From: Sphingobacteruim zhuxiongii
Lineage (GTDB): Bacteria; Bacteroidota; Bacteroidia; Sphingobacteriales; Sphingobacteriaceae
Assembly (NCBI RefSeq): GCF_009557615.1
Contig: NZ_CP045652.1
Location: forward strand, 4,092,001-4,156,000
Direction: 5' to 3'
Length of the DNA: 64,000 nucleotides
The number at the start of each line of letters is the position of its first letter. Positions within the stretch are counted from its first letter, which is position 1. Below the pieces are notes generated by a model, which saw only the letters and a list, made by a program, of their open reading frames with translations, did not search any database and was not told where the DNA came from. A program made the translations under genes and the position numbers. Below are positions 1 through 64,000 of this stretch, piece by piece.

Positions 1-689
1 TTAGGAACTGTCTTATCTTTCTTCAGTGTTCGACCACCAAAACCAATAACACGTCCTGTTAAATTATGAATTGGGAAAATTACACGACCTCGAAAGCGGT
101 CATATAACGACTTGTCGTCTCGTTCAACAGCTAGACCTAGCTCAGTTAAATATTCTTTCGCATAGCCTTCCTTAGCCGCCTCATCGACCAAACTAGTCCA
201 CGCTTCTGGAGAATATCCTAAGTCGAACTTTTTAATGATGTCATCGCGGTAACCTCTTTCATGAAAATAGCTTAAGCCAATAGATTGACCAAGCTCCGTT
301 TCCCACAAAGTTTGTTTAAAGTATTTGGATGCCCATTGATTGAATACATAAAGACTCTCTCTTTTATCTTGCGCCGCCAGTTGAGCTGGTGAACGCTCGA
401 CTTCTTCAATCGGTATATTGTATTTATTTGCCAAATATCGGATTGCCTCGGGATAAGCATATTTCTCATGCTCCATCACAAATTTTAAGGAATCTCCACC
501 AGCCCCACAGCCGAAACACTTATAAATTCCTTTATTAACCGAAACGTGAAACGAAGGCGTCTTTTCATTATGAAAAGGACAATTTCCAATTAAGGATGTC
601 CCCCGCTTCTTTAAGTCAACAAAATCCCCAACGACCTCCTCAATTCGAGCGGCGTCTATTACCTTTTCTATCGTTTCTTTTCTGATCAT
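1..689 (-). CDS. dnaG: DNA primase DnaG, N-terminal part (runs off left edge)
   Basis: Primase synthesises the RNA primers that start Okazaki fragments. Translating the minus strand from the ATG at 689 gives a protein starting MIRKETIEKVIDAARIEEVV that stays open to base 1, about 229 residues. It contains the CHC2 zinc-ribbon: NCPFHNEKTPSFHVS near residue 40, then YKCFGCGAGGD about 17 residues on, which supplies the C-x2-H and C-x2-C metal ligands. After the zinc domain the start of the RNA polymerase domain is visible (RFRGRVIFPIHNLTGRVIGF). The catalytic TOPRIM part lies outside the window. The frame has no interruption, so this is truncation by the window edge and not a pseudogene. A TATCTTTG hexamer-type promoter element sits only 11 bases upstream of the ATG. 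Confidence 0.95.
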   Translation of the reverse strand, partial: MIRKETIEKVIDAARIEEVVGDFVDLKKRGTSLIGNCPFHNEKTPSFHVSVNKGIYKCFGCGAGGDSLKFVMEHEKYAYPEAIRYLANKYNIPIEEVERSPAQLAAQDKRESLYVFNQWASKYFKQTLWETELGQSIGLSYFHERGYRDDIIKKFDLGYSPEAWTSLVDEAAKEGYAKEYLTELGLAVERDDKSLYDRFRGRVIFPIHNLTGRVIGFGGRTLKKDKTVP

Positions 690-699
690 CCTTGTTAAA

Positions 700-707
700 C
701 AAAGATA
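700..707 (-). promoter_or_regulatory. Bacteroidota-type -7 element upstream of dnaG
   Basis: On the minus strand the sequence reads TATCTTTG, matching the TAnnTTTG -7 consensus of Bacteroidota sigma-A promoters. No good TTG lies 19-20 bases upstream, so only half of the promoter is supported. Its closeness to the ATG at 689 would give a very short leader. Confidence 0.4.
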
Positions 708-755
708 ACGCTCCTATTGCGAAAGAAAGGTTAAAAGACGCTAATTATTTTCACG

Positions 756-2696
756 CTATTTTGTAGCAACATTATCATTGATGTGGTCTAGTTTGGAGAA
801 TATAGAGTTCTTAGAAATATACTCTGGTACAATTTCCTTAACCAACTCCACCAATAGCATTGGATTATGATCACCAGCAGGTGTAACAACTTGCTTGCAC
901 AAATACTCGATTTTTTGTCTTTTGACGTCCACATCGTCCGTATTTACGCGGGCAATCATAATTTTGGTATGATGTGTTTTGCTGGTATTTTCATTATCCG
1001 CCAGTAGCTCTTCAAAAATCTTCTCACCTGGACGAAGGCCTGTTATTTCAATATTAATATCTTCAGGATATTTGTACCCTTTAAGACGTATCATACGAAT
1101 TGCTAGGTCGATTATCTTGACTGGTTGACCCATGTCAAAAACATATATCTCACCTCCCTTACCCATTACCGCTGCCTCTTGCACTAATTGACAAGCTTCT
1201 GGTATCGTCATGAAATATCGAGTAATATCTTGATGCGTAACCGTCAATGGTCCACCTTTTTTCAACTGCTTTTCAAATAGAGGGATAACGGAACCATTTG
1301 ATCCGAGTACATTACCGAACCGAGTAACAATATAATTTGTCTTAGAACTCTTATTTAAGCCAGATACATAAATCTCTGCAATTCGTTTAGTGGCTCCCAT
1401 AACGTTGGTTGGATTAACCGCCTTATCTGTCGAGACCATAACGAACTTTTCTGCTCCATACTTGTCCGCCATATCGGCTATGTTCTTCGATCCCCAAACA
1501 TTAGTTAATATCGATTCATACGGATTCTGCTCCATTAAAGGAACATGTTTATAGGCTGCAGCATGGAATACGATTTGTGGTTTGTACTGCTCAAAAACGG
1601 AAGCCATAAACTGGCGATCTCTGACATTGCCCACCATAAATAGTATATTGTCCTTCTGGCAACTACTTTTTAACTCTTGTTGAATATCATACAACGCGGA
1701 CTCAGCCTGATCAATTACGATTAAGTTTCTAAAATCTGCGAATGAAATCTGACGTACTAATTCGGAACCAATAGAACCAGCGCCCCCCGTTACTAAAATG
1801 ACTTTATCCCGCATCATCTCGTGAACTACCGGATTCTCCAATTTGATCGCCTCGCGACCTAATAAATCATCAATTTTTAACGTACGTAATTGTCTTGTTG
1901 CCGCCTTCCCGCTAAGAAGCTTTGCCGAAGTCGGCATAATCTTCAGTTTCACGGGTAGTGGCTCTATTCTAGATGAAATATTCGACAGACGTTCTTTGTT
2001 GTTATCGTCTAAAGCGATAATAATGCTATCAATTTGAATCTTCTTCACGAACTCAGGCGTCAGTTTTTCCATATCAACAATTTTATAACCATTGATCATT
2101 TTTCCTATGCGATTTCGGTTATCATCCGCGAATGCTACAATTTTCACTTTTCTTCGAATTTCATTTCGAAGCAAGTTTAATGTAATTGTGCCCATGTTAC
2201 CCGCACCAAATATTAAGACTCTTTCAACCTCTCTGCCACTAAAGAAAAACTTTTCATATATCGTTCTATAAAACACACGAGCCGCAACCAAACATACCGT
2301 AATAAAAAACGCATGCGTAAAAATCACTGCGTATGATGGTCTAAAAAAGACACTCATCAACTCATGTTTTTCGTACAGACTTCGAATAACGAAGGAGGTC
2401 AACATCAAAATAACAAATGCGAAAAATATTGCTTTCATTATTCCCCAAGCATCTCGAAGACCAGTTTGACGAACAATTCCTCTATAAGTTTTAAAATAGA
2501 GAAAGGAAACGTAGTATACCGCCATCACATAAACTGACTTGTTAACCATCATTTCAACATCGAAATTTCCCTTGAAACTGTTTACAATGAAATTTGTAAG
2601 ATAATAACAAAGAAGGACGATAATCATATCAATTAATAGGATAACCCACCTTGGGCTGTCCTTACGGAAGTAACGTCTTAGAGAATAAATGTCCAT
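756..2696 (-). CDS. WbpM/FlaA1-like nucleotide-sugar 4,6-dehydratase (membrane)
   Basis: Predicted inner-membrane enzyme converting UDP-GlcNAc to the 4-keto-6-deoxy sugar, the first step towards UDP-QuiNAc or UDP-FucNAc. The 646 residues show about four hydrophobic segments in the first 140. A first Rossmann domain follows (FGAGNMGTITL near 160), then a catalytic SDR domain with TGGAGSIGSELV near 300. The active site reads STDKAVNPTNVMGATKR at about 420-437. Met replaces the usual Tyr of the YxxxK motif, as is known for large WbpM-type enzymes. It is the last gene of the polysaccharide operon, 200 bases after the Wzc kinase gene, and may also have its own promoter (2767-2774). UDP-GlcNAc as substrate is inferred from the family and from the WbpV- and WbpL-like genes nearby. 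Confidence 0.9.
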   Translation of the reverse strand: MDIYSLRRYFRKDSPRWVILLIDMIIVLLCYYLTNFIVNSFKGNFDVEMMVNKSVYVMAVYYVSFLYFKTYRGIVRQTGLRDAWGIMKAIFFAFVILMLTSFVIRSLYEKHELMSVFFRPSYAVIFTHAFFITVCLVAARVFYRTIYEKFFFSGREVERVLIFGAGNMGTITLNLLRNEIRRKVKIVAFADDNRNRIGKMINGYKIVDMEKLTPEFVKKIQIDSIIIALDDNNKERLSNISSRIEPLPVKLKIMPTSAKLLSGKAATRQLRTLKIDDLLGREAIKLENPVVHEMMRDKVILVTGGAGSIGSELVRQISFADFRNLIVIDQAESALYDIQQELKSSCQKDNILFMVGNVRDRQFMASVFEQYKPQIVFHAAAYKHVPLMEQNPYESILTNVWGSKNIADMADKYGAEKFVMVSTDKAVNPTNVMGATKRIAEIYVSGLNKSSKTNYIVTRFGNVLGSNGSVIPLFEKQLKKGGPLTVTHQDITRYFMTIPEACQLVQEAAVMGKGGEIYVFDMGQPVKIIDLAIRMIRLKGYKYPEDINIEITGLRPGEKIFEELLADNENTSKTHHTKIMIARVNTDDVDVKRQKIEYLCKQVVTPAGDHNPMLLVELVKEIVPEYISKNSIFSKLDHINDNVATK

Positions 2697-2766
2697 TTTC
2701 TGGAATTTTGTGATTTAGTTATACGTGTTAAATGAAGTTGAACGTATTTAAACAATGACATTCAAA

Positions 2767-2774
2767 CAAAGTTA
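2767..2774 (-). promoter_or_regulatory. possible -7 element for the WbpM-like gene
   Basis: The minus strand reads TAACTTTG (TAnnTTTG) about 70 bases upstream of the start codon at 2696. The nearest upstream TTG is 23 bases away, longer than ideal. The 200-base gap 2697-2896 shows no other clear feature. Confidence 0.3.
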
Positions 2775-2896
2775 ATGCCATTGTAAGTCTGCGCCTTCAA
2801 ACAAATCTTCAGTTAACGAATCGGGGAAATTCGCAAAGTAGTGTTAGTATCTTGATATAGAAGAGGTAAATCAACATTTACCCCTTCAAATCGCTA

Positions 2897-5302
2897 TTAT
2901 TTTTTCTTCTTGCCAAAGAGTGAACGGAATTGCTTTTTCAATTTCGATCTTAATGATACAGAACCGGAGTCTACATAACCATAACCATAGCCATAGCCAT
3001 AGCCGTAACCATAGCCACGCGCGAAATCTACATCATTAATAACGACAGCCATATTTTTCAACTTACCGTCTTCATACAACTCTTTTGGAACGTTTAATAA
3101 ACGTTTATCAAGGTAGTTAGCACGTGCAACATATATAGTCAAATCTGCATTTTCCGCAATCAGCAATGTATCTGTCACAAGGCTCACAGGAGCTGTATCT
3201 ACTATGACAAAGTCATAATTTGCACGACCAAAATCAATTACTTCATTGAAATGACCATTCATCAACAACTCAGCAGGATTCGGAGCAATATACCCAGAAT
3301 AGATAATATCAAAATCATACGGCGCTGGTTTTTTGATAATTATATTTTCCACTGGCATTTCAGGGTTAATTAAATATTGTGTAATTCCGATATTCGTATG
3401 TTGTAAATGTGATAGGCCTAAATAGTCTAATACCTTTGGAGAACGTATATCGGCCCCTATCAAAAGTACTTTTTTCCCCGACATTGCGAGAATTCTCGAA
3501 AGATTCGTCGACACAAAAGATTTACCCTCTCCAGAAGTCGTCGAAGTAACAAAAATAACAGATGAGTCCTTCTTCGCCCCTAGCATAAAAGCAATATTTG
3601 TTCTTAATATGCGAAATGCTTCAGCGAGCGACGAACGATCATTATCTTTAACAATAGGATCATCAGATGAAGGAACTTCTCCTAAAATTGGGGCATTGAA
3701 CTTCTCCTCGATGTCTCTGCGAGAATGAATTTTGTTATCAAGAAGGAACATTAAATATAAAATCCCAAAAGGCAGCAGCAATCCAGCAATAATCGCTCCG
3801 AATAGAACTGTAACCTTTCTCGGTGAAACAGGAACTATGTCAGCGTATGCGCTATCAACAATCTTCAAATTTGCAGGCGTGGCTGCAGCCTTAATTTCGG
3901 TCTCTTCCCTTTTCTGCAAAAGAAAAAGATATAGCGTTTCAACAATTTGTTGTTGTCTAGAAATATCTTTGAAACCTCGTTCCTGGTTTGGTAACTGGTT
4001 TAACTTAGACTCAAATTTATTCTTTTGCCCACGCAAAGAATTGACATTCCCTCTTAAAACTTGTTTGTAATTATTCAGTGAAAGCTGAATATTGCGATTT
4101 AAATCCTCAATATTTTGATCCAAATTTCGTACAACTGGATGATCGGTTGTCGCAGATTTCAAAAGTTCTGAGCGTTCAATAATCAAATCATTGTATCCCT
4201 TAATATTTGCCTCGATCGATGGATCATTTAGTCCCAAATTAGTCGGCATCAAACTTTTTTTATTCTCGCCTGCTTCACTACCTAACATCTCTGCTAGTCT
4301 CAACTGTGTTTCAAAATCAACCAATTTCTGATCATTTACGGTTGCACTCTGCATGTACATTTGGGCCTCAGCCGCCATGTCAACGAGATTATTTTGGTCC
4401 TTGAATTCGGCAACACGTGAATCCGCCGATGATAAATCTTTTGAAATAAGCTCGAGACGCGAATTGATAAACGAAGAGGTCGCTTTTGTTACCATAGCTT
4501 TGTCGTCGATCATATCTTTATTATATTGATCTATTAAGGAGTTCACAATCAGGACTGCTTTATCTTTCGACGTGTGACGCATAGAAAAATTAACAAGGAA
4601 CGAAGGCTTCTCTTTATTTGGGCCGATTTCTATAAGTGATCTAAGCCTTTCAGCACTCTGATTAATCGGTTGAAAAGTGATTTGCAAATCACCTTCCAAT
4701 TTTGACTGACCTTGTGGGACTAGTGTAAACTGACCAATTGGGGATTTCACCTGGTTGCCAAGTTTAAAAGCTCTAATTCCATGTAATTCATCCTTAATTT
4801 TATAATTATCCCCTTCTCTAACAACTGTAAAAGTATAGGTCATTGAGTCTAATTTTGCAGCATTCGACTCAAGCATTACCAACTTGATCGGAGACTGGTG
4901 TTCAAGCAACTCAGAGGATTTAATATTCCCTTTAATATGGTATGAAACATTGAGCCTGTTGTAGTTCACAACCTTTCGCATAAGACGTCGCGACTTTAAG
5001 ACTTCAATTTGATCAGTCACAAACGCCGCAGAAGGACTACCAACCCCTGTAAGGTTTGCAAGTTCAGATAAGCCTGCTAAATCACCTGACGCCTGTTTCT
5101 CATCTTGTAAAAGTATTTTAGCACTGACGCTATAAACTTTTTGCGCATACCTTAAATAGACCAAGGCACCAATAAGGCAAATAAATATTGAGAGTACGAA
5201 CCATTTCCAATAATAAACATATTGCTCTACTATCTGCTTAATATTCACGTCCTGCTGCTCTAGCTCCTTTGCTTTCGAATACGTATTATCGTACTTATTC
5301 AT
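2897..5302 (-). CDS. Wzc-like polysaccharide co-polymerase / BY-type tyrosine kinase
   Basis: Inner-membrane protein that sets chain length and couples polymerisation to export through the Wza channel, controlled by autophosphorylation. Of 801 residues, the N-terminal Wzz domain has a first membrane segment near 33-53. A long coiled-coil periplasmic part follows, with a second membrane segment near 503-527. The cytoplasmic kinase has Walker A (TSTTSGEGKS, about 587), Walker A' (LLIGADIRSPK, about 610) and Walker B (FVIVDTAP, about 700). The tail carries seven Gly-Tyr pairs just before a basic C-terminus (SKLKKQFRSLFGKKKK), the expected place for the tyrosine cluster. It lies 17 bases downstream of the Wza gene. 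The probable partner phosphatase is the CpsB-like protein at 28757-29542, outside this operon. Confidence 0.95.
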   Translation of the reverse strand: MNKYDNTYSKAKELEQQDVNIKQIVEQYVYYWKWFVLSIFICLIGALVYLRYAQKVYSVSAKILLQDEKQASGDLAGLSELANLTGVGSPSAAFVTDQIEVLKSRRLMRKVVNYNRLNVSYHIKGNIKSSELLEHQSPIKLVMLESNAAKLDSMTYTFTVVREGDNYKIKDELHGIRAFKLGNQVKSPIGQFTLVPQGQSKLEGDLQITFQPINQSAERLRSLIEIGPNKEKPSFLVNFSMRHTSKDKAVLIVNSLIDQYNKDMIDDKAMVTKATSSFINSRLELISKDLSSADSRVAEFKDQNNLVDMAAEAQMYMQSATVNDQKLVDFETQLRLAEMLGSEAGENKKSLMPTNLGLNDPSIEANIKGYNDLIIERSELLKSATTDHPVVRNLDQNIEDLNRNIQLSLNNYKQVLRGNVNSLRGQKNKFESKLNQLPNQERGFKDISRQQQIVETLYLFLLQKREETEIKAAATPANLKIVDSAYADIVPVSPRKVTVLFGAIIAGLLLPFGILYLMFLLDNKIHSRRDIEEKFNAPILGEVPSSDDPIVKDNDRSSLAEAFRILRTNIAFMLGAKKDSSVIFVTSTTSGEGKSFVSTNLSRILAMSGKKVLLIGADIRSPKVLDYLGLSHLQHTNIGITQYLINPEMPVENIIIKKPAPYDFDIIYSGYIAPNPAELLMNGHFNEVIDFGRANYDFVIVDTAPVSLVTDTLLIAENADLTIYVARANYLDKRLLNVPKELYEDGKLKNMAVVINDVDFARGYGYGYGYGYGYGYVDSGSVSLRSKLKKQFRSLFGKKKK
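2975..3016 (-). repeat. 42-bp hexanucleotide repeat encoding (Gly-Tyr)7 in the Wzc tail
   Basis: Seven tandem copies of a six-base unit, GGY-TAY on the coding strand, with only synonymous third-position differences. Each unit adds one Gly-Tyr pair. Slippage by one unit would stay in frame and change the number of phosphorylatable tyrosines. Confidence 0.9.
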
Positions 5303-5319
5303 ATATGAAACTTTACTAA

Positions 5320-6108
5320 TTAGTTACGAGTTATTACTGAAATTACTGTGATTATGAGTCCAACGACTGAAACAAACACAGAAGTGTTCTGTGTATACTT
5401 TGACGTCTGTACTCGCGCTCCGTTTGGCTCTATATAGATCACGTCATTTTGCGAAAGATAATATACAGGAGAGTTCAAGCTTTCTCTTTTTGTCAAATCT
5501 ATTCTATACTCTTTTTTCAGCCCCTCCAGCTCTCGTATAACTAAAATATTGTTACGTTTTCCATAGATTGTAAGATCTCCTGCTAATCCCAAAGCTTCTA
5601 GTATAGTGATACGATCATTTTCGATTGTAAAAACACCGGGACGAGTAACCTCGCCCAAAACTGAGACTTTAAAATTCCGAACTGTAATACTTATCCCTGG
5701 TGAAACGATAAATCGGCTAATCTCTTTCCTTAAAAAATTTATAGCTTCTGTCCTAGTCATTCCAGCCAACTTAACAACACCGAGTTTCGGAAAGTCGATT
5801 TCACCATTGATGTCAATTGTGTAAGTAGGGATAAAAGGATTGGTTGGTTGAATCGTGCCACTTGCTCCCTGATATGGGGAAATTTGATTGAAGGGTTGAG
5901 TCGCACGAATATCATCAGCTGTTACAGAAATAGCCAATATATCACCAGGTTGAAGTTTCGGCGCATTCAATTCATAAGAGGAATTCAAAAGTGTTGAATC
6001 AGGTTGAAAATAAATTATATCTCTCTTACTTGCGCATGAAGTAAAAAAAAGGAAACTGACAACTATCATTGATAAGCAACCTCCAAAAATACGATTATAC
6101 ATATACAT
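5320..6108 (-). CDS. Wza-like polysaccharide export lipoprotein
   Basis: Outer-membrane export channel of the Poly_export/SLBB family, working with the Wzc-like kinase. The open frame extends to 6195, but a signal peptide with a lipobox (FFTSC) fits only if translation starts at the ATGs at 6108 or 6102, so I use 6108. The export domain is seen in the stretch LQPGDILAISVTADD, followed by an SLBB-type segment (VSVLGEVTRPGVFTIEN). The end (VFVSVVGLIITVISVITRN) is hydrophobic and could be the outer-membrane helix. The mature protein is about 240 residues, shorter than E. coli Wza (about 380) but usual for Bacteroidota. It sits between the kinase and the cupin gene in the operon. Confidence 0.92.
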   Translation of the reverse strand: MYMYNRIFGGCLSMIVVSFLFFTSCASKRDIIYFQPDSTLLNSSYELNAPKLQPGDILAISVTADDIRATQPFNQISPYQGASGTIQPTNPFIPTYTIDINGEIDFPKLGVVKLAGMTRTEAINFLRKEISRFIVSPGISITVRNFKVSVLGEVTRPGVFTIENDRITILEALGLAGDLTIYGKRNNILVIRELEGLKKEYRIDLTKRESLNSPVYYLSQNDVIYIEPNGARVQTSKYTQNTSVFVSVVGLIITVISVITRN

Positions 6109-6210
6109 TCTTTTTATATATTTTCGAGCAAGCAAAAAGCTCTCCAATCTCATTAGTAAATTAAAATAATTATTGCGTCTAACAAATACAAACATTATTT
6201 GCAGCGTTGA

Positions 6211-6666
6211 CTAAAAATACTTGTGATTATTAAAATAATTTAACGGCCAAGTATAGTCGTCATTTTCACCAACCTCGATGGTGGAATCAGCAAAAACAAG
6301 GATTTCAGAATCGGGCTCCAGTGCCTGAAACGCAGTAGCATATCCCGCTGGGACATTCAATAGAGACATGTCGGAAGCATTAGACACTACCTTTAAGACC
6401 GACAAATCCCTCGATGATGTTATCCAATTATCAACTTCAACTAAGTAAATATTAAAAGATCCCGACAGAGTATAAAACCATCTCTGTTGCTTTTTATGCC
6501 CTCGCCAGCCCCTTATAATGGAAAGATCGGCATTTTTCAATATATAAAAGCGCTTCACAAGGGACATATCAAATTCATTTACATATCTAATCTGTCCTCT
6601 AGCATCTTTTGCGAGACCACCAACAAGACTATTAATCGGCTTTTTTTTCAAATTATCTTTTGACAT
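6211..6666 (-). CDS. WxcM/RmlC-like cupin protein, role in sugar modification uncertain
   Basis: A 151-residue single-domain cupin related to the WxcM-like sugar isomerases and RmlC epimerases. The segment IIRGWRGHKKQQRWFYTLSG (about 49-68) aligns by eye with the RGxHAHK motif of dTDP-sugar 3,4-ketoisomerases. Here the first His is Arg and only the second His is kept, so the normal isomerase chemistry may be changed or lost. The cupin strand pattern continues (FNIYLVEVDNW, LNVPAGYATAFQALEPDSE). The start overlaps the end of the WbpL-like gene by 14 bases, which suggests translational coupling. It could act on the nucleotide sugar used by that transferase or be a non-catalytic binding protein. 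Confidence 0.7.
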   Translation of the reverse strand: MSKDNLKKKPINSLVGGLAKDARGQIRYVNEFDMSLVKRFYILKNADLSIIRGWRGHKKQQRWFYTLSGSFNIYLVEVDNWITSSRDLSVLKVVSNASDMSLLNVPAGYATAFQALEPDSEILVFADSTIEVGENDDYTWPLNYFNNHKYF

Positions 6667-7615
6667 ACCTCAAAACAATAAATTTTTTAAATTTTAGATA
6701 AAACGTACTCATTATTGCCAATAAAATGACTGTAAATAAAATTTGGATATTTGTGTCGCAATTCGCTATAAAAATAACAAATAAGCCAATAATAAATTGT
6801 ATTACTCCATAACTAAAAGAAATTAACAACTTATTATATCCTGCTTCATTCGCTAGATACTGATACAAATGAGATCTATGAGCATCAAATATATTTTCTT
6901 TATTAATCAAACGCTGCAAAATAGTCCAAATCGTATCAATACCATAAACCGTTAGAAACAATAAATATATCAATTGATTCGTCTTTATTACTAAACAGCC
7001 AATCATAAATAACATTATATAGGCAATTGCAACTGAACCGACATCACCAGCAAAACAACGAGCACGAATTCTAAAATTGAAAAAAGCAAACACAATAATA
7101 CTTAAAAGGACAAAATACAAGAAACGTTGGTCAATAAAAGCTTCATTTAAATTGACAATAATTAGAAGTCCGACGACGGATAAACTAAATGCAGCTGTTA
7201 TTCCATTAATCCCATCCATAAAATTACACGCATTAATGACACCAACAACGAAAACAAATAGAATCAATAAAAAATACCACTCCATAGAGATTATCCCTAA
7301 TTCAATAGCCAAAAACAGTACAGCTACGAACTGAATCGACAATCTAATTTTATTTGATAGAGAATATAGGTCATCTAGAAATGATACAGCTGCCAAAGCA
7401 GTCAAACCCAAAACGAAATATGGAAAGGAAAAATTGGCAATGACAAAATAAAGGAGTATTGCAAAATAAAAAATTATTCCACCTCCACGCAAAGTGACCT
7501 CCTCATGAGACGATCGACTATTCGGTCTATCGACGATATTAAACTTTTTTGCTATCCTAAAATAAGTAAGTTCCAGTGCAAAAAGTAGGACAAAAACACT
7601 TAAATAAATTATCAT
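6653..7615 (-). CDS. WbpL/WecA-type undecaprenyl-phosphate sugar-1-P transferase
   Basis: Polyprenyl-phosphate N-acetylhexosaminyl-1-phosphate transferase (GT4 of the MraY/WecA group), which puts the first sugar of the repeat unit on undecaprenyl phosphate. The 320 residues form about ten membrane segments. Conserved cytoplasmic motifs are visible: DDLYSLSNK near 80, NFMDGINGI near 130, AGDVGS near 190 and DAHRSHLYQ near 243, the last being the HRxHxYQ signature of WbpL-type enzymes. Together with the WbpM- and WbpV-like genes it implies that the first sugar is QuiNAc or FucNAc. No separate WbaP-type initiator is present in the window, so this is the likely initiating enzyme of the operon. 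Confidence 0.92.
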   Translation of the reverse strand: MIIYLSVFVLLFALELTYFRIAKKFNIVDRPNSRSSHEEVTLRGGGIIFYFAILLYFVIANFSFPYFVLGLTALAAVSFLDDLYSLSNKIRLSIQFVAVLFLAIELGIISMEWYFLLILFVFVVGVINACNFMDGINGITAAFSLSVVGLLIIVNLNEAFIDQRFLYFVLLSIIVFAFFNFRIRARCFAGDVGSVAIAYIMLFMIGCLVIKTNQLIYLLFLTVYGIDTIWTILQRLINKENIFDAHRSHLYQYLANEAGYNKLLISFSYGVIQFIIGLFVIFIANCDTNIQILFTVILLAIMSTFYLKFKKFIVLRYVKR

Positions 7616-7678
7616 ATTAAAATAAAAACATTGATTTTATATAAAAAACAGTCCTAGGGATGTAAAAATCTGGCAATA

Positions 7679-8611
7679 TTATATTCGAGTCTTTCTATCT
7701 ATAACACAACTCATCGAATCGAACGTTTCTTCTAGACACTTTTCAGTACTATCTGGCAGATCGGAAATAGAGAGTGCGATTTTTACTTTTTCATTTGAAA
7801 CTAAAAAATCACCGGTCATCTTTTTCAATCGTTTCGAATTTAAAGGAATAGGAATGAAATCTCCAATTCGAGCGATTACTTTCACGAGCAGGCTAGGCAA
7901 AGCTATGTTCGGAATATTTTTTTTTGAAACGCGTTTTATTATCGAAATTATTTCCGAAGTCGATATAGATTGATCATCCGCAATATGATAAATCCCGTCC
8001 TTAATAGAATGAGTATTCGTCAGAATTTTAAAAATAAAATAATTAAAATTATTAATCGAAATAAATGTTCTCCTATTATTGAAGGACGCTAAAGGATACG
8101 GATACCCTTTCGAAATAAATTTATATAGAACTGAAAGATTACCCTTATCGCCGGGGCCGTAAACCATGGGAGGTCGAAGTATGAGAACTTTTTTATCTTC
8201 AGCTATAGGTTGATTCAAAAGCCATTCCTCAGCTTCACGTTTTGACTTACCATACCAAGAGTCAGGCCTACATTTCTCATCCTCTCCCAACGGTGTTGTC
8301 GACTGAAACTCTTCGACCGCAGCAATGGAACTTATCTGGATAAATAGGTGCGCTTTAGAACTTTGAAATAATCTAAAGACTTTTTTAGTAAGCTCCAAAT
8401 TTGCATAATAAAAATCTTCCTTAGTCGAATTACCAGAATGGTCGTGCGCTTTTCCAATTAAGTTTATAAATACGGTAGCTGTATCTAAGGACAAATTCGG
8501 CATGCCTTCTCTAATTCCCTGAGCGACAACATTTGAGCCGTTTTTAATTAAATAAGAGGACAAATGCGTACCGATAAATCCAGTGGCGCCAAAAATATGT
8601 ACATTACTCAA
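7679..8611 (-). CDS. WbpV-like NAD-dependent epimerase/reductase
   Basis: Short-chain dehydrogenase of the extended type, 310 residues. The N-terminal nucleotide site is GATGFIGTHLSSYL (8-21), and the catalytic tyrosine and lysine are in WYGKSKREAEEWL (about 138-150). A serine-rich strand (FIQISSIAAVEEF) precedes them. Position next to the WbpL-like transferase matches P. aeruginosa O-antigen loci, where WbpV/WbpK reduce UDP-4-keto-6-deoxy-GlcNAc to UDP-QuiNAc or UDP-FucNAc. That reaction would use the product of the WbpM-like enzyme here. The 5' end overlaps the beta-helix gene by four bases (ATGA). Which of the two products is made cannot be read from sequence. Confidence 0.85.
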   Translation of the reverse strand: MSNVHIFGATGFIGTHLSSYLIKNGSNVVAQGIREGMPNLSLDTATVFINLIGKAHDHSGNSTKEDFYYANLELTKKVFRLFQSSKAHLFIQISSIAAVEEFQSTTPLGEDEKCRPDSWYGKSKREAEEWLLNQPIAEDKKVLILRPPMVYGPGDKGNLSVLYKFISKGYPYPLASFNNRRTFISINNFNYFIFKILTNTHSIKDGIYHIADDQSISTSEIISIIKRVSKKNIPNIALPSLLVKVIARIGDFIPIPLNSKRLKKMTGDFLVSNEKVKIALSISDLPDSTEKCLEETFDSMSCVIDRKTRI

Positions 8612-9735
8612 AATACTTCTATATTGGAATTGTTTGTATAATTTCTCTTAATTTCTTTCACCGAATATTTAACATTAGAATGCTTTGTTTTAGGATTACT
8701 TATTCGCAGATGTGGTGCCCTTCCAAATCCCCTGCGCGTCAATATAGGTCGCGAAACATTATTATTCCAAGAAGGATTCTCGACATTAATGGTTCCCTGA
8801 AGTGATTTACCCTTTTTTCGGTCAATCGGAAGAATTCCTCCAAAATAAAAACCAATATCTGAACCCTCATCTATGTGATTTCTTATATTAATGTTAACTT
8901 GTTTGTTAAGTGGTCCTATTAATTTTCCTAACCCTATGATCAATCCTGAATTTGTATTGTTAAAGGTATAAGCATTTTCAATCAAAATATCATCGATTAG
9001 GTCTTGGTTATTATTAGGTTCTATATCAATCCCGCACATTGGCAAAGTACCATTCGTATTAGAAATGACTGGGCTCTTAATAGAAATTTGACTCCCACTA
9101 GTAATTGACAGTCCATTCCTCCTATTGTAATCTAAGAATGCATTTACGATTTCAACTCCCTTACTAGGTTTCCCAGACATTTGTCCAATATAAATACCAT
9201 CTCCCCAACAATTACGAACAATTGGATTAAGAATTTTTATTCCTTCGCTCCCACGTATATCTATTCCCATACCCCATTCTCCTCCCTTTCCTAAATGTCT
9301 TTTTCTATCGCCCTCTAATACAGGGTTAATCAGAATAACGTTCCTTTTATCGTGGATTTTTACCATGTAATATGTTGATTTTCTCGATGGTTTCAAAACC
9401 AATTTTGATCCTCTTTGAAATTTCACAACAGAACCACTTTTGAAACTTAATCCTTTATCATTTATTAATAATGGAAAATCAGGAAAAATGACATTCAAAT
9501 TTTCATCCAACGCCTTTTGGATGTATTCCGTGTAATCCTTGGAGCCATCATTTACAAAACCTCCTGGTAAATATTTCGTCAAATCAACGAATCTTACGGA
9601 TGGTATTTCAAACTGACTTCTTTCCAAATTTATAGTTTTCGGAACTGAACGATACTTAAAATCTCTTTGCTTTTGAGCACAAGCCGAAATGGAATTGATA
9701 AATAATATTAAGATTAATATATGATACTTATACAT
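8608..9735 (-). CDS. right-handed beta-helix lipoprotein, possible polysaccharide lyase
   Basis: About 375 residues, starting at the ATG at 9735. The frame extends to 9753, but only the inner Met gives a proper signal peptide, which ends in a lipobox ISAC just before AQKQRD. After the signal the chain resembles the pectate-lyase/GH28-type beta-helix fold: FVNDGSKDYTEYIQKALDE, then repeated turns with Asn and Gly (GSEGIKILNPIVRNCWGDG, GVEIVNAFLDYNRRNGLSI). The WGDGIYIG segment recalls the aspartates of GH28 enzymes, but catalytic residues cannot be assigned with confidence. Inside a polysaccharide operon it may trim, degrade or epimerise the polymer at the cell surface. The gene overlaps its neighbours at both ends. 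Confidence 0.75.
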   Translation of the reverse strand: MYKYHILILILFINSISACAQKQRDFKYRSVPKTINLERSQFEIPSVRFVDLTKYLPGGFVNDGSKDYTEYIQKALDENLNVIFPDFPLLINDKGLSFKSGSVVKFQRGSKLVLKPSRKSTYYMVKIHDKRNVILINPVLEGDRKRHLGKGGEWGMGIDIRGSEGIKILNPIVRNCWGDGIYIGQMSGKPSKGVEIVNAFLDYNRRNGLSITSGSQISIKSPVISNTNGTLPMCGIDIEPNNNQDLIDDILIENAYTFNNTNSGLIIGLGKLIGPLNKQVNINIRNHIDEGSDIGFYFGGILPIDRKKGKSLQGTINVENPSWNNNVSRPILTRRGFGRAPHLRISNPKTKHSNVKYSVKEIKRNYTNNSNIEVF

Positions 9736-10807
9736 GTTTCTCCCTATTAACATAACTTTTTATTTTTCTTTGTAAATTCAAATCACAATAATTATGCATT
9801 AACCACGCCAAAATAACTAAAATGCAAAAAACTAAAATAGGCACCAGATATTGCACTATACTTTTCTGATCGATCGCTTTGTTAATGTGCCCTATGAATA
9901 AGACTCCAATATTTTGATGCAATAAATATAAAGGATAACTTATTCCTCCCAAAAACAGCAGAAATTTGTTCGAAAACACTTTAAAGTATTTCTTTCTTGT
10001 TACGAAGGCATAAAAAAGAATGAAACAAAATATTAAGAAAGACAACTCTAATACGCTTAAAAATACTTGAAAATGTAAGGAAATAATGAAAACTATAAGT
10101 AGCCTCTGAAATACAGAAAGCGGTCTTTTCATATATATCAAGTAAAACACAATCCCGTATGTAAAATAGGAAAAGAATTCTGAAAATGATATTAGTCTAA
10201 ATAATTGGAATAAGTCTGTATTAGAAATGTTTATACTTTGTCCTATCCAATTTATTAATAAAATAATGACATTTACCAATAGCCATACACTGATAAACTC
10301 TCGCTTGAATAAAAAAAATAGCGCACCGACTATCAAATAAAATTTCATTTCTACTAACAACGACCAATATACGCCATCAATGAAGTTAATATTCGAATTA
10401 TTAAAAAATATTCTCCAAAATACTGGATCTATAAAACTTATGCTTGGCAGAAAATCGATAGCATTGGTTTTAAAATATTCATTCGGAATGGCCTTTAACA
10501 CTAAGAATGTTAGCAAACTACAAATTAGTAGTAGTGGCAATAAACGAGTCAAACGATTCCTAATGAATGTGATGTAATTTTTACTACGCTCTAATGAGAG
10601 AAAAATTACGAATCCTGAGATTATAAAAAATAATTCAACTCCCAAATAACCGTACTTGAACACAAAAAAATCGTCGATACTATCAGATGAGTATAAGTTC
10701 AAATTATCCCATCGACTGAAGAAATGATAAAAAACGACTAATAAAATCGCTAATCCTCTCATGCAGTCTAAATCCGTAATACGACCTGCGGTGGAGTTTC
10801 TAGTCAT
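9728..10807 (-). CDS. acyltransferase family 3 membrane protein (OafA type)
   Basis: A 359-residue integral membrane protein with about ten hydrophobic helices. The N-terminal signature DLDCMRGLAILLVVFYHFF (about 13-31) contains the Arg and His expected in acyltransferase-3 enzymes, which transfer acetyl or succinyl groups to sugars across the membrane. A second typical stretch is GYLGVELFFIISGFVIFLSL near 53. It lies among glycosyltransferase genes and overlaps both neighbours by about eight bases, so it very likely O-acylates the polysaccharide. The position of the modification is unknown. Confidence 0.88.
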   Translation of the reverse strand: MTRNSTAGRITDLDCMRGLAILLVVFYHFFSRWDNLNLYSSDSIDDFFVFKYGYLGVELFFIISGFVIFLSLERSKNYITFIRNRLTRLLPLLLICSLLTFLVLKAIPNEYFKTNAIDFLPSISFIDPVFWRIFFNNSNINFIDGVYWSLLVEMKFYLIVGALFFLFKREFISVWLLVNVIILLINWIGQSINISNTDLFQLFRLISFSEFFSYFTYGIVFYLIYMKRPLSVFQRLLIVFIISLHFQVFLSVLELSFLIFCFILFYAFVTRKKYFKVFSNKFLLFLGGISYPLYLLHQNIGVLFIGHINKAIDQKSIVQYLVPILVFCILVILAWLMHNYCDLNLQRKIKSYVNREKHV

Positions 10808-11966
10808 TCCCTTTCAGATTATTTGAATATAACTTATCTAAACTGTCCCAGAACAAAAGTTGATCGTATCCATCTTCAATTACTTTTCTAGAGTTTTGAG
10901 CCAAGGATTCTCTCAAAGGTTGATCAGTAATCAACTTCTCTGTTGAGGATACAATCTCTTCCACTGACTTTGTATTTATCAAAAGTCCAGTGACACCATC
11001 ATCAATGATTTCATTTGCGCCATTAATATTAGTAGAAATTATAGAACACTGCATTGCGCATGCCTGCATAAGTACCTGTGGAAAGCCTTCTCTGTAGGAT
11101 GGGAAAACGAAAGCATCGCTCATCTGAAAATATGGGCGAACATCGTCCTTATGATCAATCCATCGAATACTTTGATCTCCAATAATTTTATGCCAACAAT
11201 CGCTACTGATTGGGTCAGCGTCGTCTCGCATGCCAACTAGAACAAGAGCAAGGTTTGAATGTTTAATTTGAAGAATCTGAAATGCTTCAACAAGTTCTTC
11301 GATTCCTTTAGATTTCGCAATTCTACCAACAAAAGATATTACAAATGCATTATTTAACCTTAAGCCTGTTTTTATCTCATTAACTTCTAAACCAATTTGT
11401 GGTGACCTTCTAAAATATTTCAAATCAATGCCATTGCTACTTCCTTTTCCGATTACCTTCACTTTATCGTTTCTAATCCACCCATTCTGAATCGCCATAG
11501 CCGCCTGCATTGGAGAATTGAAAATGACGAAATTAGCACAGGAATAAATTAACTTCTCTAGGCAGATTAATAAGAATCGGTAACTACCCGTCGCTTCTAC
11601 AAGAGGTAATCCCGCGACTGTATGCACTCTAAGTTTAGTTCCGACAAGAAATCCGCCAATCATTGCAATTAACCCGCCTTTTGGAGAATGCGAATGAATT
11701 ATATCTGGTCTATCTCTTCTAAGATATTTAATAAGCCTAAAAAGCTCAAATAAATCACGAAAAGGACTTATACTTCTTGTAATGTAGAGTGGTAAAAATT
11801 TTGCCTTCTCTTCAACTGCCGTTCTAAGTATACGTTCGTCCGGAGAACATAGCAATGTGTAACTATATCCCTTTGTACCTAAATAACTGAATTGCTTTTT
11901 TAACAAAATGCTCAACGAATGTGACACTGTTGAAACCCTGTAAATTTTTATTTTATTCTCCGTCAT
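10800..11966 (-). CDS. GT4-family glycosyltransferase (GT-B fold)
   Basis: A 388-residue cytoplasmic glycosyltransferase. The N-terminal half has HSHSPKGGLIAMIGGFLVGT near 91; the C-terminal half shows VISFVGRIAKSKGIEELVEA near 208 and the nucleotide-sugar site SYREGFPQVLMQACAM near 293. In this EX7E motif the second Glu is Gln (confirmed in the DNA, codon CAG), which is unusual for the family. It resembles CapM/PglA-like enzymes that act on lipid-linked intermediates. It shares a four-base overlap with the upstream transferase gene. The sugar it adds is unknown. One of three GT4 genes in the operon. Confidence 0.88.
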   Translation of the reverse strand: MTENKIKIYRVSTVSHSLSILLKKQFSYLGTKGYSYTLLCSPDERILRTAVEEKAKFLPLYITRSISPFRDLFELFRLIKYLRRDRPDIIHSHSPKGGLIAMIGGFLVGTKLRVHTVAGLPLVEATGSYRFLLICLEKLIYSCANFVIFNSPMQAAMAIQNGWIRNDKVKVIGKGSSNGIDLKYFRRSPQIGLEVNEIKTGLRLNNAFVISFVGRIAKSKGIEELVEAFQILQIKHSNLALVLVGMRDDADPISSDCWHKIIGDQSIRWIDHKDDVRPYFQMSDAFVFPSYREGFPQVLMQACAMQCSIISTNINGANEIIDDGVTGLLINTKSVEEIVSSTEKLITDQPLRESLAQNSRKVIEDGYDQLLFWDSLDKLYSNNLKGND

Positions 11967-13117
11967 ATTTCTTTTAGAAAATCACCAATAAATTTCTCTC
12001 TTTTTAACTGTAAATCCGTTTCTGAATACTCAGCTGCTTTTGAAAAATTATCGATTGCCATAGCATCCAAAACATTAGTATTAAATGCTACGTATTGTAT
12101 CTGTTCACAGAGTTGAGACACGTCTCCTTTGTTATGTATATATTCCTGCTTCAACAATTCCGGAATACCGCCAACATTAGAAGCAAGAACGGGACATCCT
12201 CTGGAAAACGCTTCAATCACGATCCTTGGCAACCCTTCGGTCAAAGATGGTTGTATTAACAAATCAATGTTATCTAAAAAGTCCATCATTTCCTCTCCTG
12301 CTCGAATTGAACCACGAAGATTAACATTCTTGCTAAGTCCATAAGTATCAATTTTGTGTATTAATTTTAAATTCTCTCCACCCCCAACAAAATCCACTTT
12401 TATTTTCTTAATCAGTGGTCCTAATTGATTCAAAGCCTTTAATAGAACTTCGTGCCCCTTGTATGGCACGGAAATAGAACCAACTAAACCTATGCGAAAA
12501 CATTCCCTATGATTAATATTTTTTATTCGCTCTAAACGATTTCTCAAAACATCTGGATTCCCACTAGCAATATTTACATTTGAAATATTGATAGTTCTAC
12601 CTGAACAACTATAAATCGATTGGAGATAGCATTTTGTGACATAAATTGTAAACCGTGACTTTCGTACGATAGATTTCATTTTAGTTTCGACTAACATTCC
12701 AAAAATTTTACCTTTAATTCCAGAATGCATCATACTTTCTTTCGCTGAACCAACTACCTCTATCAAATAAGGTTTGCAGATGTCGGAACAAATGTCAGCT
12801 GACATTAGACCTAGTATACTGGGCAATCTAATTATAAGTGCATCGCACTTATCAATAATAAGCTGTAATTCGCTTTTAATTTTATTATAATTTCTAAGTA
12901 AATCGACAGGACCTTTATAACTATGTACTAAGCGAAAAGTAACATTCTCATAGGACGAAAGCACATTTAGTTTTTTCTCTCCAGCTCTTCCTATGACAAT
13001 CAATTTTTCCGAGACAGACAAATACCTAGCCCAAGTAGAAGCCGGTAATCCCCCGCCGGAATAGAATAGGTTATTTTCCTCATAAAAATTGTGATCGTGA
13101 ACGAATCCTAAAACCAT
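11963..13117 (-). CDS. GT4-family glycosyltransferase
   Basis: A 384-residue GT-B enzyme expected to add one sugar to the undecaprenyl-linked repeat unit. The C-terminal domain contains RIGLVGSISVPYKGHEVLLK near 215 and PSLTEGLPRIVIEAFSRG near 300, where both glutamates of the EX7E motif are present. The N-terminal acceptor domain is divergent, starting MVLGFVHDHNFYEENNLFYS, so donor and acceptor cannot be named. It begins one base after the end of the upstream acetyltransferase gene and overlaps the next glycosyltransferase by four bases. Confidence 0.88.
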   Translation of the reverse strand: MVLGFVHDHNFYEENNLFYSGGGLPASTWARYLSVSEKLIVIGRAGEKKLNVLSSYENVTFRLVHSYKGPVDLLRNYNKIKSELQLIIDKCDALIIRLPSILGLMSADICSDICKPYLIEVVGSAKESMMHSGIKGKIFGMLVETKMKSIVRKSRFTIYVTKCYLQSIYSCSGRTINISNVNIASGNPDVLRNRLERIKNINHRECFRIGLVGSISVPYKGHEVLLKALNQLGPLIKKIKVDFVGGGENLKLIHKIDTYGLSKNVNLRGSIRAGEEMMDFLDNIDLLIQPSLTEGLPRIVIEAFSRGCPVLASNVGGIPELLKQEYIHNKGDVSQLCEQIQYVAFNTNVLDAMAIDNFSKAAEYSETDLQLKREKFIGDFLKEI

Positions 13118-13118
13118 A

Positions 13119-13682
13119 CTATATTTCTTTAATTAATTTCGCTGGTACACCTCCCACAAGATTATGTTTCGGGACACTCTTATTAACAACTGCACCAGCT
13201 GCTACTACACACCTTTCTTCAATTTCAACACCGCACAATACACGCACACCACAACCAATCCATACATCATCATGAATTTTAATTTTTTCGTAGACAACCT
13301 GATTATACTTAATTGGAAAAGAGAGATCTTCAAAAGTATGATTAAAGCTAATAAGGGAGCTGCCGTGGGCAATCGAGACATTATTTCCTATTTCGATTAT
13401 ACCAACTGCGTCAATGTAACAAAAGTCGTGGATACTTAAATTATCCCCGCATACGAAATTCGACCAATTCTTTATTATTACGTGTGTCCCAATATAAACG
13501 TTTTTACCAATTCTCGCCCTACTCGCTAAAAGGCAGTATCTTAATGATAAAAAAAAGTAACCAGAGAATGGGCTAATGACTTCCCAAATAAACCTACAAA
13601 AGAAACTTGGAAATATCCTCAGACATTTTGAGATTGTCCTCAACAGCGGGTTAAATCGTTCGAATAACATTCTACCGTTCAT
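13119..13682 (-). CDS. hexapeptide-repeat O-acetyltransferase
   Basis: A 187-residue protein. About 55 N-terminal residues are hydrophobic and basic; the rest is a left-handed beta-helix made of isoleucine-patch hexapeptides (ARIGKNVYIGTHVIIKN, IEIGNNVSIAHGSSLISF). The loop INF-like ISFNHTFED carries the His typical of the NodL/maltose acetyltransferase branch, and the end VVAAGAVVNKSVPKHNLVGG is the usual cap of the family. It likely moves acetyl from acetyl-CoA to a sugar hydroxyl or amine of the repeat unit. The start codon overlaps the polymerase gene by 11 bases. Confidence 0.85.
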   Translation of the reverse strand: MNGRMLFERFNPLLRTISKCLRIFPSFFCRFIWEVISPFSGYFFLSLRYCLLASRARIGKNVYIGTHVIIKNWSNFVCGDNLSIHDFCYIDAVGIIEIGNNVSIAHGSSLISFNHTFEDLSFPIKYNQVVYEKIKIHDDVWIGCGVRVLCGVEIEERCVVAAGAVVNKSVPKHNLVGGVPAKLIKEI

Positions 13683-14811
13683 AAGAATATAAGTTGCGAT
13701 GAAAATAAATAATTGAAAAAAATAAAATCAATGCTAATTTAGAGTCGTAAAAAATAAAAAATTGACCACTTATAATAAAACTTATAAGAACGGCAATACT
13801 CGCAGCAGAAAGTCCTAAGTTTGGAAATTTTCCAAGAAAAATAAATTTTACTAAAGAATAGTGTCCTTTTAAAAACAAAAATAAGCTCAATATACCGCCG
13901 ACAAACAAAAGTTCCAAAAATGTATTATGCGTATAGACATAAAAATCATTATAATACTTGAAAGTCCCTATACCATGCCCTATTATTGGTGAGTTTAAGA
14001 ACAGCTCAAATGCGATAGTTATTAATTCAAATCTTTCGTCTTCTTCAACATTAGTCTCCGCCATCCGTTTAAGAAGCACCGTATCTGAACCATATAACAT
14101 TAAAAAATATCCGACAGATATGAGAGCGACCACGCCAATTAGAATATTCTTAATACCTCCTTTTTTAAGAAGAAGTGACTTAACCACGATATAAACAACG
14201 AACAAAGTAAGAATCGTGACTAAAGACTGTCGGGAACCAGAAAGAATTAATGCTATAAAGAAAACAAATAGTATTCCGATGATTAAAAATTTAAAAGGTT
14301 TTGAAATACTTAAATTCAACAACATAAATCCAGCACAAAAGCTTATTATTATCGTGTGCGAAAATGAATTTAAACTTAAAACTCCCTCAGTTAACTGACG
14401 TGTTTGCAGAGCGCTCAAGCTGGCACTACGCATATAGAAAACAACAAGAATAAATCCCCCAACGGTAATTGCAGTTAGTATTCTCTTAAAATCATTTTCG
14501 TCTTTTATAAGGAAAGACGAAAATATTCCCATCACACATGCAATAAAAAAACTAAGAAAACCAGCGAGTGCTTCATCTGCGTACCTTGACAACATAGCTG
14601 TAATCAACAATATTAATGCAAATTGTATTTGGATGGAAACTTCTTTGTTGGAAAGAACTCTCAAATACAGTCTATCGCTTATTATAAACAAAGCGCTTAC
14701 TACCAATAGAATTATAAATAAATAATTTGGCACAGCGAATAACATCGTAGGTCCTAACGCAAAAAGAGATGCGACAAATAGGATATTCAATATGTTGTAT
14801 ATCTTTTTCAC
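13672..14811 (-). CDS. Wzy-like polysaccharide polymerase (O-antigen ligase superfamily)
   Basis: A 379-residue integral membrane protein with 10-12 hydrophobic helices. The Wzy_C-type signature is present: SGSRQSLVTILTLFVVY near 187, and the large periplasmic loop with GHGIGTFKYYNDF and YVYTHNTFLELLFVGG near 278-305. In a Wzx/Wzy system this enzyme joins repeat units in the periplasm. Sequence alone does not separate polymerase from ligase; the presence of Wzx, Wzc and Wza in the same operon favours polymerase. The gene is very A/T-rich. Confidence 0.82.
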   Translation of the reverse strand: MKKIYNILNILFVASLFALGPTMLFAVPNYLFIILLVVSALFIISDRLYLRVLSNKEVSIQIQFALILLITAMLSRYADEALAGFLSFFIACVMGIFSSFLIKDENDFKRILTAITVGGFILVVFYMRSASLSALQTRQLTEGVLSLNSFSHTIIISFCAGFMLLNLSISKPFKFLIIGILFVFFIALILSGSRQSLVTILTLFVVYIVVKSLLLKKGGIKNILIGVVALISVGYFLMLYGSDTVLLKRMAETNVEEDERFELITIAFELFLNSPIIGHGIGTFKYYNDFYVYTHNTFLELLFVGGILSLFLFLKGHYSLVKFIFLGKFPNLGLSAASIAVLISFIISGQFFIFYDSKLALILFFSIIYFHRNLYSYER

Positions 14812-14812
14812 C

Positions 14813-15352
14813 TCATTTCTTATTTAGAAGCCTAGCTGGTACACCTCCTATACTGCTGTTTCCATCAAATGAAGTTATTACCACAGCATTTGCGCCAATC
14901 TTGCAAAAATCACCAATCTTAACTGGGCCAAGAATTTTTGCTCCAGCACCGACCAGTACATTATTACCAATAATAGGTTGAGAATTGCCGTCCATATCAC
15001 GTTTATTCGAGTTACCACCTAGCGTAACCCCTTGCCGAATGTCAAAATTTCTACCAACAACCACCCTGCCGCCAATCACGATACAGCCAACATGTCGAAT
15101 ACAAAAGCCTTCCCCAATTTTAGCATTCGTACTTATCCAACAATTACACAAGTGATGCATTATCTTTTCACAAACAATAGCAAGCAACCTTAGTTTTTTC
15201 GTTCTAAAATAAAACCCCAAACGATATAAAAACACAGCTCTGAAGCCAGCATTAAAAATCACAAAACCAAAAATTGCAATGGAGGATGCTCGTTGTGAAT
15301 TTTTGTATTGTTTGTAATCGCACTTTAACTTTTGAAAAACATTCATAACCAA
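14813..15352 (-). CDS. serine-acetyltransferase-like (CysE-type) hexapeptide acetyltransferase
   Basis: A 179-residue protein with an N-terminal helical stretch (about 1-70) and a left-handed beta-helix. FCIRHVGCIVIGGRVVVG near 98 and FDIRQGVTLGGNSNKRD near 119 match the CysE active-site region. The C-terminus (SSIGGVPARLLNKK) closes the helix. Short CysE-like proteins in capsule operons acetylate sugars; a role in cysteine synthesis is unlikely here because the usual N-terminal domain is missing. It overlaps the upstream glycosyltransferase gene by ten bases and starts the pair acetyltransferase-polymerase. Confidence 0.85.
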   Translation of the reverse strand: MVMNVFQKLKCDYKQYKNSQRASSIAIFGFVIFNAGFRAVFLYRLGFYFRTKKLRLLAIVCEKIMHHLCNCWISTNAKIGEGFCIRHVGCIVIGGRVVVGRNFDIRQGVTLGGNSNKRDMDGNSQPIIGNNVLVGAGAKILGPVKIGDFCKIGANAVVITSFDGNSSIGGVPARLLNKK

Positions 15353-16488
15353 TCTGTAAACATCTTGAAACGAGCAAGTTGATTCGCTCTAGAATAATTT
15401 GCTTGAATAAAATTTTTGTTACTCTCTAACTTATCACCTAAATACCTGCGCTCCGAGACAAACTTCAGGATAGCCTTCTCTATTTCGCGATGATCCCTTG
15501 GTTTTATCATATAATCCAGATTATTAAATAGCAAATCAGGAATTGCGCCGACGTTCGTAGCAATGACAAAAGTCTCCAAAGCCATCGCTTCCATAACTAC
15601 TCTCGGCATGCCTTCTGAATAACTAGGAAGAAGAACCAAATCCGCGCCTTTAATTATGTTTAAAACATCATCGCGAAATCCTAAAAACTCAATATGATTA
15701 TCTAACTCATACTTCGCTATATAGTCTTTCATTTCTTGAAAAAAAGCTCGAGTGTTTGCCTTTCCTTCAAAAGTATTCCCAATAATATATAATTTTATAT
15801 TGCATTTGGCGACTAAGGTTTTCATTGCTTCGATTGCTTCTTTTATCCCCTTTTCAGGAATTACAGACGCGGGTAACGCGATATTGATAAAATTTTTGTC
15901 GAAATCGAAATTATCCCCAATATCTAATGCATCGAGATCAATGATATTATTAATAATAAAAACGTTATTATGATTTTGGCTAAAATAATTTGATTGTGAA
16001 CGAATATTTTCAGATTGAACAAAAAAAACGTCAACAAAGTTTTTATGCAAAAATGTTTTCAGTTTCGAACCATGTTTAAACGCTCCTTCACCCCTAACGA
16101 AAAAACCTATTCGTTTTTTCAAAAAAAACTTAACTAACAATAGCGGAAAGAGTCCTTTAAATGTATTCGTCCAAATAAATTCTACTTTATCTTCTCGAAC
16201 TTTACGTATTAAAGAAAGCGTCGTTGCGAAGTAAGTCGGAAAATATCTCAAAATTGACAATATCCTTTTAAACTTGTTCTTCCTTCCTAATACAGAATTG
16301 TCTATCGGTTTAACCACATAGTATTTAAGACCTTTTTGATTCGCTGCCTGCGTAAATCGATCACACTCTCCATGTGCGTCGAAAAGTAAGATATCAAAGC
16401 CGTTTGAAGATAAGTTATTTATTAAATCAATCGTGGATTTTTGCGCCCCACCCAAATTGTAAATAAAATCGAAGTAAGCGTATCTCAT
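15343..16488 (-). CDS. GT4-family glycosyltransferase
   Basis: A 381-residue GT-B enzyme. The N-terminal acceptor domain begins MRYAYFDFIYNLGGAQKSTI, the glycine-rich loop common in GT4 proteins. The C-terminal half has NIALPASVIPEKGIKEAIEA near 202 and PSYSEGMPRVVMEAMALETF near 288, with an intact EX7E motif. It probably adds one residue of the repeat unit on the cytoplasmic side. It overlaps the flippase gene by four bases, so it is coupled to it. Donor sugar not identifiable. Confidence 0.88.
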   Translation of the reverse strand: MRYAYFDFIYNLGGAQKSTIDLINNLSSNGFDILLFDAHGECDRFTQAANQKGLKYYVVKPIDNSVLGRKNKFKRILSILRYFPTYFATTLSLIRKVREDKVEFIWTNTFKGLFPLLLVKFFLKKRIGFFVRGEGAFKHGSKLKTFLHKNFVDVFFVQSENIRSQSNYFSQNHNNVFIINNIIDLDALDIGDNFDFDKNFINIALPASVIPEKGIKEAIEAMKTLVAKCNIKLYIIGNTFEGKANTRAFFQEMKDYIAKYELDNHIEFLGFRDDVLNIIKGADLVLLPSYSEGMPRVVMEAMALETFVIATNVGAIPDLLFNNLDYMIKPRDHREIEKAILKFVSERRYLGDKLESNKNFIQANYSRANQLARFKMFTDWL

Positions 16489-17768
16489 CGTTTTATAATG
16501 TTCTTGATATTCTTAATTGAAAAATTCGGAATCAAGATTCTAGAGATAGAAATGCCATAACGTGACTTAGCTATATACAAGGCAGTTAATCCCATGAGAA
16601 TACTTGAAAATAATTGCGCGAATCCAGCTCCTTTTACACCGTATAGTTTAATTAAAATCACGCTCAAAATAATATTGCTGATCCCTCCAACTAATAAGCA
16701 GACTAAATTATATTTTACATTACCATCAGATATAAAGAGTTTCAGCAAGGATTTGCTTATTAAAAAACCAGTTGCCCCAAAAATTATAATTTGAACCAGA
16801 CTCGTCGCTGGCAAAAACTCCTTCCCGAACAATATCAAAACGATCCAATCCCCAAAAAGTCCAATCAATATGCATCCTACAATGGAAACAAGGACTAGAA
16901 AATTCATAATTCGCTCTACACTTTTTTTTAACTCGATACCACTCAGTTGAGCCCAATGTGAGTAAAGTAATCTCAAAAAGCTGATGAATGCAGTATTAAT
17001 CAGGGTTGTTACTGATATTGCTCTTGAAAAATATCCGACTGATGTAAAATCCGAAGTATAATATTTTAGAATAAATAATGTAATAGAACTGTTTATTAGT
17101 ACAAGAAAATCAGAAAGATTAACTTGACTACCATAAGAGAAAGCTTCTTTTAAGTACTTAACATTGATGCTGAAAGTCAACTTAATTCTATTCTTTTGTA
17201 TCAATAATGCCAATATTAATCCAATTAACGGCCAAATAAAAATATTTAAGAAAAGAATATTATTTAGATTCAATAAGTCGTACAAATAAAGAAACAATAA
17301 TATACCAACACAAAGTACAGTAGGTAAAACATCAATTAACGACATTCGTTTAACATCTTGATCGGCGATATTTAACGAATGAAAAACGGTTCTGGAATTA
17401 GAGAAAAAGATAAATCCTATAACCGACAATATTATAATAATATTAACCTCGCCAAAAAAATCAGCATAAATCAACATTAACGCAACAATTACAGAACTTA
17501 ATAGTGATAATAACTGTGTGGCAATCAATGTACTACCGATTACCGTATCGCGATCCAATTTTCTCTTATTTATAAAATATATGATACCCATCGGTAATCC
17601 AAAACTACCAATCTGGGCCCCAAAAACAGCGACCTGCCTTAATAAAGACATCTGTCCAACCAGCTCAGGACCCAATGCTCTACTCACAATCATTGTTTGC
17701 ACCAAGCCGAGCCCTAGAGATAAGTAGCTGGACATCGATGTTATTATTCCTTTCTTTAAAATCGACAA
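16485..17768 (-). CDS. Wzx-like polysaccharide flippase
   Basis: A 427-residue membrane protein of the MOP/PST superfamily with about 12-14 helices. The N-terminus MSILKKGIITSMSSYLSLGL is typical, followed by VSRALGPELVGQMSLLRQ, the conserved loop of RfbX/Wzx proteins. It should flip the completed undecaprenyl-PP-linked repeat unit to the periplasm for the polymerase at 13672-14811. It is the first gene of the variable block, 20 bases downstream of the UDP-sugar dehydrogenase gene. Confidence 0.88.
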   Translation of the reverse strand: MSILKKGIITSMSSYLSLGLGLVQTMIVSRALGPELVGQMSLLRQVAVFGAQIGSFGLPMGIIYFINKRKLDRDTVIGSTLIATQLLSLLSSVIVALMLIYADFFGEVNIIIILSVIGFIFFSNSRTVFHSLNIADQDVKRMSLIDVLPTVLCVGILLFLYLYDLLNLNNILFLNIFIWPLIGLILALLIQKNRIKLTFSINVKYLKEAFSYGSQVNLSDFLVLINSSITLFILKYYTSDFTSVGYFSRAISVTTLINTAFISFLRLLYSHWAQLSGIELKKSVERIMNFLVLVSIVGCILIGLFGDWIVLILFGKEFLPATSLVQIIIFGATGFLISKSLLKLFISDGNVKYNLVCLLVGGISNIILSVILIKLYGVKGAGFAQLFSSILMGLTALYIAKSRYGISISRILIPNFSIKNIKNIIKR

Positions 17769-17788
17769 GGTTGTAGAATTATTGATTG

Positions 17789-19075
17789 TTATAATTTTGA
17801 GTCAACTTGCTGTGATAGCACCCCTTTAACATCATAGATAATTGCTTTATCCTTTTTAATAGATTCAAAATCCAAATCAAGAAATTCTTTGTGTGCAACT
17901 CCAAGAATTACCGCATCAAACTTTCTACTTGGTAGTTCAACAACACTTTCAATTCCGTACTCATGCTCAACTTCCGCTGGATTTGCCCAGTGATCATATG
18001 TTGTAACCTTAATTCCGTAATCTTCTAGGGCTCTAATAACATCAACAATCTTGGTATTTCGAACGTCAGGACAGTTCTCTTTAAACGTCACTCCTAACAT
18101 TAATGCTTCCGCCCCATTTACATTGATTCCTTTTTTAATCATTGTTTTTACAACTTGTGATGCCACATATTCTCCCATAGAATCATTTAGGCGTCTCCCC
18201 GCTAAAATAATCTCCGGGTGATAACCGTGCTCCTGTGCTTTTTGTGCTAAATAATATGGGTCTACTCCAATACAATGACCTCCTACAAGTCCTGGTTTAA
18301 ATGGAAGAAAATTCCATTTCGTTCCGGCGGCCTCCAAAACAGCATGAGTATCAATATTCAAAAGATTAAAAATCTTTGCTAACTCATTTACGAAAGCGAT
18401 ATTGATATCGCGCTGTGAGTTCTCAATAACTTTTGCTGCTTCTGCTACTTTGATTGCAGGGGCAAGGTGCGTGCCGGCCAGAATAACTGATTTATAAATG
18501 TTATCCACTTCTTTCCCTATTTCAGGAGTAGATCCAGAAGTCACTTTTAAAATTTTCTCAACAGTATGTTGTTTATCTCCTGGGTTAATACGTTCTGGTG
18601 AATATCCAGCGAAAAAATCAACATTAAATTTTAGACCTGAAACCTTTTCCAATACGGGAATACATTCTTCTTCAGTAACTCCTGGATATACCGTTGACTC
18701 ATATACAACGATATCTCCTTTTTTCAACACTTTTCCTACTGTTTCAGAAGCTTTATACAAAGGTGTTAAATCTGGTCTATTATTTTTATCTACCGGAGTA
18801 GGTACGGTTACCACATAAAAGTTTGCATTTTGTATATCAGCCAGTTGATTTGAACAGAATAGTCCTACCGTAGCCTCATTTTCAAAGGGATTGCTATCAA
18901 CTAAAACCCCTTTAAGAACTTCATCTTCCACTTCGAGTGTTAAATCTTTACCGGAACGAAGTTCATCGATACGCTTTTGATTAATATCAAAACCAAGTAC
19001 AGGATATTTTGTAGCGAATAATCTCGCTAGAGGCAAGCCTACGTAACCTAAACCAATAACAGCTATGTTTTTCAT
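17789..19075 (-). CDS. TviB/WbpO-like UDP-N-acetylhexosamine 6-dehydrogenase
   Basis: NAD-dependent oxidation of UDP-GlcNAc (or UDP-GalNAc) to the uronic acid. The 428 residues start with the nucleotide motif [14 protein letters not shown] (6-19). The catalytic cysteine lies in [20 protein letters not shown] near 265, and the C-terminal UDP-binding domain starts near [19 protein letters not shown] (330). The motif wording fits the TviB/VipA/WbpO group more than UDP-glucose dehydrogenase. Its partner is the TviC-like epimerase gene directly upstream (34 bases apart); together they would make UDP-GalNAcA. Confidence 0.92.
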
Positions 19076-19108
19076 TTTAAATTCGTAAAATTTATTTTCA
19101 GTTATTTA

Positions 19109-20077
19109 TTATCTTAAATTCTCCCAATACCACTTCGTTGCCTCTTTCAGCCCCTCTTTTATCACGTGCGATGGTTCGTAACCAAGTAGACTTTTCGCTT
19201 TTTCAACTGATGCTAGTGAGTGTGGAATATCTCCTTGCCTGTTAGGACCATGGACCACATCAACTTTTGCGATTTCAGAATCGTATTCAGTTAAGAACTC
19301 CTTTAAATACCCAACCAATTGATTAAGCGTCGTACGATCCCCAACAGCAGTATTATAAACCGTATTCACAGCATCTGGGTTGTTAGTCAACATTGCTCGC
19401 TCATTCATCTGAATGACATTATCGATATACGTAAAATCACGAGAATAGTCGCCCGCACCGTTGATAACCGGACTTTCGTAATTCATAAATTTCTTTACAA
19501 ACAATGGAATAACTGCCGCATAGGCTCCATTAGGGTCTTGTCTGCGTCCAAAGACATTAAAATAGCGTAAGCCTATTGTTTCTATCCCGTAGGTTTTGGA
19601 GAATATCTCAGCATAGAGTTCATTGACATATTTTGTTATTGCGTAAGGGGATAATGGCTTTCCAATAACATCTTCTACTTTAGGCAAATTCTCAGAATCA
19701 CCGTAGGTCGACGATGAGGCCGCATAGATAAAGCGCTTAACATTCGCATCGCGCGCCGCGACTAACATGTTTAAAAATCCAGACACGTTAACTTCATTCG
19801 ATGTCTGCGGGTCTTTAATCGAGCGTGGAACGGAACCTAAAGCTGCCTGATGCAATACGTAATCTACACCTTTAACAGCTATTTGACAATCTTCCATATT
19901 CCGAATGTCTCCTTCGATCAATTGAAATTTGGAGTTTCCTTCATGCAGAGTCAAGTTGTGACGATGCCCCGTAGCAAAATTATCAAGTACAACTACTTGA
20001 TGACCTTTTCCTAGGAAGTACTCCGTTAAATTGGAGCCAATGAATCCAGCTCCGCCGGTAATTAATATTTTACTCAT
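19109..20077 (-). CDS. TviC/WbpP-like UDP-N-acetylhexosamine 4-epimerase
   Basis: Extended SDR enzyme of 322 residues that interconverts UDP-GlcNAc/GalNAc or their uronic acids at C4. Visible motifs are TGGAGFIGSNLTEYF (7-21), VVLDNFATGHRHNL near 30, YAASSSTYGDSENLP near 118 with the catalytic Ser, and SPYAITKYVNELYAE near 149 with Tyr and Lys. The ATGHxxNL segment is characteristic of the WbpP/TviC branch, not GalE. It lies between the nucleotidyltransferase gene and the TviB-like gene with gaps of 17 and 33 bases. Confidence 0.92.
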   Translation of the reverse strand: MSKILITGGAGFIGSNLTEYFLGKGHQVVVLDNFATGHRHNLTLHEGNSKFQLIEGDIRNMEDCQIAVKGVDYVLHQAALGSVPRSIKDPQTSNEVNVSGFLNMLVAARDANVKRFIYAASSSTYGDSENLPKVEDVIGKPLSPYAITKYVNELYAEIFSKTYGIETIGLRYFNVFGRRQDPNGAYAAVIPLFVKKFMNYESPVINGAGDYSRDFTYIDNVIQMNERAMLTNNPDAVNTVYNTAVGDRTTLNQLVGYLKEFLTEYDSEIAKVDVVHGPNRQGDIPHSLASVEKAKSLLGYEPSHVIKEGLKEATKWYWENLR

Positions 20078-20094
20078 CTATTTATGTTGATTAT

Positions 20095-20589
20095 CTATTT
20101 TCCATTTTTCAAATTTTCTTTCTCCGCTACAATCTTTCTCAAGCCGGAGCTAGAAAACCTATGATCTCGACTGTTAAAATACAGCTCGATTCCTTTCTCC
20201 TCACAGTATTGTCTTCCTGTAAAGTCTCTATCTATATATTCATCTCCAACAATTCGAACATCAAGCTTAAAAGACCGCAATATATCTTCTAAATCTTGTT
20301 CTGTTGAATAAGGGACAATTTCATCGACATATACACACCCTCTTAACTGAATATACCTTTCGACAACAGTTTGCGTTGGCGCATTTTTATCCGGTCTATC
20401 TAAAGTGGGATCCATTTGCAAACCACATATCAAATAATCACACTGCCTCTTCGCTTCAGCAAGCATCATGATATGTCCTGCGTGTAACAAGTCGAATGTA
20501 CTAAAAGTGATTCCTACACGAGGACCTGGATTATAATCCTTTGGTTTAGCTACTATGTTAGCTTTCTCACTTTTTTCAGTTTCTTTCAT
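20095..20589 (-). CDS. TagD/RfaE-like cytidylyl- or adenylyl-transferase
   Basis: A 164-residue nucleotidyltransferase of the HIGH superfamily. GITFSTFDLLHAGHIMMLAE (about 27-46) holds the HxGH motif, and the KMSKS-equivalent appears as HRFSSSGLRKIV near 142-153. The fold and length agree with glycerol-3-phosphate cytidylyltransferase-like enzymes. About 20 polar residues precede the domain. Between ugd and the tviC-like gene it suggests that an activated alcohol phosphate (CDP-glycerol type) may decorate the polymer, but I see no clear CDP-alcohol transferase in the window. Substrate therefore open. Confidence 0.8.
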   Translation of the reverse strand: MKETEKSEKANIVAKPKDYNPGPRVGITFSTFDLLHAGHIMMLAEAKRQCDYLICGLQMDPTLDRPDKNAPTQTVVERYIQLRGCVYVDEIVPYSTEQDLEDILRSFKLDVRIVGDEYIDRDFTGRQYCEEKGIELYFNSRDHRFSSSGLRKIVAEKENLKNGK

Positions 20590-20618
20590 ATGGTTAATTG
20601 TTAAAAATGATTAATCAA

Positions 20619-21998
20619 TTACTCCCCAATTGCATAGTAGATGAATCCTAGCTCTTCCAATCGATTTCTATCTAATAACTTTCTACCATCAAAAACGAAG
20701 GCTGGCTTTTTCATATTGTCCTTAATTCTATCCCAATCGAAGTCTTTGAACTCATCCCACTCTGTGAGGATTGCGATACCGTGCGCATCCTTGCAAGCTT
20801 CATAGGCATCTTCAGCTACTTCGAGTAAATACTCGTTCTCGCTATTAGTCCTTGATTGTAGATATTCTAAATCTTTATAAATCTGATGTTTCTGAACTTT
20901 CGGATCAAATACTGCGATCTTCGCTTGTTCTTCTAATAGATGATCTGCCACATAAATTGCCGCAGATTCTCTCGTATCGTTCGTGTTTTTCTTAAAGGCC
21001 CATCCCAGAAAAGCAATTTTCTTGCCATTTACGGTATTATACATCGATTGTATTATCTTTTCTGCAAATCTTGTTTTCTGATGGTCATTAATACGGATCA
21101 CTTGATCCCAATAATCCGCGACTTCATTCAGGTTATATGACCGAGCAATATATACTAAATTTAACAAATCTTTTTGAAAACATGAGCCACCAAAGCCGAC
21201 TGAAGCTTTCAAAAATTTTGATCCTATTCTGGAGTCCTGACCTATGGCGTGTGCAACTTCATCAACGTTGGCTCCCGTCGCCTCACATAGTTCTGAAATG
21301 GAATTAATAGAAGAAACTCTTTGGGCCAAGAATGCATTCGCGACTAATTTTGACAGTTCAGAAGACCAAAGGTTGGTAGTAATAATTCGCTCATTCGGCA
21401 CCCATGCCTGGTATATATTTTTCAAGGCTTGAATAGCACCTTGATCTTCTCCACCAATTAGGATACGATCCGGATTTTGCAGGTCAGCAATTGCTGTACC
21501 TTCCGCCAAAAACTCAGGATTTGAAAGTACATGAAATTGAACCCCGTTACCCGTATGATCCAAAATACTTTTAATGGTAGCAGCGGTACGCACAGGTATC
21601 GTTGATTTCTCAACTATAATCTTTGAAGTAGTTGAAACTTCCGCAATTTGTCTTGCACAAAGCTCAATAAATTTTAAGTCAGCCGCCTGCCCTTTCCCTT
21701 TTCCGTAGGTCTTTGTAGGTGTATTAACTGAAATAAAGATCATGTCGGCTTCTTCAATAGCTTTAGTCACATTGGTAGAAAAGAAAAGGTTCCTTCCCCT
21801 AGCTTCCAATACGACTTGATCTAAACCAGGCTCATATACAGGCAGACTCTCTAAGTTTTCATTATTCCAAGCGTTTATTCTGTCAACATTTAAGTCAACA
21901 ACGGTTACTTGTATTTCTGGATTTTTTTGCGCGATCACGGACATCGTTGGTCCTCCAACATATCCAGCTCCTATACATGCGATCTTCTTAATTCTCAT
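20619..21998 (-). CDS. ugd: UDP-glucose 6-dehydrogenase
   Basis: Makes UDP-glucuronic acid from UDP-glucose with NAD. The 459-residue length and wording resemble the animal-like UGDH branch: [20 protein letters not shown] (9-28), [20 protein letters not shown] near 89, catalytic Cys in [20 protein letters not shown] near 272, and [20 protein letters not shown] near 333. It is the second gene of the operon, 34 bases after the regulator gene. It indicates that glucuronic acid, or a sugar made from it, is a component of the polysaccharide. Confidence 0.95.
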
Positions 21999-22032
21999 TT
22001 GAATTTTTAGTAGTCTTCAGAAATATACTAAC

Positions 22033-22545
22033 TTAATCTTCTTTTTGAAAAAGAATTATTTGCTGTTGAACTTGTTTGTCAAGTTCAAAAAATATAAAAA
22101 CCTTCTTTCCCAATAATAACTCGATTTTTGCAGCAAGTTGTTTCAAATAATCCGTATCAAGATTATTTCCAAGAACTAATACTTCTATCGTACCGGAATC
22201 AATTCCTTTAGCATAATCACCTAAAAGGCTCACTTGTTTAACATCTCCGGACTTTTCAAGAACACTTTCAATCGCTTTGTCGATTCCTAAATATTTTCTT
22301 ACAAGATTCTGAAGTGACTCAAACAAGGGATGCTGCGTGTTTGCTCGGTAATAGATGCGCTGATTTTGCTGTTCTCGCAGTAGGTATCCGGCATCGGTAA
22401 GTTGGTTAAGCTCTTTACGAACCGCATTAGTGGATTCATGGAATTCTTCCGCGATACCACGCAAGTATCCCTTATTTGTTGCTGAAACAAAAAATTTGAT
22501 AAGCAATTTTAATCGGGTCTTCGACGTAATAAGCGAGTCCAACAT
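22033..22545 (-). CDS. winged-helix regulator with degenerate nucleotidyltransferase-like domain
   Basis: First gene of the polysaccharide operon, 170 residues. Residues 1-75 form a winged helix of ArsR/MarR type (helix-turn-helix around GIAEEFHESTNAVRKELNQL at 30-49, wing around EQQNQRIYYR). Residues about 95-165 resemble a pol-beta-type MNT nucleotidyltransferase: LLGDYAKG (107-114) matches the GSYAxG motif and TIEVLV (119-124) sits where DxDLLV would be. The catalytic Asp pair is replaced by Thr and Glu, so enzyme activity is unlikely and a sensing or dimerisation role is more plausible. A consensus promoter lies directly upstream. I infer, but cannot prove, that it controls this operon, perhaps its own promoter. 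Confidence 0.8.
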   Translation of the reverse strand: MLDSLITSKTRLKLLIKFFVSATNKGYLRGIAEEFHESTNAVRKELNQLTDAGYLLREQQNQRIYYRANTQHPLFESLQNLVRKYLGIDKAIESVLEKSGDVKQVSLLGDYAKGIDSGTIEVLVLGNNLDTDYLKQLAAKIELLLGKKVFIFFELDKQVQQQIILFQKED

Positions 22546-22562
22546 AAGTTAGTATTGAGCAA

Positions 22563-22592
22563 CAAAAGTACTCAAGATTTTTAATAAAACAA
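22563..22592 (-). promoter_or_regulatory. consensus Bacteroidota promoter of the polysaccharide operon
   Basis: The minus strand reads TTG (22592-22590), 19 bases, then TACTTTTG (22570-22563). This is an exact match to the TTG-N19-TAnnTTTG consensus. The predicted start of transcription near 22559 leaves a leader of about 14 bases before the ATG at 22545. Confidence 0.7.
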
Positions 22593-22688
22593 ATTGTTTA
22601 AGAATTCGATTTGATATTTTTTTTCAAAATTTAGCCTTTCCTTCTATGCAAACGTTTGAGTAACTAAACACCTGTATATAAGAAGGAA

Positions 22689-22717
22689 AAGCATCGCCAC
22701 ATTTCTGCACGATGCTT
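22689..22717 (-). terminator. intrinsic terminator after the small membrane-protein gene
   Basis: Perfect 8-bp inverted repeat (AAGCATCG / CGATGCTT, loop 13 bases), followed on the minus strand by TTCCTTCTT. It lies 21 bases past the stop codon of the gene ending at 22738 and separates that gene from the polysaccharide operon promoter. Confidence 0.65.
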
Positions 22718-22737
22718 GTAACAACCTAAAAAATGGA

Positions 22738-23244
22738 TTAAACTGCTAAACCTTTAGACTTCCCGTATGTAGTAGACTGTTGCCCAATGTCAAAGTCTCG
22801 AAGTGTATAATATGATGTTTTCAAAAACAATTTTTTCTCGCCCTTTCTATCTACAATGTAACCCCTTACGACAACGCTTTCTTGCTTGCCAGAATGGCTC
22901 TGCAGAGCTCTATTACTAATAGAGAAACCGATAGAACGCATTGCACTTTCCGTCGCTTGACCGGGTGTTATAAAGAAGTTTAATTTTTCGAATGCATTGA
23001 CACGGATGTGCTTATTGCTGCTTTGCACACCCGTGATTACAACTTCTTTCACATGTTCCCCGTAGCTCGGAAGTTGAAATATAATGCACCCATAGTGGGA
23101 ATTAAAATCCCCATTATTTTGATCTAACAACAGATTTACTGTTAAATCGGCATACTTGTCAAAGTTACTGTACGCAAATTTTCTGTAGAAAAAGAACAAC
23201 GCGCCAGCCGAAAGTATAATTGCGATTATTATTAAATAGTTCAT
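22738..23244 (-). CDS. small single-pass membrane protein, unknown function
   Basis: I do not recognise this protein. The frame opens at 23337, but the ATG at 23244 (MNYLIIIAIILSAGALFFFY) gives a clean N-terminal membrane anchor, so about 168 residues are likely. The following 140 residues look like a compact beta-rich soluble domain (GCIIFQLPSYGEHVKEVVIT, VVVRGYIVDRKGEKKLFLK) with no enzyme motif that I can see. It lies alone between the terminator of the TPR/HTH regulator and the start of the polysaccharide operon, which suggests but does not prove a link to surface polysaccharide. It ends in its own terminator. Confidence 0.65.
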   Translation of the reverse strand: MNYLIIIAIILSAGALFFFYRKFAYSNFDKYADLTVNLLLDQNNGDFNSHYGCIIFQLPSYGEHVKEVVITGVQSSNKHIRVNAFEKLNFFITPGQATESAMRSIGFSISNRALQSHSGKQESVVVRGYIVDRKGEKKLFLKTSYYTLRDFDIGQQSTTYGKSKGLAV

Positions 23245-23406
23245 TTCGGATAATCTTTTACTTTTACTAATTGCAAATTGAATAAGCCAAAAATAGCATT
23301 GATCTTTCGTATTTCGGTAATATCTAGGGGTGGACAATAGGTGGACAAATCGCTACAAATCGTAAAAAGCTCAGTTCGTACCATGTACAAAGCGTTAACT
23401 TTCAAC

Positions 23407-23447
23407 AAAATAAAATGTCCCACCCAACGGGTAGGACATTTTATTTT
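23407..23447. terminator. strong bidirectional hairpin terminator
   Basis: Two 19-base arms (23407-23425 and 23429-23447) with a 3-base loop and one G-T type mismatch. A runs lead in and T runs follow on both strands. The hairpin overlaps the stop codon of the TPR/HTH gene (23446-23448). Confidence 0.85.
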
Positions 23448-25173
23448 AGTTTTCAATAGGTTCTTGCTTTTTCTTGAGTCTTTGTTTAGCTTTTTTAACC
23501 GCATCGATTGAGACACCAAGAAGGTCACTCATGCTTCGATTACTCAGATCCAATTTTATCAGGGACAATAGGCGCAAATCGTTTTCGGAGAGCTTTGGAT
23601 AAATAACCTTTTGTTCTAGAAGGAATCCAGGGTACACCCTATCGAAGACTGCTTTAAACTTTAACCAACGTTCGTCTGTCATAATATGTGTCTCCAACAT
23701 ATCGCTTAGGCTTTCATTTATCTTCTCCTGATGTTTACGATCGAGATCAATCCCATGTGATACTTCCATCCTTAATTGTTGAATAGTTGAATCGTTTTGT
23801 TTTATGGTATTTGTAAACTCCTCTAAAGAATCTCTTAAGACGATTAACTCCTGATCCAATATATTCTTTTCGAATGCTAGTTTCAATTGTTCCTTCTCAA
23901 GAAGAGTGGATTTGATTTTTTCTTTATTCCTTGAGCGGTTTACCAAGAGGATAATAATGACAAAGCCCAACAACAGAAGAAGACCAAAAAGTTGATATTT
24001 TTGTTGCGATTGAATTTTCTTCATTTCTGCAGTTTTTACAGCTTGATCATAACGCTCAGACTCCCATTGCCAATAGATCTTCTGCATCATATCAAAATTG
24101 GTCTGACTAGTCAAACTGTCGCTTAATGCTAAAAACTCGTGTAGATGAATCAGCTCTTTAGCCTTATTACCCTCTCCGTTTGCTATGTTCGCAAATATTT
24201 TTGCAATATCTTTCTTGTATTGGAGAAAGTAGGGCTTATCCTCTACATACCCCTGTGATCTAAAAAGTGCCTCTTTCGCTTCTGCCCACTGCTGTTTCTC
24301 CACATATATTTCCGCAAGCGCAATATATGCTCTCATCGCGTCTAAATACTCATTGAACTTCTCAGAATACTTGATATTTTGCTGTACTAACTCTAAAGCT
24401 TTAGTGAAATTCCCGCGAGATCTTTCAAAATCTGCTAGATTACCAGAAATGATACCTACCCAAACAGAATCCTTTGCCTCAGTAGCTACTTTCATCGCAT
24501 GTTTAAAGTACCCTTCAGCTTCCGCTAACTGAAAGTCACGCCGTAAGTAGACCCCAATTGCGTTAAACATGTCTATTCGTTTTCGACTTAATTCATCAGT
24601 ATAGGGCACGCCCAACTTTAAGTAAACGATCGCCTTCTTATGATCTCCAATATAACTATAGAAATTAGCCATATAGCCATAATGCAGCGGCACAAGTGGC
24701 ATAGTGGCTGAAAGAACATTGTCGCGGAACTCATTCGCTCTAAGAAAATATGGGAACGCCTCTTTAACTTTTCTATAGGTAAAGTAGTAATAGCCCCAAC
24801 GAATATTCGTCAACATTTCCAAATGTTGATTGCTTTTCACGGCAACTGAATTTAATGCTAAGCGAAAATAGTGGTCAGACTGAGGATTGACGTCATCATA
24901 TGCGACAGAAAAAGCATCCGCCATCAAAAGATAATAGGCAAACTTTAATTCTTCCCTTTTTTCTCTTTTTGCAAATTCTAATAGCGGATCTAAAATCTTA
25001 TGAATTTCAACTGTATCCTTCCCAATATGTGTATTGATCTGCAAGGCTTCCTCTAAAACTGCTTTATTGCTTTTTAATTTCAACAAATGAGCATAGGGAC
25101 TCTTTCCTTCCACATTGAAAAGGCAAAAAATCAGTACTTGTATAAAGGTTAATATTGACGCTTTCGAAAACAT
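23446..25173 (-). CDS. membrane-anchored TPR protein with C-terminal HTH (regulator)
   Basis: A 575-residue protein of a type common in Bacteroidota. It has a signal peptide (MFSKASILTFIQVLIFCLF), then about 350 residues of helical TPR repeats (ANEFRDN..., AEGYFKHAMKVATEAKDSVW, LADFERSRGNFTKALELVQQ). One membrane segment lies near 397-416 (LFGLLLLLGFVIIILLV) and is followed by a coiled coil. The C-terminal LuxR-like helix-turn-helix is near 520-570 (LSENDLRLLSLIKLDLSNRS, MSDLLGVSIDAVKKAKQRLK). The TPR part would be periplasmic and the HTH cytoplasmic, so a periplasmic signal could reach DNA directly. No response-regulator or kinase domain is present. It lies between the rml operon and the polysaccharide operon and may control one of them. 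Confidence 0.85.
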   Translation of the reverse strand: MFSKASILTFIQVLIFCLFNVEGKSPYAHLLKLKSNKAVLEEALQINTHIGKDTVEIHKILDPLLEFAKREKREELKFAYYLLMADAFSVAYDDVNPQSDHYFRLALNSVAVKSNQHLEMLTNIRWGYYYFTYRKVKEAFPYFLRANEFRDNVLSATMPLVPLHYGYMANFYSYIGDHKKAIVYLKLGVPYTDELSRKRIDMFNAIGVYLRRDFQLAEAEGYFKHAMKVATEAKDSVWVGIISGNLADFERSRGNFTKALELVQQNIKYSEKFNEYLDAMRAYIALAEIYVEKQQWAEAKEALFRSQGYVEDKPYFLQYKKDIAKIFANIANGEGNKAKELIHLHEFLALSDSLTSQTNFDMMQKIYWQWESERYDQAVKTAEMKKIQSQQKYQLFGLLLLLGFVIIILLVNRSRNKEKIKSTLLEKEQLKLAFEKNILDQELIVLRDSLEEFTNTIKQNDSTIQQLRMEVSHGIDLDRKHQEKINESLSDMLETHIMTDERWLKFKAVFDRVYPGFLLEQKVIYPKLSENDLRLLSLIKLDLSNRSMSDLLGVSIDAVKKAKQRLKKKQEPIEN

Positions 25174-25253
25174 TAGAATAAATCTCTCAATAAAAGTTGA
25201 AACGTGGAAATTAAAAATTTAGTTGGAGTTTAGACAGAATAATATCGAAAATC

Positions 25254-26123
25254 CTACTTAGCAATTCGTCTTACATAATTATAATAATCACCTTTTTTAT
25301 CATCGATACTCGATAACACTCTCTCCCTAGAAATAAAACCTTTCAAGATAGCTATTTCCTCAAGACAAGCAACTTTCAAAGACGTACGCTTTTCAATAGT
25401 CTTAATAAACTCCGTTGCTTCAGAAAGTGATTCGTGAGTTCCTGTATCTAACCACGCAAAACCTCTCCCTAATAGTTGCAAATGGAGAACGCCTTTACTT
25501 AAATAAGCTTGATTAACGCTTGTAATCTCCAGCTCACCTCTGTTTGACGGTTTAACATTTTGCGCTATCGAAATAACATCGTTTGGGTAGAAATACAAAC
25601 CAACAACTGCATAATTAGATTTGGGATCTTCAGGTTTTTCCTCAATATCTAAGACCTTTCCTTCTTTATTGAAAGACGCAACCCCATATCGTTCAGGATC
25701 TTCTACATAATATCCAAAAACAACAGCTTTTCTTTCCTTTTCAACTTTCTCTTTGGCTTCTTGCAGCAATACTTGAAGTCCCGCCCCGTAAAAAATATTA
25801 TCTCCTAATATTAAACAAACATCATCATCTTTGATAAAATCCTTACCAATAATGAACGCTTGGGCAAGACCATCCGGATGTGGTTGCTCCGCATAAGAAA
25901 TGGTTAGCCCAAGTTGACTCCCTGAACCGAAAAGGCGTTGGAAATTTGGAAGATCTGCCGGTGTTGAAATGATCAACACTTCGGTAATCCCTGCCATCAT
26001 GAGCACAGATAAGGGATAATATATCATAGGTTTATCATAGACAGGCAAAAGTTGTTTTGATACGACTTGAGTTAATGGATGTAACCGGGTACCCGAACCA
26101 CCTGCTAAAATTATCCCCTTCAT
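25254..26123 (-). CDS. rfbA: glucose-1-phosphate thymidylyltransferase
   Basis: First enzyme of dTDP-L-rhamnose synthesis, joining dTTP and glucose-1-phosphate. The 289 residues match full-length RmlA. The N-terminal signature is [20 protein letters not shown] (3-22), followed by [40 protein letters not shown] lies near 85 and [16 protein letters not shown] near 173. It is the last gene of the rmlB-C-D-A cluster, two bases after rmlD. Confidence 0.97.
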
Positions 26124-26125
26124 GA

Positions 26126-27016
26126 TTAAATTGAATTATTGTTGATTTCGCCCATCTCGATGAGCATCTTTTTTAGACTAGTTTCCCACTTAGGAATTTG
26201 AATACCAAAAGTACTTTTTATTTTTGAATTATCGAGCCACGAGAATTTAGGTCGTTTTGCAACTGTTGGAAATTCAGCACTTGATATAGGGAGAATCGAA
26301 CAACTAAGATTTGCTAACTTCTTTATCGCTTTTGCAAAATCAAACCAAGAGAGACATCCTTCATTGGCATAATGATATATTCCTCCAATCCATTTTTCAC
26401 TTAAAATTATTCCTTTTATCGCAACAGCGAGATCTCTTGCATATGTTGGGGATCCAACTTGATCATCAACAACCCTTATTTCCTCGCGTTCAGACATCAA
26501 TTTAAGCATGGTTTTCACAAAATTATTGCCGAACGTCGAATATACCCAAGAAGTTCTAATGATGATCGCGTTTCGATTCTCGTTCAAGATGGCACGCTCT
26601 CCTAACGCCTTAGTTTCTCCATACACATTAATTGGCTTCACTATATCCTCTTCTACCCATGCCCTATTTCCTTCCCCATCAAAAACATAATCTGTTGATA
26701 TAGAAATAAATTTACAATCCGTCGCTTGTGAATATATCGCCATCTCTTTGACAGCGAGGTGATTTACACGATTTGCTAACTCGAATTCTTCCTCCGCACG
26801 GTCAACAGCAGTATAAGCTGCTGCATTTATTATACAATTCGGTTTATACGCTTTTAGTTTAGCTTGAATTTGCTCAACGCTGTCCAATGGGAAGTTCTTA
26901 CGATCGACAAACTCGAATTGAAAATTCTCTATATCTTCAAAAACGACTCTTAATTCACGTCCTAATTGACCCGTAGCGCCAGTAATTAAAATCAGCGGTT
27001 TCACGTTTTCTTGCAT
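26126..27016 (-). CDS. rfbD: dTDP-4-dehydrorhamnose reductase
   Basis: Last step of dTDP-L-rhamnose synthesis (NADPH reduction at C4). A 296-residue SDR with [19 protein letters not shown] near 13, [20 protein letters not shown] near 64, and the catalytic YGETKALGE (about 131), with the STDYVFDG strand before it (about 106). Its end near rmlA leaves two bases, and its start shares one base with the end of rmlC, so the genes are translated as a unit. Confidence 0.96.
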
Positions 27017-27561
27017 TATAACTTGATTTCATGAAGAAATGGAAGTACTTGATCCTTTTCAGAAAGGATCAAATCATTGATGGGAACTGTCCAATCAATA
27101 GCAAGCGTCGGGTCATCATACCGAACACCTATTTCCGCGTTTTTATAATAGAAATTATCACACTTATAGAAAAACTCAGCATGTTCAGAAACAACGACAA
27201 ATCCATGTAGAAATCCACGAGGAATATAAAGCTGACGTCTATTTTCTGCCGAAAGTATCGCAGTAATATGTTGCCCAAAAGTTGGAGATTCTGGTCTAAA
27301 ATCTACCGCGACATCTAACACCTCTCCCTTCAACACCCGTACTAATTTCGCCTGAGCATACTCCCCGGACTGTGCATGTAATCCACGAATAACTCCATAA
27401 CTGGATAAGGACTGGTTATCTTGTACAAAATGAATATCTTGCCCTAATGCTTCATTTAAGCTTTTTTCATTATATGATTCAAAGAAATATCCGCGATTAT
27501 CTCCAATAATGTTTGGTTCGATAATAAAACAGCCTTCTAATTTTGTTTCTATTGCTTTCAT
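27016..27561 (-). CDS. rfbC: dTDP-4-dehydrorhamnose 3,5-epimerase
   Basis: Cupin enzyme of the rhamnose pathway, 181 residues, full length. The catalytic region VIRGLHAQSGEYAQAKLVRV near 58-77 has the conserved His, and LYIPRGFLHGFVVVSEHAEF near 111-130 carries the second conserved segment with Asp/Tyr residues after it. It is located between rmlB (7 bases upstream) and rmlD. Confidence 0.96.
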   Translation of the reverse strand: MKAIETKLEGCFIIEPNIIGDNRGYFFESYNEKSLNEALGQDIHFVQDNQSLSSYGVIRGLHAQSGEYAQAKLVRVLKGEVLDVAVDFRPESPTFGQHITAILSAENRRQLYIPRGFLHGFVVVSEHAEFFYKCDNFYYKNAEIGVRYDDPTLAIDWTVPINDLILSEKDQVLPFLHEIKL

Positions 27562-27568
27562 CGAATTG

Positions 27569-28621
27569 CTATTTAGAATAATGATCGGAATAATAGTCTT
27601 GATAATCTCCAGTTAGAACCTTTCTCAACCAATCTTGATTGTTAAGATACCAATCGATCGTCAAGGCTAGCCCCTCTTGAAAAGTCACGGACGGTTTCCA
27701 ACCTAGCTCGTTTTTAATTTTAGAGGCATCTATAGCATAACGCAAGTCGTGACCAGGCCGATCTTTAATAAAAGTAATTTGGGATTCGGAGGTTCCAACT
27801 TCACGACCAAGCTTCTCATCCATTTGCCTACACAATTCTCGAACAAGATCGATATTCTGCCATTCATTAAACCCGCCGATATTATATGAGCTCCCATCTA
27901 CTCCCTTATGAAAAACCAAATCAATCGCTCGTGCATGGTCGACCACATAGAGCCAGTCTCTTGTATATTTGCCATCGCCATATATCGGCAATGCTTTACC
28001 TTCTAAAATATTGGTAATGCAGAGCGGGATCAGTTTTTCTGGAAAATGATTTGGACCATAATTGTTTGAACAATTCGTTATCACAATTGGGAGTCCATAG
28101 GTGTCATGATACGCTCTAACGAAATGGTCAGAAGAGGCCTTTGACGCTGAATAGGGCGAATGTGGGTCATATTTTGTTTCTTCCGAAAACAATCCATTTG
28201 TCCCCAGAGATCCAAATACTTCGTCCGTAGATATGTGATGAAATCTCTTATCTACAAAACTGTCTTTCCAAGCGTGTCTAGCTTCCTCTAGCAAGTTTAC
28301 TGTCCCAACTACATTCGTATGAACAAAGGCCAACGGATTTGAAATAGATCTATCGACATGGGATTCTGCAGCAAGGTGAATCACGCCGTCGGGCCTGTAT
28401 TTGTTAAATAATTCATGAAGTGAATGACGATCAGTTATATCAGCTTTTTCAAACTTATAATTTGTTGCTGTTTCAATATCCTTAAGATTCTCTAAGTTTC
28501 CAGCATAGGTCAACGAATCCACATTAACAACCTGATATTTAGGGTATTTTAAAACAAAATGTCGAACAACATGTGACCCAATAAAGCCAGCTCCGCCGGT
28601 GATTAGAATGCACTTTTTCAT
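27569..28621 (-). CDS. rfbB: dTDP-glucose 4,6-dehydratase
   Basis: Second step of the rhamnose pathway. A 350-residue SDR: ITGGAGFIGSHVVRHFVLKY (6-25), HLAAESHVDRSISNPLAF near 82, FHHISTDEVFGSLG near 128 with the Thr-Asp-Glu triad, and YSASKASSDHFVRAYHDTYG near 157 with Tyr and Lys. First gene of the cluster rmlB-C-D-A; a terminator for the upstream phosphatase gene lies in the 135-base gap before it. I see no clear promoter in that gap. Confidence 0.97.
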   Translation of the reverse strand: MKKCILITGGAGFIGSHVVRHFVLKYPKYQVVNVDSLTYAGNLENLKDIETATNYKFEKADITDRHSLHELFNKYRPDGVIHLAAESHVDRSISNPLAFVHTNVVGTVNLLEEARHAWKDSFVDKRFHHISTDEVFGSLGTNGLFSEETKYDPHSPYSASKASSDHFVRAYHDTYGLPIVITNCSNNYGPNHFPEKLIPLCITNILEGKALPIYGDGKYTRDWLYVVDHARAIDLVFHKGVDGSSYNIGGFNEWQNIDLVRELCRQMDEKLGREVGTSESQITFIKDRPGHDLRYAIDASKIKNELGWKPSVTFQEGLALTIDWYLNNQDWLRKVLTGDYQDYYSDHYSK

Positions 28622-28670
28622 TCAAGCAAAATAAAGAAATAAAAGGAGAATTTAAGGAATAAGTCATCAA

Positions 28671-28695
28671 CAAAAAAAGAGCCCCTAAGGACTCT
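28671..28695 (-). terminator. intrinsic terminator after the CpsB-like phosphatase gene
   Basis: On the minus strand AGAGTCC, loop TTA, GGGGCTCT (one wobble pair), directly followed by seven T. It lies 62 bases past the end of the gene stopping at 28757 and just before rmlB. Confidence 0.75.
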
Positions 28696-28756
28696 ATCAA
28701 TATTTTATATTACGCTGATCTACATCATTCAAGATTCAGGCGCTATCGTACGACTC

Positions 28757-29542
28757 TTAAGCAATTTTTTTTTCCTGCGCAGTCTCAAACATCGTCGCAT
28801 TTTTAATTGGACAATCTCTCAACAACTCGCGTACGTCATACTTAGAAACAACTCCCTTCAAAGCGTCCAAATGTCTGTTATGATGCATGTCAGTTCCGAC
28901 AAAATCATACATACCAGCACGTATTAACGTTAGCGCTGCAGTCTTGACATGTTCACCATAATATTTACTAATTGACAATAAATTAAGTTGAAGCATGCAG
29001 CCAGCATTTTTAATTTCTTCGAATATCTTAAAGTTATTATGGTAGTAATTATAACGCTCGGGGTGTGCTAAAATAGGCTGATAACCTTTTTCCAGTAAAT
29101 TTTTGATAATACTAAACAGGCCTTTGGATTCCGATAAATATGACATTTCAATCAATACATATTTATTGGGCATTAAACATAGCTGATCATTTTCAATCAG
29201 AAAACCCAGTTGATCATCAATCATATATTCTGCAGAGAATTTCAATTCAAAGTCAATGTTCCTTGTTGACAAGGCTGCCTTCAAGTTTTGATGAGCTGAG
29301 CCAATCGTCTGCGGCGTATTATTATGTACACCATACATCACATGGGGAGTAGAAACCGAACGATGTATGCCTAAGTCTTTCAATCCTTTAATCAGTTCAA
29401 TGGACTGATCAACATCTGGACTACCATCATCAATTCCCGGCAACAAATGGTTGTGAATATCCCAAGTAATCCATGATAGCTTATTATGATAAGTTTTATT
29501 CTTTTTCTTCCTTCCCCCAAATAAGTTATTCCAAAATCCCAT
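28757..29542 (-). CDS. CpsB/YwqE-like PHP-type tyrosine-protein phosphatase
   Basis: Metal-dependent phosphatase that removes phosphate from the tyrosine cluster of BY-kinases. The 261 residues show the PHP metal-binding motifs: WDIHNHLLPGIDDGSPDVDQ near 27-46, a conserved His in SVSTPHVMYG near 63, LAHPERYNYYHNN near 157 and FVGTDMHHNRHLDAL near 215. The N-terminus (GFWNNLFGGRKKKNK) is basic and may bind the membrane. Its natural partner here is the Wzc-like kinase at 2897-5302, 23 kb away and in a different transcription unit, so kinase and phosphatase are regulated separately. Confidence 0.9.
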   Translation of the reverse strand: MGFWNNLFGGRKKKNKTYHNKLSWITWDIHNHLLPGIDDGSPDVDQSIELIKGLKDLGIHRSVSTPHVMYGVHNNTPQTIGSAHQNLKAALSTRNIDFELKFSAEYMIDDQLGFLIENDQLCLMPNKYVLIEMSYLSESKGLFSIIKNLLEKGYQPILAHPERYNYYHNNFKIFEEIKNAGCMLQLNLLSISKYYGEHVKTAALTLIRAGMYDFVGTDMHHNRHLDALKGVVSKYDVRELLRDCPIKNATMFETAQEKKIA

Positions 29543-29585
29543 AGCGTTTAAAATAAGGCGTTTATCGAATCATCAAGTAAACTGA

Positions 29586-29593
29586 CAAAGATA
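29586..29593 (-). promoter_or_regulatory. possible -7 element of the phosphatase gene
   Basis: Minus strand TATCTTTG, 44 bases before the ATG at 29542. No TTG at the ideal distance. The remaining gap up to 29667 shows nothing else. Confidence 0.4.
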
Positions 29594-29667
29594 AACTATT
29601 CTAAATTTAACTCTTAATCTTTACTTATAGTAATACGACGATTGTAAAATAAACGCTACAGCAAATA

Positions 29668-30657
29668 CTAAACTAGAGGAGATTGCCCTTTTTCCAACAA
29701 CTCATACACTTGTTTGACTTCCTGCGATCGATTTCTATCTAAAATTAAAACTGCATCGTCGGTATTAATCAGCATACAGTTCGATAAACCTACAAATACG
29801 GTATGCTTACTAGTTCCTACAACAATGTTGCCATTTTCATCAACAGGGTGACCCTTTTCCTTTAGGTAGCTGAATAGGGAGTCGAAAGCGCCCATATCCG
29901 ACCACCGAAACTTTGCCGGAACTACCTTAATTAAGTCTGATTTTTCAAGCACAGCATAGTCAATACTCTTTGAGGGAATCTGCAGTGAATGCTCCTGGTC
30001 AAGTACTAAGTCGGTCGCATACTCAAACGCAGTTTCGGCGGCAGCATAGAGCTTTGGCTCGAAACGCATTAATTCCTCCAGAAAAACGCCTGCTTTGAAA
30101 CAGAAAATTCCAGAATTCCAAAGGAAGCTCCCTCGTTTGAGAAACTCTCGTGCAGTTAACTCGTTGGGTTTTTCACGAAAAGCGAGTACCGTGTTTCCTT
30201 CATGCTCGATATATCCATATCCCGTTTCAGGACGCGTGGGAATAATACCGAATGTAGCGATGTAACCCTCTTGTGCGAAAACTATTCCTTGGTTGATCGC
30301 CTCTTGGTAATCTTCTTCACCTTCAATCAAATGATCCGATGGGGTAACAATTAGGATGTCGTCAGGTTCCGCATGGAAGGCCGCAAATGCAATAGCTGCC
30401 GCTGTATTTCTGGGCGCAGCTTCAGCAATAATATCGCTATCAAATCTCTTAAGAACCGCTTCAGCCAAATCCTTGTTTTGACTAGAGCCCACTAAGGTGA
30501 CCTTCGAAACTAAAGGTTGATTTCGCTCAACGGTTAATTCGAACAACGTTTTGCCCCCGAACAGTGGGAGATATTGTTTTGGCCTTGCCTTTCTGGAGAG
30601 CGGCCACAGTCGTGAGCCGACACCTCCAGACAATACGACATTTATAATTTTACTCAT
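29668..30657 (-). CDS. manC: mannose-1-phosphate guanylyltransferase
   Basis: Makes GDP-mannose from GTP and mannose-1-phosphate, for glycan synthesis. The 329 residues contain only the nucleotidyltransferase domain: VVLSGGVGSRLWPLSRKARP (7-26) with the GxGxRLWPxSR signature, AAPRNTAAAIAFAAF near 80, and EKPNELTAREFLKRGSFLWN near 162. The C-terminal isomerase cupin of bifunctional ManC proteins is absent. The start overlaps the exonuclease gene upstream by eight bases. It may serve the polysaccharide locus or general glycosylation. Confidence 0.9.
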   Translation of the reverse strand: MSKIINVVLSGGVGSRLWPLSRKARPKQYLPLFGGKTLFELTVERNQPLVSKVTLVGSSQNKDLAEAVLKRFDSDIIAEAAPRNTAAAIAFAAFHAEPDDILIVTPSDHLIEGEEDYQEAINQGIVFAQEGYIATFGIIPTRPETGYGYIEHEGNTVLAFREKPNELTAREFLKRGSFLWNSGIFCFKAGVFLEELMRFEPKLYAAAETAFEYATDLVLDQEHSLQIPSKSIDYAVLEKSDLIKVVPAKFRWSDMGAFDSLFSYLKEKGHPVDENGNIVVGTSKHTVFVGLSNCMLINTDDAVLILDRNRSQEVKQVYELLEKGQSPLV

Positions 30658-31195
30658 GATTAGCCGATTTTAAATTGTTTTTTACTTGATCTATCTTTAA
30701 GTATAACTCTGCAGTTGCACGAGCATCCGATAGTGCATCGTGATGTTGTAAGGAAACGCCCATAATTTCACAACAAATGCTAAGCTTTGTTCTTTCAAAC
30801 CCTAATGCTCGATATATTTTACTGGTACATTCCCATGTCTGCGGAAGCTGCAATTGTTGATAGGACAAGTCATAAAACTTCATGGTCTCTTTCAGTACCG
30901 AGCGATCCAGTAACTCATCATGAGCAACCATCACCTGCCCCTTTAACAAATGATCAATTTGTGGGAAAAGTTCAATAAAACTGGGTGCATCTTCGGTGTG
31001 TTTTGACTTAATCCCATGAACACGTGAAGTTTGCCACATATATTTGTTTTCCGGAGGTCTAACCAAACTATAAAACTCGTTGGTAATGATTCCATTGACG
31101 ACATTTACGATGCCTACTGCACAAACACTACTGTATTTAGCGGTAGCTAACTCGAAATCTATACTGGTAAATGTATTTGACATAGGTGTCTTCAA
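30650..31195 (-). CDS. DnaQ-like 3'-5' exonuclease (epsilon family)
   Basis: A 181-residue DEDDh exonuclease domain. Exo I is the segment FTSIDFELATAKYSSVCAVG near 9-28 (Asp and Glu present), exo II is VMVAHDELLDRSVLKETM near 93 and exo III is LQHHDALSDARATAELYL near 150 with the general-base His. It lacks extra domains, so it could be the proofreading subunit of polymerase III or a stand-alone RNase T/DnaQ-like nuclease. It is located between rarA and the mannose-1-phosphate guanylyltransferase gene. Confidence 0.85.
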   Translation of the reverse strand: MKTPMSNTFTSIDFELATAKYSSVCAVGIVNVVNGIITNEFYSLVRPPENKYMWQTSRVHGIKSKHTEDAPSFIELFPQIDHLLKGQVMVAHDELLDRSVLKETMKFYDLSYQQLQLPQTWECTSKIYRALGFERTKLSICCEIMGVSLQHHDALSDARATAELYLKIDQVKNNLKSANHE

Positions 31196-31210
31196 AGCAA
31201 TTTCTTTAAT

Positions 31211-32491
31211 TTAATATCCATATTTATCCTTCCAGCGTTCCTTTAAGGACGCTCGAAGTTTATCTTCAGCGGCATTACTTCCCGGTTCATAAAGCTTTAA
31301 ACCTTTCAACTGATCTGGCATATACTCCTGCAAGACAAAATTTCCGGGAAAAGCATGAGAATATTTATAATCGCCGCCATAATCCAGCGCTTTCATCAGC
31401 TTGGTAGGAGCATTCCTGAGATGTAAAGGTACCGAAAGATTACTCGTCTGCCTAACGATTGCTTGCGCCTTATTAATCGCTTCATAAGCTGCGTTACTCT
31501 TCACTGAACTCGCCAGATAAGTTACCGTTTGAGAAAGAATTATCCTTGATTCGGGCCAACCTATCACGTTTACCGCTTGAAAACAGTTGTTCGCAAGTAA
31601 TAGCGCATTGGGGTTTGCATTCCCTATGTCTTCGGATGCTAGAATTAATAAACGCCTAGCAATGAATTTGGGATCCTCGCCTCCTTCGATCATCCTTGCA
31701 AGCCAATACACTGCAGCATTTGGGTCAGAACCTCGAATCGATTTAATAAAAGCAGAAATGACATCATAATGCTGTTCACCGGATTTATCGTATCGAATTC
31801 TATTCTGCTGAACATGTTTTGCAACAAAATCGTTTGCAATTGGAAGCTTTTGATGCACCGCAGCTTGACTTACCAATTCCAATATATTTAATAATTTACG
31901 GGCGTCTCCCCCGGACAACTGTAATAGTGCATCGTACTCCTTAACCTCAATTTTCTCTTGGTTTAAGTATTCATCTTCGCTTAATGCTTTATCCACAATA
32001 TGGATTAAGTCTTCTTTCGCTAACTCCTCCAAGACGTAAACTTGACATCTAGAAAGCAATGCCGATATCACTTCAAAAGATGGATTTTCAGTCGTTGCAC
32101 CAATTAGGGTTACTGTACCGCGTTCCACTGCTCCAAGCAGAGAATCCTGTTGTGATTTGGAAAACCTATGGATCTCATCAATGAAAAGAATTGGTTGTTC
32201 CTGATTGAATTGCCTAAGTTGCTCTGCTTTTTCGATGACTTCGCGAACCTCTTTCACACCCGACTGAATGGCACTTAAGCTGTAAAAAGGCCTTTCTAGC
32301 GCCTTCGCAATAAGCAATGCGAGGGTTGTTTTGCCAACGCCTGGTGGGCCCCAAAGAATAATAGAAGGAATACCTTTTTGATCTATTGCATTTTTAAGGA
32401 CGGCACCATCCCCGACGATATGTTTTTGCCCCACATAATCTTCTAGCGATTTAGGGCGCATTCGTTCAGCTAAAGGAATCCTCGTTGTCAT
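31211..32491 (-). CDS. rarA: replication-associated recombination protein A (AAA+ ATPase)
   Basis: RarA/MgsA acts at stalled replication forks. The frame extends by TTG to 32500, but the ATG at 32491 begins the conserved MTTRIPLAERMRPKSLEDYV. Motifs are Walker A IILWGPPGVGKTTLALLIAK near 47, Walker B FIDEIHRFSKSQQDSLLGAV near 102 and sensor 1 LIGATTENPSFEVISALLSR near 130. The C-terminal tetramerisation part is present (VLQEYMPDQLKGLKLYEPGS). A good promoter overlaps its upstream edge. Confidence 0.95.
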   Translation of the reverse strand: MTTRIPLAERMRPKSLEDYVGQKHIVGDGAVLKNAIDQKGIPSIILWGPPGVGKTTLALLIAKALERPFYSLSAIQSGVKEVREVIEKAEQLRQFNQEQPILFIDEIHRFSKSQQDSLLGAVERGTVTLIGATTENPSFEVISALLSRCQVYVLEELAKEDLIHIVDKALSEDEYLNQEKIEVKEYDALLQLSGGDARKLLNILELVSQAAVHQKLPIANDFVAKHVQQNRIRYDKSGEQHYDVISAFIKSIRGSDPNAAVYWLARMIEGGEDPKFIARRLLILASEDIGNANPNALLLANNCFQAVNVIGWPESRIILSQTVTYLASSVKSNAAYEAINKAQAIVRQTSNLSVPLHLRNAPTKLMKALDYGGDYKYSHAFPGNFVLQEYMPDQLKGLKLYEPGSNAAEDKLRASLKERWKDKYGY

Positions 32492-32497
32492 AATTAA

Positions 32498-32528
32498 CAA
32501 AACTATTGATTTTTGCTCGTAACGGCAA
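32498..32528 (-). promoter_or_regulatory. promoter of rarA
   Basis: Minus strand TTG (32528-32526), 20 bases, TAGTTTTG (32505-32498). The ATG at 32491 follows within seven bases, so the transcript should be almost leaderless. The rest of the divergent gap up to 32686 shows no clear promoter for the plus-strand gene. Confidence 0.55.
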
Positions 32529-32686
32529 TGCTTCGCTTCATGTATAACATATATAGATCAAAATGTGGCGAATGTTTTACCTTATCCTAAATTGTCGTTC
32601 GTTACTGTTGCTTTATAACATTAATTAACAGTTCAAATTATGAAATCTCAATAGAATTGATAATTTTGGAAAAAGCAATTTCGAGG

Positions 32687-33781
32687 ATGTTCAACAAAGT
32701 GCGTGTGTTATTGGCCATAGTGCTGATTATTTCGTTAAAGGGAGTAAAAGCCCAGAGTGGCAGTGAAGTATTGGACCCTGCGGGTTTTGTTACAAAATAC
32801 AATCCAAACTTCAAAGGCATTGGGCCCGAAGTCTATAACTTACCGGCTCCGAGAACTAAAGAAGAAGTTCTTGTCGACTCTTATAAGGAGAAAAACAGCT
32901 TTTATGATTCAATTGCTCGACAATTAGATTACCAAAACCTAATCGAAGAATTTCAACAGACCTCGAATTCGAGTTATTTAATTCAACAATTTCAACCATT
33001 TCCCAATAGTGCTGAAAAATGGATGGATCTGATCAATTCTTTAAAGAGAAATAATAATACGCGTTTAGCAGCAGGTTTACTTAATGTATACGCGCTGGAG
33101 GCTACGAAACAAAACGATATTAAAAAGTCAATTGCTTTACTAGCTGAAGCGCTAGGACTTATTCAAAACACTGAATTTAAAGCGGATGCTAGTATTGTGC
33201 AATTTAACCTAGCCAATGCTCACCTCTATCAACGAAGTTTTTCCGACGCTGACGCTTTACAAGAACAATATCTACAAAAGGCTATCGACAGCAAGCGTAT
33301 TACCGATCAGGCTAATTCACTCGTTCAAGCTGGATTAATTCGTGCTCATCAAAAAGAATACAAAGCAGCAGAAAACAGTATTATACGTCGCGCCATTCCG
33401 ATTTACAACAAGACCAAGGATTTTAGCGGAAAAACCAAAGCTTGGATTCAGCTAGCAAAGATTTATCAACTTCAAAATAAGCACACCGAAGCACAATGGT
33501 TCTTAATTCAAGCAAGAGATCTGGCGAATTCAAAGAACTTCAAAATGGATTTACCAGAAATTGAATATATGTTAGGCTATTCCAAATTCATGCAGCAAAA
33601 TTATCGTGTTGCAAAATTAGAATTGGAAAAAGCTAAAACATTGGCTGATGGAGAGAACAATAAGGCCCTACAATTAGCTATCCATGATAAGCTTGGGGAA
33701 ATCGATATGATTATGGGGAATTACGAGTCTGCAGAAGCACACCTATCGGAATATTGGAAATTGAGAAAAGAGCTATTCTAA
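32687..33781 (+). CDS. secreted/periplasmic TPR protein, unknown role
   Basis: About 364 residues from the ATG at 32687; the frame opens at 32657 but the inner Met begins a signal peptide (MFNKVRVLLAIVLIISLKGV, cleavage after KAQ). The rest is helical and contains TPR-like repeats of about 34-40 residues (KSIALLAEALGLIQNTEFKA, AWIQLAKIYQLQNKHTEAQW, ALQLAIHDKLGEIDMIMGNY). No catalytic or DNA-binding motif is visible. It is monocistronic between divergent rarA and the prc-type protease gene, and likely mediates protein-protein contacts in the periplasm. Confidence 0.75.
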   Translation: MFNKVRVLLAIVLIISLKGVKAQSGSEVLDPAGFVTKYNPNFKGIGPEVYNLPAPRTKEEVLVDSYKEKNSFYDSIARQLDYQNLIEEFQQTSNSSYLIQQFQPFPNSAEKWMDLINSLKRNNNTRLAAGLLNVYALEATKQNDIKKSIALLAEALGLIQNTEFKADASIVQFNLANAHLYQRSFSDADALQEQYLQKAIDSKRITDQANSLVQAGLIRAHQKEYKAAENSIIRRAIPIYNKTKDFSGKTKAWIQLAKIYQLQNKHTEAQWFLIQARDLANSKNFKMDLPEIEYMLGYSKFMQQNYRVAKLELEKAKTLADGENNKALQLAIHDKLGEIDMIMGNYESAEAHLSEYWKLRKELF

Positions 33782-33994
33782 TATCAGTTTAAAACACTTT
33801 TCTGTCATCAAAATCAACTCATTATCTTAAAAAGTGTTAAGATCACTCATTATGGGTCAATATTTGATTATTGAAATGATAATTTTACGTTGATGCCTCC
33901 TACATTGATTTAAATTTTAACTAAATTTAGCGGCTACAATCGTCGATAAAACGATTCGAGCAACGTGTTAAACGAGGTGTCTCTAATTAAAAAA

Positions 33995-36139
33995 ATGAAC
34001 AGTATTAAGAAAACCATCTATATGTTAAGAAATCTAATCCTAGGTCTTTCCCTAATTTCGATTGTTGCATGTGGTGCAAAACCGCGTGTTGATCTTGAAC
34101 AGGAAGGCTTACAATTAAAACCAACAACTCAGCACGGGGTAATCGTGAAGGAAGTTGCAAACTTGTTGGAAAACTTCAGCTATAAGCGTGTTCCAATGAA
34201 CGATTCAATTTCCAATATTATATTTAATAATCTAGTAGAAGGACTTGATCAAGGACGCAACTATTTATTACAGTCTGATATCGATGATTTTCAACAGTTC
34301 AAAAATAATTTTGGAGCAGACTTTAAGGAAGGCGATTTATCAAGCGCTTTCTATATGTTTAACAAATACTCAGATCGTTATTTACAATGTTTGAATTACG
34401 CTTTAGATCAAATCGATTCAAACCATGATTTCACTAAGGATGAAACCTACAATAGCTTTCGCGAGAAATTACCGTGGTTCAAGTCCGATGCTGAGCTAAA
34501 AGACCAATGGAGAAAACGTGTAAAATATGATCTATTAAATCTTAAATTGACTGCAAGTGACTCGGCGAAATTTGATTTAGCGAAAAACAAAGAGACATTA
34601 AAAAGCCGCTACAAAAATTTAATCTCTCAGGCATCCAAAGCGAATGCGAATGATGCTTTTCAGCTTATAATGACTTCCTTTACGGCCGCAGTAGATCCAC
34701 ATACGAATTACTATAATCCATCGTTTGCACAAGCTTTCAATGAAAGTATGTCGAACACTTTGGAAGGTATCGGCGCGCAGCTACAGATGGAGAACGAAAT
34801 GGTCACCATCAAAATGATTATTGCTGGAGGACCTGCATTTAAAGATAAGACCTTGCAAATTAACGATCGCATTGTGGGTGTTGCACAAGGAGACGCTGAG
34901 TTTGAAGATATTATTGGATGGCGCTTAGATGCTGCAGTCGCCAAAATCAAAGGGAAGAAAGGAACCGTTGTCCGCTTAAAGGTGCTACCTGCTGGAGCAG
35001 ACATGTCTACAACACCTAAAATTGTAAAGTTGACTCGCGAAAAAATTGTCTTGGAAGAAGAGTCGGCGAAACGTGAAATCAAAACAATCAAAGGTGAGGA
35101 TGGCAAAAATTACCGCGTAGGTATTATCAACCTTCCTAAGTTCTATATCGACTTCGACGCTGTTCGTCGTGGCGATCAAAATTATAAGAGCACGACACGT
35201 GACGTTCGATTACTATTAGACAGCTTGAAAAAAGATGGCGTGGATGCTGTATTAATGGATTTACGCAATAATGGTGGTGGTTCTTTACAAGAAGCAATTG
35301 AATTAACTGGATTGTTCATTGATAAAGGTCCTGTCGTGCAAGTTCGCGACACTCGAAATCGTGTGCAAGTGGACAGCGACCAAGAATCCGGAGTTTCCTG
35401 GGATGGTCCATTCGGGGTAATTGTCAACCGCTTCTCTGCATCAGCATCTGAAATTTTTGCAGGCGCTATTCAAGATTATGGTCGCGGAATTATCTTAGGC
35501 TCGACTTCCTATGGAAAAGGTACTGTTCAAAACGCAGTAGATATGTCTAGATTTATCAGTGCAACAAACAAACTATTAATTAAAGCTTCGGGCGAAAAAG
35601 ACGCTGACACACCTAATGGTGCTCCAGAATTCGGACAGATCAATATCACGATGGGTAAGTTCTACCGAGTGACGGGTAGTAGTACGCAACATAAAGGTGT
35701 TGCTCCAGATGTAACGTTCCCTACACAATATTCTGCAGAGAAATTCGGAGAAAGCTCCGAACCTTCGGCACTACCATGGGATCAAATTAAACCATCTACA
35801 TTTGCGAAAATTACAGATCTTGCGTCTATCAATTCAAAATTGAATGATATTCACAAGAAACGTATGGAAAAATCGCCTGCTTATACGTTCTTGTTGGAAG
35901 ATATCGAAGAATTCAACAAAGTAGATTCTATTCCTTCCGTAAGCTTAAACGAGGCAAAGTTGAAATCAGAACGTGAGAAGAACCGTCTTAAGAACCGTGA
36001 TAGAATTAACAAACAATTGGGGTTCTTGAAGCTTCCATTATGGAAAGAAGGTCAACCTCAACCGAAATTCGATTATGACTTTGTTCTAGAAGAGAGTGCA
36101 AATGTTTTAACGGATTATATTCGATTAAAAACGAAGTAA
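33995..36139 (+). CDS. carboxy-terminal processing protease (Prc/Tsp, S41 family), lipoprotein
   Basis: Periplasmic tail-specific protease, about 714 residues from the ATG at 33995 (a GTG-started extension to 33965 is unlikely). The signal peptide ends in lipobox SIVAC followed by GAKPR. An N-terminal helical domain is followed by a PDZ domain (SNTLEGIGAQLQMENEMVTI near 250) and the S41 protease core: RNNGGGSLQEAIELTGLFID near 430, the Ser in NRFSASASEIFAGAIQDYG near 485 and the Lys in GSTSYGKGTVQNAVDM near 515. The C-terminal DUF3340-like region is present. Family length is about 680-720 residues, so the protein is complete. Confidence 0.93.
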   Translation: MNSIKKTIYMLRNLILGLSLISIVACGAKPRVDLEQEGLQLKPTTQHGVIVKEVANLLENFSYKRVPMNDSISNIIFNNLVEGLDQGRNYLLQSDIDDFQQFKNNFGADFKEGDLSSAFYMFNKYSDRYLQCLNYALDQIDSNHDFTKDETYNSFREKLPWFKSDAELKDQWRKRVKYDLLNLKLTASDSAKFDLAKNKETLKSRYKNLISQASKANANDAFQLIMTSFTAAVDPHTNYYNPSFAQAFNESMSNTLEGIGAQLQMENEMVTIKMIIAGGPAFKDKTLQINDRIVGVAQGDAEFEDIIGWRLDAAVAKIKGKKGTVVRLKVLPAGADMSTTPKIVKLTREKIVLEEESAKREIKTIKGEDGKNYRVGIINLPKFYIDFDAVRRGDQNYKSTTRDVRLLLDSLKKDGVDAVLMDLRNNGGGSLQEAIELTGLFIDKGPVVQVRDTRNRVQVDSDQESGVSWDGPFGVIVNRFSASASEIFAGAIQDYGRGIILGSTSYGKGTVQNAVDMSRFISATNKLLIKASGEKDADTPNGAPEFGQINITMGKFYRVTGSSTQHKGVAPDVTFPTQYSAEKFGESSEPSALPWDQIKPSTFAKITDLASINSKLNDIHKKRMEKSPAYTFLLEDIEEFNKVDSIPSVSLNEAKLKSEREKNRLKNRDRINKQLGFLKLPLWKEGQPQPKFDYDFVLEESANVLTDYIRLKTK

Positions 36140-36148
36140 GAGATACTT

Positions 36149-36190
36149 AAAACAAGAAAGGCGAGCTAATAAGCTCGCTTTTCTTGTTTT
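36149..36190. terminator. bidirectional terminator between prc-type gene and SusD-like gene
   Basis: Arms 36149-36167 and 36172-36190 (19 bases, one G-T type mismatch, loop AATA), with A-rich and T-rich flanks. It can end both the plus-strand protease gene and the minus-strand SusC/SusD operon. Confidence 0.88.
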
Positions 36191-36221
36191 GAATGAAAGA
36201 GTTTTTTTGATTTAGGAGCTG

Positions 36222-37745
36222 CTATTTCAGAATCCATATCAACTGATTTATTTCATCAACACCATTGAATTGTCTATCAAGAGCCTCTTGAAGATTCTTG
36301 CTGTTAAAACTATATTCTGAATCGGGATATTTCCATCGAACAGGAATTTTATTTGGGGCTTCAGAATTTAAACTACTTGCTGGATTAATTTTCCATTTTG
36401 GATATCCTGTACGACGATAGTCGTAGTAAGTTGCATATTCAGATTGTAAATAACTCGCTAAATATTTCTGAGTAATTATTGCTTCAACTCTAGCTTCCAA
36501 GTTCGTTGGAAAATTAGCTGCCAAGTCTGTAACAAATGTCGATATGTAACTATCGTCTAAAGGCATTCCATGGTGATACTGTACAGTATTTGGCGTGTTG
36601 CTATAAATAAATTTCATAGATGACTCAATGCCCTTTTTGTACCACTCTTTAGCTTCCGTACTAACCCATCCCCGACTTGCGGCTTCCGAGATTATAAAAC
36701 ATAGTTGAGCATACGATAACTGTTGAGTAGGTTCACCTTCCGGAATTTCTAAATATCGGTCGTTTAGTTTCGAATAGTCAGTGCTGTTTTTTATCGCTAA
36801 AACATTGTCATACGGCAATGAAGGATCAATTCCAACATAAGCATCGAAATCAGAAACTTGTTTTCCATCTTTCAATCGTTTTGCTGACGGGTTTGCGTAA
36901 TAAAATAGACGTCTATCTTTTAAAGATTTAAGTCTTTCAATAATCTCGCTTGAAACAATTGGATAAATAGTGAAATTGTTTCCGACCTTATAAAATGGAT
37001 ATGTTTGGCCACTTTTATCTGAGCGAATAAGTTGAAAATTGTCGGCATTCGAAGTGAATATTGGTCTATTATTTAGAATCTGAGCGAAGCGATTTTTAAT
37101 ATCCAATTCATTAACGGATTCCTTCTTGCTCAACTGGATAAGAACATTTAAAGCATAGCTATTAACCAACTTTCTCCATTTCTCGGTATTTCCAGCATAC
37201 AAAGGATCCCCGGTAAACTTCTCTCCTTCAGAAAAAGCTTTATCTGCTTTATCCAATTCATTCAAAATACCGATAAAAACATCCTTCTGCTCATCAAATT
37301 TCGGAAAATAAACTTTATCAGATTCCCCTTTTAACGCCTCTTGATATGGAATATCGCCCAAATCCATTGTCGCTTCAAAAAACTTGACGGCTCGAGCGAA
37401 ATACATTAATCCTTCGTACGAACGCGCCAATTTCTCGGAACTGGCAAAATCAACCATAAAGTGCGCATCGTTCAGGGATGTAAAACCGAGAGAACCGGCT
37501 CCAAATCCATTATATTGATAGCTCTCAACAAACTCCGTCCAAACAATATTCTTATTTAACAAATAAGGATGCATGAAGGACTTTTGAGAAGGTTGATTTG
37601 CCAAGTTGATTATGATTCTCGTCGCAAGCATTGCCGACGTCACTTTGTCGGTAGCCTCAGGATTACTATTAATTTCCTCAAACTTCGAACAAGATGAACA
37701 AATTCCAATCAATCCTATAAATATGTATTTAAATAGCTTTTTCAT
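36222..37745 (-). CDS. SusD/RagB-family lipoprotein (SusD-like 2 type)
   Basis: Surface lipoprotein that captures a nutrient and lids the SusC channel. Start set at the ATG 37745 (MKKLFKYIFIGLIGICSSCS), which has a lipobox with Cys; the frame extends to 37766. About 507 residues, mostly helical with TPR-like pairs; NSNPEATDKVTSAMLATRII near the start and ARSYEGLMYFARAVKFFEAT fit the SusD-like 2 branch. It follows the SusC gene by 21 bases and ends before the terminator at 36149-36190. The substrate cannot be predicted, since no carbohydrate enzyme is in this operon. Confidence 0.88.
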   Translation of the reverse strand: MKKLFKYIFIGLIGICSSCSKFEEINSNPEATDKVTSAMLATRIIINLANQPSQKSFMHPYLLNKNIVWTEFVESYQYNGFGAGSLGFTSLNDAHFMVDFASSEKLARSYEGLMYFARAVKFFEATMDLGDIPYQEALKGESDKVYFPKFDEQKDVFIGILNELDKADKAFSEGEKFTGDPLYAGNTEKWRKLVNSYALNVLIQLSKKESVNELDIKNRFAQILNNRPIFTSNADNFQLIRSDKSGQTYPFYKVGNNFTIYPIVSSEIIERLKSLKDRRLFYYANPSAKRLKDGKQVSDFDAYVGIDPSLPYDNVLAIKNSTDYSKLNDRYLEIPEGEPTQQLSYAQLCFIISEAASRGWVSTEAKEWYKKGIESSMKFIYSNTPNTVQYHHGMPLDDSYISTFVTDLAANFPTNLEARVEAIITQKYLASYLQSEYATYYDYRRTGYPKWKINPASSLNSEAPNKIPVRWKYPDSEYSFNSKNLQEALDRQFNGVDEINQLIWILK

Positions 37746-37766
37746 TTTGCATGTAAAAATTAACAC

Positions 37767-40700
37767 TTAAAAACTTAGGTTTAAATTGAACCCTAGATAA
37801 CGTACTGATGGTGAGTTCAGGTCTTCAGAACCGGCATCTGGATCTGAAAAACGATATTTCTTTGTCCATAGGAACAAGTTCTGCCCAGTAATTCCAACAC
37901 TTGCCTTCTTGGCGCTCAATTTGGAAGCAATTTCAACTGGCACGGAATAATTTAACGAAACCTCCCTCAGCTTGATAAAAGTCTCATCCCAAATATTGCG
38001 TGTACCAGAATAGGCCCTTTTCCAGTAGTTTTCATAAGAAACAATTTGATCGTTCTTAGCAAAAACTCGATCATCATTTATTATCTGCCCATACTTATCG
38101 TAACTAACAGACCCTGAAACGATCTTTACGCCTTCTCCTATGAATATCTTATTCCCATTCACCACCTCTTCATAACGTGCTTCCGTATCTGAATCTGGAT
38201 GAGCACCCGTTTGCCATAATCTTACATTCATACTTGAATATGAAAGTCCACCAACTCGACCGTCTACACTGAAGGAAAATGCAAAATCTTTATATTGGAA
38301 TTGATTCGTAATCCCCCAAATCCACTTTGGCGCTGAATAGCCAAATAATCTTGCTGCATGTACCGCACTTATTGGCATCCCCGAAGCATTGTGAACGACC
38401 TGACCGTCAGTGGCTCTTTCCCAGTCACGTGTAACGTAGTGATCAGTCCTTTCCCCTACTTTCACGTACAGTTCATCCGCCGAATAATCAGGATCTAGTT
38501 TATGGTAATATTTTAGATTCTGAGACAAATTTCCTGATACTTCCCATTGAAAATCTGAGTTCTTTATAGGAATACCACCCAAAGTGATTTCATGCCCTTT
38601 AGTCATATATTCCTCTCCAATATTGATTAGTCGAGAATTAAAGCCTGTAGTTCCAGAAATCGTTGCATTCACGCTTCTGTTATGTTCCCAGCGCGAATAA
38701 TAGGTATAGTTACCGGTAAGTCTATTATTCAGCAGTGACCACTCTAAACCAAGTTCTCTAAGATCTTCTTGTGAAGGTTTGATCGAATAATCTTTGATAG
38801 AATTCGGGTATGAACCCGTTGACAGCCCGTCCCATACATTATTCGTAACTGAAAACACTTGATTAACTTCATACGGATTAGGCGCAAACTTTGTAATTGC
38901 CCAAGAACCACGAACTTTCAGCAAATCCATCCAAGATGGTTTGTTTGAAAATAGTTCGGATACGAGTACACTTCCTGACACTGATGGATAAAAGAAAGAA
39001 CGAGTTTCCGCTGGAAGAGTTGAAGTCCAGTCATTTCGCCCTGTCCCTTCTAAAAACACGATATTTCTCCAAGAAACTGACAATCGACCATAAAGTCCAT
39101 TTCTCATTTCTTTCGTTTTTGACTCAGAAGTTGCAACCGGGCCAATTGAATTCTTTAATGAATAAAAACCTGGAATATAAATACCATTGACAGTCGAAGC
39201 AGTTATCCCATTATCTCTTCGATAAAATATAGATGCACCTGCAAGCCCATCAATCGTAAAATCGCCAAATGAACCATTCGCTGTAACTATTAAGTCATTC
39301 GTAGTTCCGAATCCGTCTTGCTTATTAGACCAATACTTTCCTTTATTATCATACCCAGCAAATCCCCCACGCGTTCCATAGATACCCATAGGATTTGTTT
39401 GCTGCCTAGTGTTTCCATAGTAGTCATACCCACTACGAAGCATTATCTTCGACCATCCAGTCATTTTATAATTCAAGGTAATCGCAGCATTTAATTTGTT
39501 AATTAATTCTGAACTAAGTTTCTCATGAGCAGACAAATAAGGGTTATCATACCAGGCCTTGTAATGCCAGTTTTGTTGCTGGTCTTTAGTAATCCAGTAA
39601 TCTTTATACTGTGTCAAATCGTATTCCGGACCAGTCCATACCAAAATATTATAAATGTATCCCTGGTTGCCGTAACCAGCACCGAAATCGTTCGGAGCGA
39701 AGCGTCTATTATAGCCAAAGCGACTTTCTAAGCTAACTTTATCCGAAATTTTCGTTTCACCGGAAACCGATATATTCGTCATATTGAGCTTTGTATTTGG
39801 ATACTGCCCTTTATTATAAATATGGTTAATAGATGTACGAATGCTACCGTTTTCACCTTGATTGGTGAAGCTGATGAAGTTATTTGAAATAACTCCATGT
39901 TCTAAGAAGTTCTCAAAATTATTCTTGCCGAGGGATCTCAATTCACTATCCTCCATCTGCTTGGTAATTGGATTCCACTGGGGGTAAACTCGACCTATAT
40001 CTAGCTTATCGCCCCAAACTTCATCATCTGTGTTATATTTTCCTCCATATCCGGCGGAATACGATGATTGAACCTCGGGAAGCGCTAAATAGCCTGCGAA
40101 AAACATGTTATTTGAATTAACATTAATCTCCACGCCTTTCTCCTGAAGTCCTTTCTTAGTCGTTACCATTATCGTACCGTTAGCACCCTCTACACCGTAT
40201 AATGCAGCAGCTGTTGATCCTTTTAGCACTGTCACGTTTTCTATGTTATCAACTGGAATATCGCGTAATGTCATGTTTTCATAAAGTACGCCATCGACTA
40301 CTAAAATTGGAGTTTTACCCCTCAGAGAGAGTGTTGGTGTTGCATTGAACTCCGTGCTATTGGAAACACGAAGGCCTGATATCCTTCCGGTTAATGTAGT
40401 TCCTAGATCAACGCCTTTCACTTTTTGTAATTGATCTCCTTTAATATCCTGCACTGCATATCCTAGTGCCTTCTTTTCTCGCTTGATTCCGAGAGCAGTC
40501 ACGACCACTTCTTCTATTTCTGTATCTACTTTAGTTAAGCTAATAAGCTGATCATTTTTTGCAGATACCTCCAAAGTCTTATAGCCAATACTTGTTATTT
40601 TTAGTAAAACAGTCCCTGATGTGTTCTCAAATTCAAAAAAACCGCTTTCGTCAGTTACGGTGGAAACAGAAGACGCTTCAATAGTTACAGTTGCTCCAGA

Positions 40701-41123
40701 AATCGGCTCCTTAGTGCTTGAGTCGATGACTTTTCCTTTTAAATTCTGTTGCTTAGAAAATTCAGCTTTTTCTACGCGATCGACTCCTTTAGTCGGTGGT
40801 ACGAACGATAATGCTCTTCGAATTATGTAGCTATCGTCTCCAATTTTTTCAACCTTGATTTGTTGAAGTGTAACCTCTTGAACAAAGCTTTCAATGTCCC
40901 CCTTTCGTAGGTTTTTAAGACTGTAACCATCTTTGATTTTTAAAAGCTTCAGTGCCGACTCATAGTTAAAATGTACATCAAATTGCTTTTCAATACGCAC
41001 TAGTAGCCCAACGATGTCCGTGTTTTGGTTTACCTTGAGTACATTAGTGGACGCACTACTACTCGAAGGCACGATCTCACACAAGGCGATTGCCAGCATG
41101 AGAGATAACGCATGTTTTCTCAT
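37767..41123 (-). CDS. SusC/RagA-family TonB-dependent receptor with STN domain
   Basis: Outer-membrane transporter, 1118 residues. Order: signal peptide (MRKHALSLMLAIALCEIVPS), an STN signalling domain near 35-100 (TDIVGLLVRIEKQFDVHFNY), a CarboxypepD-reg-like domain near 130-200 (KGKVIDSSTKEPISGATVTI), the TonB-box region with EEVVVTALGIKREKKALGYA, a plug domain (TLTGRISGLRVSNS) and a beta-barrel ending in Phe (RYLGFNLNLSF). The STN domain lets it signal to the FecR protein upstream. Start codon overlaps the FecR stop (TAATG). No sequence defect seen. Confidence 0.92.
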   Translation of the reverse strand: MRKHALSLMLAIALCEIVPSSSSASTNVLKVNQNTDIVGLLVRIEKQFDVHFNYESALKLLKIKDGYSLKNLRKGDIESFVQEVTLQQIKVEKIGDDSYIIRRALSFVPPTKGVDRVEKAEFSKQQNLKGKVIDSSTKEPISGATVTIEASSVSTVTDESGFFEFENTSGTVLLKITSIGYKTLEVSAKNDQLISLTKVDTEIEEVVVTALGIKREKKALGYAVQDIKGDQLQKVKGVDLGTTLTGRISGLRVSNSTEFNATPTLSLRGKTPILVVDGVLYENMTLRDIPVDNIENVTVLKGSTAAALYGVEGANGTIMVTTKKGLQEKGVEINVNSNNMFFAGYLALPEVQSSYSAGYGGKYNTDDEVWGDKLDIGRVYPQWNPITKQMEDSELRSLGKNNFENFLEHGVISNNFISFTNQGENGSIRTSINHIYNKGQYPNTKLNMTNISVSGETKISDKVSLESRFGYNRRFAPNDFGAGYGNQGYIYNILVWTGPEYDLTQYKDYWITKDQQQNWHYKAWYDNPYLSAHEKLSSELINKLNAAITLNYKMTGWSKIMLRSGYDYYGNTRQQTNPMGIYGTRGGFAGYDNKGKYWSNKQDGFGTTNDLIVTANGSFGDFTIDGLAGASIFYRRDNGITASTVNGIYIPGFYSLKNSIGPVATSESKTKEMRNGLYGRLSVSWRNIVFLEGTGRNDWTSTLPAETRSFFYPSVSGSVLVSELFSNKPSWMDLLKVRGSWAITKFAPNPYEVNQVFSVTNNVWDGLSTGSYPNSIKDYSIKPSQEDLRELGLEWSLLNNRLTGNYTYYSRWEHNRSVNATISGTTGFNSRLINIGEEYMTKGHEITLGGIPIKNSDFQWEVSGNLSQNLKYYHKLDPDYSADELYVKVGERTDHYVTRDWERATDGQVVHNASGMPISAVHAARLFGYSAPKWIWGITNQFQYKDFAFSFSVDGRVGGLSYSSMNVRLWQTGAHPDSDTEARYEEVVNGNKIFIGEGVKIVSGSVSYDKYGQIINDDRVFAKNDQIVSYENYWKRAYSGTRNIWDETFIKLREVSLNYSVPVEIASKLSAKKASVGITGQNLFLWTKKYRFSDPDAGSEDLNSPSVRYLGFNLNLSF

Positions 41124-42073
41124 TAGTTCTCGATAATTGATAAGTTGTGGTTTTCGAATGTTTTCTCTAGTATATCCACCGCGCGATGCAAGTCGTAGCG
41201 TGGTAGATAACCTGTGAATTTTAATTGTTTACTCTTTATTGATTTGTGAAATTTAGTCGTCGGATAAGCCTGTTGAAGTTTATCAATAACACGATCAACA
41301 TCCACGTCTTTGAAATATAGATTTCCTTCAATCCAGGAATTATAAAGGAGGGTATCTACCTTCTGAAGACTGATCACATTCGTTTGGAGGTCAAGGTTAA
41401 TTTTATCTTCTGGTTTTAGTAAGTATTTTTCTTTTGCTGCGTCAACCAATATGGAGCCGTCGGTTAACACGACAGCGCAATTTTCGTTTGAGAAATTGGC
41501 ATTAAAACGTGTTCCAAGAACGCGAACGGTCATTTTATCATTCGCAACAAGTACGAATGGTTGTTTAGGGTTTTTCGCCACAGCAAAAAAACCTTCACCA
41601 ACAAGCGCTATCTTACGGATTGAATCGGCTTTATTAAATGGACTTAACTGTGTAAGGGTAGCCCCAGGTTGTAGATAAATCAAACTTTGATCGCTTAATT
41701 TTAAAGTTTTTATCGCGTCAGTATTATTTGAATATCTAATAGGTTCGAATTGATTTTGTTTGTAATAATATAGCCATGATAGACTTAGCAATAAAACAGA
41801 CGCTGCCGAAACTATGAGAAGCCATTCTCGCTTCCAAAAAGAAACTACATTTTTATTATCGCTATTAATAATAGAAAGAAAGATGGACTCAGATCGCTTT
41901 TCATCCAATTTGATGTCTCCGACGATGAATTCATTCAATTCATCTGGAGTTTTAAGTATTGCTTCCCTACCTTCAAGTGAAGCAAAGTAAGCCTTAATCT
42001 CATCAAATTCTTCAGATGTACAGTCCCCTTTAAGATACTTTTCGTATAAATATTCGAAGCGTTCTTTTCGCAT
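41123..42073 (-). CDS. FecR-family anti-sigma factor
   Basis: Inner-membrane anti-sigma factor, 316 residues. The cytoplasmic N-terminal part (about 1-80) binds the ECF sigma factor; one membrane segment follows near 86-104 (LIVSAASVLLLSLSWLYYY). Then comes the periplasmic FecR domain with VRVLGTRFNANFSNENCAVV near 178 and VVLTDGSILVD, and the C-terminal STN-like DUF4974 region (YFKDVDVDRVIDKLQQAYP). It receives the signal from the STN-bearing SusC. The gene order sigma, FecR, SusC, SusD is complete. Confidence 0.92.
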   Translation of the reverse strand: MRKERFEYLYEKYLKGDCTSEEFDEIKAYFASLEGREAILKTPDELNEFIVGDIKLDEKRSESIFLSIINSDNKNVVSFWKREWLLIVSAASVLLLSLSWLYYYKQNQFEPIRYSNNTDAIKTLKLSDQSLIYLQPGATLTQLSPFNKADSIRKIALVGEGFFAVAKNPKQPFVLVANDKMTVRVLGTRFNANFSNENCAVVLTDGSILVDAAKEKYLLKPEDKINLDLQTNVISLQKVDTLLYNSWIEGNLYFKDVDVDRVIDKLQQAYPTTKFHKSIKSKQLKFTGYLPRYDLHRAVDILEKTFENHNLSIIEN

Positions 42074-42141
42074 ATATTAACCTTCTTTATTAATATATAC
42101 TAACTGCTACTTGAGAAAGACGACGTAAGTAAAAAATATTT

Positions 42142-42711
42142 TTAAGAAATAATATTAAATAGGATAGCCAAGCCCAACAAAGTAGAACGTTCAAGGATAT
42201 AGGATTTTACGAATCGATTACCTTTCACCAATTGATCTCGTACAGTATTTTTAGAAATTTGTAACATATCAGCAATTTCATCATTGCTCATATGCTGTAA
42301 TTTACTAAATCGAAATATCTTTTGTCTTTGTTCTGGCAATTTGCTGATTGCTTCATGATATAAGCTCTCAAGCTCTTTTAGATGAAGCTTTTCCTCACAA
42401 TTATTTGTTCCAAATTGGATGCTATAAGCAGTGTAGTCCGAATAATTCTTAAATTGAATCTTTTTTCTAAGCTCCTCGAACACTGCATGCCTAGCGATTG
42501 TAAACAAATAGGCATTTACATTTTGGTTGACGTCGAGAAATTCAATTCGATTCCAAAACTTTGTAAAAACGTCTTGTACAATATCAGCTGCCAAATCGCT
42601 ATCTCGTAGATGTAAGGCGGCATATTTGTATAACGCATCTTTGTGTTGATAAAAGAAATCACGAAAAATCAGCTCATCTTTCGATCGCAGTTTATCGATT
42701 AAATTAACCAT
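42142..42711 (-). CDS. ECF-type RNA polymerase sigma factor
   Basis: Sigma factor of the FecI-like group typical of Bacteroidota, 189 residues. Region 2 is seen in DSDLAADIVQDVFTKFWNRI near 38-57 and NAYLFTIARHAVFEELRKKI; region 4 is seen in SKLPEQRQKIFRFSKLQHMS near 127 with the HTH NDEIADMLQISKNTVRDQLV. It should transcribe the SusC/SusD genes downstream when FecR releases it. A hydrophobic C-terminal tail (LLGLAILFNII) is common in this group. I find no clear promoter within 80 bases upstream. Confidence 0.92.
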   Translation of the reverse strand: MVNLIDKLRSKDELIFRDFFYQHKDALYKYAALHLRDSDLAADIVQDVFTKFWNRIEFLDVNQNVNAYLFTIARHAVFEELRKKIQFKNYSDYTAYSIQFGTNNCEEKLHLKELESLYHEAISKLPEQRQKIFRFSKLQHMSNDEIADMLQISKNTVRDQLVKGNRFVKSYILERSTLLGLAILFNIIS

Positions 42712-42905
42712 AAAATTTTGCTACAAGTTCCCCTATCGAATTCTTTTCAACAAGTTAAATATAGTATTCGCGATGAAAAAAAACTAAATATTCATTGAAA
42801 ATATTAAGCAACAGGCCTTGCCGCAAATATAATCATGCCATAAAAGGTTAGGATTAAATAATTGTTAACTAATTTGCCAACCACTTAATAAAAAATGTCT
42901 TTCTA

Positions 42906-42950
42906 TAAAAAATCCCCTCTAATTACAGTTGAATTAGGGGGGATTTTTTA
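42906..42950 (-). terminator. intrinsic terminator of pgi
   Basis: Arms 42906-42924 and 42932-42950 with one mismatch and a 7-base loop, ending in T runs on either strand. It lies 45 bases past the pgi stop codon and also insulates the sigma factor gene. The rest of the 283-base gap 42712-42994 holds nothing else I can name. Confidence 0.85.
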
Positions 42951-42994
42951 TATTCTTGGAGTTGATATGTTAGAAAACGTATCTCAAAACAATA

Positions 42995-44641
42995 CTACCT
43001 CCAGCTCTTATACTGATTAATCAAACCATTCGTTGAAGAATCGTGGCTTTCAATATGTTCTGTTCCTTTAAGCTCAGGAAGGATTTGATTTGCAAGCTGT
43101 TTCCCTAACTCAACTCCCCATTGATCAAAACTGAATATATTCCAAATAATTCCTTGGACAAATATCTTGTGTTCATACAAGGCTATTAAGCTTCCCAAAG
43201 AACGAGGGGTAATCTCTTTTATCAAGAATGAGTTCGTTGGTCTATTGCCTTCAAACACTTTGAAAGGTTTCAGACGATCGATTTCATCTTCTGACTTTCC
43301 AGCTTTTTCGAGTTCCGCAACCACTACGTCTTCCGATTTACCATTCATTAATGCTTCTGTTTGAGCAAAGAAATTCGAAAGTAGAAGTTGATGATGGTTT
43401 CCAATTGGATTGTGCGAAATTGCCGGTGCAATAAAATCACAAGGGATTAACTTTGTTCCTTGATGTATTAGCTGGTAGAACGCATGTTGACCGTTCGTTC
43501 CTGGCTCTCCCCAGATAACAGGTCCGGTTTGATAGTCTACACGATTTCCATTTCTATCGATGTATTTCCCGTTACTTTCCATATCTCCTTGTTGAAAATA
43601 TGCTGCAAAACGATGTAAATATTGATCATAGGGAAGAATTGCATGACTCTCTGCTTCAAAGAAATTATTATACCAAATCCCCAAAAGAGCCATTATTACA
43701 GGAATATTCTCTTCAAAAGCTGTGTTTTTGAAGTGTTCATCCGCCTCATATGCGCCAGCCAATAATGCTTCAAAATTATCATAACCGACCGATAAGCAAA
43801 TCGACAAACCTATTGCAGACCAAAGCGAATAGCGACCTCCAACCCAATCCCAAAACCCGAACATATTGGCGGTGTCAATTCCGAAGGCCGACACCCCTTT
43901 CTCATTCGTACTTAATGCCGCGAAATGTTTCGCTACATCGCCTTCTGTTGCTCCAGACTTTAGAAACCATTCTTTTGCAGTATTCGCATTCGCCATCGTT
44001 TCTTGCGTAGTAAATGTTTTAGAAGCAATCAAAAACAACGTCGTTTCCGGATTAAGATTACTAATCGTTTCTGCAATATGGGTTCCATCTACGTTAGAAA
44101 CAAAATGTACATTCAACCGAGTTTTATACGATTTTAAGCCTTCAGTAACCATGACAGGACCTAAATCGGATCCGCCAATACCAATATTAACGACGTCAGT
44201 AATTTCCTTGCCTGTATAGCCCTTCCACGCTCCAGTGATAACGCGTTCGGAAAATGATTTCATTCTAGTCAACACTTCACGCACAAGTGGCATTACATCC
44301 TCTCCATCGACTAAAACAGGTTGTTGAGAACGATTTCTCAGGGCTGTATGTAATACCTCTCTACCTTCCGTTTCATTGATCTTCTCGCCATCAAACATAG
44401 CTTTGATTGCTTGATCTAATTTACATTCCTTTGCTAATTGCACTAAAAGAGCAATAGTTTGTTCGTTTATGCGATTTTTCGAATAATCGAATAGGATGTC
44501 ATTTAGGTATAGGGAAAACTTTTCAAAACGCTCAGGATCCTCCTGAAAAAGTTCACTCAAGTTTTTCTCGTTGATACTGATATAATGATCGGCTAAATAG
44601 CTGAATGCTTGCGTACTGGTAAAATCTATTCTTGGTAGCAT
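42995..44641 (-). CDS. pgi: glucose-6-phosphate isomerase
   Basis: Glycolytic isomerase interconverting glucose-6-phosphate and fructose-6-phosphate, 548 residues, full length. Signature segments: [20 protein letters not shown] near 150, [20 protein letters not shown] near 203, [20 protein letters not shown] near 263, [20 protein letters not shown] near 345 (with the catalytic Glu) and [20 protein letters not shown] near 380 (with the catalytic His). The product also feeds UDP-sugar and GDP-mannose supply for the polysaccharide genes in the window. It is divergent from prfB. Confidence 0.97.
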
Positions 44642-44658
44642 AAAATTCTTGTTTTGTT

Positions 44659-44666
44659 CAAATATA
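44659..44666 (-). promoter_or_regulatory. possible -7 element of pgi
   Basis: Minus strand TATATTTG, 18 bases before the ATG at 44641. TTG lies 22 bases further upstream (44691-44689), slightly longer spacing than consensus. It forms a divergent pair with the prfB element. Confidence 0.4.
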
Positions 44667-44699
44667 AGGAATAGCAGAAAGGTATCCTCAAATTTATAT

Positions 44700-44707
44700 T
44701 ATCTTTG
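44700..44707 (+). promoter_or_regulatory. -7 element of prfB
   Basis: TATCTTTG ends six bases before the ATG at 44713, so the prfB mRNA is probably almost leaderless. No TTG at the ideal -33 distance. Confidence 0.45.
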
Positions 44708-44712
44708 TTCCT

Positions 44713-45796
44713 ATGACCAAGGAACAAATTCAAGACTTGAGGGATAGGTTAACTTCCCTGAGGAGGCATCTTTGACATCGATGCCAAGAAAGCGGAGATA
44801 GAACGCGAAACACAAATCACCTTACAACCCAATTTCTGGGATGAGCCTAAGGCTGCAGAAAAGGTATTACACGGTATTAAGAACAATAAAGTTTGGACAG
44901 ATCAATACGATGCTGTCGAAAGTGCTATTGACGATACGGGTATATTGTATGAATTCTTTCAGGCTGGTGACGGTACAGAAAAAGAATTAGAGCATCAATA
45001 CCAAGTTGCACTTAATAATATTGAGGAATTAGAGTTTAAAAACATGCTCAGTGCTGAAGAAGATCAGCTTGATGCCATTCTTCAAATTACCGCGGGAGCC
45101 GGAGGAACAGAATCATGCGACTGGGCAGCGATGCTTATGCGTATGTATATTATGTGGGGAGAAAAGCATGGATGTAAGGTAACTGAGCAAGATTATCAAG
45201 AAGGTGATGTTGCTGGAATCAAATCCGTTACACTTCAATTTTCAGGCAATTTTTCTTACGGTTATCTAAAGGGTGAAAATGGCGTGCATCGATTGGTAAG
45301 AATATCTCCATTTGATTCGAATGCAAAGCGTCATACATCTTTCGCATCGGTATATGTTTATCCTTTGGTAGACGACAATATCGAGATCGAAATACGTGAC
45401 TCAGAAATTGAATGGGATACTTTTCGTTCAGGTGGCGCTGGAGGGCAGAATGTCAATAAAGTGGAAACCGCTGTACGCTTGCATCATAAGCCTACTGGAA
45501 TTATTATTAAAAACCAGGAATCTAGATCACAGTTACAGAATAAAGAAAATGCACTTCGTTTGTTAAAATCTCAACTCTATGAGATTGAAATGCGTAAGCG
45601 TCAAGAAGCAACCGCAGCAATTGAAGGATCTAAAAAGAAAATTGAATGGGGTTCGCAAATACGCAACTATGTATTGCATCCTTATAAATTGATCAAAGAC
45701 TTAAGAACCAGCTATGAAACATCGAATACACAAGCTGTATTAGATGGAGATCTCGATGAATTCTTAAAAGCCTATCTAATGGAATTTGGCGGATAG
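44713..45796 (+). CDS. prfB: peptide chain release factor 2, with programmed +1 frameshift
   Basis: RF2 releases the peptide at UGA and UAA stops. The gene begins with the ATG at 44713; after 20 codons (ending LRRHL) it meets an in-frame TGA at 44773-44775. Skipping one base at CTT TGA C (44770-44776) continues [20 protein letters not shown] and on to the stop at 45794-45796, for about 360 residues, the normal RF2 length. A perfect AGGAGG (44761-44766) stands three bases before CTT, the same spacing as in E. coli. The codon-recognition SPF motif ([19 protein letters not shown]) and the catalytic GGQ ([13 protein letters not shown]) are both present. A gene call starting at the next Met (44945) would miss 78 residues. 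Confidence 0.95.
44761..44776 (+). promoter_or_regulatory. programmed +1 ribosomal frameshift site of prfB
   Basis: AGGAGGCATCTTTGAC: an internal Shine-Dalgarno-like AGGAGG, a 3-base spacer (CAT), slippery CTT and UGA-C stop context. When RF2 is scarce, slow termination at UGA favours the shift, an autoregulatory loop known from many bacteria. Confidence 0.93.
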
Positions 45797-45827
45797 TCTG
45801 AATCGCTTTTATCTAGTGAAAACATAT

Positions 45828-45863
45828 AAAGGTTAATGAAGAAGAATTCTTTCATTAACCTTT
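45828..45863. terminator. bidirectional terminator between prfB and the PQQ-dehydrogenase operon
   Basis: Perfect 13-bp arms AAAGGTTAATGAA / TTCATTAACCTTT with a 10-base loop, situated between converging genes (prfB ends at 45796; the minus-strand gene ends at 45893). Confidence 0.75.
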
Positions 45864-45892
45864 ATTAACTTTAAGGCCGCTCTAAAATACCG

Positions 45893-47392
45893 CTATTTCT
45901 TTCTCGCCTTTGCAATCTCATCTATAGTTATAGAATCCTGACTATCATTGATGGTCGTCCTCAAGTAATTGACAATTTCAAAGAGCTCTTTATCTGATAA
46001 AAATCCAAAAGAGGGCATAGCATATTCTTCATTCTTAGCACCATTTAATACCGTATGCATGAGTCTCTCATTATCCGCGACAATCGCTGAATTCTTTAAG
46101 GCAGGATAAATATTTTCCAATCCAACACCTTTGTCTTTGTGACATGAAAAACAGAATTTTTGATACAATATTTCTCCAGCTTTCCCCTCTACTTTCGGGT
46201 TGAGATCATTGGCTTTTAATGGTGTTTTCGTTGCCTTATCAACCTTACTAATCCGCAGTATCCTATCATCTCGCTCGGCAGGACTAGTCATTGGGTTCCA
46301 ATCATGATTCGATGTACAGATATAAATATCTCCTTCAGGAGAGACACAGATATCACGAATCCGACCGTATAGCTTTTCTAAGAAGAGTTCTTCTTTAACG
46401 ATCTTATCCCCCTGAGGATTTAATTTCAACACTCTTAAGCCTTGTCCTTTCAACATTGTTAATAGTAAGCTGTTTTTCCATTCTGGAATATTCGGAGCGT
46501 CATAGTAGTCCAAACCGGCAGGAGCAATTGTGGGAGTCCAAGAGATCAAAGGATCAATCGTTCCATTTGCTTTTTGAAACGCTATTTCGACATCATTATC
46601 TGACTTTCCTTCAATTACGGGGAATCCATAGTTTTTACCGGCACGAATTAGGTTGATTTCATCTTCAGTAGCATCCCCATGTTCGGATGTATAAATCCGT
46701 TGATCAGGGGTAACTACCATTCCTTGCATATTTCTAAAACCGTAAGCATATACATAGGAATTTGGCATTGGGTTATCCGAAGGAATTTTACCCTCCAAAT
46801 CCAGGCGTAAGACTTTACCATTAGGATTACTTAAATCCTGTGGCGCCTCGTAGTGTGCTTGATCACCCGTTGCCCAAAGAATACAGTCTTTACCATGGAA
46901 TGCTAACCGCGAACCAGAGTGCCCCTTTCCGGAGACAAAGGATAATAATACTTTTGGGTTAATCAGCGTATCTCCCTGTACGGTATATCGTTCAAGAATA
47001 TTGTATCGTAAGGAGTCTGCTTTTATTTGTTTGTAATGAATATAAACGTAAGGAAACTTATCTTGATCAGGATGAACAAGCATAGACTGCGCCCCTTCTG
47101 GCCTTGCCCCTATCGGGAGTTTCAAAACAATTCTCTTCTCTCCTGTTTTTGGATTTACTTTAGTGATATAACCGCGCTCTTCGCTAACCCAAATCCAATT
47201 ATCAGGTCCCCATACTAATTCCCATGGCACGACCAAACTATCGGCAACAACACTGACGCCTAGTACCGTAGAGTCCAATTGCAAATTTTCCTCAATTTCC
47301 TGATTAAAACGTTCGCCCTGACAGGAATGGCATAATAGATAAACAATTGATACAAAGAAAGGTAGTATCAACCGTGCTTTATTTCTTTTCAT
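45893..47392 (-). CDS. PQQ-type sugar dehydrogenase fused to cytochrome c
   Basis: A 499-residue exported protein. After a signal peptide (MKRNKARLILPFFVSIVYLL, followed by Cys residues that may form a lipobox) comes a six-bladed beta-propeller of the soluble glucose/sorbosone dehydrogenase type, about 35-370: PWELVWGPDNWIWVSEERGY, GHSGSRLAFHGKDCILWATG, YAYGFRNMQGMVVTPDQRIY and EHGDATEDEINLIRAGKNYG. The C-terminal 90 residues are a cytochrome c domain with the heme site CFSCHKDKGVG near 425 and a later Met (AMPSFGFLSDKELFEIVNYL) as axial ligand. Electrons from sugar oxidation could pass straight to heme. It ends the run that starts with the M20 amidohydrolase gene. The substrate is unknown. 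Confidence 0.87.
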   Translation of the reverse strand: MKRNKARLILPFFVSIVYLLCHSCQGERFNQEIEENLQLDSTVLGVSVVADSLVVPWELVWGPDNWIWVSEERGYITKVNPKTGEKRIVLKLPIGARPEGAQSMLVHPDQDKFPYVYIHYKQIKADSLRYNILERYTVQGDTLINPKVLLSFVSGKGHSGSRLAFHGKDCILWATGDQAHYEAPQDLSNPNGKVLRLDLEGKIPSDNPMPNSYVYAYGFRNMQGMVVTPDQRIYTSEHGDATEDEINLIRAGKNYGFPVIEGKSDNDVEIAFQKANGTIDPLISWTPTIAPAGLDYYDAPNIPEWKNSLLLTMLKGQGLRVLKLNPQGDKIVKEELFLEKLYGRIRDICVSPEGDIYICTSNHDWNPMTSPAERDDRILRISKVDKATKTPLKANDLNPKVEGKAGEILYQKFCFSCHKDKGVGLENIYPALKNSAIVADNERLMHTVLNGAKNEEYAMPSFGFLSDKELFEIVNYLRTTINDSQDSITIDEIAKARKK

Positions 47393-47402
47393 ATTTTGAT
47401 AC

Positions 47403-48305
47403 TTAAATATTTTGCAGACTAATCAACTCTCCGTTAGTTTGCTTACTGCGATCAGCAGCAATTGTGAATGCAATAATCTTCAGTGTCTCTTGCAGTGAAA
47501 CTGGAGCAATACCCGTTTTAAAGAATTGAAGAATAGCTGCCGCTAAATTGTCATAACCCCCAAATTTCCCGATTTCGAGATTGTTCTTACTGCCTAAAAC
47601 GAATCCCCCAAAACCAGAGGCTCCATTTCTAAAACCTCGAAAGGTACCAATCCGACCATCGTTCCAAAAACCAATCAAATAATCAAAATCGGGAGTTGAA
47701 ATTCGCTTCACCGCTTTGCAATCCGCGCCCATGATGGCAAACAGCATTTCTATTCCATGAACCCCATACCACAGTAATTCAGGTAAGTTTGGCTCTAATG
47801 AGGCCGGGCTAAAGGTATGTGCGCCTAAAATGTCCCCCAAGTCATGTTCTTTTAGAGCGAGAATGCTATCATTAAAGCGGAGACTCGAAGATGAAAATAC
47901 CGGAACATTATATTTCTCAGCAGCTTTAACAATCGCTACGGCGTCGTCCCAATTTCCAGCGAGGGGCTTATCAATAAACATAGGCTTACCTGCTTTCATT
48001 ACTTCCAAGGCTTGCTCCAAATGCACGTGACCATCATTACTTGTTAAAATAATGTAGTCCACCATTTTCAACAAATGTTCTATGGAGTCGACAATTTCAA
48101 CCCCCATATCACGCATTTGCTGTGTATACTTCGGCACATTCTTAATCCTATATTCAAGCGTCTTGCTCCCTTTTGGAAATGCGGCGACAACGGAAAACAG
48201 CGCGCTGTCCTTTATTCTTCCACTGGAAATTGATTTAGTTAACTCTACCGCGTGTAAAGCGTCCAATCCGATAACGCCAATTCTCTTTTTATCCATGTCA
48301 AACAA
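47403..48305 (-). CDS. Gfo/Idh/MocA-family oxidoreductase
   Basis: A 300-residue NAD(P)-dependent oxidoreductase, probably acting on a sugar or derivative. The Rossmann start is MDKKRIGVIGLDALHAVELT, where the normal GxGxxG loop is altered (GLDALH). The conserved DKP-type motif is present in KAGKPMFIDKPLAGNWDDAV near 120, with Lys and Pro. The C-terminal domain is short (family usually 330-400 residues). It lacks a signal peptide. It lies ten bases from the PQQ-dehydrogenase gene and abuts the amidohydrolase gene without a gap. Confidence 0.82.
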   Translation of the reverse strand: MFDMDKKRIGVIGLDALHAVELTKSISSGRIKDSALFSVVAAFPKGSKTLEYRIKNVPKYTQQMRDMGVEIVDSIEHLLKMVDYIILTSNDGHVHLEQALEVMKAGKPMFIDKPLAGNWDDAVAIVKAAEKYNVPVFSSSSLRFNDSILALKEHDLGDILGAHTFSPASLEPNLPELLWYGVHGIEMLFAIMGADCKAVKRISTPDFDYLIGFWNDGRIGTFRGFRNGASGFGGFVLGSKNNLEIGKFGGYDNLAAAILQFFKTGIAPVSLQETLKIIAFTIAADRSKQTNGELISLQNI

Positions 48306-49634
48306 TCAATTTTTATTATCTAACAGAACAAATACTGAATATGCCATGCTCAAGATTGCCGTTTTTAGGCTCGGATCTAAAACTGGTTGAAACTTACCGT
48401 TGTGCACTGGATAATTCATAACTTTCCCGTCTGCGGTTGCCCTTTCGTTGGACGTTCCAACAGAGTAGATCAACGTAGGAAGCGTTGGCTCTAACGCTGT
48501 GTAATTACTAAAATCTTCACCTACCATTTCTGGAGTAAGGTGTATGATATTTTCAGCTCCCAACACCTTTTCCAATTGTTGCGAGAGCAAATTCGTCAAT
48601 GCAGGATTATTATAAACTGAAGGTGTGTATTGTTCATTAACCTTTACAATTGGCAAATCTGCTTCTTTAACGTTACTAGCAATGGCAATTCCCCGAGCTG
48701 TATTTTTTATACGATCGAGGAGAAACTGTCTATTCTCCTTACCAAAAGAACGTACGGTAAGCTTCATTTCGACTTCATTTGGAATAATATTCCCAAGGGT
48801 TCCGCCATGAATCGCACCGACGGTAATTACCGATGGTGAGTTAACTGGTGAAAGCTCACGACTCACAATTGTCTGTAATGAAAGTACAATCTTTGATGCG
48901 ATGACAATAGGATCGATACCTGTATGCGGACTTGCACCATGTCCCCCCTTTCCTCTGACCACAATAGCGACATTATCGACATTTGACAATGCAAAACCGG
49001 GACAATAACCAACAGTGCCGGCTTTTAAATTTGGATTTACATGTATTGCCAATGCATAATCCGGTTTAGGAAATTTGGTAAACAAACCGTCAGCAATCAT
49101 TGCCCTTGCACCAGCACCTATTTCTTCCGCTGGTTGCCCAACGAATACTAGCGTACCCTTCCATTTTGATTTCATCTGCATAAATATCTTTGCAAGACCT
49201 AACCAGGTAGTCATGTGAAAATCATGCCCGCAAGCATGCATAACTGGAGTTTCCTTACCGGACGGATCTTTGACTACTTTCGTACTCGCGAAGGGCAATC
49301 CCGTTTCCTCCAAGATTGGAAGTGCGTCCATATCTGTCCGAATCATAACCGTTGGACCATCCCCATTTGCCAGAACACCAACGATTCCAAATCCCCCAAC
49401 ATTTTCGGTTACTTGAATTCCTAACTTACCAAGTTCTGCAACCAACAATTTAGAGGTGTTTGCCTCTTGCAGTGATAGTTCAGGATTGGCATGTAGTTCT
49501 TGATAAATAGTTACTAATTGAGGATAGCTCTGTTCAATAAGGTGGTTAATTTCCTTCACATGCTTTTGTTGGCCCTGTGCCTGTCGACTAAAAAAACAAC
49601 AGCACAATAGGACGATCAATATTCTAAACATCAT
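48306..49634 (-). CDS. secreted M20-family amidohydrolase
   Basis: Zinc-dependent hydrolase of the M20D group (hippurate hydrolase, N-acyl amino acid or IAA-amide hydrolase), 442 residues. Signal peptide: MMFRILIVLLCCCFFSRQAQ. Metal ligands appear in VMHACGHDFHMTTWLGLAKI near 133 and FVGQPAEEIGAGARAMIADG near 165 (catalytic Glu), with the last His near the C-terminus (NYPVHNGKFQPVLDP). The dimerisation domain is in the middle (GHGASPHTGIDPIVIASKIV). A periplasmic or surface enzyme that cleaves an amide from the compound imported by the SusC/SusD pair upstream is plausible. The terminator at 49668 partly separates it from SusD. Confidence 0.88.
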   Translation of the reverse strand: MMFRILIVLLCCCFFSRQAQGQQKHVKEINHLIEQSYPQLVTIYQELHANPELSLQEANTSKLLVAELGKLGIQVTENVGGFGIVGVLANGDGPTVMIRTDMDALPILEETGLPFASTKVVKDPSGKETPVMHACGHDFHMTTWLGLAKIFMQMKSKWKGTLVFVGQPAEEIGAGARAMIADGLFTKFPKPDYALAIHVNPNLKAGTVGYCPGFALSNVDNVAIVVRGKGGHGASPHTGIDPIVIASKIVLSLQTIVSRELSPVNSPSVITVGAIHGGTLGNIIPNEVEMKLTVRSFGKENRQFLLDRIKNTARGIAIASNVKEADLPIVKVNEQYTPSVYNNPALTNLLSQQLEKVLGAENIIHLTPEMVGEDFSNYTALEPTLPTLIYSVGTSNERATADGKVMNYPVHNGKFQPVLDPSLKTAILSMAYSVFVLLDNKN

Positions 49635-49667
49635 CTATTAATTAAAAGCCGAAATCATTATTTAAAA

Positions 49668-49687
49668 GAGACCCCAGATGGGGTCTC
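49668..49687 (-). terminator. intrinsic terminator downstream of the second SusD gene
   Basis: Perfect 8-bp arms GAGACCCC / GGGGTCTC, loop ATCT, then TTTTAAAT on the minus strand. It lies 14 bases beyond the SusD stop and 34 bases before the amidohydrolase start, so downstream genes depend on read-through or an unseen promoter. Confidence 0.8.
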
Positions 49688-49700
49688 ATACTATCTTTTC

Positions 49701-51416
49701 TTATTTCCAACCTGGATTTTGCACCAATTGCGGATTTAAAGTAATCTCGCTCATTGGGATTGGGTTAAGGTAATCACGGTCAATTTTAAATCCATAACCT
49801 CCCGGCAGACGGGTCTTAAATGGATCTAAGAAACCATTATTATCCACAGGAAAACTTGGCGTGTTGACAAATTGCGAAGCTTTAGTCCCTAACGGACGTT
49901 TACCTACGATCAACTCATCTGCTGCTGCCCAACGTGCAATATCGTCCCAGCGCAAATTCTCAAATACCATTTCAACTTTTCGCTCTCTTCTAATCTCATT
50001 AATTAATGGTGAAAGTGCAGGAAACTCCCATTTTGGATCCACAGGGATACTCGATAGATTCAAGTTCGGAATACCTGATCGATTACGAATTTTATTAATC
50101 GTTTTATCAATATCGGATTGCGTAACTGATCCAAGCTCGGCTTTTGCCTCAATATAATTAAGTAGGATCTCTGCGAATCGATATTGCGCTGTTGGCGTTT
50201 CTTCAAAATTAAGATGATGATAAGACATAATTGGATTATAGTCTTTTCGTCTAACATATCCAGTAGGTGAAGAGAAGGTGTTACCTGAAAACATTCTCAC
50301 ATATACATCTTGCCATTTCTTAGCGTTCCCAGAAGCATCAATTTGCCAATCCAAGCTCGGATTGAAAATAGTTTGCATCATACGAGGGTCTCTATTTTCG
50401 GTTTCCGTACTGATATTAGTATATCCTTTAAAAAGTGGACTAGTAGAAATCGGCAAGCCGTCTGTACATAAATACGAATCCGCAAACTCTTTCGTAAGTC
50501 CGAATCCTCCTGGAACTTCCAAAGCACTCAACTTATTGTGGCTATGAATTCCCAAAGCAATATTCATCTTTGTCCAAAACATCACCTCCGTGTTGGTTGC
50601 ATATTCTCGCATTCCAAATAAATTCACATAGTCAACTTGCGGTTTTCCAGTGGTATAAATAGCATATTGTCCGGAAGCCATCACCTGCTCCGCGGCTGCA
50701 ATTGCTTTCTGGAAATATTTGTTTGGATTAGCATTCTGTACTCCAAATGCAGTTCCATTATGATATTTCTGCCAAGTCCCCTCAAATAAGGCTACTCTTG
50801 ACTGCAATAGTAAAGCTACCCACTTATTTATACGCGTCCCTTCATCTAGCTTCGACTCGCTCAGATACATAACTGCAGAGTCTAAATGCGTAATAATATT
50901 ATCTGCTACTATATTCCTAGGAGTTCTCTTTTCAAAAAGCTCGGGAGAATCCGTATTCAACACTTTATCTAGCCATTGTACATCGCCAATGCTCTTTAAT
51001 AAATTGAAATAGAAGAACGCTTTAAAGAAATGCGCCTCTCCAACATATTGTTTATAAGTATCAAATTCCCCTTCCACATTTTTATACTGTTGGAAAAAGT
51101 AATTGATGCTTCGAATATTACTGTAGTTCAATGCCGGAGCACTGTTAATTGTTCTTATCCCTTCTAATCGTTCATCAATACTGTTTTGAGTTAGATAAAC
51201 GTCTGTTCCCAAGTCTCCACCTGCTTGAGTTCTGACATTAAAATTCCCGCGTTCATAATATTGATTAACGTAGAGTTTTAAGTCATTAGGTGTCTTGAAG
51301 AATACCGGTTCTGAGATAGCGTCTAATGGATATCGATCCAAATAGTCTCCTCTCTTACACGCGCTCAGCGCCAATACGCCAGCAGATACCAATACTATAT
51401 ATTTAAGTAATTTCAT
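49701..51416 (-). CDS. RagB/SusD-family nutrient-binding lipoprotein
   Basis: A 571-residue lipoprotein with signal peptide and lipobox LSAC (C20) followed by KRGDYLDRYPLDAISEPVFF, the typical SusD start. The helical core contains TPR-like units (KQYVGEAHFFKAFFYFNLLK near 122) and the C-terminal region (EIRRERKVEMVFENLRWDDI near 493) is the conserved SusD/RagB signature. It follows the SusC gene by 20 bases. Works as the lid of the SusC at 51437-54961. Confidence 0.93.
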   Translation of the reverse strand: MKLLKYIVLVSAGVLALSACKRGDYLDRYPLDAISEPVFFKTPNDLKLYVNQYYERGNFNVRTQAGGDLGTDVYLTQNSIDERLEGIRTINSAPALNYSNIRSINYFFQQYKNVEGEFDTYKQYVGEAHFFKAFFYFNLLKSIGDVQWLDKVLNTDSPELFEKRTPRNIVADNIITHLDSAVMYLSESKLDEGTRINKWVALLLQSRVALFEGTWQKYHNGTAFGVQNANPNKYFQKAIAAAEQVMASGQYAIYTTGKPQVDYVNLFGMREYATNTEVMFWTKMNIALGIHSHNKLSALEVPGGFGLTKEFADSYLCTDGLPISTSPLFKGYTNISTETENRDPRMMQTIFNPSLDWQIDASGNAKKWQDVYVRMFSGNTFSSPTGYVRRKDYNPIMSYHHLNFEETPTAQYRFAEILLNYIEAKAELGSVTQSDIDKTINKIRNRSGIPNLNLSSIPVDPKWEFPALSPLINEIRRERKVEMVFENLRWDDIARWAAADELIVGKRPLGTKASQFVNTPSFPVDNNGFLDPFKTRLPGGYGFKIDRDYLNPIPMSEITLNPQLVQNPGWK

Positions 51417-51436
51417 GTTATTCAGATTAATCGATT

Positions 51437-54400
51437 CTAAAATGTAAGATTTATCCCAAAAGAAAACATCTGATTAATTGGGTAAATCTCACCCATATCC
51501 ACTCCACCATCGCGAGGATTTGAAGCCACTGCCGTCTCTGGCTCATAGAGTTTCGGAAGTGTAGAAAATGTCAGTAAGTTTTCTGCCGAGAAATAAACTC
51601 GTGCACGACTCACGTAAACTTTTTCCAGCATATTTTTAGGTAATGAATAGCCGATTTGAAGATTCTTCAATCGTATATAAGAAGCATTCAACACATAACG
51701 ACTTTGGTCCTGTGTGTTCTTATTTCGTTCAGCAGAAAAATAAGGTTTCGGAAAATAAGAGTCCGTATTTGGTCCAAACATATTTGTCTCATCAGCAGGA
51801 CGCCAATAATCTAACATTTTCCCGTCTTGAAAAATACCAGAATTTGCCGGTGCAGCCATCAGACCCCAAAAATACTCGGAGGTTGTGTTCGGCAGAAAAT
51901 CACGCTTTCCAACGCCTTGCCAGAACATATTGAAGTCAAAACCTTTCCATGTCAATCCCGCAGATACCGAATAAAAGTATCTAGGTGCCGTGTTTGCTAT
52001 AATCGACAAATCACCATGATTGCTTAATGTTCGATCACCTTCGTTGATTTTACCATCTGCATTTAGGTCCTTATAGATCATATCACCTGGACCCCACTTG
52101 TTGTGATAAAAAGATTGATCCGGCATACTTTCACCTGCTGACTGCATAATACGGTCAGTTGTCAATCCCCATACCTCGCCATATTCTTTTCCTGAATACC
52201 AACTATGCACAAGCCCCGTCTGGTTATAGTATTCTAATATTTTAGTCTTGTTATCTGAGAAACTTGCTTTCAAATTATAACCCAAATTTTCGGATATTTT
52301 ATCGTTCCATCCTAAACTCAATTCATAACCTTTTGTCGAAAGTTTCGCATTATTACTTTGAGGCAAGGTTGCGCCTAGCGTTCCAGGAAGCTGTGCTGTT
52401 GGCCCTAACATATCCGAAGTAACTCGATTGTACCAGTCAAAGACAAAATCTAATCGACCTGAAAGCAGGGAGCCTTCCGCCCCAATATCAAGCGTTGTAA
52501 TTTTTTCCCAAGTTAAATCAGGACTTAACAAGCCTGGAGCCGAAGCATACAAAGGAATTTCATTACCAATAAGGTAGCCTGGATTGGTTGAATTATCCGT
52601 AATTCTTCGGTATCGAATTGGGATCGTAGGCAAATATTGATAATTGACCACATTTTGATTCCCTAAAGCTCCGTATGATCCTCTAAGCTTAAAGAAGCTT
52701 AAATATGGTCTTATTGGCTCCCAAAACTCTTCTTTCGAGATGTTATATCCTGCCGAGAAGGAAGGGAAAAATCCCCATCTTTTTTCTGGTGCAAAACGCG
52801 AAGAGCCATCATAACGAGCACTCAACTCTAAAAGATATTTTTCTTTAAAGTTGTAGTTTAATCGTCCGAAAACACCTTGGGTTGCCCAATGTTCCATGGA
52901 ATCATCCAAAGTAAAATCACCAGTAGCTGTACTGATTGAAGCTACTTGATCTGAAATCAAGTTCCGTTTATATCCATATAAGCCTTTGGACTTGTCTAAA
53001 TCCTCTTCGTAACCGATCAAACCTTTAATATAATGCGAACCAATATTTCGCTCATAAGAAGTAAATATGCTCAACAAGTTATACTGCGCCTGATGAAGAG
53101 AAGAACGGTATCCTGAGGCTGCTTCTCCGATATTTCCAGTCGCGCCATTTGGAATTGGCACAGGAACCGGTAGCGGATTTTGCGTATTAGAGCCCCAACG
53201 ATAATTGTACTTGTATGAAAAATTGGTTTTCCATCCTTTAATAGGTTCAACTTCTGCTCCTAGGTTCATCCATAGATCGTGGTCTTCCGTTAAGATTCTG
53301 CCACCTTTATCTAATACCAACACTAAAGGATTGGAAACGCTGCCATCGATATTATGCATCGGCATGGTTGGCCAAAAATTTATAAATTGAGACCAAGTAT
53401 AAGTACGTTCCAATCCAACCATTCCTAATGGCAGGTTATTGTTACTTCTTCCGTATCTCGAACTAAAGCTAAAAGATAGCCAGTCCGCCACTTGAGAGTT
53501 TACATTCGCTAAGATATTATAGCGTTTATAACCATCATTTCCCCATGTTGCTGCTCCCGGTTGATCATATAAACCTGTACTTACATAAAACTGGTTTTTA
53601 TCACTTCCACCACTCAGGTTAATATTATGCTTTTGTTGCAAAAACGACTTTTTGTAGTATTCGCGCGTCCAATTATAGTTTGCGTTTCCGTCCCAACGAC
53701 CACGCCAAAGGTTATAAGGTGGTTTGTTCGGATCATATTCAGTTAAATACGTTCCGTCTATATATCCTTTAATTCGATCCAATTGCTCCTGTCCGAAAGT
53801 TGGGGTAATGCCTGCATTAACAGCTGCCTGATTAAAGGCGGTTGCATAAACCAAAGAACTCTCCATATTTGGAACATAAATCGGCACATTGGCGGAAATA
53901 TTGTTACTGTATTCAATACGTGTCGGTTGATTCTTAGCACCTTTCTTAGTCGTAATCAAAACAACACCAAAAGCGGCACGCGATCCATAAACAGCAGATG
54001 CAGAGGCGTCCTTTAGAATTGAAATACTCTCTACATTTTCTGGATCTACTAAGTTAATATTGGATTCTACCCCATCGACTAAGATCAGGGGAGTTGTATT
54101 TCCAGAAATAGAACCTACACCACGAATTTGCCATTTCTGTGTGGCACCAGGTTCACCTCCAAGGCTATTCAAGGAGATATTCGTACTTGGCGCAGCTCCT
54201 TGAATTAACATAGAAATGTTTGCTGCCGGTCTATTTGCTAATTCTTCCTTACCGACCACGTCGATTGCACCAGTCAGATTTACCTTCTTCTGGGTACCGT
54301 ATCCCACAACAACGACTTCGTCCACTTGTTGTTCTGCATCTTGTAGCGTAATATTTTTCCTACCGTAATCCTTAACGGTAATTTTTACGGTTGTATACCC

Positions 54401-54961
54401 TATTAGGGAAAACTGAAGCTCATCGTCGAGGCGCACATTTTCAAGCTCAAAATCTCCATTTTGATCCGTCGTTAATGTGTTGCCGTTCGTTAAATTTCGT
54501 ATGGTTACCGCAGCCAAGCCTTCTCCAGCTTGAGAACTAACCCTTCCCGCGAGTTTTTGCTGAACAACTTCAACAGGTACAGTCTCCGTTACTTTAGGAG
54601 CGCCCTTTTTTAAAACAATCGTTCCTTCATAAACAGAATAGGTCAAAGGCTGCCCTTCAAGCAACTTATCGAGGACGACCTTCAGTGGTGCATCCGTCAC
54701 ATGAAGGCTAACTCTTTTACTGTTCTTTAACAGCTCGTCTTGATAAATAAAACGATAGCCTGTCTGCTTTTTTATGGAGCTTATTGCCGACTCCATTGAA
54801 TTATTTGACAAATGGAGTGTTACAGTTTGTGCCAGTCCTTTAGAAAGGGCATTCATACTGCAAAAAATGAGGATTAAAATCGTCAATTTCATCACAAGGA
54901 TAATTTTGAATAGCGTTTGCCAACGGTATGCGTACCGTTGAATTGATAAGATATTATCCAT
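51437..54961 (-). CDS. SusC/RagA-family TonB-dependent receptor with STN domain
   Basis: Outer-membrane transporter of 1174 residues; a long N-terminal extension precedes the signal peptide (VMKLTILILIFCSMNALSKG), so the real start may be the ATG at 54892. Domains: STN (NSMESAISSIKKQTGYRFIY near 50-115), CarboxypepD-reg-like (LAGRVSSQAGEGLAAVTIRN near 135-205), TonB-box region (VDEVVVVGYGTQKKVNLTGA), plug (SILKDASASAVYGSRAAFGV) and C-terminal beta-barrel ending NQMFSFGINLTF. The STN domain passes the transport signal to the FecR protein at 55107-56264. Its substrate is not shown; the adjacent enzymes suggest an amide-linked or sugar-like compound. Confidence 0.93.
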   Translation of the reverse strand: MDNILSIQRYAYRWQTLFKIILVMKLTILILIFCSMNALSKGLAQTVTLHLSNNSMESAISSIKKQTGYRFIYQDELLKNSKRVSLHVTDAPLKVVLDKLLEGQPLTYSVYEGTIVLKKGAPKVTETVPVEVVQQKLAGRVSSQAGEGLAAVTIRNLTNGNTLTTDQNGDFELENVRLDDELQFSLIGYTTVKITVKDYGRKNITLQDAEQQVDEVVVVGYGTQKKVNLTGAIDVVGKEELANRPAANISMLIQGAAPSTNISLNSLGGEPGATQKWQIRGVGSISGNTTPLILVDGVESNINLVDPENVESISILKDASASAVYGSRAAFGVVLITTKKGAKNQPTRIEYSNNISANVPIYVPNMESSLVYATAFNQAAVNAGITPTFGQEQLDRIKGYIDGTYLTEYDPNKPPYNLWRGRWDGNANYNWTREYYKKSFLQQKHNINLSGGSDKNQFYVSTGLYDQPGAATWGNDGYKRYNILANVNSQVADWLSFSFSSRYGRSNNNLPLGMVGLERTYTWSQFINFWPTMPMHNIDGSVSNPLVLVLDKGGRILTEDHDLWMNLGAEVEPIKGWKTNFSYKYNYRWGSNTQNPLPVPVPIPNGATGNIGEAASGYRSSLHQAQYNLLSIFTSYERNIGSHYIKGLIGYEEDLDKSKGLYGYKRNLISDQVASISTATGDFTLDDSMEHWATQGVFGRLNYNFKEKYLLELSARYDGSSRFAPEKRWGFFPSFSAGYNISKEEFWEPIRPYLSFFKLRGSYGALGNQNVVNYQYLPTIPIRYRRITDNSTNPGYLIGNEIPLYASAPGLLSPDLTWEKITTLDIGAEGSLLSGRLDFVFDWYNRVTSDMLGPTAQLPGTLGATLPQSNNAKLSTKGYELSLGWNDKISENLGYNLKASFSDNKTKILEYYNQTGLVHSWYSGKEYGEVWGLTTDRIMQSAGESMPDQSFYHNKWGPGDMIYKDLNADGKINEGDRTLSNHGDLSIIANTAPRYFYSVSAGLTWKGFDFNMFWQGVGKRDFLPNTTSEYFWGLMAAPANSGIFQDGKMLDYWRPADETNMFGPNTDSYFPKPYFSAERNKNTQDQSRYVLNASYIRLKNLQIGYSLPKNMLEKVYVSRARVYFSAENLLTFSTLPKLYEPETAVASNPRDGGVDMGEIYPINQMFSFGINLTF

Positions 54962-55106
54962 ACCTTTGAATAGATTTAGGTTAAAAAAAATGTTAGTTCA
55001 TTCGATAGGCCTGATCTTCAACTGGGGGTATGAGGGTACCTCCAGTTTCTAAGCCTTTCTTGGTTAAGTCGTGGTTTTTATCATAATTTCAGCTTTTAAG
55101 TTTTAT

Positions 55107-56264
55107 TTACTTTATCAGTAAGGTTCGGTCTTTAATTTCTATTTGGTATCCCGTTAGATCGCTCAACACGCTACATACCATCTTTATCGAAGCACTCTTT
55201 TTTATCCCACCCTTGAAACGCTTATTGGTCAGCGTCGATTGTATTTTCAAATCAACATCATACCACCTCGCAACCTCCTCGAGAACCTCTTTCAATCCTT
55301 TACTATCAAAGTAAAAGTAGCCATCCTTCCATGCTAACGCTTCTTCGGTATCGGCCTCTTTCATCACGATCTGACCATTCCCCGTTATCACAGAATAGCC
55401 AGGAACAACCTCCTGCACATTGCCATTACTCCGAACTTTTATTTTCCCTTCTGTAAGGATCGTTTTGATTCTGTCTTTATAGAGATGTGTATTGATATTA
55501 AAGGCGGTACCTAATGCTTCAACTTGCGTCCCTTCGACTTCTACGCGAAATGGTTTTGACTTATCCTTGGCGATCTCAAAATATGCCTCGCCTTTCATCC
55601 GCACTTTTCGCTCATTCCCAGGAAATGCGGCAGGAAAATCCAGTTCGGAATCCGAATTTAACCAAACCTTTGTTCCATCGGCCAAGATTAACTTAAACGA
55701 GCCTCCGACGGGCACCTTTAACTGATGATGCTCATCAGATACATTGTGCATCTTCTGATAGTCCAACGCGGCACCGTTTAAGGAAAGCTTGATATCACCA
55801 TCTGTTAAACTATCCGCAGCAATATTTGTTAAATCGACAATTCTTCCATCAGAAAGTGTCAATATGGCTTTATCTTCACCAGGAACAATCGGCCGTATTT
55901 CCTTTGCCAACTGCTTTTTTTCATGCTTATCCGCTTTGTTGATAAACACGAAGGTTGAAAATGAACCAATGAGTACAATACTTGCAGCGATGGCCCACCA
56001 TCGAAAACGAAAAGTCTTAATACCTTTCTTCTTAGCTTGTTGCTTTTCTAAAATTAGGCTCCATTGACTTTCTTTCGATACTTCATCATAAATAGGCATT
56101 CTTTGCGCTATCTCACTCAATCGCAAGTCCTTCTCATCTAGCCATTTGTCCAGAGAGGCGTATCTTTCTCGAAAGCGTTCAAGTTCAGCGAGCTCATCGT
56201 TGGATAATTCATCCGTGAGAAATCGCGTGACTAGCTCAGTAATTCTAAACTGTTCTTGATTCAT
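55107..56264 (-). CDS. FecR-family anti-sigma factor
   Basis: Membrane-anchored anti-sigma factor, 385 residues. A cytoplasmic region of about 85 residues is followed by a membrane helix (WWAIAASIVLIGSFSTFVFI, about 89-108). The periplasmic FecR domain has LKVPVGGSFKLILADGTKVW near 182 and VEALGTAFNINTHLYKDRIK near 252. The C-terminal DUF4974 part (FDSKGLKEVLEEVARWYDVD) is near 318. It should receive a signal from the SusC STN domain and control the ECF sigma factor encoded just upstream (83-base gap). Confidence 0.93.
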   Translation of the reverse strand: MNQEQFRITELVTRFLTDELSNDELAELERFRERYASLDKWLDEKDLRLSEIAQRMPIYDEVSKESQWSLILEKQQAKKKGIKTFRFRWWAIAASIVLIGSFSTFVFINKADKHEKKQLAKEIRPIVPGEDKAILTLSDGRIVDLTNIAADSLTDGDIKLSLNGAALDYQKMHNVSDEHHQLKVPVGGSFKLILADGTKVWLNSDSELDFPAAFPGNERKVRMKGEAYFEIAKDKSKPFRVEVEGTQVEALGTAFNINTHLYKDRIKTILTEGKIKVRSNGNVQEVVPGYSVITGNGQIVMKEADTEEALAWKDGYFYFDSKGLKEVLEEVARWYDVDLKIQSTLTNKRFKGGIKKSASIKMVCSVLSDLTGYQIEIKDRTLLIK

Positions 56265-56347
56265 TGGTTGTACATAATCTAGATTCCTCTCTCCCTACCC
56301 TTCTAAAGACTAAGACACATCAGAAATAAAAAAGGATGAAAGAAAAC

Positions 56348-56890
56348 TTAAAAAAAGAGTAAAATAAAATTTTTTAACGTTGCTAAGCTTGGAGAAAGCC
56401 GCCCACGAAGAAGTTCTAGCGATCTTTTCTTCTGTGTTTTTATCGTATTAATCGACACCCCGCATAATTCAGCCACTTCACTGTTAGACTTTCCTTCAAG
56501 GTAGGTAAGTCTACATACTTCTTGACATCCTTTAGGTAAGGATTGTATCGCCGTATATAATTTATTAAGTGCTTCTGCACTTATTATAGCATCCAACACA
56601 TCTTCATCAGAAACCTCCTGAATCGGATTCTCTAGGTTATATGCTTCCGAGATTTTTAAATGTCTTGTATAGTTTAATGACGCATTTCGAACCGCGGTAT
56701 ATAAATAGCTCTTGACTGCATTTTCATGATCTGGTAGAGCGATATTTTTATCTAGTATTTTGACGAAAGTATCTTGTACGATATCCAAGGCTGTATCGTG
56801 GCATTTTACAAAATGCCATGAAAATTCGACCAGTGAAATAAAGTACTGATCGAAGAGTTCCTTAACACGAACTTCCAAATGGGTTGTCAT
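56348..56890 (-). CDS. ECF-type RNA polymerase sigma factor
   Basis: A 180-residue FecI-like sigma factor that likely activates the SusC/SusD operon. Region 2: DTALDIVQDTFVKILDKNIA near 35, KSYLYTAVRNASLNYTRHLK. Region 4: SLPKGCQEVCRLTYLEGKSN near 119, HTH NSEVAELCGVSINTIKTQKK. It has a consensus promoter upstream (56917-56947). The C-terminal tail is hydrophobic (LKNFILLFF), like the first sigma factor of the window. Confidence 0.92.
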   Translation of the reverse strand: MTTHLEVRVKELFDQYFISLVEFSWHFVKCHDTALDIVQDTFVKILDKNIALPDHENAVKSYLYTAVRNASLNYTRHLKISEAYNLENPIQEVSDEDVLDAIISAEALNKLYTAIQSLPKGCQEVCRLTYLEGKSNSEVAELCGVSINTIKTQKKRSLELLRGRLSPSLATLKNFILLFF

Positions 56891-56916
56891 TGCATTGAGT
56901 ATGATTTAGGTTAAAG

Positions 56917-56947
56917 CAAATGTAAATAATACAAGTTGCATTGTCAA
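56917..56947 (-). promoter_or_regulatory. promoter of the second ECF sigma gene
   Basis: Minus strand TTG (56947-56945), 20 bases, TACATTTG (56924-56917), giving a leader of about 23 bases to the ATG at 56890. From here to the IS left end (about 57196) there is no believable gene or other element. Confidence 0.6.
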
Positions 56948-57226
56948 ACGAGGACTACGCTTATCCCAACAAGTGACCATAACAGTAATTGTTTAGTTAA
57001 TTTTGGCCGCTTAAAAAAACACATTAGCTTAGAAAAGCGTCAAAATTGTATTCCTACGAATTACATTAAACTATCTTTTCTAAAACTTCAATCGACCTTC
57101 CTATATACCTGCTTCGTGGCTCAACCCATCAACAACGAATATTCGTTGCAGCATTCTACATTTAACTACAACAGCGAGATATCCCAATAAAAAAAGGGGC
57201 TGTCTAAAAAGGTCTCTTAAAGAAAG

Positions 57227-57255
57227 AACCCCGTCATTAAAAAATGGCGGGGTTT
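57227..57255 (+). terminator. terminator-like hairpin inside the IS left end
   Basis: Arms AACCCCGTCATT and AATGGCGGGGTT (57227-57238, 57244-57255, one wobble pair) followed by TTTCTGTTTTTTT. It would stop transcription that enters the IS from the left and so limit transposase expression. Confidence 0.7.
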
Positions 57256-57270
57256 TTCTGTTTTTTTGTC

Positions 57271-57293
57271 CTTAAGATTTTGTATCTTAAGGT
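57271..57293 (+). repeat. 9-bp inverted repeat upstream of the transposase start
   Basis: CCTTAAGAT, loop TTTGT, ATCTTAAGG: a perfect hairpin 17 bases before the transposase ATG. It may be a transposase-binding or expression-limiting structure. Confidence 0.6.
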
Positions 57294-57310
57294 GCACCCA
57301 AAAAAACAAT

Positions 57311-58939
57311 ATGGCAAACATACAATTCAAAGCGCTTCCATCCAATAGTCCGAGTCTATTTCCTGAGAATATTTTAGATCGTATTCCAATGAACCATCGG
57401 GTTCGGTTGGTGAGTCAGGTTGTTGATCAGTTGGATCTAGATCATATTATCCGTCAGTATAAAGGCGGAGGCACCACTAGTTTTCACCCTAGAATGCTCA
57501 TTAAGGTGCTGTTCTACGCCTATTTAAGCAATATCTATTCTTGCCGAAAAATTGAGCGCGCCTTACAAGAGAATATCCATTTCATGTGGCTTTCGGGCAA
57601 TAGCACACCTGATTATCGTACGATCAATTATTTCAGAGGAAAGCGTCTTAAAGGACAGATACAAGAGCTGTTTGCAAGTATCGTTCGTATGCTGCATGAT
57701 ATGGAGTATGTTAGCCTGAAAGTTCAATATGTTGATGGCACCAAGATCGAGTCGGTCGCTGGTCGTTATACGTTCGTTTGGAAGAAATCGGTCGAGAAGA
57801 ATAAGGTAAAGCTAGAAGCAAACATTGCTTCGGTTCTTTCGGAAATCGAGGCTCAGATCGCCCAAGACCAATCTTCATTAGGGCATCAAGAAGTTAGCAA
57901 GGCCATTGATAGCAGTCGGTTGAAGGAAAAGATCGAAGCGATCAATGCCAAGTTCAAAGGAGCCAATAAATCTACTGATAAGCAGCTTAAGAAACTTGAA
58001 GAGGACTATTTGCCTCGACTAGAGAAATATGAAGAGCAACTGGAAGTACTGGGAGATCGCAATAGTTATAGCAAGACCGATACCGATGCTGTGTTTATGC
58101 GAATGAAAGAGGACCACATGAAGAATGGCCAGCTTAAGCCAGCCTATAATACCCAAATCAGCACCGAAGATCAGTTCATCACCCATTACAGCATCCATCA
58201 AACAACTGCCGACACCACAACCCTGCCGGAACATTTGGAAGGCTTTGAGTCCCATTACGGAAAACAAAGCGAACAGCTTGTAGCAGACGCCGGTTATGGT
58301 AGTGAACAGAACTATGAATTGATGGAAAAACAGGGCATAACTGCCTTTGTCAAGTACAATTACTTTCATGTGGAACAGAAGCGCAAGCATAAACAGGATC
58401 CTTTCTCGGTACAGAATCTGTATTACAACCAGCAAGATGACTATTATGTATGTCCGGCCGGACAGAAGCTCAGCTATATCGGTCATGCAACCAGAGTTAG
58501 TACCAATGGATATACTGCCCGGGTAAGCTGTTATCAGGCTCAGCGATGCGAAGGCTGCCCAATGCGCAGTGGGTGCCATAAAGCAAAAGGCAATCGTATT
58601 ATTGAAGTGAACCACAGGCTTGATCAGCTCAAGGCTAAAGCCCGAAAAAGACTGCTATCAGAAGAGGGAATGTACCATCGAAGCAAGCGACCCATAGAAG
58701 TGGAAGCTGTTTTCGGTCAGATGAAAAGCAACAACAAGTTTACCCGGTTCACGATGAAAGGACTGGAGAAAGTCGCTGTAGAGTTCGGTTTGATGGCCAT
58801 TGCTCATAACCTCAGAAAATGGGCAAAAAAGTGGGCAAACGATGTCTTGTTTCGAAATGGTTATAGCGATAAAACACTATATACGATAAAAATTGGAGTC
58901 AGGAGCGTTAAAACCACAAAATATAGACTTACTGCTTAA
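57311..58939 (+). CDS. IS1182-family DDE transposase
   Basis: A 542-residue transposase from the ATG at 57311 (MANIQFKALPSNSPSLFPEN). The frame extends to 57266 from a TTG, but the inner ATG fits the family start. The N-terminal DUF772-like domain contains TTSFHPRMLIKVLFYAYLSN. DDE residues are in VQYVDGTKIESVAGR (first Asp), LVADAGYGSEQNYELMEK (second Asp) and RPIEVEAVFGQMKSNN (Glu). A Cys-rich segment (VCPAGQKL ... CYQAQRCEGCPMRSGCHKAK) is typical of the family. No frameshift or stop, so the element is likely active or recently active. Confidence 0.92.
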   Translation: MANIQFKALPSNSPSLFPENILDRIPMNHRVRLVSQVVDQLDLDHIIRQYKGGGTTSFHPRMLIKVLFYAYLSNIYSCRKIERALQENIHFMWLSGNSTPDYRTINYFRGKRLKGQIQELFASIVRMLHDMEYVSLKVQYVDGTKIESVAGRYTFVWKKSVEKNKVKLEANIASVLSEIEAQIAQDQSSLGHQEVSKAIDSSRLKEKIEAINAKFKGANKSTDKQLKKLEEDYLPRLEKYEEQLEVLGDRNSYSKTDTDAVFMRMKEDHMKNGQLKPAYNTQISTEDQFITHYSIHQTTADTTTLPEHLEGFESHYGKQSEQLVADAGYGSEQNYELMEKQGITAFVKYNYFHVEQKRKHKQDPFSVQNLYYNQQDDYYVCPAGQKLSYIGHATRVSTNGYTARVSCYQAQRCEGCPMRSGCHKAKGNRIIEVNHRLDQLKAKARKRLLSEEGMYHRSKRPIEVEAVFGQMKSNNKFTRFTMKGLEKVAVEFGLMAIAHNLRKWAKKWANDVLFRNGYSDKTLYTIKIGVRSVKTTKYRLTA

Positions 58940-58986
58940 AACTCAAAAATGAAAACAGTAATGGAATCGCAAAAGCTATAAAACAG

Positions 58987-59014
58987 AAGAAGGTGCCTTT
59001 TTAGACACCTTCTT
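58987..59014. terminator. self-complementary IS right end, terminator-like
   Basis: AAGAAGGTG (58987-58995) and CACCTTCTT (59006-59014) form a perfect 9-bp stem with loop CCTTTTTAGA, overlapping the right inverted repeat. It could stop transcription between the transposase and the convergent dcd gene. Confidence 0.6.
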
Positions 59015-59045
59015 CAGTTCTCTTTATATAAAATAAATGAATGCG

Positions 59046-59582
59046 TTAAAATGCATTCTTCCACATCATACTCTCCACAGGACGAATCGTTTTGTTATTA
59101 TACTTTGCATTTCCTTTGCTATTGTAGAATGTTTCAATATCACCCTCTACAACGAAATAGATGAGTTGTCCTATTGGCATGCTTGCATATACACGAACGG
59201 GCTGAGCAACGGATATCTCTAGCGTCCATGTGTTACAAAAACCAACATCCCCTTTACCTGCAGTGGCATGAATATCAATCCCTAAGCGTCCAGTACTTGA
59301 TTTACCTTCCAAAAATGGGACATGTCCATGTGTTTCTGTGTATTCTAAAGTAACACCAAGATAAAGCATACCAGGTTGTAGTACAAAGCCTTCTTCTGGG
59401 ATTTCGAAATGAACGATCTCATTATGCTTTTTAGCATCTAGTTCGGTATCCTTATATGTGGCTAGGTATTTACCTAAGTGAACGTCGTATGAATTTGTGC
59501 CTAAGCACTTGCGATCAAAGGGCTCAATAACAATTGTACCGTTGTCGATTTCTTCTAAAATTCTTTTGTCTGATAATATCAT
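59046..59582 (-). CDS. dcd: dCTP deaminase
   Basis: Deaminates dCTP to dUTP for thymidylate synthesis, 178 residues. Family motifs: FLEGKSSTGRLGIDIHATAG near 90 (substrate-binding Ser and Arg) and GDVGFCNTWTLEISVAQPV near 112, with the catalytic Glu in WTLE. PFDRKCLGTNSYDVHLGKYL near the start matches the N-terminal signature. The length is somewhat below E. coli Dcd (193). The IS sits immediately downstream, beginning 33 bases after the stop codon, and does not damage the gene. Confidence 0.92.
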   Translation of the reverse strand: MILSDKRILEEIDNGTIVIEPFDRKCLGTNSYDVHLGKYLATYKDTELDAKKHNEIVHFEIPEEGFVLQPGMLYLGVTLEYTETHGHVPFLEGKSSTGRLGIDIHATAGKGDVGFCNTWTLEISVAQPVRVYASMPIGQLIYFVVEGDIETFYNSKGNAKYNNKTIRPVESMMWKNAF

Positions 59583-59617
59583 AAGGGCATGCTAATCTGC
59601 TGTTCGCTAGCAGGATT

Positions 59618-59648
59618 CAAAAATACATTATTCGCAGACAGCACGCAA
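59618..59648 (-). promoter_or_regulatory. promoter of dcd
   Basis: Minus strand TTG (59648-59646), 20 bases, TATTTTTG (59625-59618); about 33 bases to the ATG at 59582. Confidence 0.55.
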
Positions 59649-59757
59649 ATTTAGCTTGCTAGTTTTGAATGCATTCTTTAATAGGAACGTTTAAAAAATC
59701 ATCGCTTCAGAAACCATATAATTAAGTGTTTGTTATGTATAAAAGCTAAAAATCTTA

Positions 59758-59765
59758 TACATTTG
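59758..59765 (+). promoter_or_regulatory. -7 element of the phosphopantetheinyl transferase gene
   Basis: TACATTTG ends three bases before the ATG at 59769, which would make the mRNA leaderless. The nearest TTG is 25 bases upstream, too far for a good -33 element. Confidence 0.35.
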
Positions 59766-59768
59766 AGT

Positions 59769-60407
59769 ATGGCATTAGCATATTTAAAAGAGATTGACCA
59801 AGAGAGTCGCATTGCTTTATGGAAGATTGAAGAGAGTGAAGCAGAACTGCTAGCCCACTTACAACTCGATGAGCAAGAACAAAAGAAGCTGAGTAGTTTG
59901 GCAAAAGGTAAACGCACCTTGCACTGGCTAGCTACGCGTGTACTTCTACGTTATCTCTTGCAAACCAAGGAATATATCAATTGTCCCTCGGATGCGAATG
60001 GTAAACCCTATCTTCCAGATTACCCTTATGAAATTTCACTAACGCACTCCTACGATTATGCTGGCGTGATGCTAAGTAGCAAAGGCTATTGTGGTATCGA
60101 TTTGGAGATTGTTAAAGACAAGGTTCTTCGTATTCAAGATAAATTTTTGAAACCTCAAGAACTTGCTTTTATCAAGCCCGACGAACAGATAAATCAACTC
60201 TATGCATGCTGGTGCGCCAAGGAGGCTGTTTACAAACTTCAGGGAAATAAAGGTGTATTTTTTCTACATAATATCACCATTGATCCGTTCGTATATACCG
60301 CGCAGGGCGTAATGACAGCACACCTAGATAAGGAAGGTGAAATTAGCAGCTTCCAAGTCTATTATGAGCGATTTAATGAATATATGCTTGGCTACGTTGT
60401 CGCTTAA
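59769..60407 (+). CDS. 4'-phosphopantetheinyl transferase (Sfp type)
   Basis: Activates acyl- or peptidyl-carrier proteins by moving phosphopantetheine from CoA. The start is set at the ATG 59769 (MALAYLKEIDQESRIALWKI), about 212 residues. The key motifs are YEISLTHSYDYAGVMLSSKG near 86, CGIDLEIVKDKVLRIQDKFL near 108 (Asp and Glu metal ligands) and CWCAKEAVYKLQGNKGVFFL near 144 (the WxxKEAxxK motif). No carrier-protein gene is in the window, so the target could be the fatty-acid ACP or a natural-product synthase elsewhere. Confidence 0.9.
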   Translation: MALAYLKEIDQESRIALWKIEESEAELLAHLQLDEQEQKKLSSLAKGKRTLHWLATRVLLRYLLQTKEYINCPSDANGKPYLPDYPYEISLTHSYDYAGVMLSSKGYCGIDLEIVKDKVLRIQDKFLKPQELAFIKPDEQINQLYACWCAKEAVYKLQGNKGVFFLHNITIDPFVYTAQGVMTAHLDKEGEISSFQVYYERFNEYMLGYVVA

Positions 60408-61465
60408 CTATGTAGCTCATCGACTTGATCTTGCAAAAGGTCTCTTTTCAAGGACAAGCGCTTATTCCCTTTGTAAATCCGAACAGCAATTAAAAAGTAA
60501 GCTAATAGTAGGGGGCCGTAAACCAATCCCATCAGCCCAAATAGCGGGATACCAATAATAACTCCGATGACCGTGATGATCGGATGAATATCTCCTACCT
60601 TTTTGGCGATGATTAATCGCAGTACATTGTCAATATTAATTACCAGTCCGAATCCCCAAATCAAGAGTCCTATCCCTTGCCAATTCTGTCCATTAGCCAA
60701 CAAAACTAACGCGGCAGGTACAAATATCAAGGGAGGTCCTAATAAGGGAACGAAGGATAGAATAGCACATATAACGCCCCAAAAAACAGGATCCTTGGCG
60801 CCGAAAATCCAAAAACCAAGCGCAAGACAAGCTCCTTGAATAATCGCAATAATTGTTTGGCCAATAATATTGGCGTAGGTGATGTTTTTAAGCTCTTCTC
60901 CAAACGCTACAGCATTCTCGTCATCGAATGGCAAGTAATGGATTAAACTCCCCTCAAAACCCTTATAATTAACAAATAGGAAATACAGGATGAAATACAT
61001 AACCGTGATGACAAGGAAGGCATTTGCAGCACCACCAAGTGTCGAGGTTAACAAGCCTCCCAGGTAACTAGAGCTTGCCTCGAGTTGTTTTTCCAATAAG
61101 TCAGGTTGCCCTAATTTATCCCCAACAAAATGATCGACGGCATCCATTATTTTCTTTACCCATTGCGGATTCTGTTGCAACTCTATGGCTTTATCGAACA
61201 GCATTTTCCCAATGCCGACAAAAGGGAGGACAATGATAATAATGGATAGAATAATAAGGAATATGGAAGATGCTGGTTTTGGCCAGTTCCATTGCTCGAT
61301 CAGAAATATGTTCAGGTTACGAAAAAGCGTATACATGACCATGGTACCAAGAAAGGCTCCAAAAATGCCACGCGTCGCGTAGAGGATGATACCCCCTAAA
61401 ATGACAACAATTATTAGGATAATCACATTTCGCTCTTTCTGCGAGAAAACATCATTTTTGCTCAT
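60404..61465 (-). CDS. AI-2E family transporter
   Basis: A 353-residue membrane protein of the PerM/TqsA (AI-2E) family, with about seven or eight hydrophobic helices and a soluble part near 90-150. Signature segments: ITYANIIGQTIIAIIQGACL near 200, FWGVICAILSFVPLLGPPLI near 232 and DVHP-like GDIHPIITVIGVIIGIPLFG near 296. Export of autoinducer or Na+-coupled transport have been proposed for members; the exact substrate here is unknown. It converges with the phosphopantetheinyl transferase gene, overlapping it by four bases at the 3' ends. Confidence 0.88.
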   Translation of the reverse strand: MSKNDVFSQKERNVIILIIVVILGGIILYATRGIFGAFLGTMVMYTLFRNLNIFLIEQWNWPKPASSIFLIILSIIIIVLPFVGIGKMLFDKAIELQQNPQWVKKIMDAVDHFVGDKLGQPDLLEKQLEASSSYLGGLLTSTLGGAANAFLVITVMYFILYFLFVNYKGFEGSLIHYLPFDDENAVAFGEELKNITYANIIGQTIIAIIQGACLALGFWIFGAKDPVFWGVICAILSFVPLLGPPLIFVPAALVLLANGQNWQGIGLLIWGFGLVINIDNVLRLIIAKKVGDIHPIITVIGVIIGIPLFGLMGLVYGPLLLAYFLIAVRIYKGNKRLSLKRDLLQDQVDELHS

Positions 61466-61497
61466 AAATTTAGATCTACCTTATGAGTAACAATAAA

Positions 61498-62268
61498 TTA
61501 GAAATTTGGTTTTCTTTTCTCTAGAAATGCAGATACACCTTCGTTGAAATCTTCCGAACCAAAGCTCTTTCCGAAACTTTCGATCTCTATTTGATAGCCA
61601 TTTATGGCTTTCTCCATTCCTGCGTTTACCGCATGAATAGCGTTAGCAATAGCCGATTTCGAGCGTTGATACATCTTATCAAGTAATGCTTGGGCGGCAT
61701 CTAATAGTTCGTCTTGAGCAACCACTTTATTCACTAGCCCCCATTGATAAGCATCTTTCACATCAATCATATCCCCTGTCAAAATCATTTCCAATGCTTT
61801 TCCACGACCTACGAGTTGCGTGAGGCGTTGTGTTCCTCCATATCCGGGAATCAAGCCTAACGATACTTCTGGCAATCCCATTTTTGCAGTTTCAGCAGCA
61901 ATGCGGATATGACAAGCTAAAGCAAGCTCAAGCCCTCCTCCAAGTGCAAATCCGTTAATCGCGGCAATGATTGGTTTGGGGAAATTGGCAAGCATGTCCA
62001 TTAGTTCATGTCCAAATACGGAGAGTTCCATCGCTTGTTCATCCGATTTACCTACAAACTCCTGAATATCTGCCCCTGCAACGAAGGCCTTTGCCCCAGC
62101 ACCAGTCAAGATTACACCGCGTGTATTCTCATCTTGTTTCAATGCTGTAAATACAGTTTTCAACTCAGCAATCGTATCGTAATTTAAAGCGTTGAGTTTA
62201 GACTCACGATTGATCGTCACGTAGGTGGTAAATCCTTTATGGGTTAGTAATACATTTTCGTAGCTCAT
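61498..62268 (-). CDS. enoyl-CoA hydratase / crotonase family protein
   Basis: Adds water to enoyl-CoA in fatty-acid or butyryl-CoA metabolism, 256 residues. The oxyanion-hole segments are GAGAKAFVAGADIQEFVGKS near 55 and AINGFALGGGLELALACHIR near 104. Both catalytic Glu positions of hydratases are kept (GGGLELA and LPEVSLGLIPGYGGTQRLTQ). This makes a real hydratase more likely than an isomerase. It ends 32 bases before the AI-2E transporter gene and is two bases downstream of the DUF5686 gene. Confidence 0.92.
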   Translation of the reverse strand: MSYENVLLTHKGFTTYVTINRESKLNALNYDTIAELKTVFTALKQDENTRGVILTGAGAKAFVAGADIQEFVGKSDEQAMELSVFGHELMDMLANFPKPIIAAINGFALGGGLELALACHIRIAAETAKMGLPEVSLGLIPGYGGTQRLTQLVGRGKALEMILTGDMIDVKDAYQWGLVNKVVAQDELLDAAQALLDKMYQRSKSAIANAIHAVNAGMEKAINGYQIEIESFGKSFGSEDFNEGVSAFLEKRKPNF

Positions 62269-62270
62269 AA

Positions 62271-64000
62271 TTAAAAATTGATGTTAATAGATACTCTAAC
62301 TCTTTCCTTTTCCCCATTTGGTAAACCCTGGTAGGTTAATCGTTTCACATACTCAACCCTCAAAAAATTTAGGATATTGTCAATTCCGACAGAACCTTCC
62401 CAGTATGGAGCGGTATTTAAAATCTGTGTTAAAATTTGTCCTTCGTTATTTTTATCAAATTCAACGACATCATTACTAATATAAGGGTTATTACGATCAC
62501 TCATCTTTCCATAAAACATATTGGCTCCCCAAATCTCCCTTAAGTTTAATTTTTTAAGAAGTGGAATCTTGTTAAATAGAAATCCCTGCAATTCATGTGA
62601 AAAGCCAAATTTCAGGTATTGATCTGCTGCGAATTCCATTTGGTTCATCATGCTATAATCAATTGCGTGTCGATCATCTGGTTGCTTCACATTCGGCATC
62701 TCAAGTAGTGTATAAGGTAAAGTTCCCCAAATCTTTCCTCCTGTTAATTTTACATCGGCAAATCCCAATTGATTTAAGAAAAACCGTTTAGAAGCCGCAA
62801 GGGATAGCTTTTCATAGGCATAACTTGTATTCCAAAAGCCATCTAAACTTCGCGTATATTTAACGTTGAAAACGGGGTATTTTTCTTTGATCGTCCTTCT
62901 TGTTAAGTTTCTATAGTAGAATTTTTCATAGGGTGCCCATCTTAAATCCACATGCGCCTCATTCGTATTCACTTCCGTTACTAATAATTCAGGGTTTCCT
63001 GAATTTACCAAACGCAAATCGCCTACTGTGTTTCTACTTTGATGGGTAAAGCCTGTGGTTAAGCTTAAGTGGTTACCAAATTCGATTACATGCTGAAGTT
63101 GATATCCCTGTGTATCAAACCACTTTGTAGGTCTATTTTTTCGAATCGATCGAAAAAAACTATCTCCTTTCAAGAATGCTAATTGCTGTCCAGGCTCCAT
63201 AATATCGCTTTGAACTGTTCCTTCGATGTAGTGAGCCGGGAAAGTCACGACAGACTCGCCATTTAAGGAAACCGCTGAGCGGAGATAATACTTCAGCTTT
63301 TGGTCATCCATGCCATACGCTAAGTAGCCTTCAAAAAAAGCTTTATTTGTTAAATCTTGAGTGGTTCGACCACCAATACGAATTCGATTTCCTTCAATAT
63401 TATTTCTGCTATACAAGTATTCAAGCGGTCCAAGCTCGAATTTGCCTAAGTTGTAATAACCTTGCGCTATTAAGTAGCCTAAGCCTAGCATCGTCTTAAA
63501 ACTCTGTTTATTATTGAGTTGTTCAATATTCTGATAAGTTGCCTTTTCAAAAGAGCTGAGCTCGACGGGGCGCTTTGTTGCGATAAGTTTTGCTTGCGGT
63601 TGCAATTCGATGGGAGCCCCTTGAAACGCGCCATCAGGGATTGTTGCTGGCAACTGATAATCAGTATGTACACTCAGGCGATCTGCAAAAACCGCATCAC
63701 CTCGTTTAGTACCAAACGATATAAAAGCATGTGCAGTATCGAGTAACATGATTCCTTCTTCATTCTTGCGGTAGTGAAAAGTCAACTCTCCTTGATTCAC
63801 CCAGTTGATATTCGCCTCTTTATCGATGGATAAAAAAGCCTTCTTTACTGCATAGCTTCCATCCATACTTACTTGAAGCTTTCCTTTGAACAAGAGATCC
63901 GTAGCGTTCCTAGGTTCAAAAGCTAACTGAATGAAATAACCTTCTTTATTGAATATGGTATCTAGAATGTAGTATTTGTAGAATACTTTCCCATTGTCAG
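62271..64000 (-). CDS. DUF5686-family outer-membrane protein, 5' end outside the window
   Basis: A gene call from 63893 would start at a TTG, but the frame stays open to the window edge (35 more codons, e.g. YFIQLAFEPRNATDLLFKGK), so this is a partial gene. The visible part (575 residues) has beta-rich segments (LAYGMDDQKLKYYLRSAV, AAFEYATD-free barrel strands such as RIRIGGRTTQDLTNKAFFEG) and ends in Phe (KERVRVSININF), as expected for an outer-membrane barrel. Members usually start with a signal peptide and a carboxypeptidase-regulatory-like domain, which would lie beyond base 64000. Its function is unknown. Confidence 0.82.
   Translation of the reverse strand, partial: DNGKVFYKYYILDTIFNKEGYFIQLAFEPRNATDLLFKGKLQVSMDGSYAVKKAFLSIDKEANINWVNQGELTFHYRKNEEGIMLLDTAHAFISFGTKRGDAVFADRLSVHTDYQLPATIPDGAFQGAPIELQPQAKLIATKRPVELSSFEKATYQNIEQLNNKQSFKTMLGLGYLIAQGYYNLGKFELGPLEYLYSRNNIEGNRIRIGGRTTQDLTNKAFFEGYLAYGMDDQKLKYYLRSAVSLNGESVVTFPAHYIEGTVQSDIMEPGQQLAFLKGDSFFRSIRKNRPTKWFDTQGYQLQHVIEFGNHLSLTTGFTHQSRNTVGDLRLVNSGNPELLVTEVNTNEAHVDLRWAPYEKFYYRNLTRRTIKEKYPVFNVKYTRSLDGFWNTSYAYEKLSLAASKRFFLNQLGFADVKLTGGKIWGTLPYTLLEMPNVKQPDDRHAIDYSMMNQMEFAADQYLKFGFSHELQGFLFNKIPLLKKLNLREIWGANMFYGKMSDRNNPYISNDVVEFDKNNEGQILTQILNTAPYWEGSVGIDNILNFLRVEYVKRLTYQGLPNGEKERVRVSININF

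Follow-up and report, generated by a model that had tools for sequence, protein, structure and literature searches.

Bacteroides capsule operons begin with dedicated regulators, the UpxY proteins, which are elongation factors of the NusG type. In MntA/HepT-type pairs, an active AMPylase is found together with a HEPN partner. To our knowledge, few dedicated transcription regulators have been described for the polysaccharide loci of environmental Bacteroidota. AbiEi antitoxins of the type IV AbiE systems are described in PMC7319586 as winged-helix proteins that autoregulate through inverted repeats and have a nucleotidyltransferase-like toxin as partner.

The window (the whole 64-kb stretch of DNA analysed) belongs to a genome consisting of one 4.32-Mb contig, whose closest named relatives, among the matches listed, are Sphingobacterium species. 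It encodes a regulator made of a winged helix and an MNT-like domain (Table 1). Like UpxY, this protein leads an operon in the same phylum, but it matches no NusG model. It shares the MNT fold with MntA and with proteins of other HEPN-MNT pairs; unlike these pairs, it has neither an adjoining HEPN gene nor a catalytic Asp, and it possesses a winged helix, which the matched MNT chains do not have within the aligned range. Compared by description only, AbiE differs in that the nucleotidyltransferase is a separate toxin, whereas it is fused and catalytically lost in the window protein. ArsR/SmtB and MarR-type repressors have a similar winged-helix fold and an operator lying over the promoter. However, the NCBIfam metalloregulator model NF033788 scores 21.6 bits on the window protein against a cut-off of 55, the protein contains no Cys, in contrast to the metal-binding cysteines of ArsR/SmtB, and it carries the MNT-like domain in addition. 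Winged-helix repressors that autoregulate are a known kind, and so are MNT proteins; their combination with a GAGTA-N7-TACTC operator would be new, since neither the regulator family nor the operator was found by title or abstract in the open-access literature, among the matches listed. The regulator is probably a local autorepressor dedicated to the polysaccharide operon that its own gene leads.

Table 1. Features of the regulator gene, its promoter and its presumed target in the window
Feature	Position	Strand	Remarks
Regulator gene	22033..22545	-	170 aa, winged helix + MNT-like domain
Winged-helix part, residues 1-83	22297..22545	-	AlphaFold model; Foldseek and VIA matches to ArsR/MarR-type regulators
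Arg29 codon	22459..22461	-	Residue varying with the outer operator base
MNT-like domain, residues 84-170	22036..22296	-	PDB profile search; separate structure prediction and VIA
Decayed nucleotidyltransferase motif GDYAKGIDSGTIEVLV, residues 109-124	22174..22221	-	T119 and E121 replace the Asp pair
Predicted operator GAGTACTTTTGTTGCTC, inverted repeat with 7-base centre	22557..22573	-	Kept at <=1 mismatch in 211/234 members
-7 promoter box TACTTTTG, within the operator	22563..22570	-	TAnnTTTG consensus
Upstream promoter element TTG	22590..22592	-	19 bases from the -7 box
Polysaccharide gene run, downstream of the regulator	756..21998	-	19 ORFs, presumed target

The regulator gene and its protein family

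An earlier note, made from the sequence alone, had given the range of the regulator as 22033-22592; the reading frame stands and ends at 22545, the rest up to 22592 being promoter. The whole protein scores below the cut-off of every Pfam and NCBIfam model, giving only sub-threshold winged-helix matches, and a phmmer search of the PDB sequences gives a single match (E 1.6). The ORF is real beyond chance, since relatives are encoded in 29 of the 101 genomes sampled from the taxonomic family and in 60 of the 392 sampled from the phylum. With another family member as query, matches were obtained in 74 of 250 genomes in a larger sample of the taxonomic family, and the class gave matches in 77 of 395 genomes; each of these family, class and phylum tallies takes in a few weak or partial matches. 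No relatives were found in viral contigs. The regulator represents a Bacteroidota family beyond the reach of the Pfam and NCBIfam models.

Scanning a single genome for each species yielded at least 577 stretches encoding relatives, of which the best 80 were retained. The residue and palindrome counts given below are based on 234 distinct member proteins gathered from the loci, excluding a relative consisting of the winged helix only (L029), the pattern-only loci L141-L177, and proteins shorter than 120 aa or with too little profile coverage; in the alignment (A1), one sequence is short of its first residue. Residues N40, R43, E45 and G114 are invariant in all 234 members, and G109 is present in 233. 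Shorter relatives from three genomes (G469, G284 and G364) match the winged helix alone (approximately residues 1-86, E 1e-9 to 1e-11) and are possible winged-helix-only cousins. A contig labelled as a Thermoanaerobacteraceae MAG (L058) encodes a Sphingobacterium-like copy (77% over 118 residues), which is probably a binning error.

Polysaccharide locus and gene neighbourhood

The regulator had been described as the first gene of a polysaccharide operon. Indeed, 19 further ORFs follow on the same strand down to position 756, separated by 63 bases or less save for one gap of 200, and the regulator and these ORFs would form one transcript. The products of the run include nucleotide-sugar dehydrogenases, one of which is encoded by the gene next to the regulator, a cytidylyl/adenylyltransferase-like protein, an epimerase, a flippase-type protein, glycosyltransferases, acyl- and acetyltransferases, a polysaccharide export protein, a chain-length/kinase-type protein and a Polysacc_synt_2 dehydratase. 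The polysaccharide region extends past the regulator, with an rml cluster upstream (25254-28621); between the two lie two ORFs and a 192-base gap that holds the regulator promoter. The ORF upstream of the regulator (22738-23337, minus strand, 199 aa) has no Pfam match, and ORFs with 26-28% similarity to it are located upstream of the regulator in three other loci (L046, L048 and L059).

Homologues of the polysaccharide genes of the window were found in 71 of the 80 named loci and in none of 20 control stretches, which were hand-picked 20-kb stretches from genomes of the same phylum; as the window's own operon served as query, close relatives are favoured. Some of the 9 named loci with no operon homologue are short contigs. 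Among 20 phylum-wide contexts, 14 contained operon homologues, and in four of the other six (L346, L350, L353 and L354) the next gene looked glycan-related by eye. The regulator family is thus usually located in polysaccharide loci. In six of the 80 named loci (L070, L081, L086, L097, L099 and L107), the next gene is NusG-like by motif, and the Pfam NusG model matched in all three cases tested; where such a gene adjoins, a single operon may couple the control of initiation with that of antitermination. A next gene that is NusG-like by eye was also seen in three of the phylum-wide contexts (L338, L345 and L348). In two loci (L034 and L037), the regulator is followed by a gene for a Schlafen AlbA_2 / HATPase_c_4 protein.

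Winged helix, MNT-like domain and decayed active site

The winged helix proposed in the earlier note was recovered by the structural searches: for the first half of the AlphaFold model (pLDDT 83.7, pTM 0.56), Foldseek and VIA-align ranked winged-helix regulators first, the best match having a Z of 11.0 over 82 residues (rmsd 2.4). As winged helices swamped the search with the whole model, the C-terminal domain was predicted alone, from 62 sequences (pLDDT 85.9, pTM 0.75). The pol-beta-like C-terminal part, on which the earlier note had made its reading depend, was found here as well. Indeed, (i) the best structural match is MntA (7bxo_A, Z 10.0, rmsd 2.3, 85 of 87 residues), (ii) rows 1-11 of the VIA list are all MNT-type nucleotidyltransferases (Z 10.0 to 8.2), unrelated ribosomal chains beginning at Z 6.6, and (iii) a profile search of the PDB sequences retrieved the nucleotidyltransferase 2rff (E 0.0028), MNT antitoxins lying below significance in the same search (E 0.13-0.34). 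Pfam matches on the 62 C-terminal domains are weak (Polbeta in 14, NTP_transf_2 in 5, E up to 1) and neither model matches the window protein's own domain; the assignment of the MNT fold therefore rests on the PDB profile search and the structural matches.

This domain had been likened to the pattern GSYAxG...DxDLLV with the Asp pair changed to Thr and Glu. The change is confirmed by the profile alignment to 2rff, which places T119 and E121 on the first and second catalytic Asp, respectively; the GS part of the likeness fails, since the window protein reads GD. The domain has the nucleotidyltransferase fold of the MNT / pol-beta superfamily but neither its GS motif nor its catalytic Asp pair. 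Furthermore, its nucleotide loop is approximately four residues shorter than in intact homologues. Asp at the first catalytic position (119) occurs in none of the 234 members; at position 121, 142 members have Asp and 75 have Glu, and the position of the GS-motif serine is Asp in 155 and Ser in 5. The loss of the active site is thus common to all sampled members and no peculiarity of the host genome. From these residues, the MNT-like domain is predicted to be catalytically dead, and it would most likely serve as a dimer interface and/or as the receiver of a release signal, the latter coming from a ligand or a partner protein.

Two more specific roles of this domain can be considered. It could be only a dimerisation or partner-binding module, with a protein as signal, for instance a component of polysaccharide assembly; MNT domains bind HEPN partners in the solved complexes 7bxo, 6m6v and 8xeh and the catalytic residues are gone here, whereas the partner protein is only putative, so that we consider this a real possibility that falls somewhat short of an even one. 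That the domain senses a nucleotide or a nucleotide sugar, such as a product of the dehydrogenases whose genes follow directly, and then frees the operator appears rather unlikely; this product control would refine the autorepressor reading and is compatible with it. The fold is typical of nucleotide-binding enzymes, the gene adjoining the regulator encodes a nucleotide-sugar dehydrogenase, and the loop glycines 109 and 114 are retained (in 233 and 234 of the 234 members), but the loop is shortened. The GS serine of nucleotidyltransferases usually contacts phosphate. Because this serine and the first catalytic Asp are gone from nearly all and from all members, respectively, ordinary nucleotide binding seems less likely.

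Promoter and predicted operator

The promoter noted earlier, TTG-N19-TACTTTTG, is exact (22563-22592, minus strand), with 17 bases from its last G to the ATG; exact TTG-N19-TAnnTTTG has two further matches in the window, counting both strands. The -7 consensus TAnnTTTG is documented for flavobacteria in PMC9723704. A scan for sigma-70-type promoters and terminators around the regulator gene gave nothing above shuffles.

The -7 box lies within an inverted repeat that is conserved in the family. Upstream of the regulator gene, GAGTA-N7-TACTC is present with at most one mismatch in 211 of the 234 members (137 exact), against 1.55 in shuffles; in the first set analysed, the same held for 95 of 104 distinct upstream regions, against 0.68 in shuffles. 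For 12 of the 234 members, no palindrome within two mismatches was found across 250 upstream bases. The consensus widens to tGAGTA-N7-TRCTCa, according to letter counts from 186 sites selected with a flank requirement. The site contains the box TAnnTTTG in 121 of the 211 cases and lacks it in 90, and beside 111 of the 211 no TTG-type promoter can be recognised. A TTG-N17-21-TAnnTTTG promoter is recognisable in 100 members; here the site is centred on the -7 box in 87 cases, begins 7-23 bases past the downstream end of the box in 12 and lies upstream of it in one. The autoregulation proposed in the earlier note thus gains support from a conserved palindrome in the regulator's own core promoter, to which binding is predicted and strongly suggested; repression of the operon is likely, and a site on or downstream of the -7 box fits a repressor.

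The opposite sign of control, in which the regulator would recruit or position RNA polymerase from the palindrome as an activator, is improbable. The binding sites of activators are usually found upstream of the core promoter, whereas 99 of the 100 sites are on or downstream of the -7 box; in favour of activation, the promoter sites are conserved and activators are able to autoregulate. For the autorepressor, the following mechanism can be proposed: a dimer of the regulator would bind TGAGTA-N7-TRCTCA through its winged helices, and, since the site covers the -7 box, the bound dimer would block RNA polymerase, switching off the regulator and the operon together.

A reading of the palindrome as an RNA hairpin was rejected by reasoning, the left arm lying upstream of the expected transcription start. 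In a divergent group of loci (L023, L024, L025, L027 and L028), a conserved GC-rich stretch like GTGACYGAGGRGGCGAAGC, viewed in the last 40 bases preceding the start codon, is located between the palindrome and the ATG and may be an RNA element; a search of Rfam with seven loci gave no match. Two loci (L097 and L109) have two tandem AAGTAC-type palindromes upstream of the regulator.

Distribution of the operator and covariation with the regulator

The exact site occurs once in the 4.3-Mb genome, where the runner-up has two mismatches; within three mismatches, the operator pattern occurs 9 times and a reversed control 22 times. In the window, the loose pattern (one mismatch) does not exceed chance (4 found vs 4.4 expected), and in the genome a loose pattern is rarer than its control (4 vs 11); the significance of the site comes from its position and its conservation. 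In 24 genomes that carry the gene, GAGTACYTTTGKTRCTC was found 25 times and its reversed-pattern control not once; 18 of these sites are at the gene's own promoter and 7 are at 3.5-8.5 kb on the same contig. The 25 sites are confined to 18 of the 24 genomes; in the other six, the sites deviate in the centre or in an arm, with at most two arm mismatches each. The exact pattern is absent from all of 33 genomes that lack the regulator gene; 22 of them belong to the same family and 11 to the class, and together they are part of the listed non-matching genomes. In the 80 named loci (1.48 Mb), 69 own-promoter sites and 7 others were found, the latter including a site inside a gene and without the usual centre (L047). 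An extra site in L044 lies 58 bases ahead of a nucleotide-sugar dehydrogenase gene. In L042/G045, the own-promoter site is lost and another is kept 7.5 kb downstream in the same locus. As the operator sites are near-unique and are sited at or near the gene, the predicted target is the local locus and not a wide regulon.

Residue 29, which the model places at the start of the helix preceding the recognition helix, is Arg in 225, Asn in 6 and Lys in 3 of the 234 members, and it varies together with the operator. In all six Asn29 members, A replaces G at the outer left operator position, whereas G...C is found in 207 of the 213 Arg29 members whose site is readable (two Arg29 sites, L060 and L069, are read in a shifted register); the three Lys29 members have the right arm TACCC. 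The Asn29 and Lys29 variants form one clade each (support 0.87 and 0.93), and each therefore counts as one event. This pairing of residue and outer base offers a ready test of specificity.

It is very improbable that another protein binds the palindrome and that its tie to the gene is one of linkage only. The clustering of most second sites in one genus-level group (g4) would agree with such a situation, against which stand the covariation with residue 29, the absence of the pattern from the gene-less genomes, and the site that L042/G045 retains at a distance from the gene. The autorepressor reading is supported by a palindrome that is conserved, near-unique, tied to the gene and, where a promoter is recognisable, mostly on or downstream of the -7 box. 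If it holds, the family provides a dedicated regulator of such polysaccharide loci, with a predicted operator that is directly testable in many genera.

Relation to HEPN modules and possible origin

Homologues were retrieved from plasmids of Pseudomonadota and Actinomycetota by tblastn. Fusions of a winged helix and a nucleotidyltransferase from Comamonas (WP_175506280.1), Cupriavidus (WP_151073275.1), Bradyrhizobium (WP_248889801.1) and Rhodococcus (WP_097388427.1) share full-length homology and domain order with the window protein; the Bradyrhizobium protein matches it with E 3e-8 over 81%, and the Comamonas protein matches a relative (L130) with E 9e-13 over 88%. Four of the five retrieved plasmid homologues exceed the cut-offs of Polbeta and NTP_transf_2 and have GS with SD[IV]D[LV], while the Rhodococcus homologue keeps GS and DID without a Pfam nucleotidyltransferase match. 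Each of the five is directly followed by a gene for a protein of 127-153 aa, one of which exceeds the Pfam HEPN cut-off; the other four have no Pfam match and are similar by eye. The Bradyrhizobium gene has a palindrome with 11-bp arms just upstream, like the window's upstream palindrome. In a reverse search with an intact protein (L360), the window gene was the sole match in its genome (E 1.6e-10).

The plasmid fusions thus keep GS, the Asp pair and a HEPN or HEPN-like neighbour, whereas in the window gene the motifs are lost and polysaccharide genes adjoin: no HEPN gene lies directly beside it, its neighbours being the nucleotide-sugar dehydrogenase gene and an ORF without Pfam match. That the regulator is still a working enzyme, or the working antitoxin of a HEPN module as its full-length plasmid homologues would allow, is hardly credible given these neighbours and the absence of the first catalytic Asp from all 234 members.

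As for descent, the family would come from, or share an ancestor with, the winged-helix nucleotidyltransferases of HEPN modules, of which it appears to be a catalytically lost, toxin-less branch; the catalytic motif and HEPN gene of the plasmid homologues suggest a domesticated antitoxin. More broadly, we tentatively put forward, at clearly less than even chances, that polysaccharide switches with a single operator arose across the phylum from such a regulator, the antitoxin nucleotidyltransferase having lost catalysis and toxin and become a derepressing sensor of a nucleotide sugar or a polysaccharide-assembly protein. If true, this would be a clear example of an enzyme-type antitoxin that has become a repressor, and its pseudo-enzyme domain would invite the question of what it does today. 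One assembly counted as Bacteroidota (G450 / L361) holds an intact module, in which a HEPN-like gene follows that of an intact winged-helix nucleotidyltransferase and a CCCAATATGGG palindrome is close by; the contig that carries it may be foreign.
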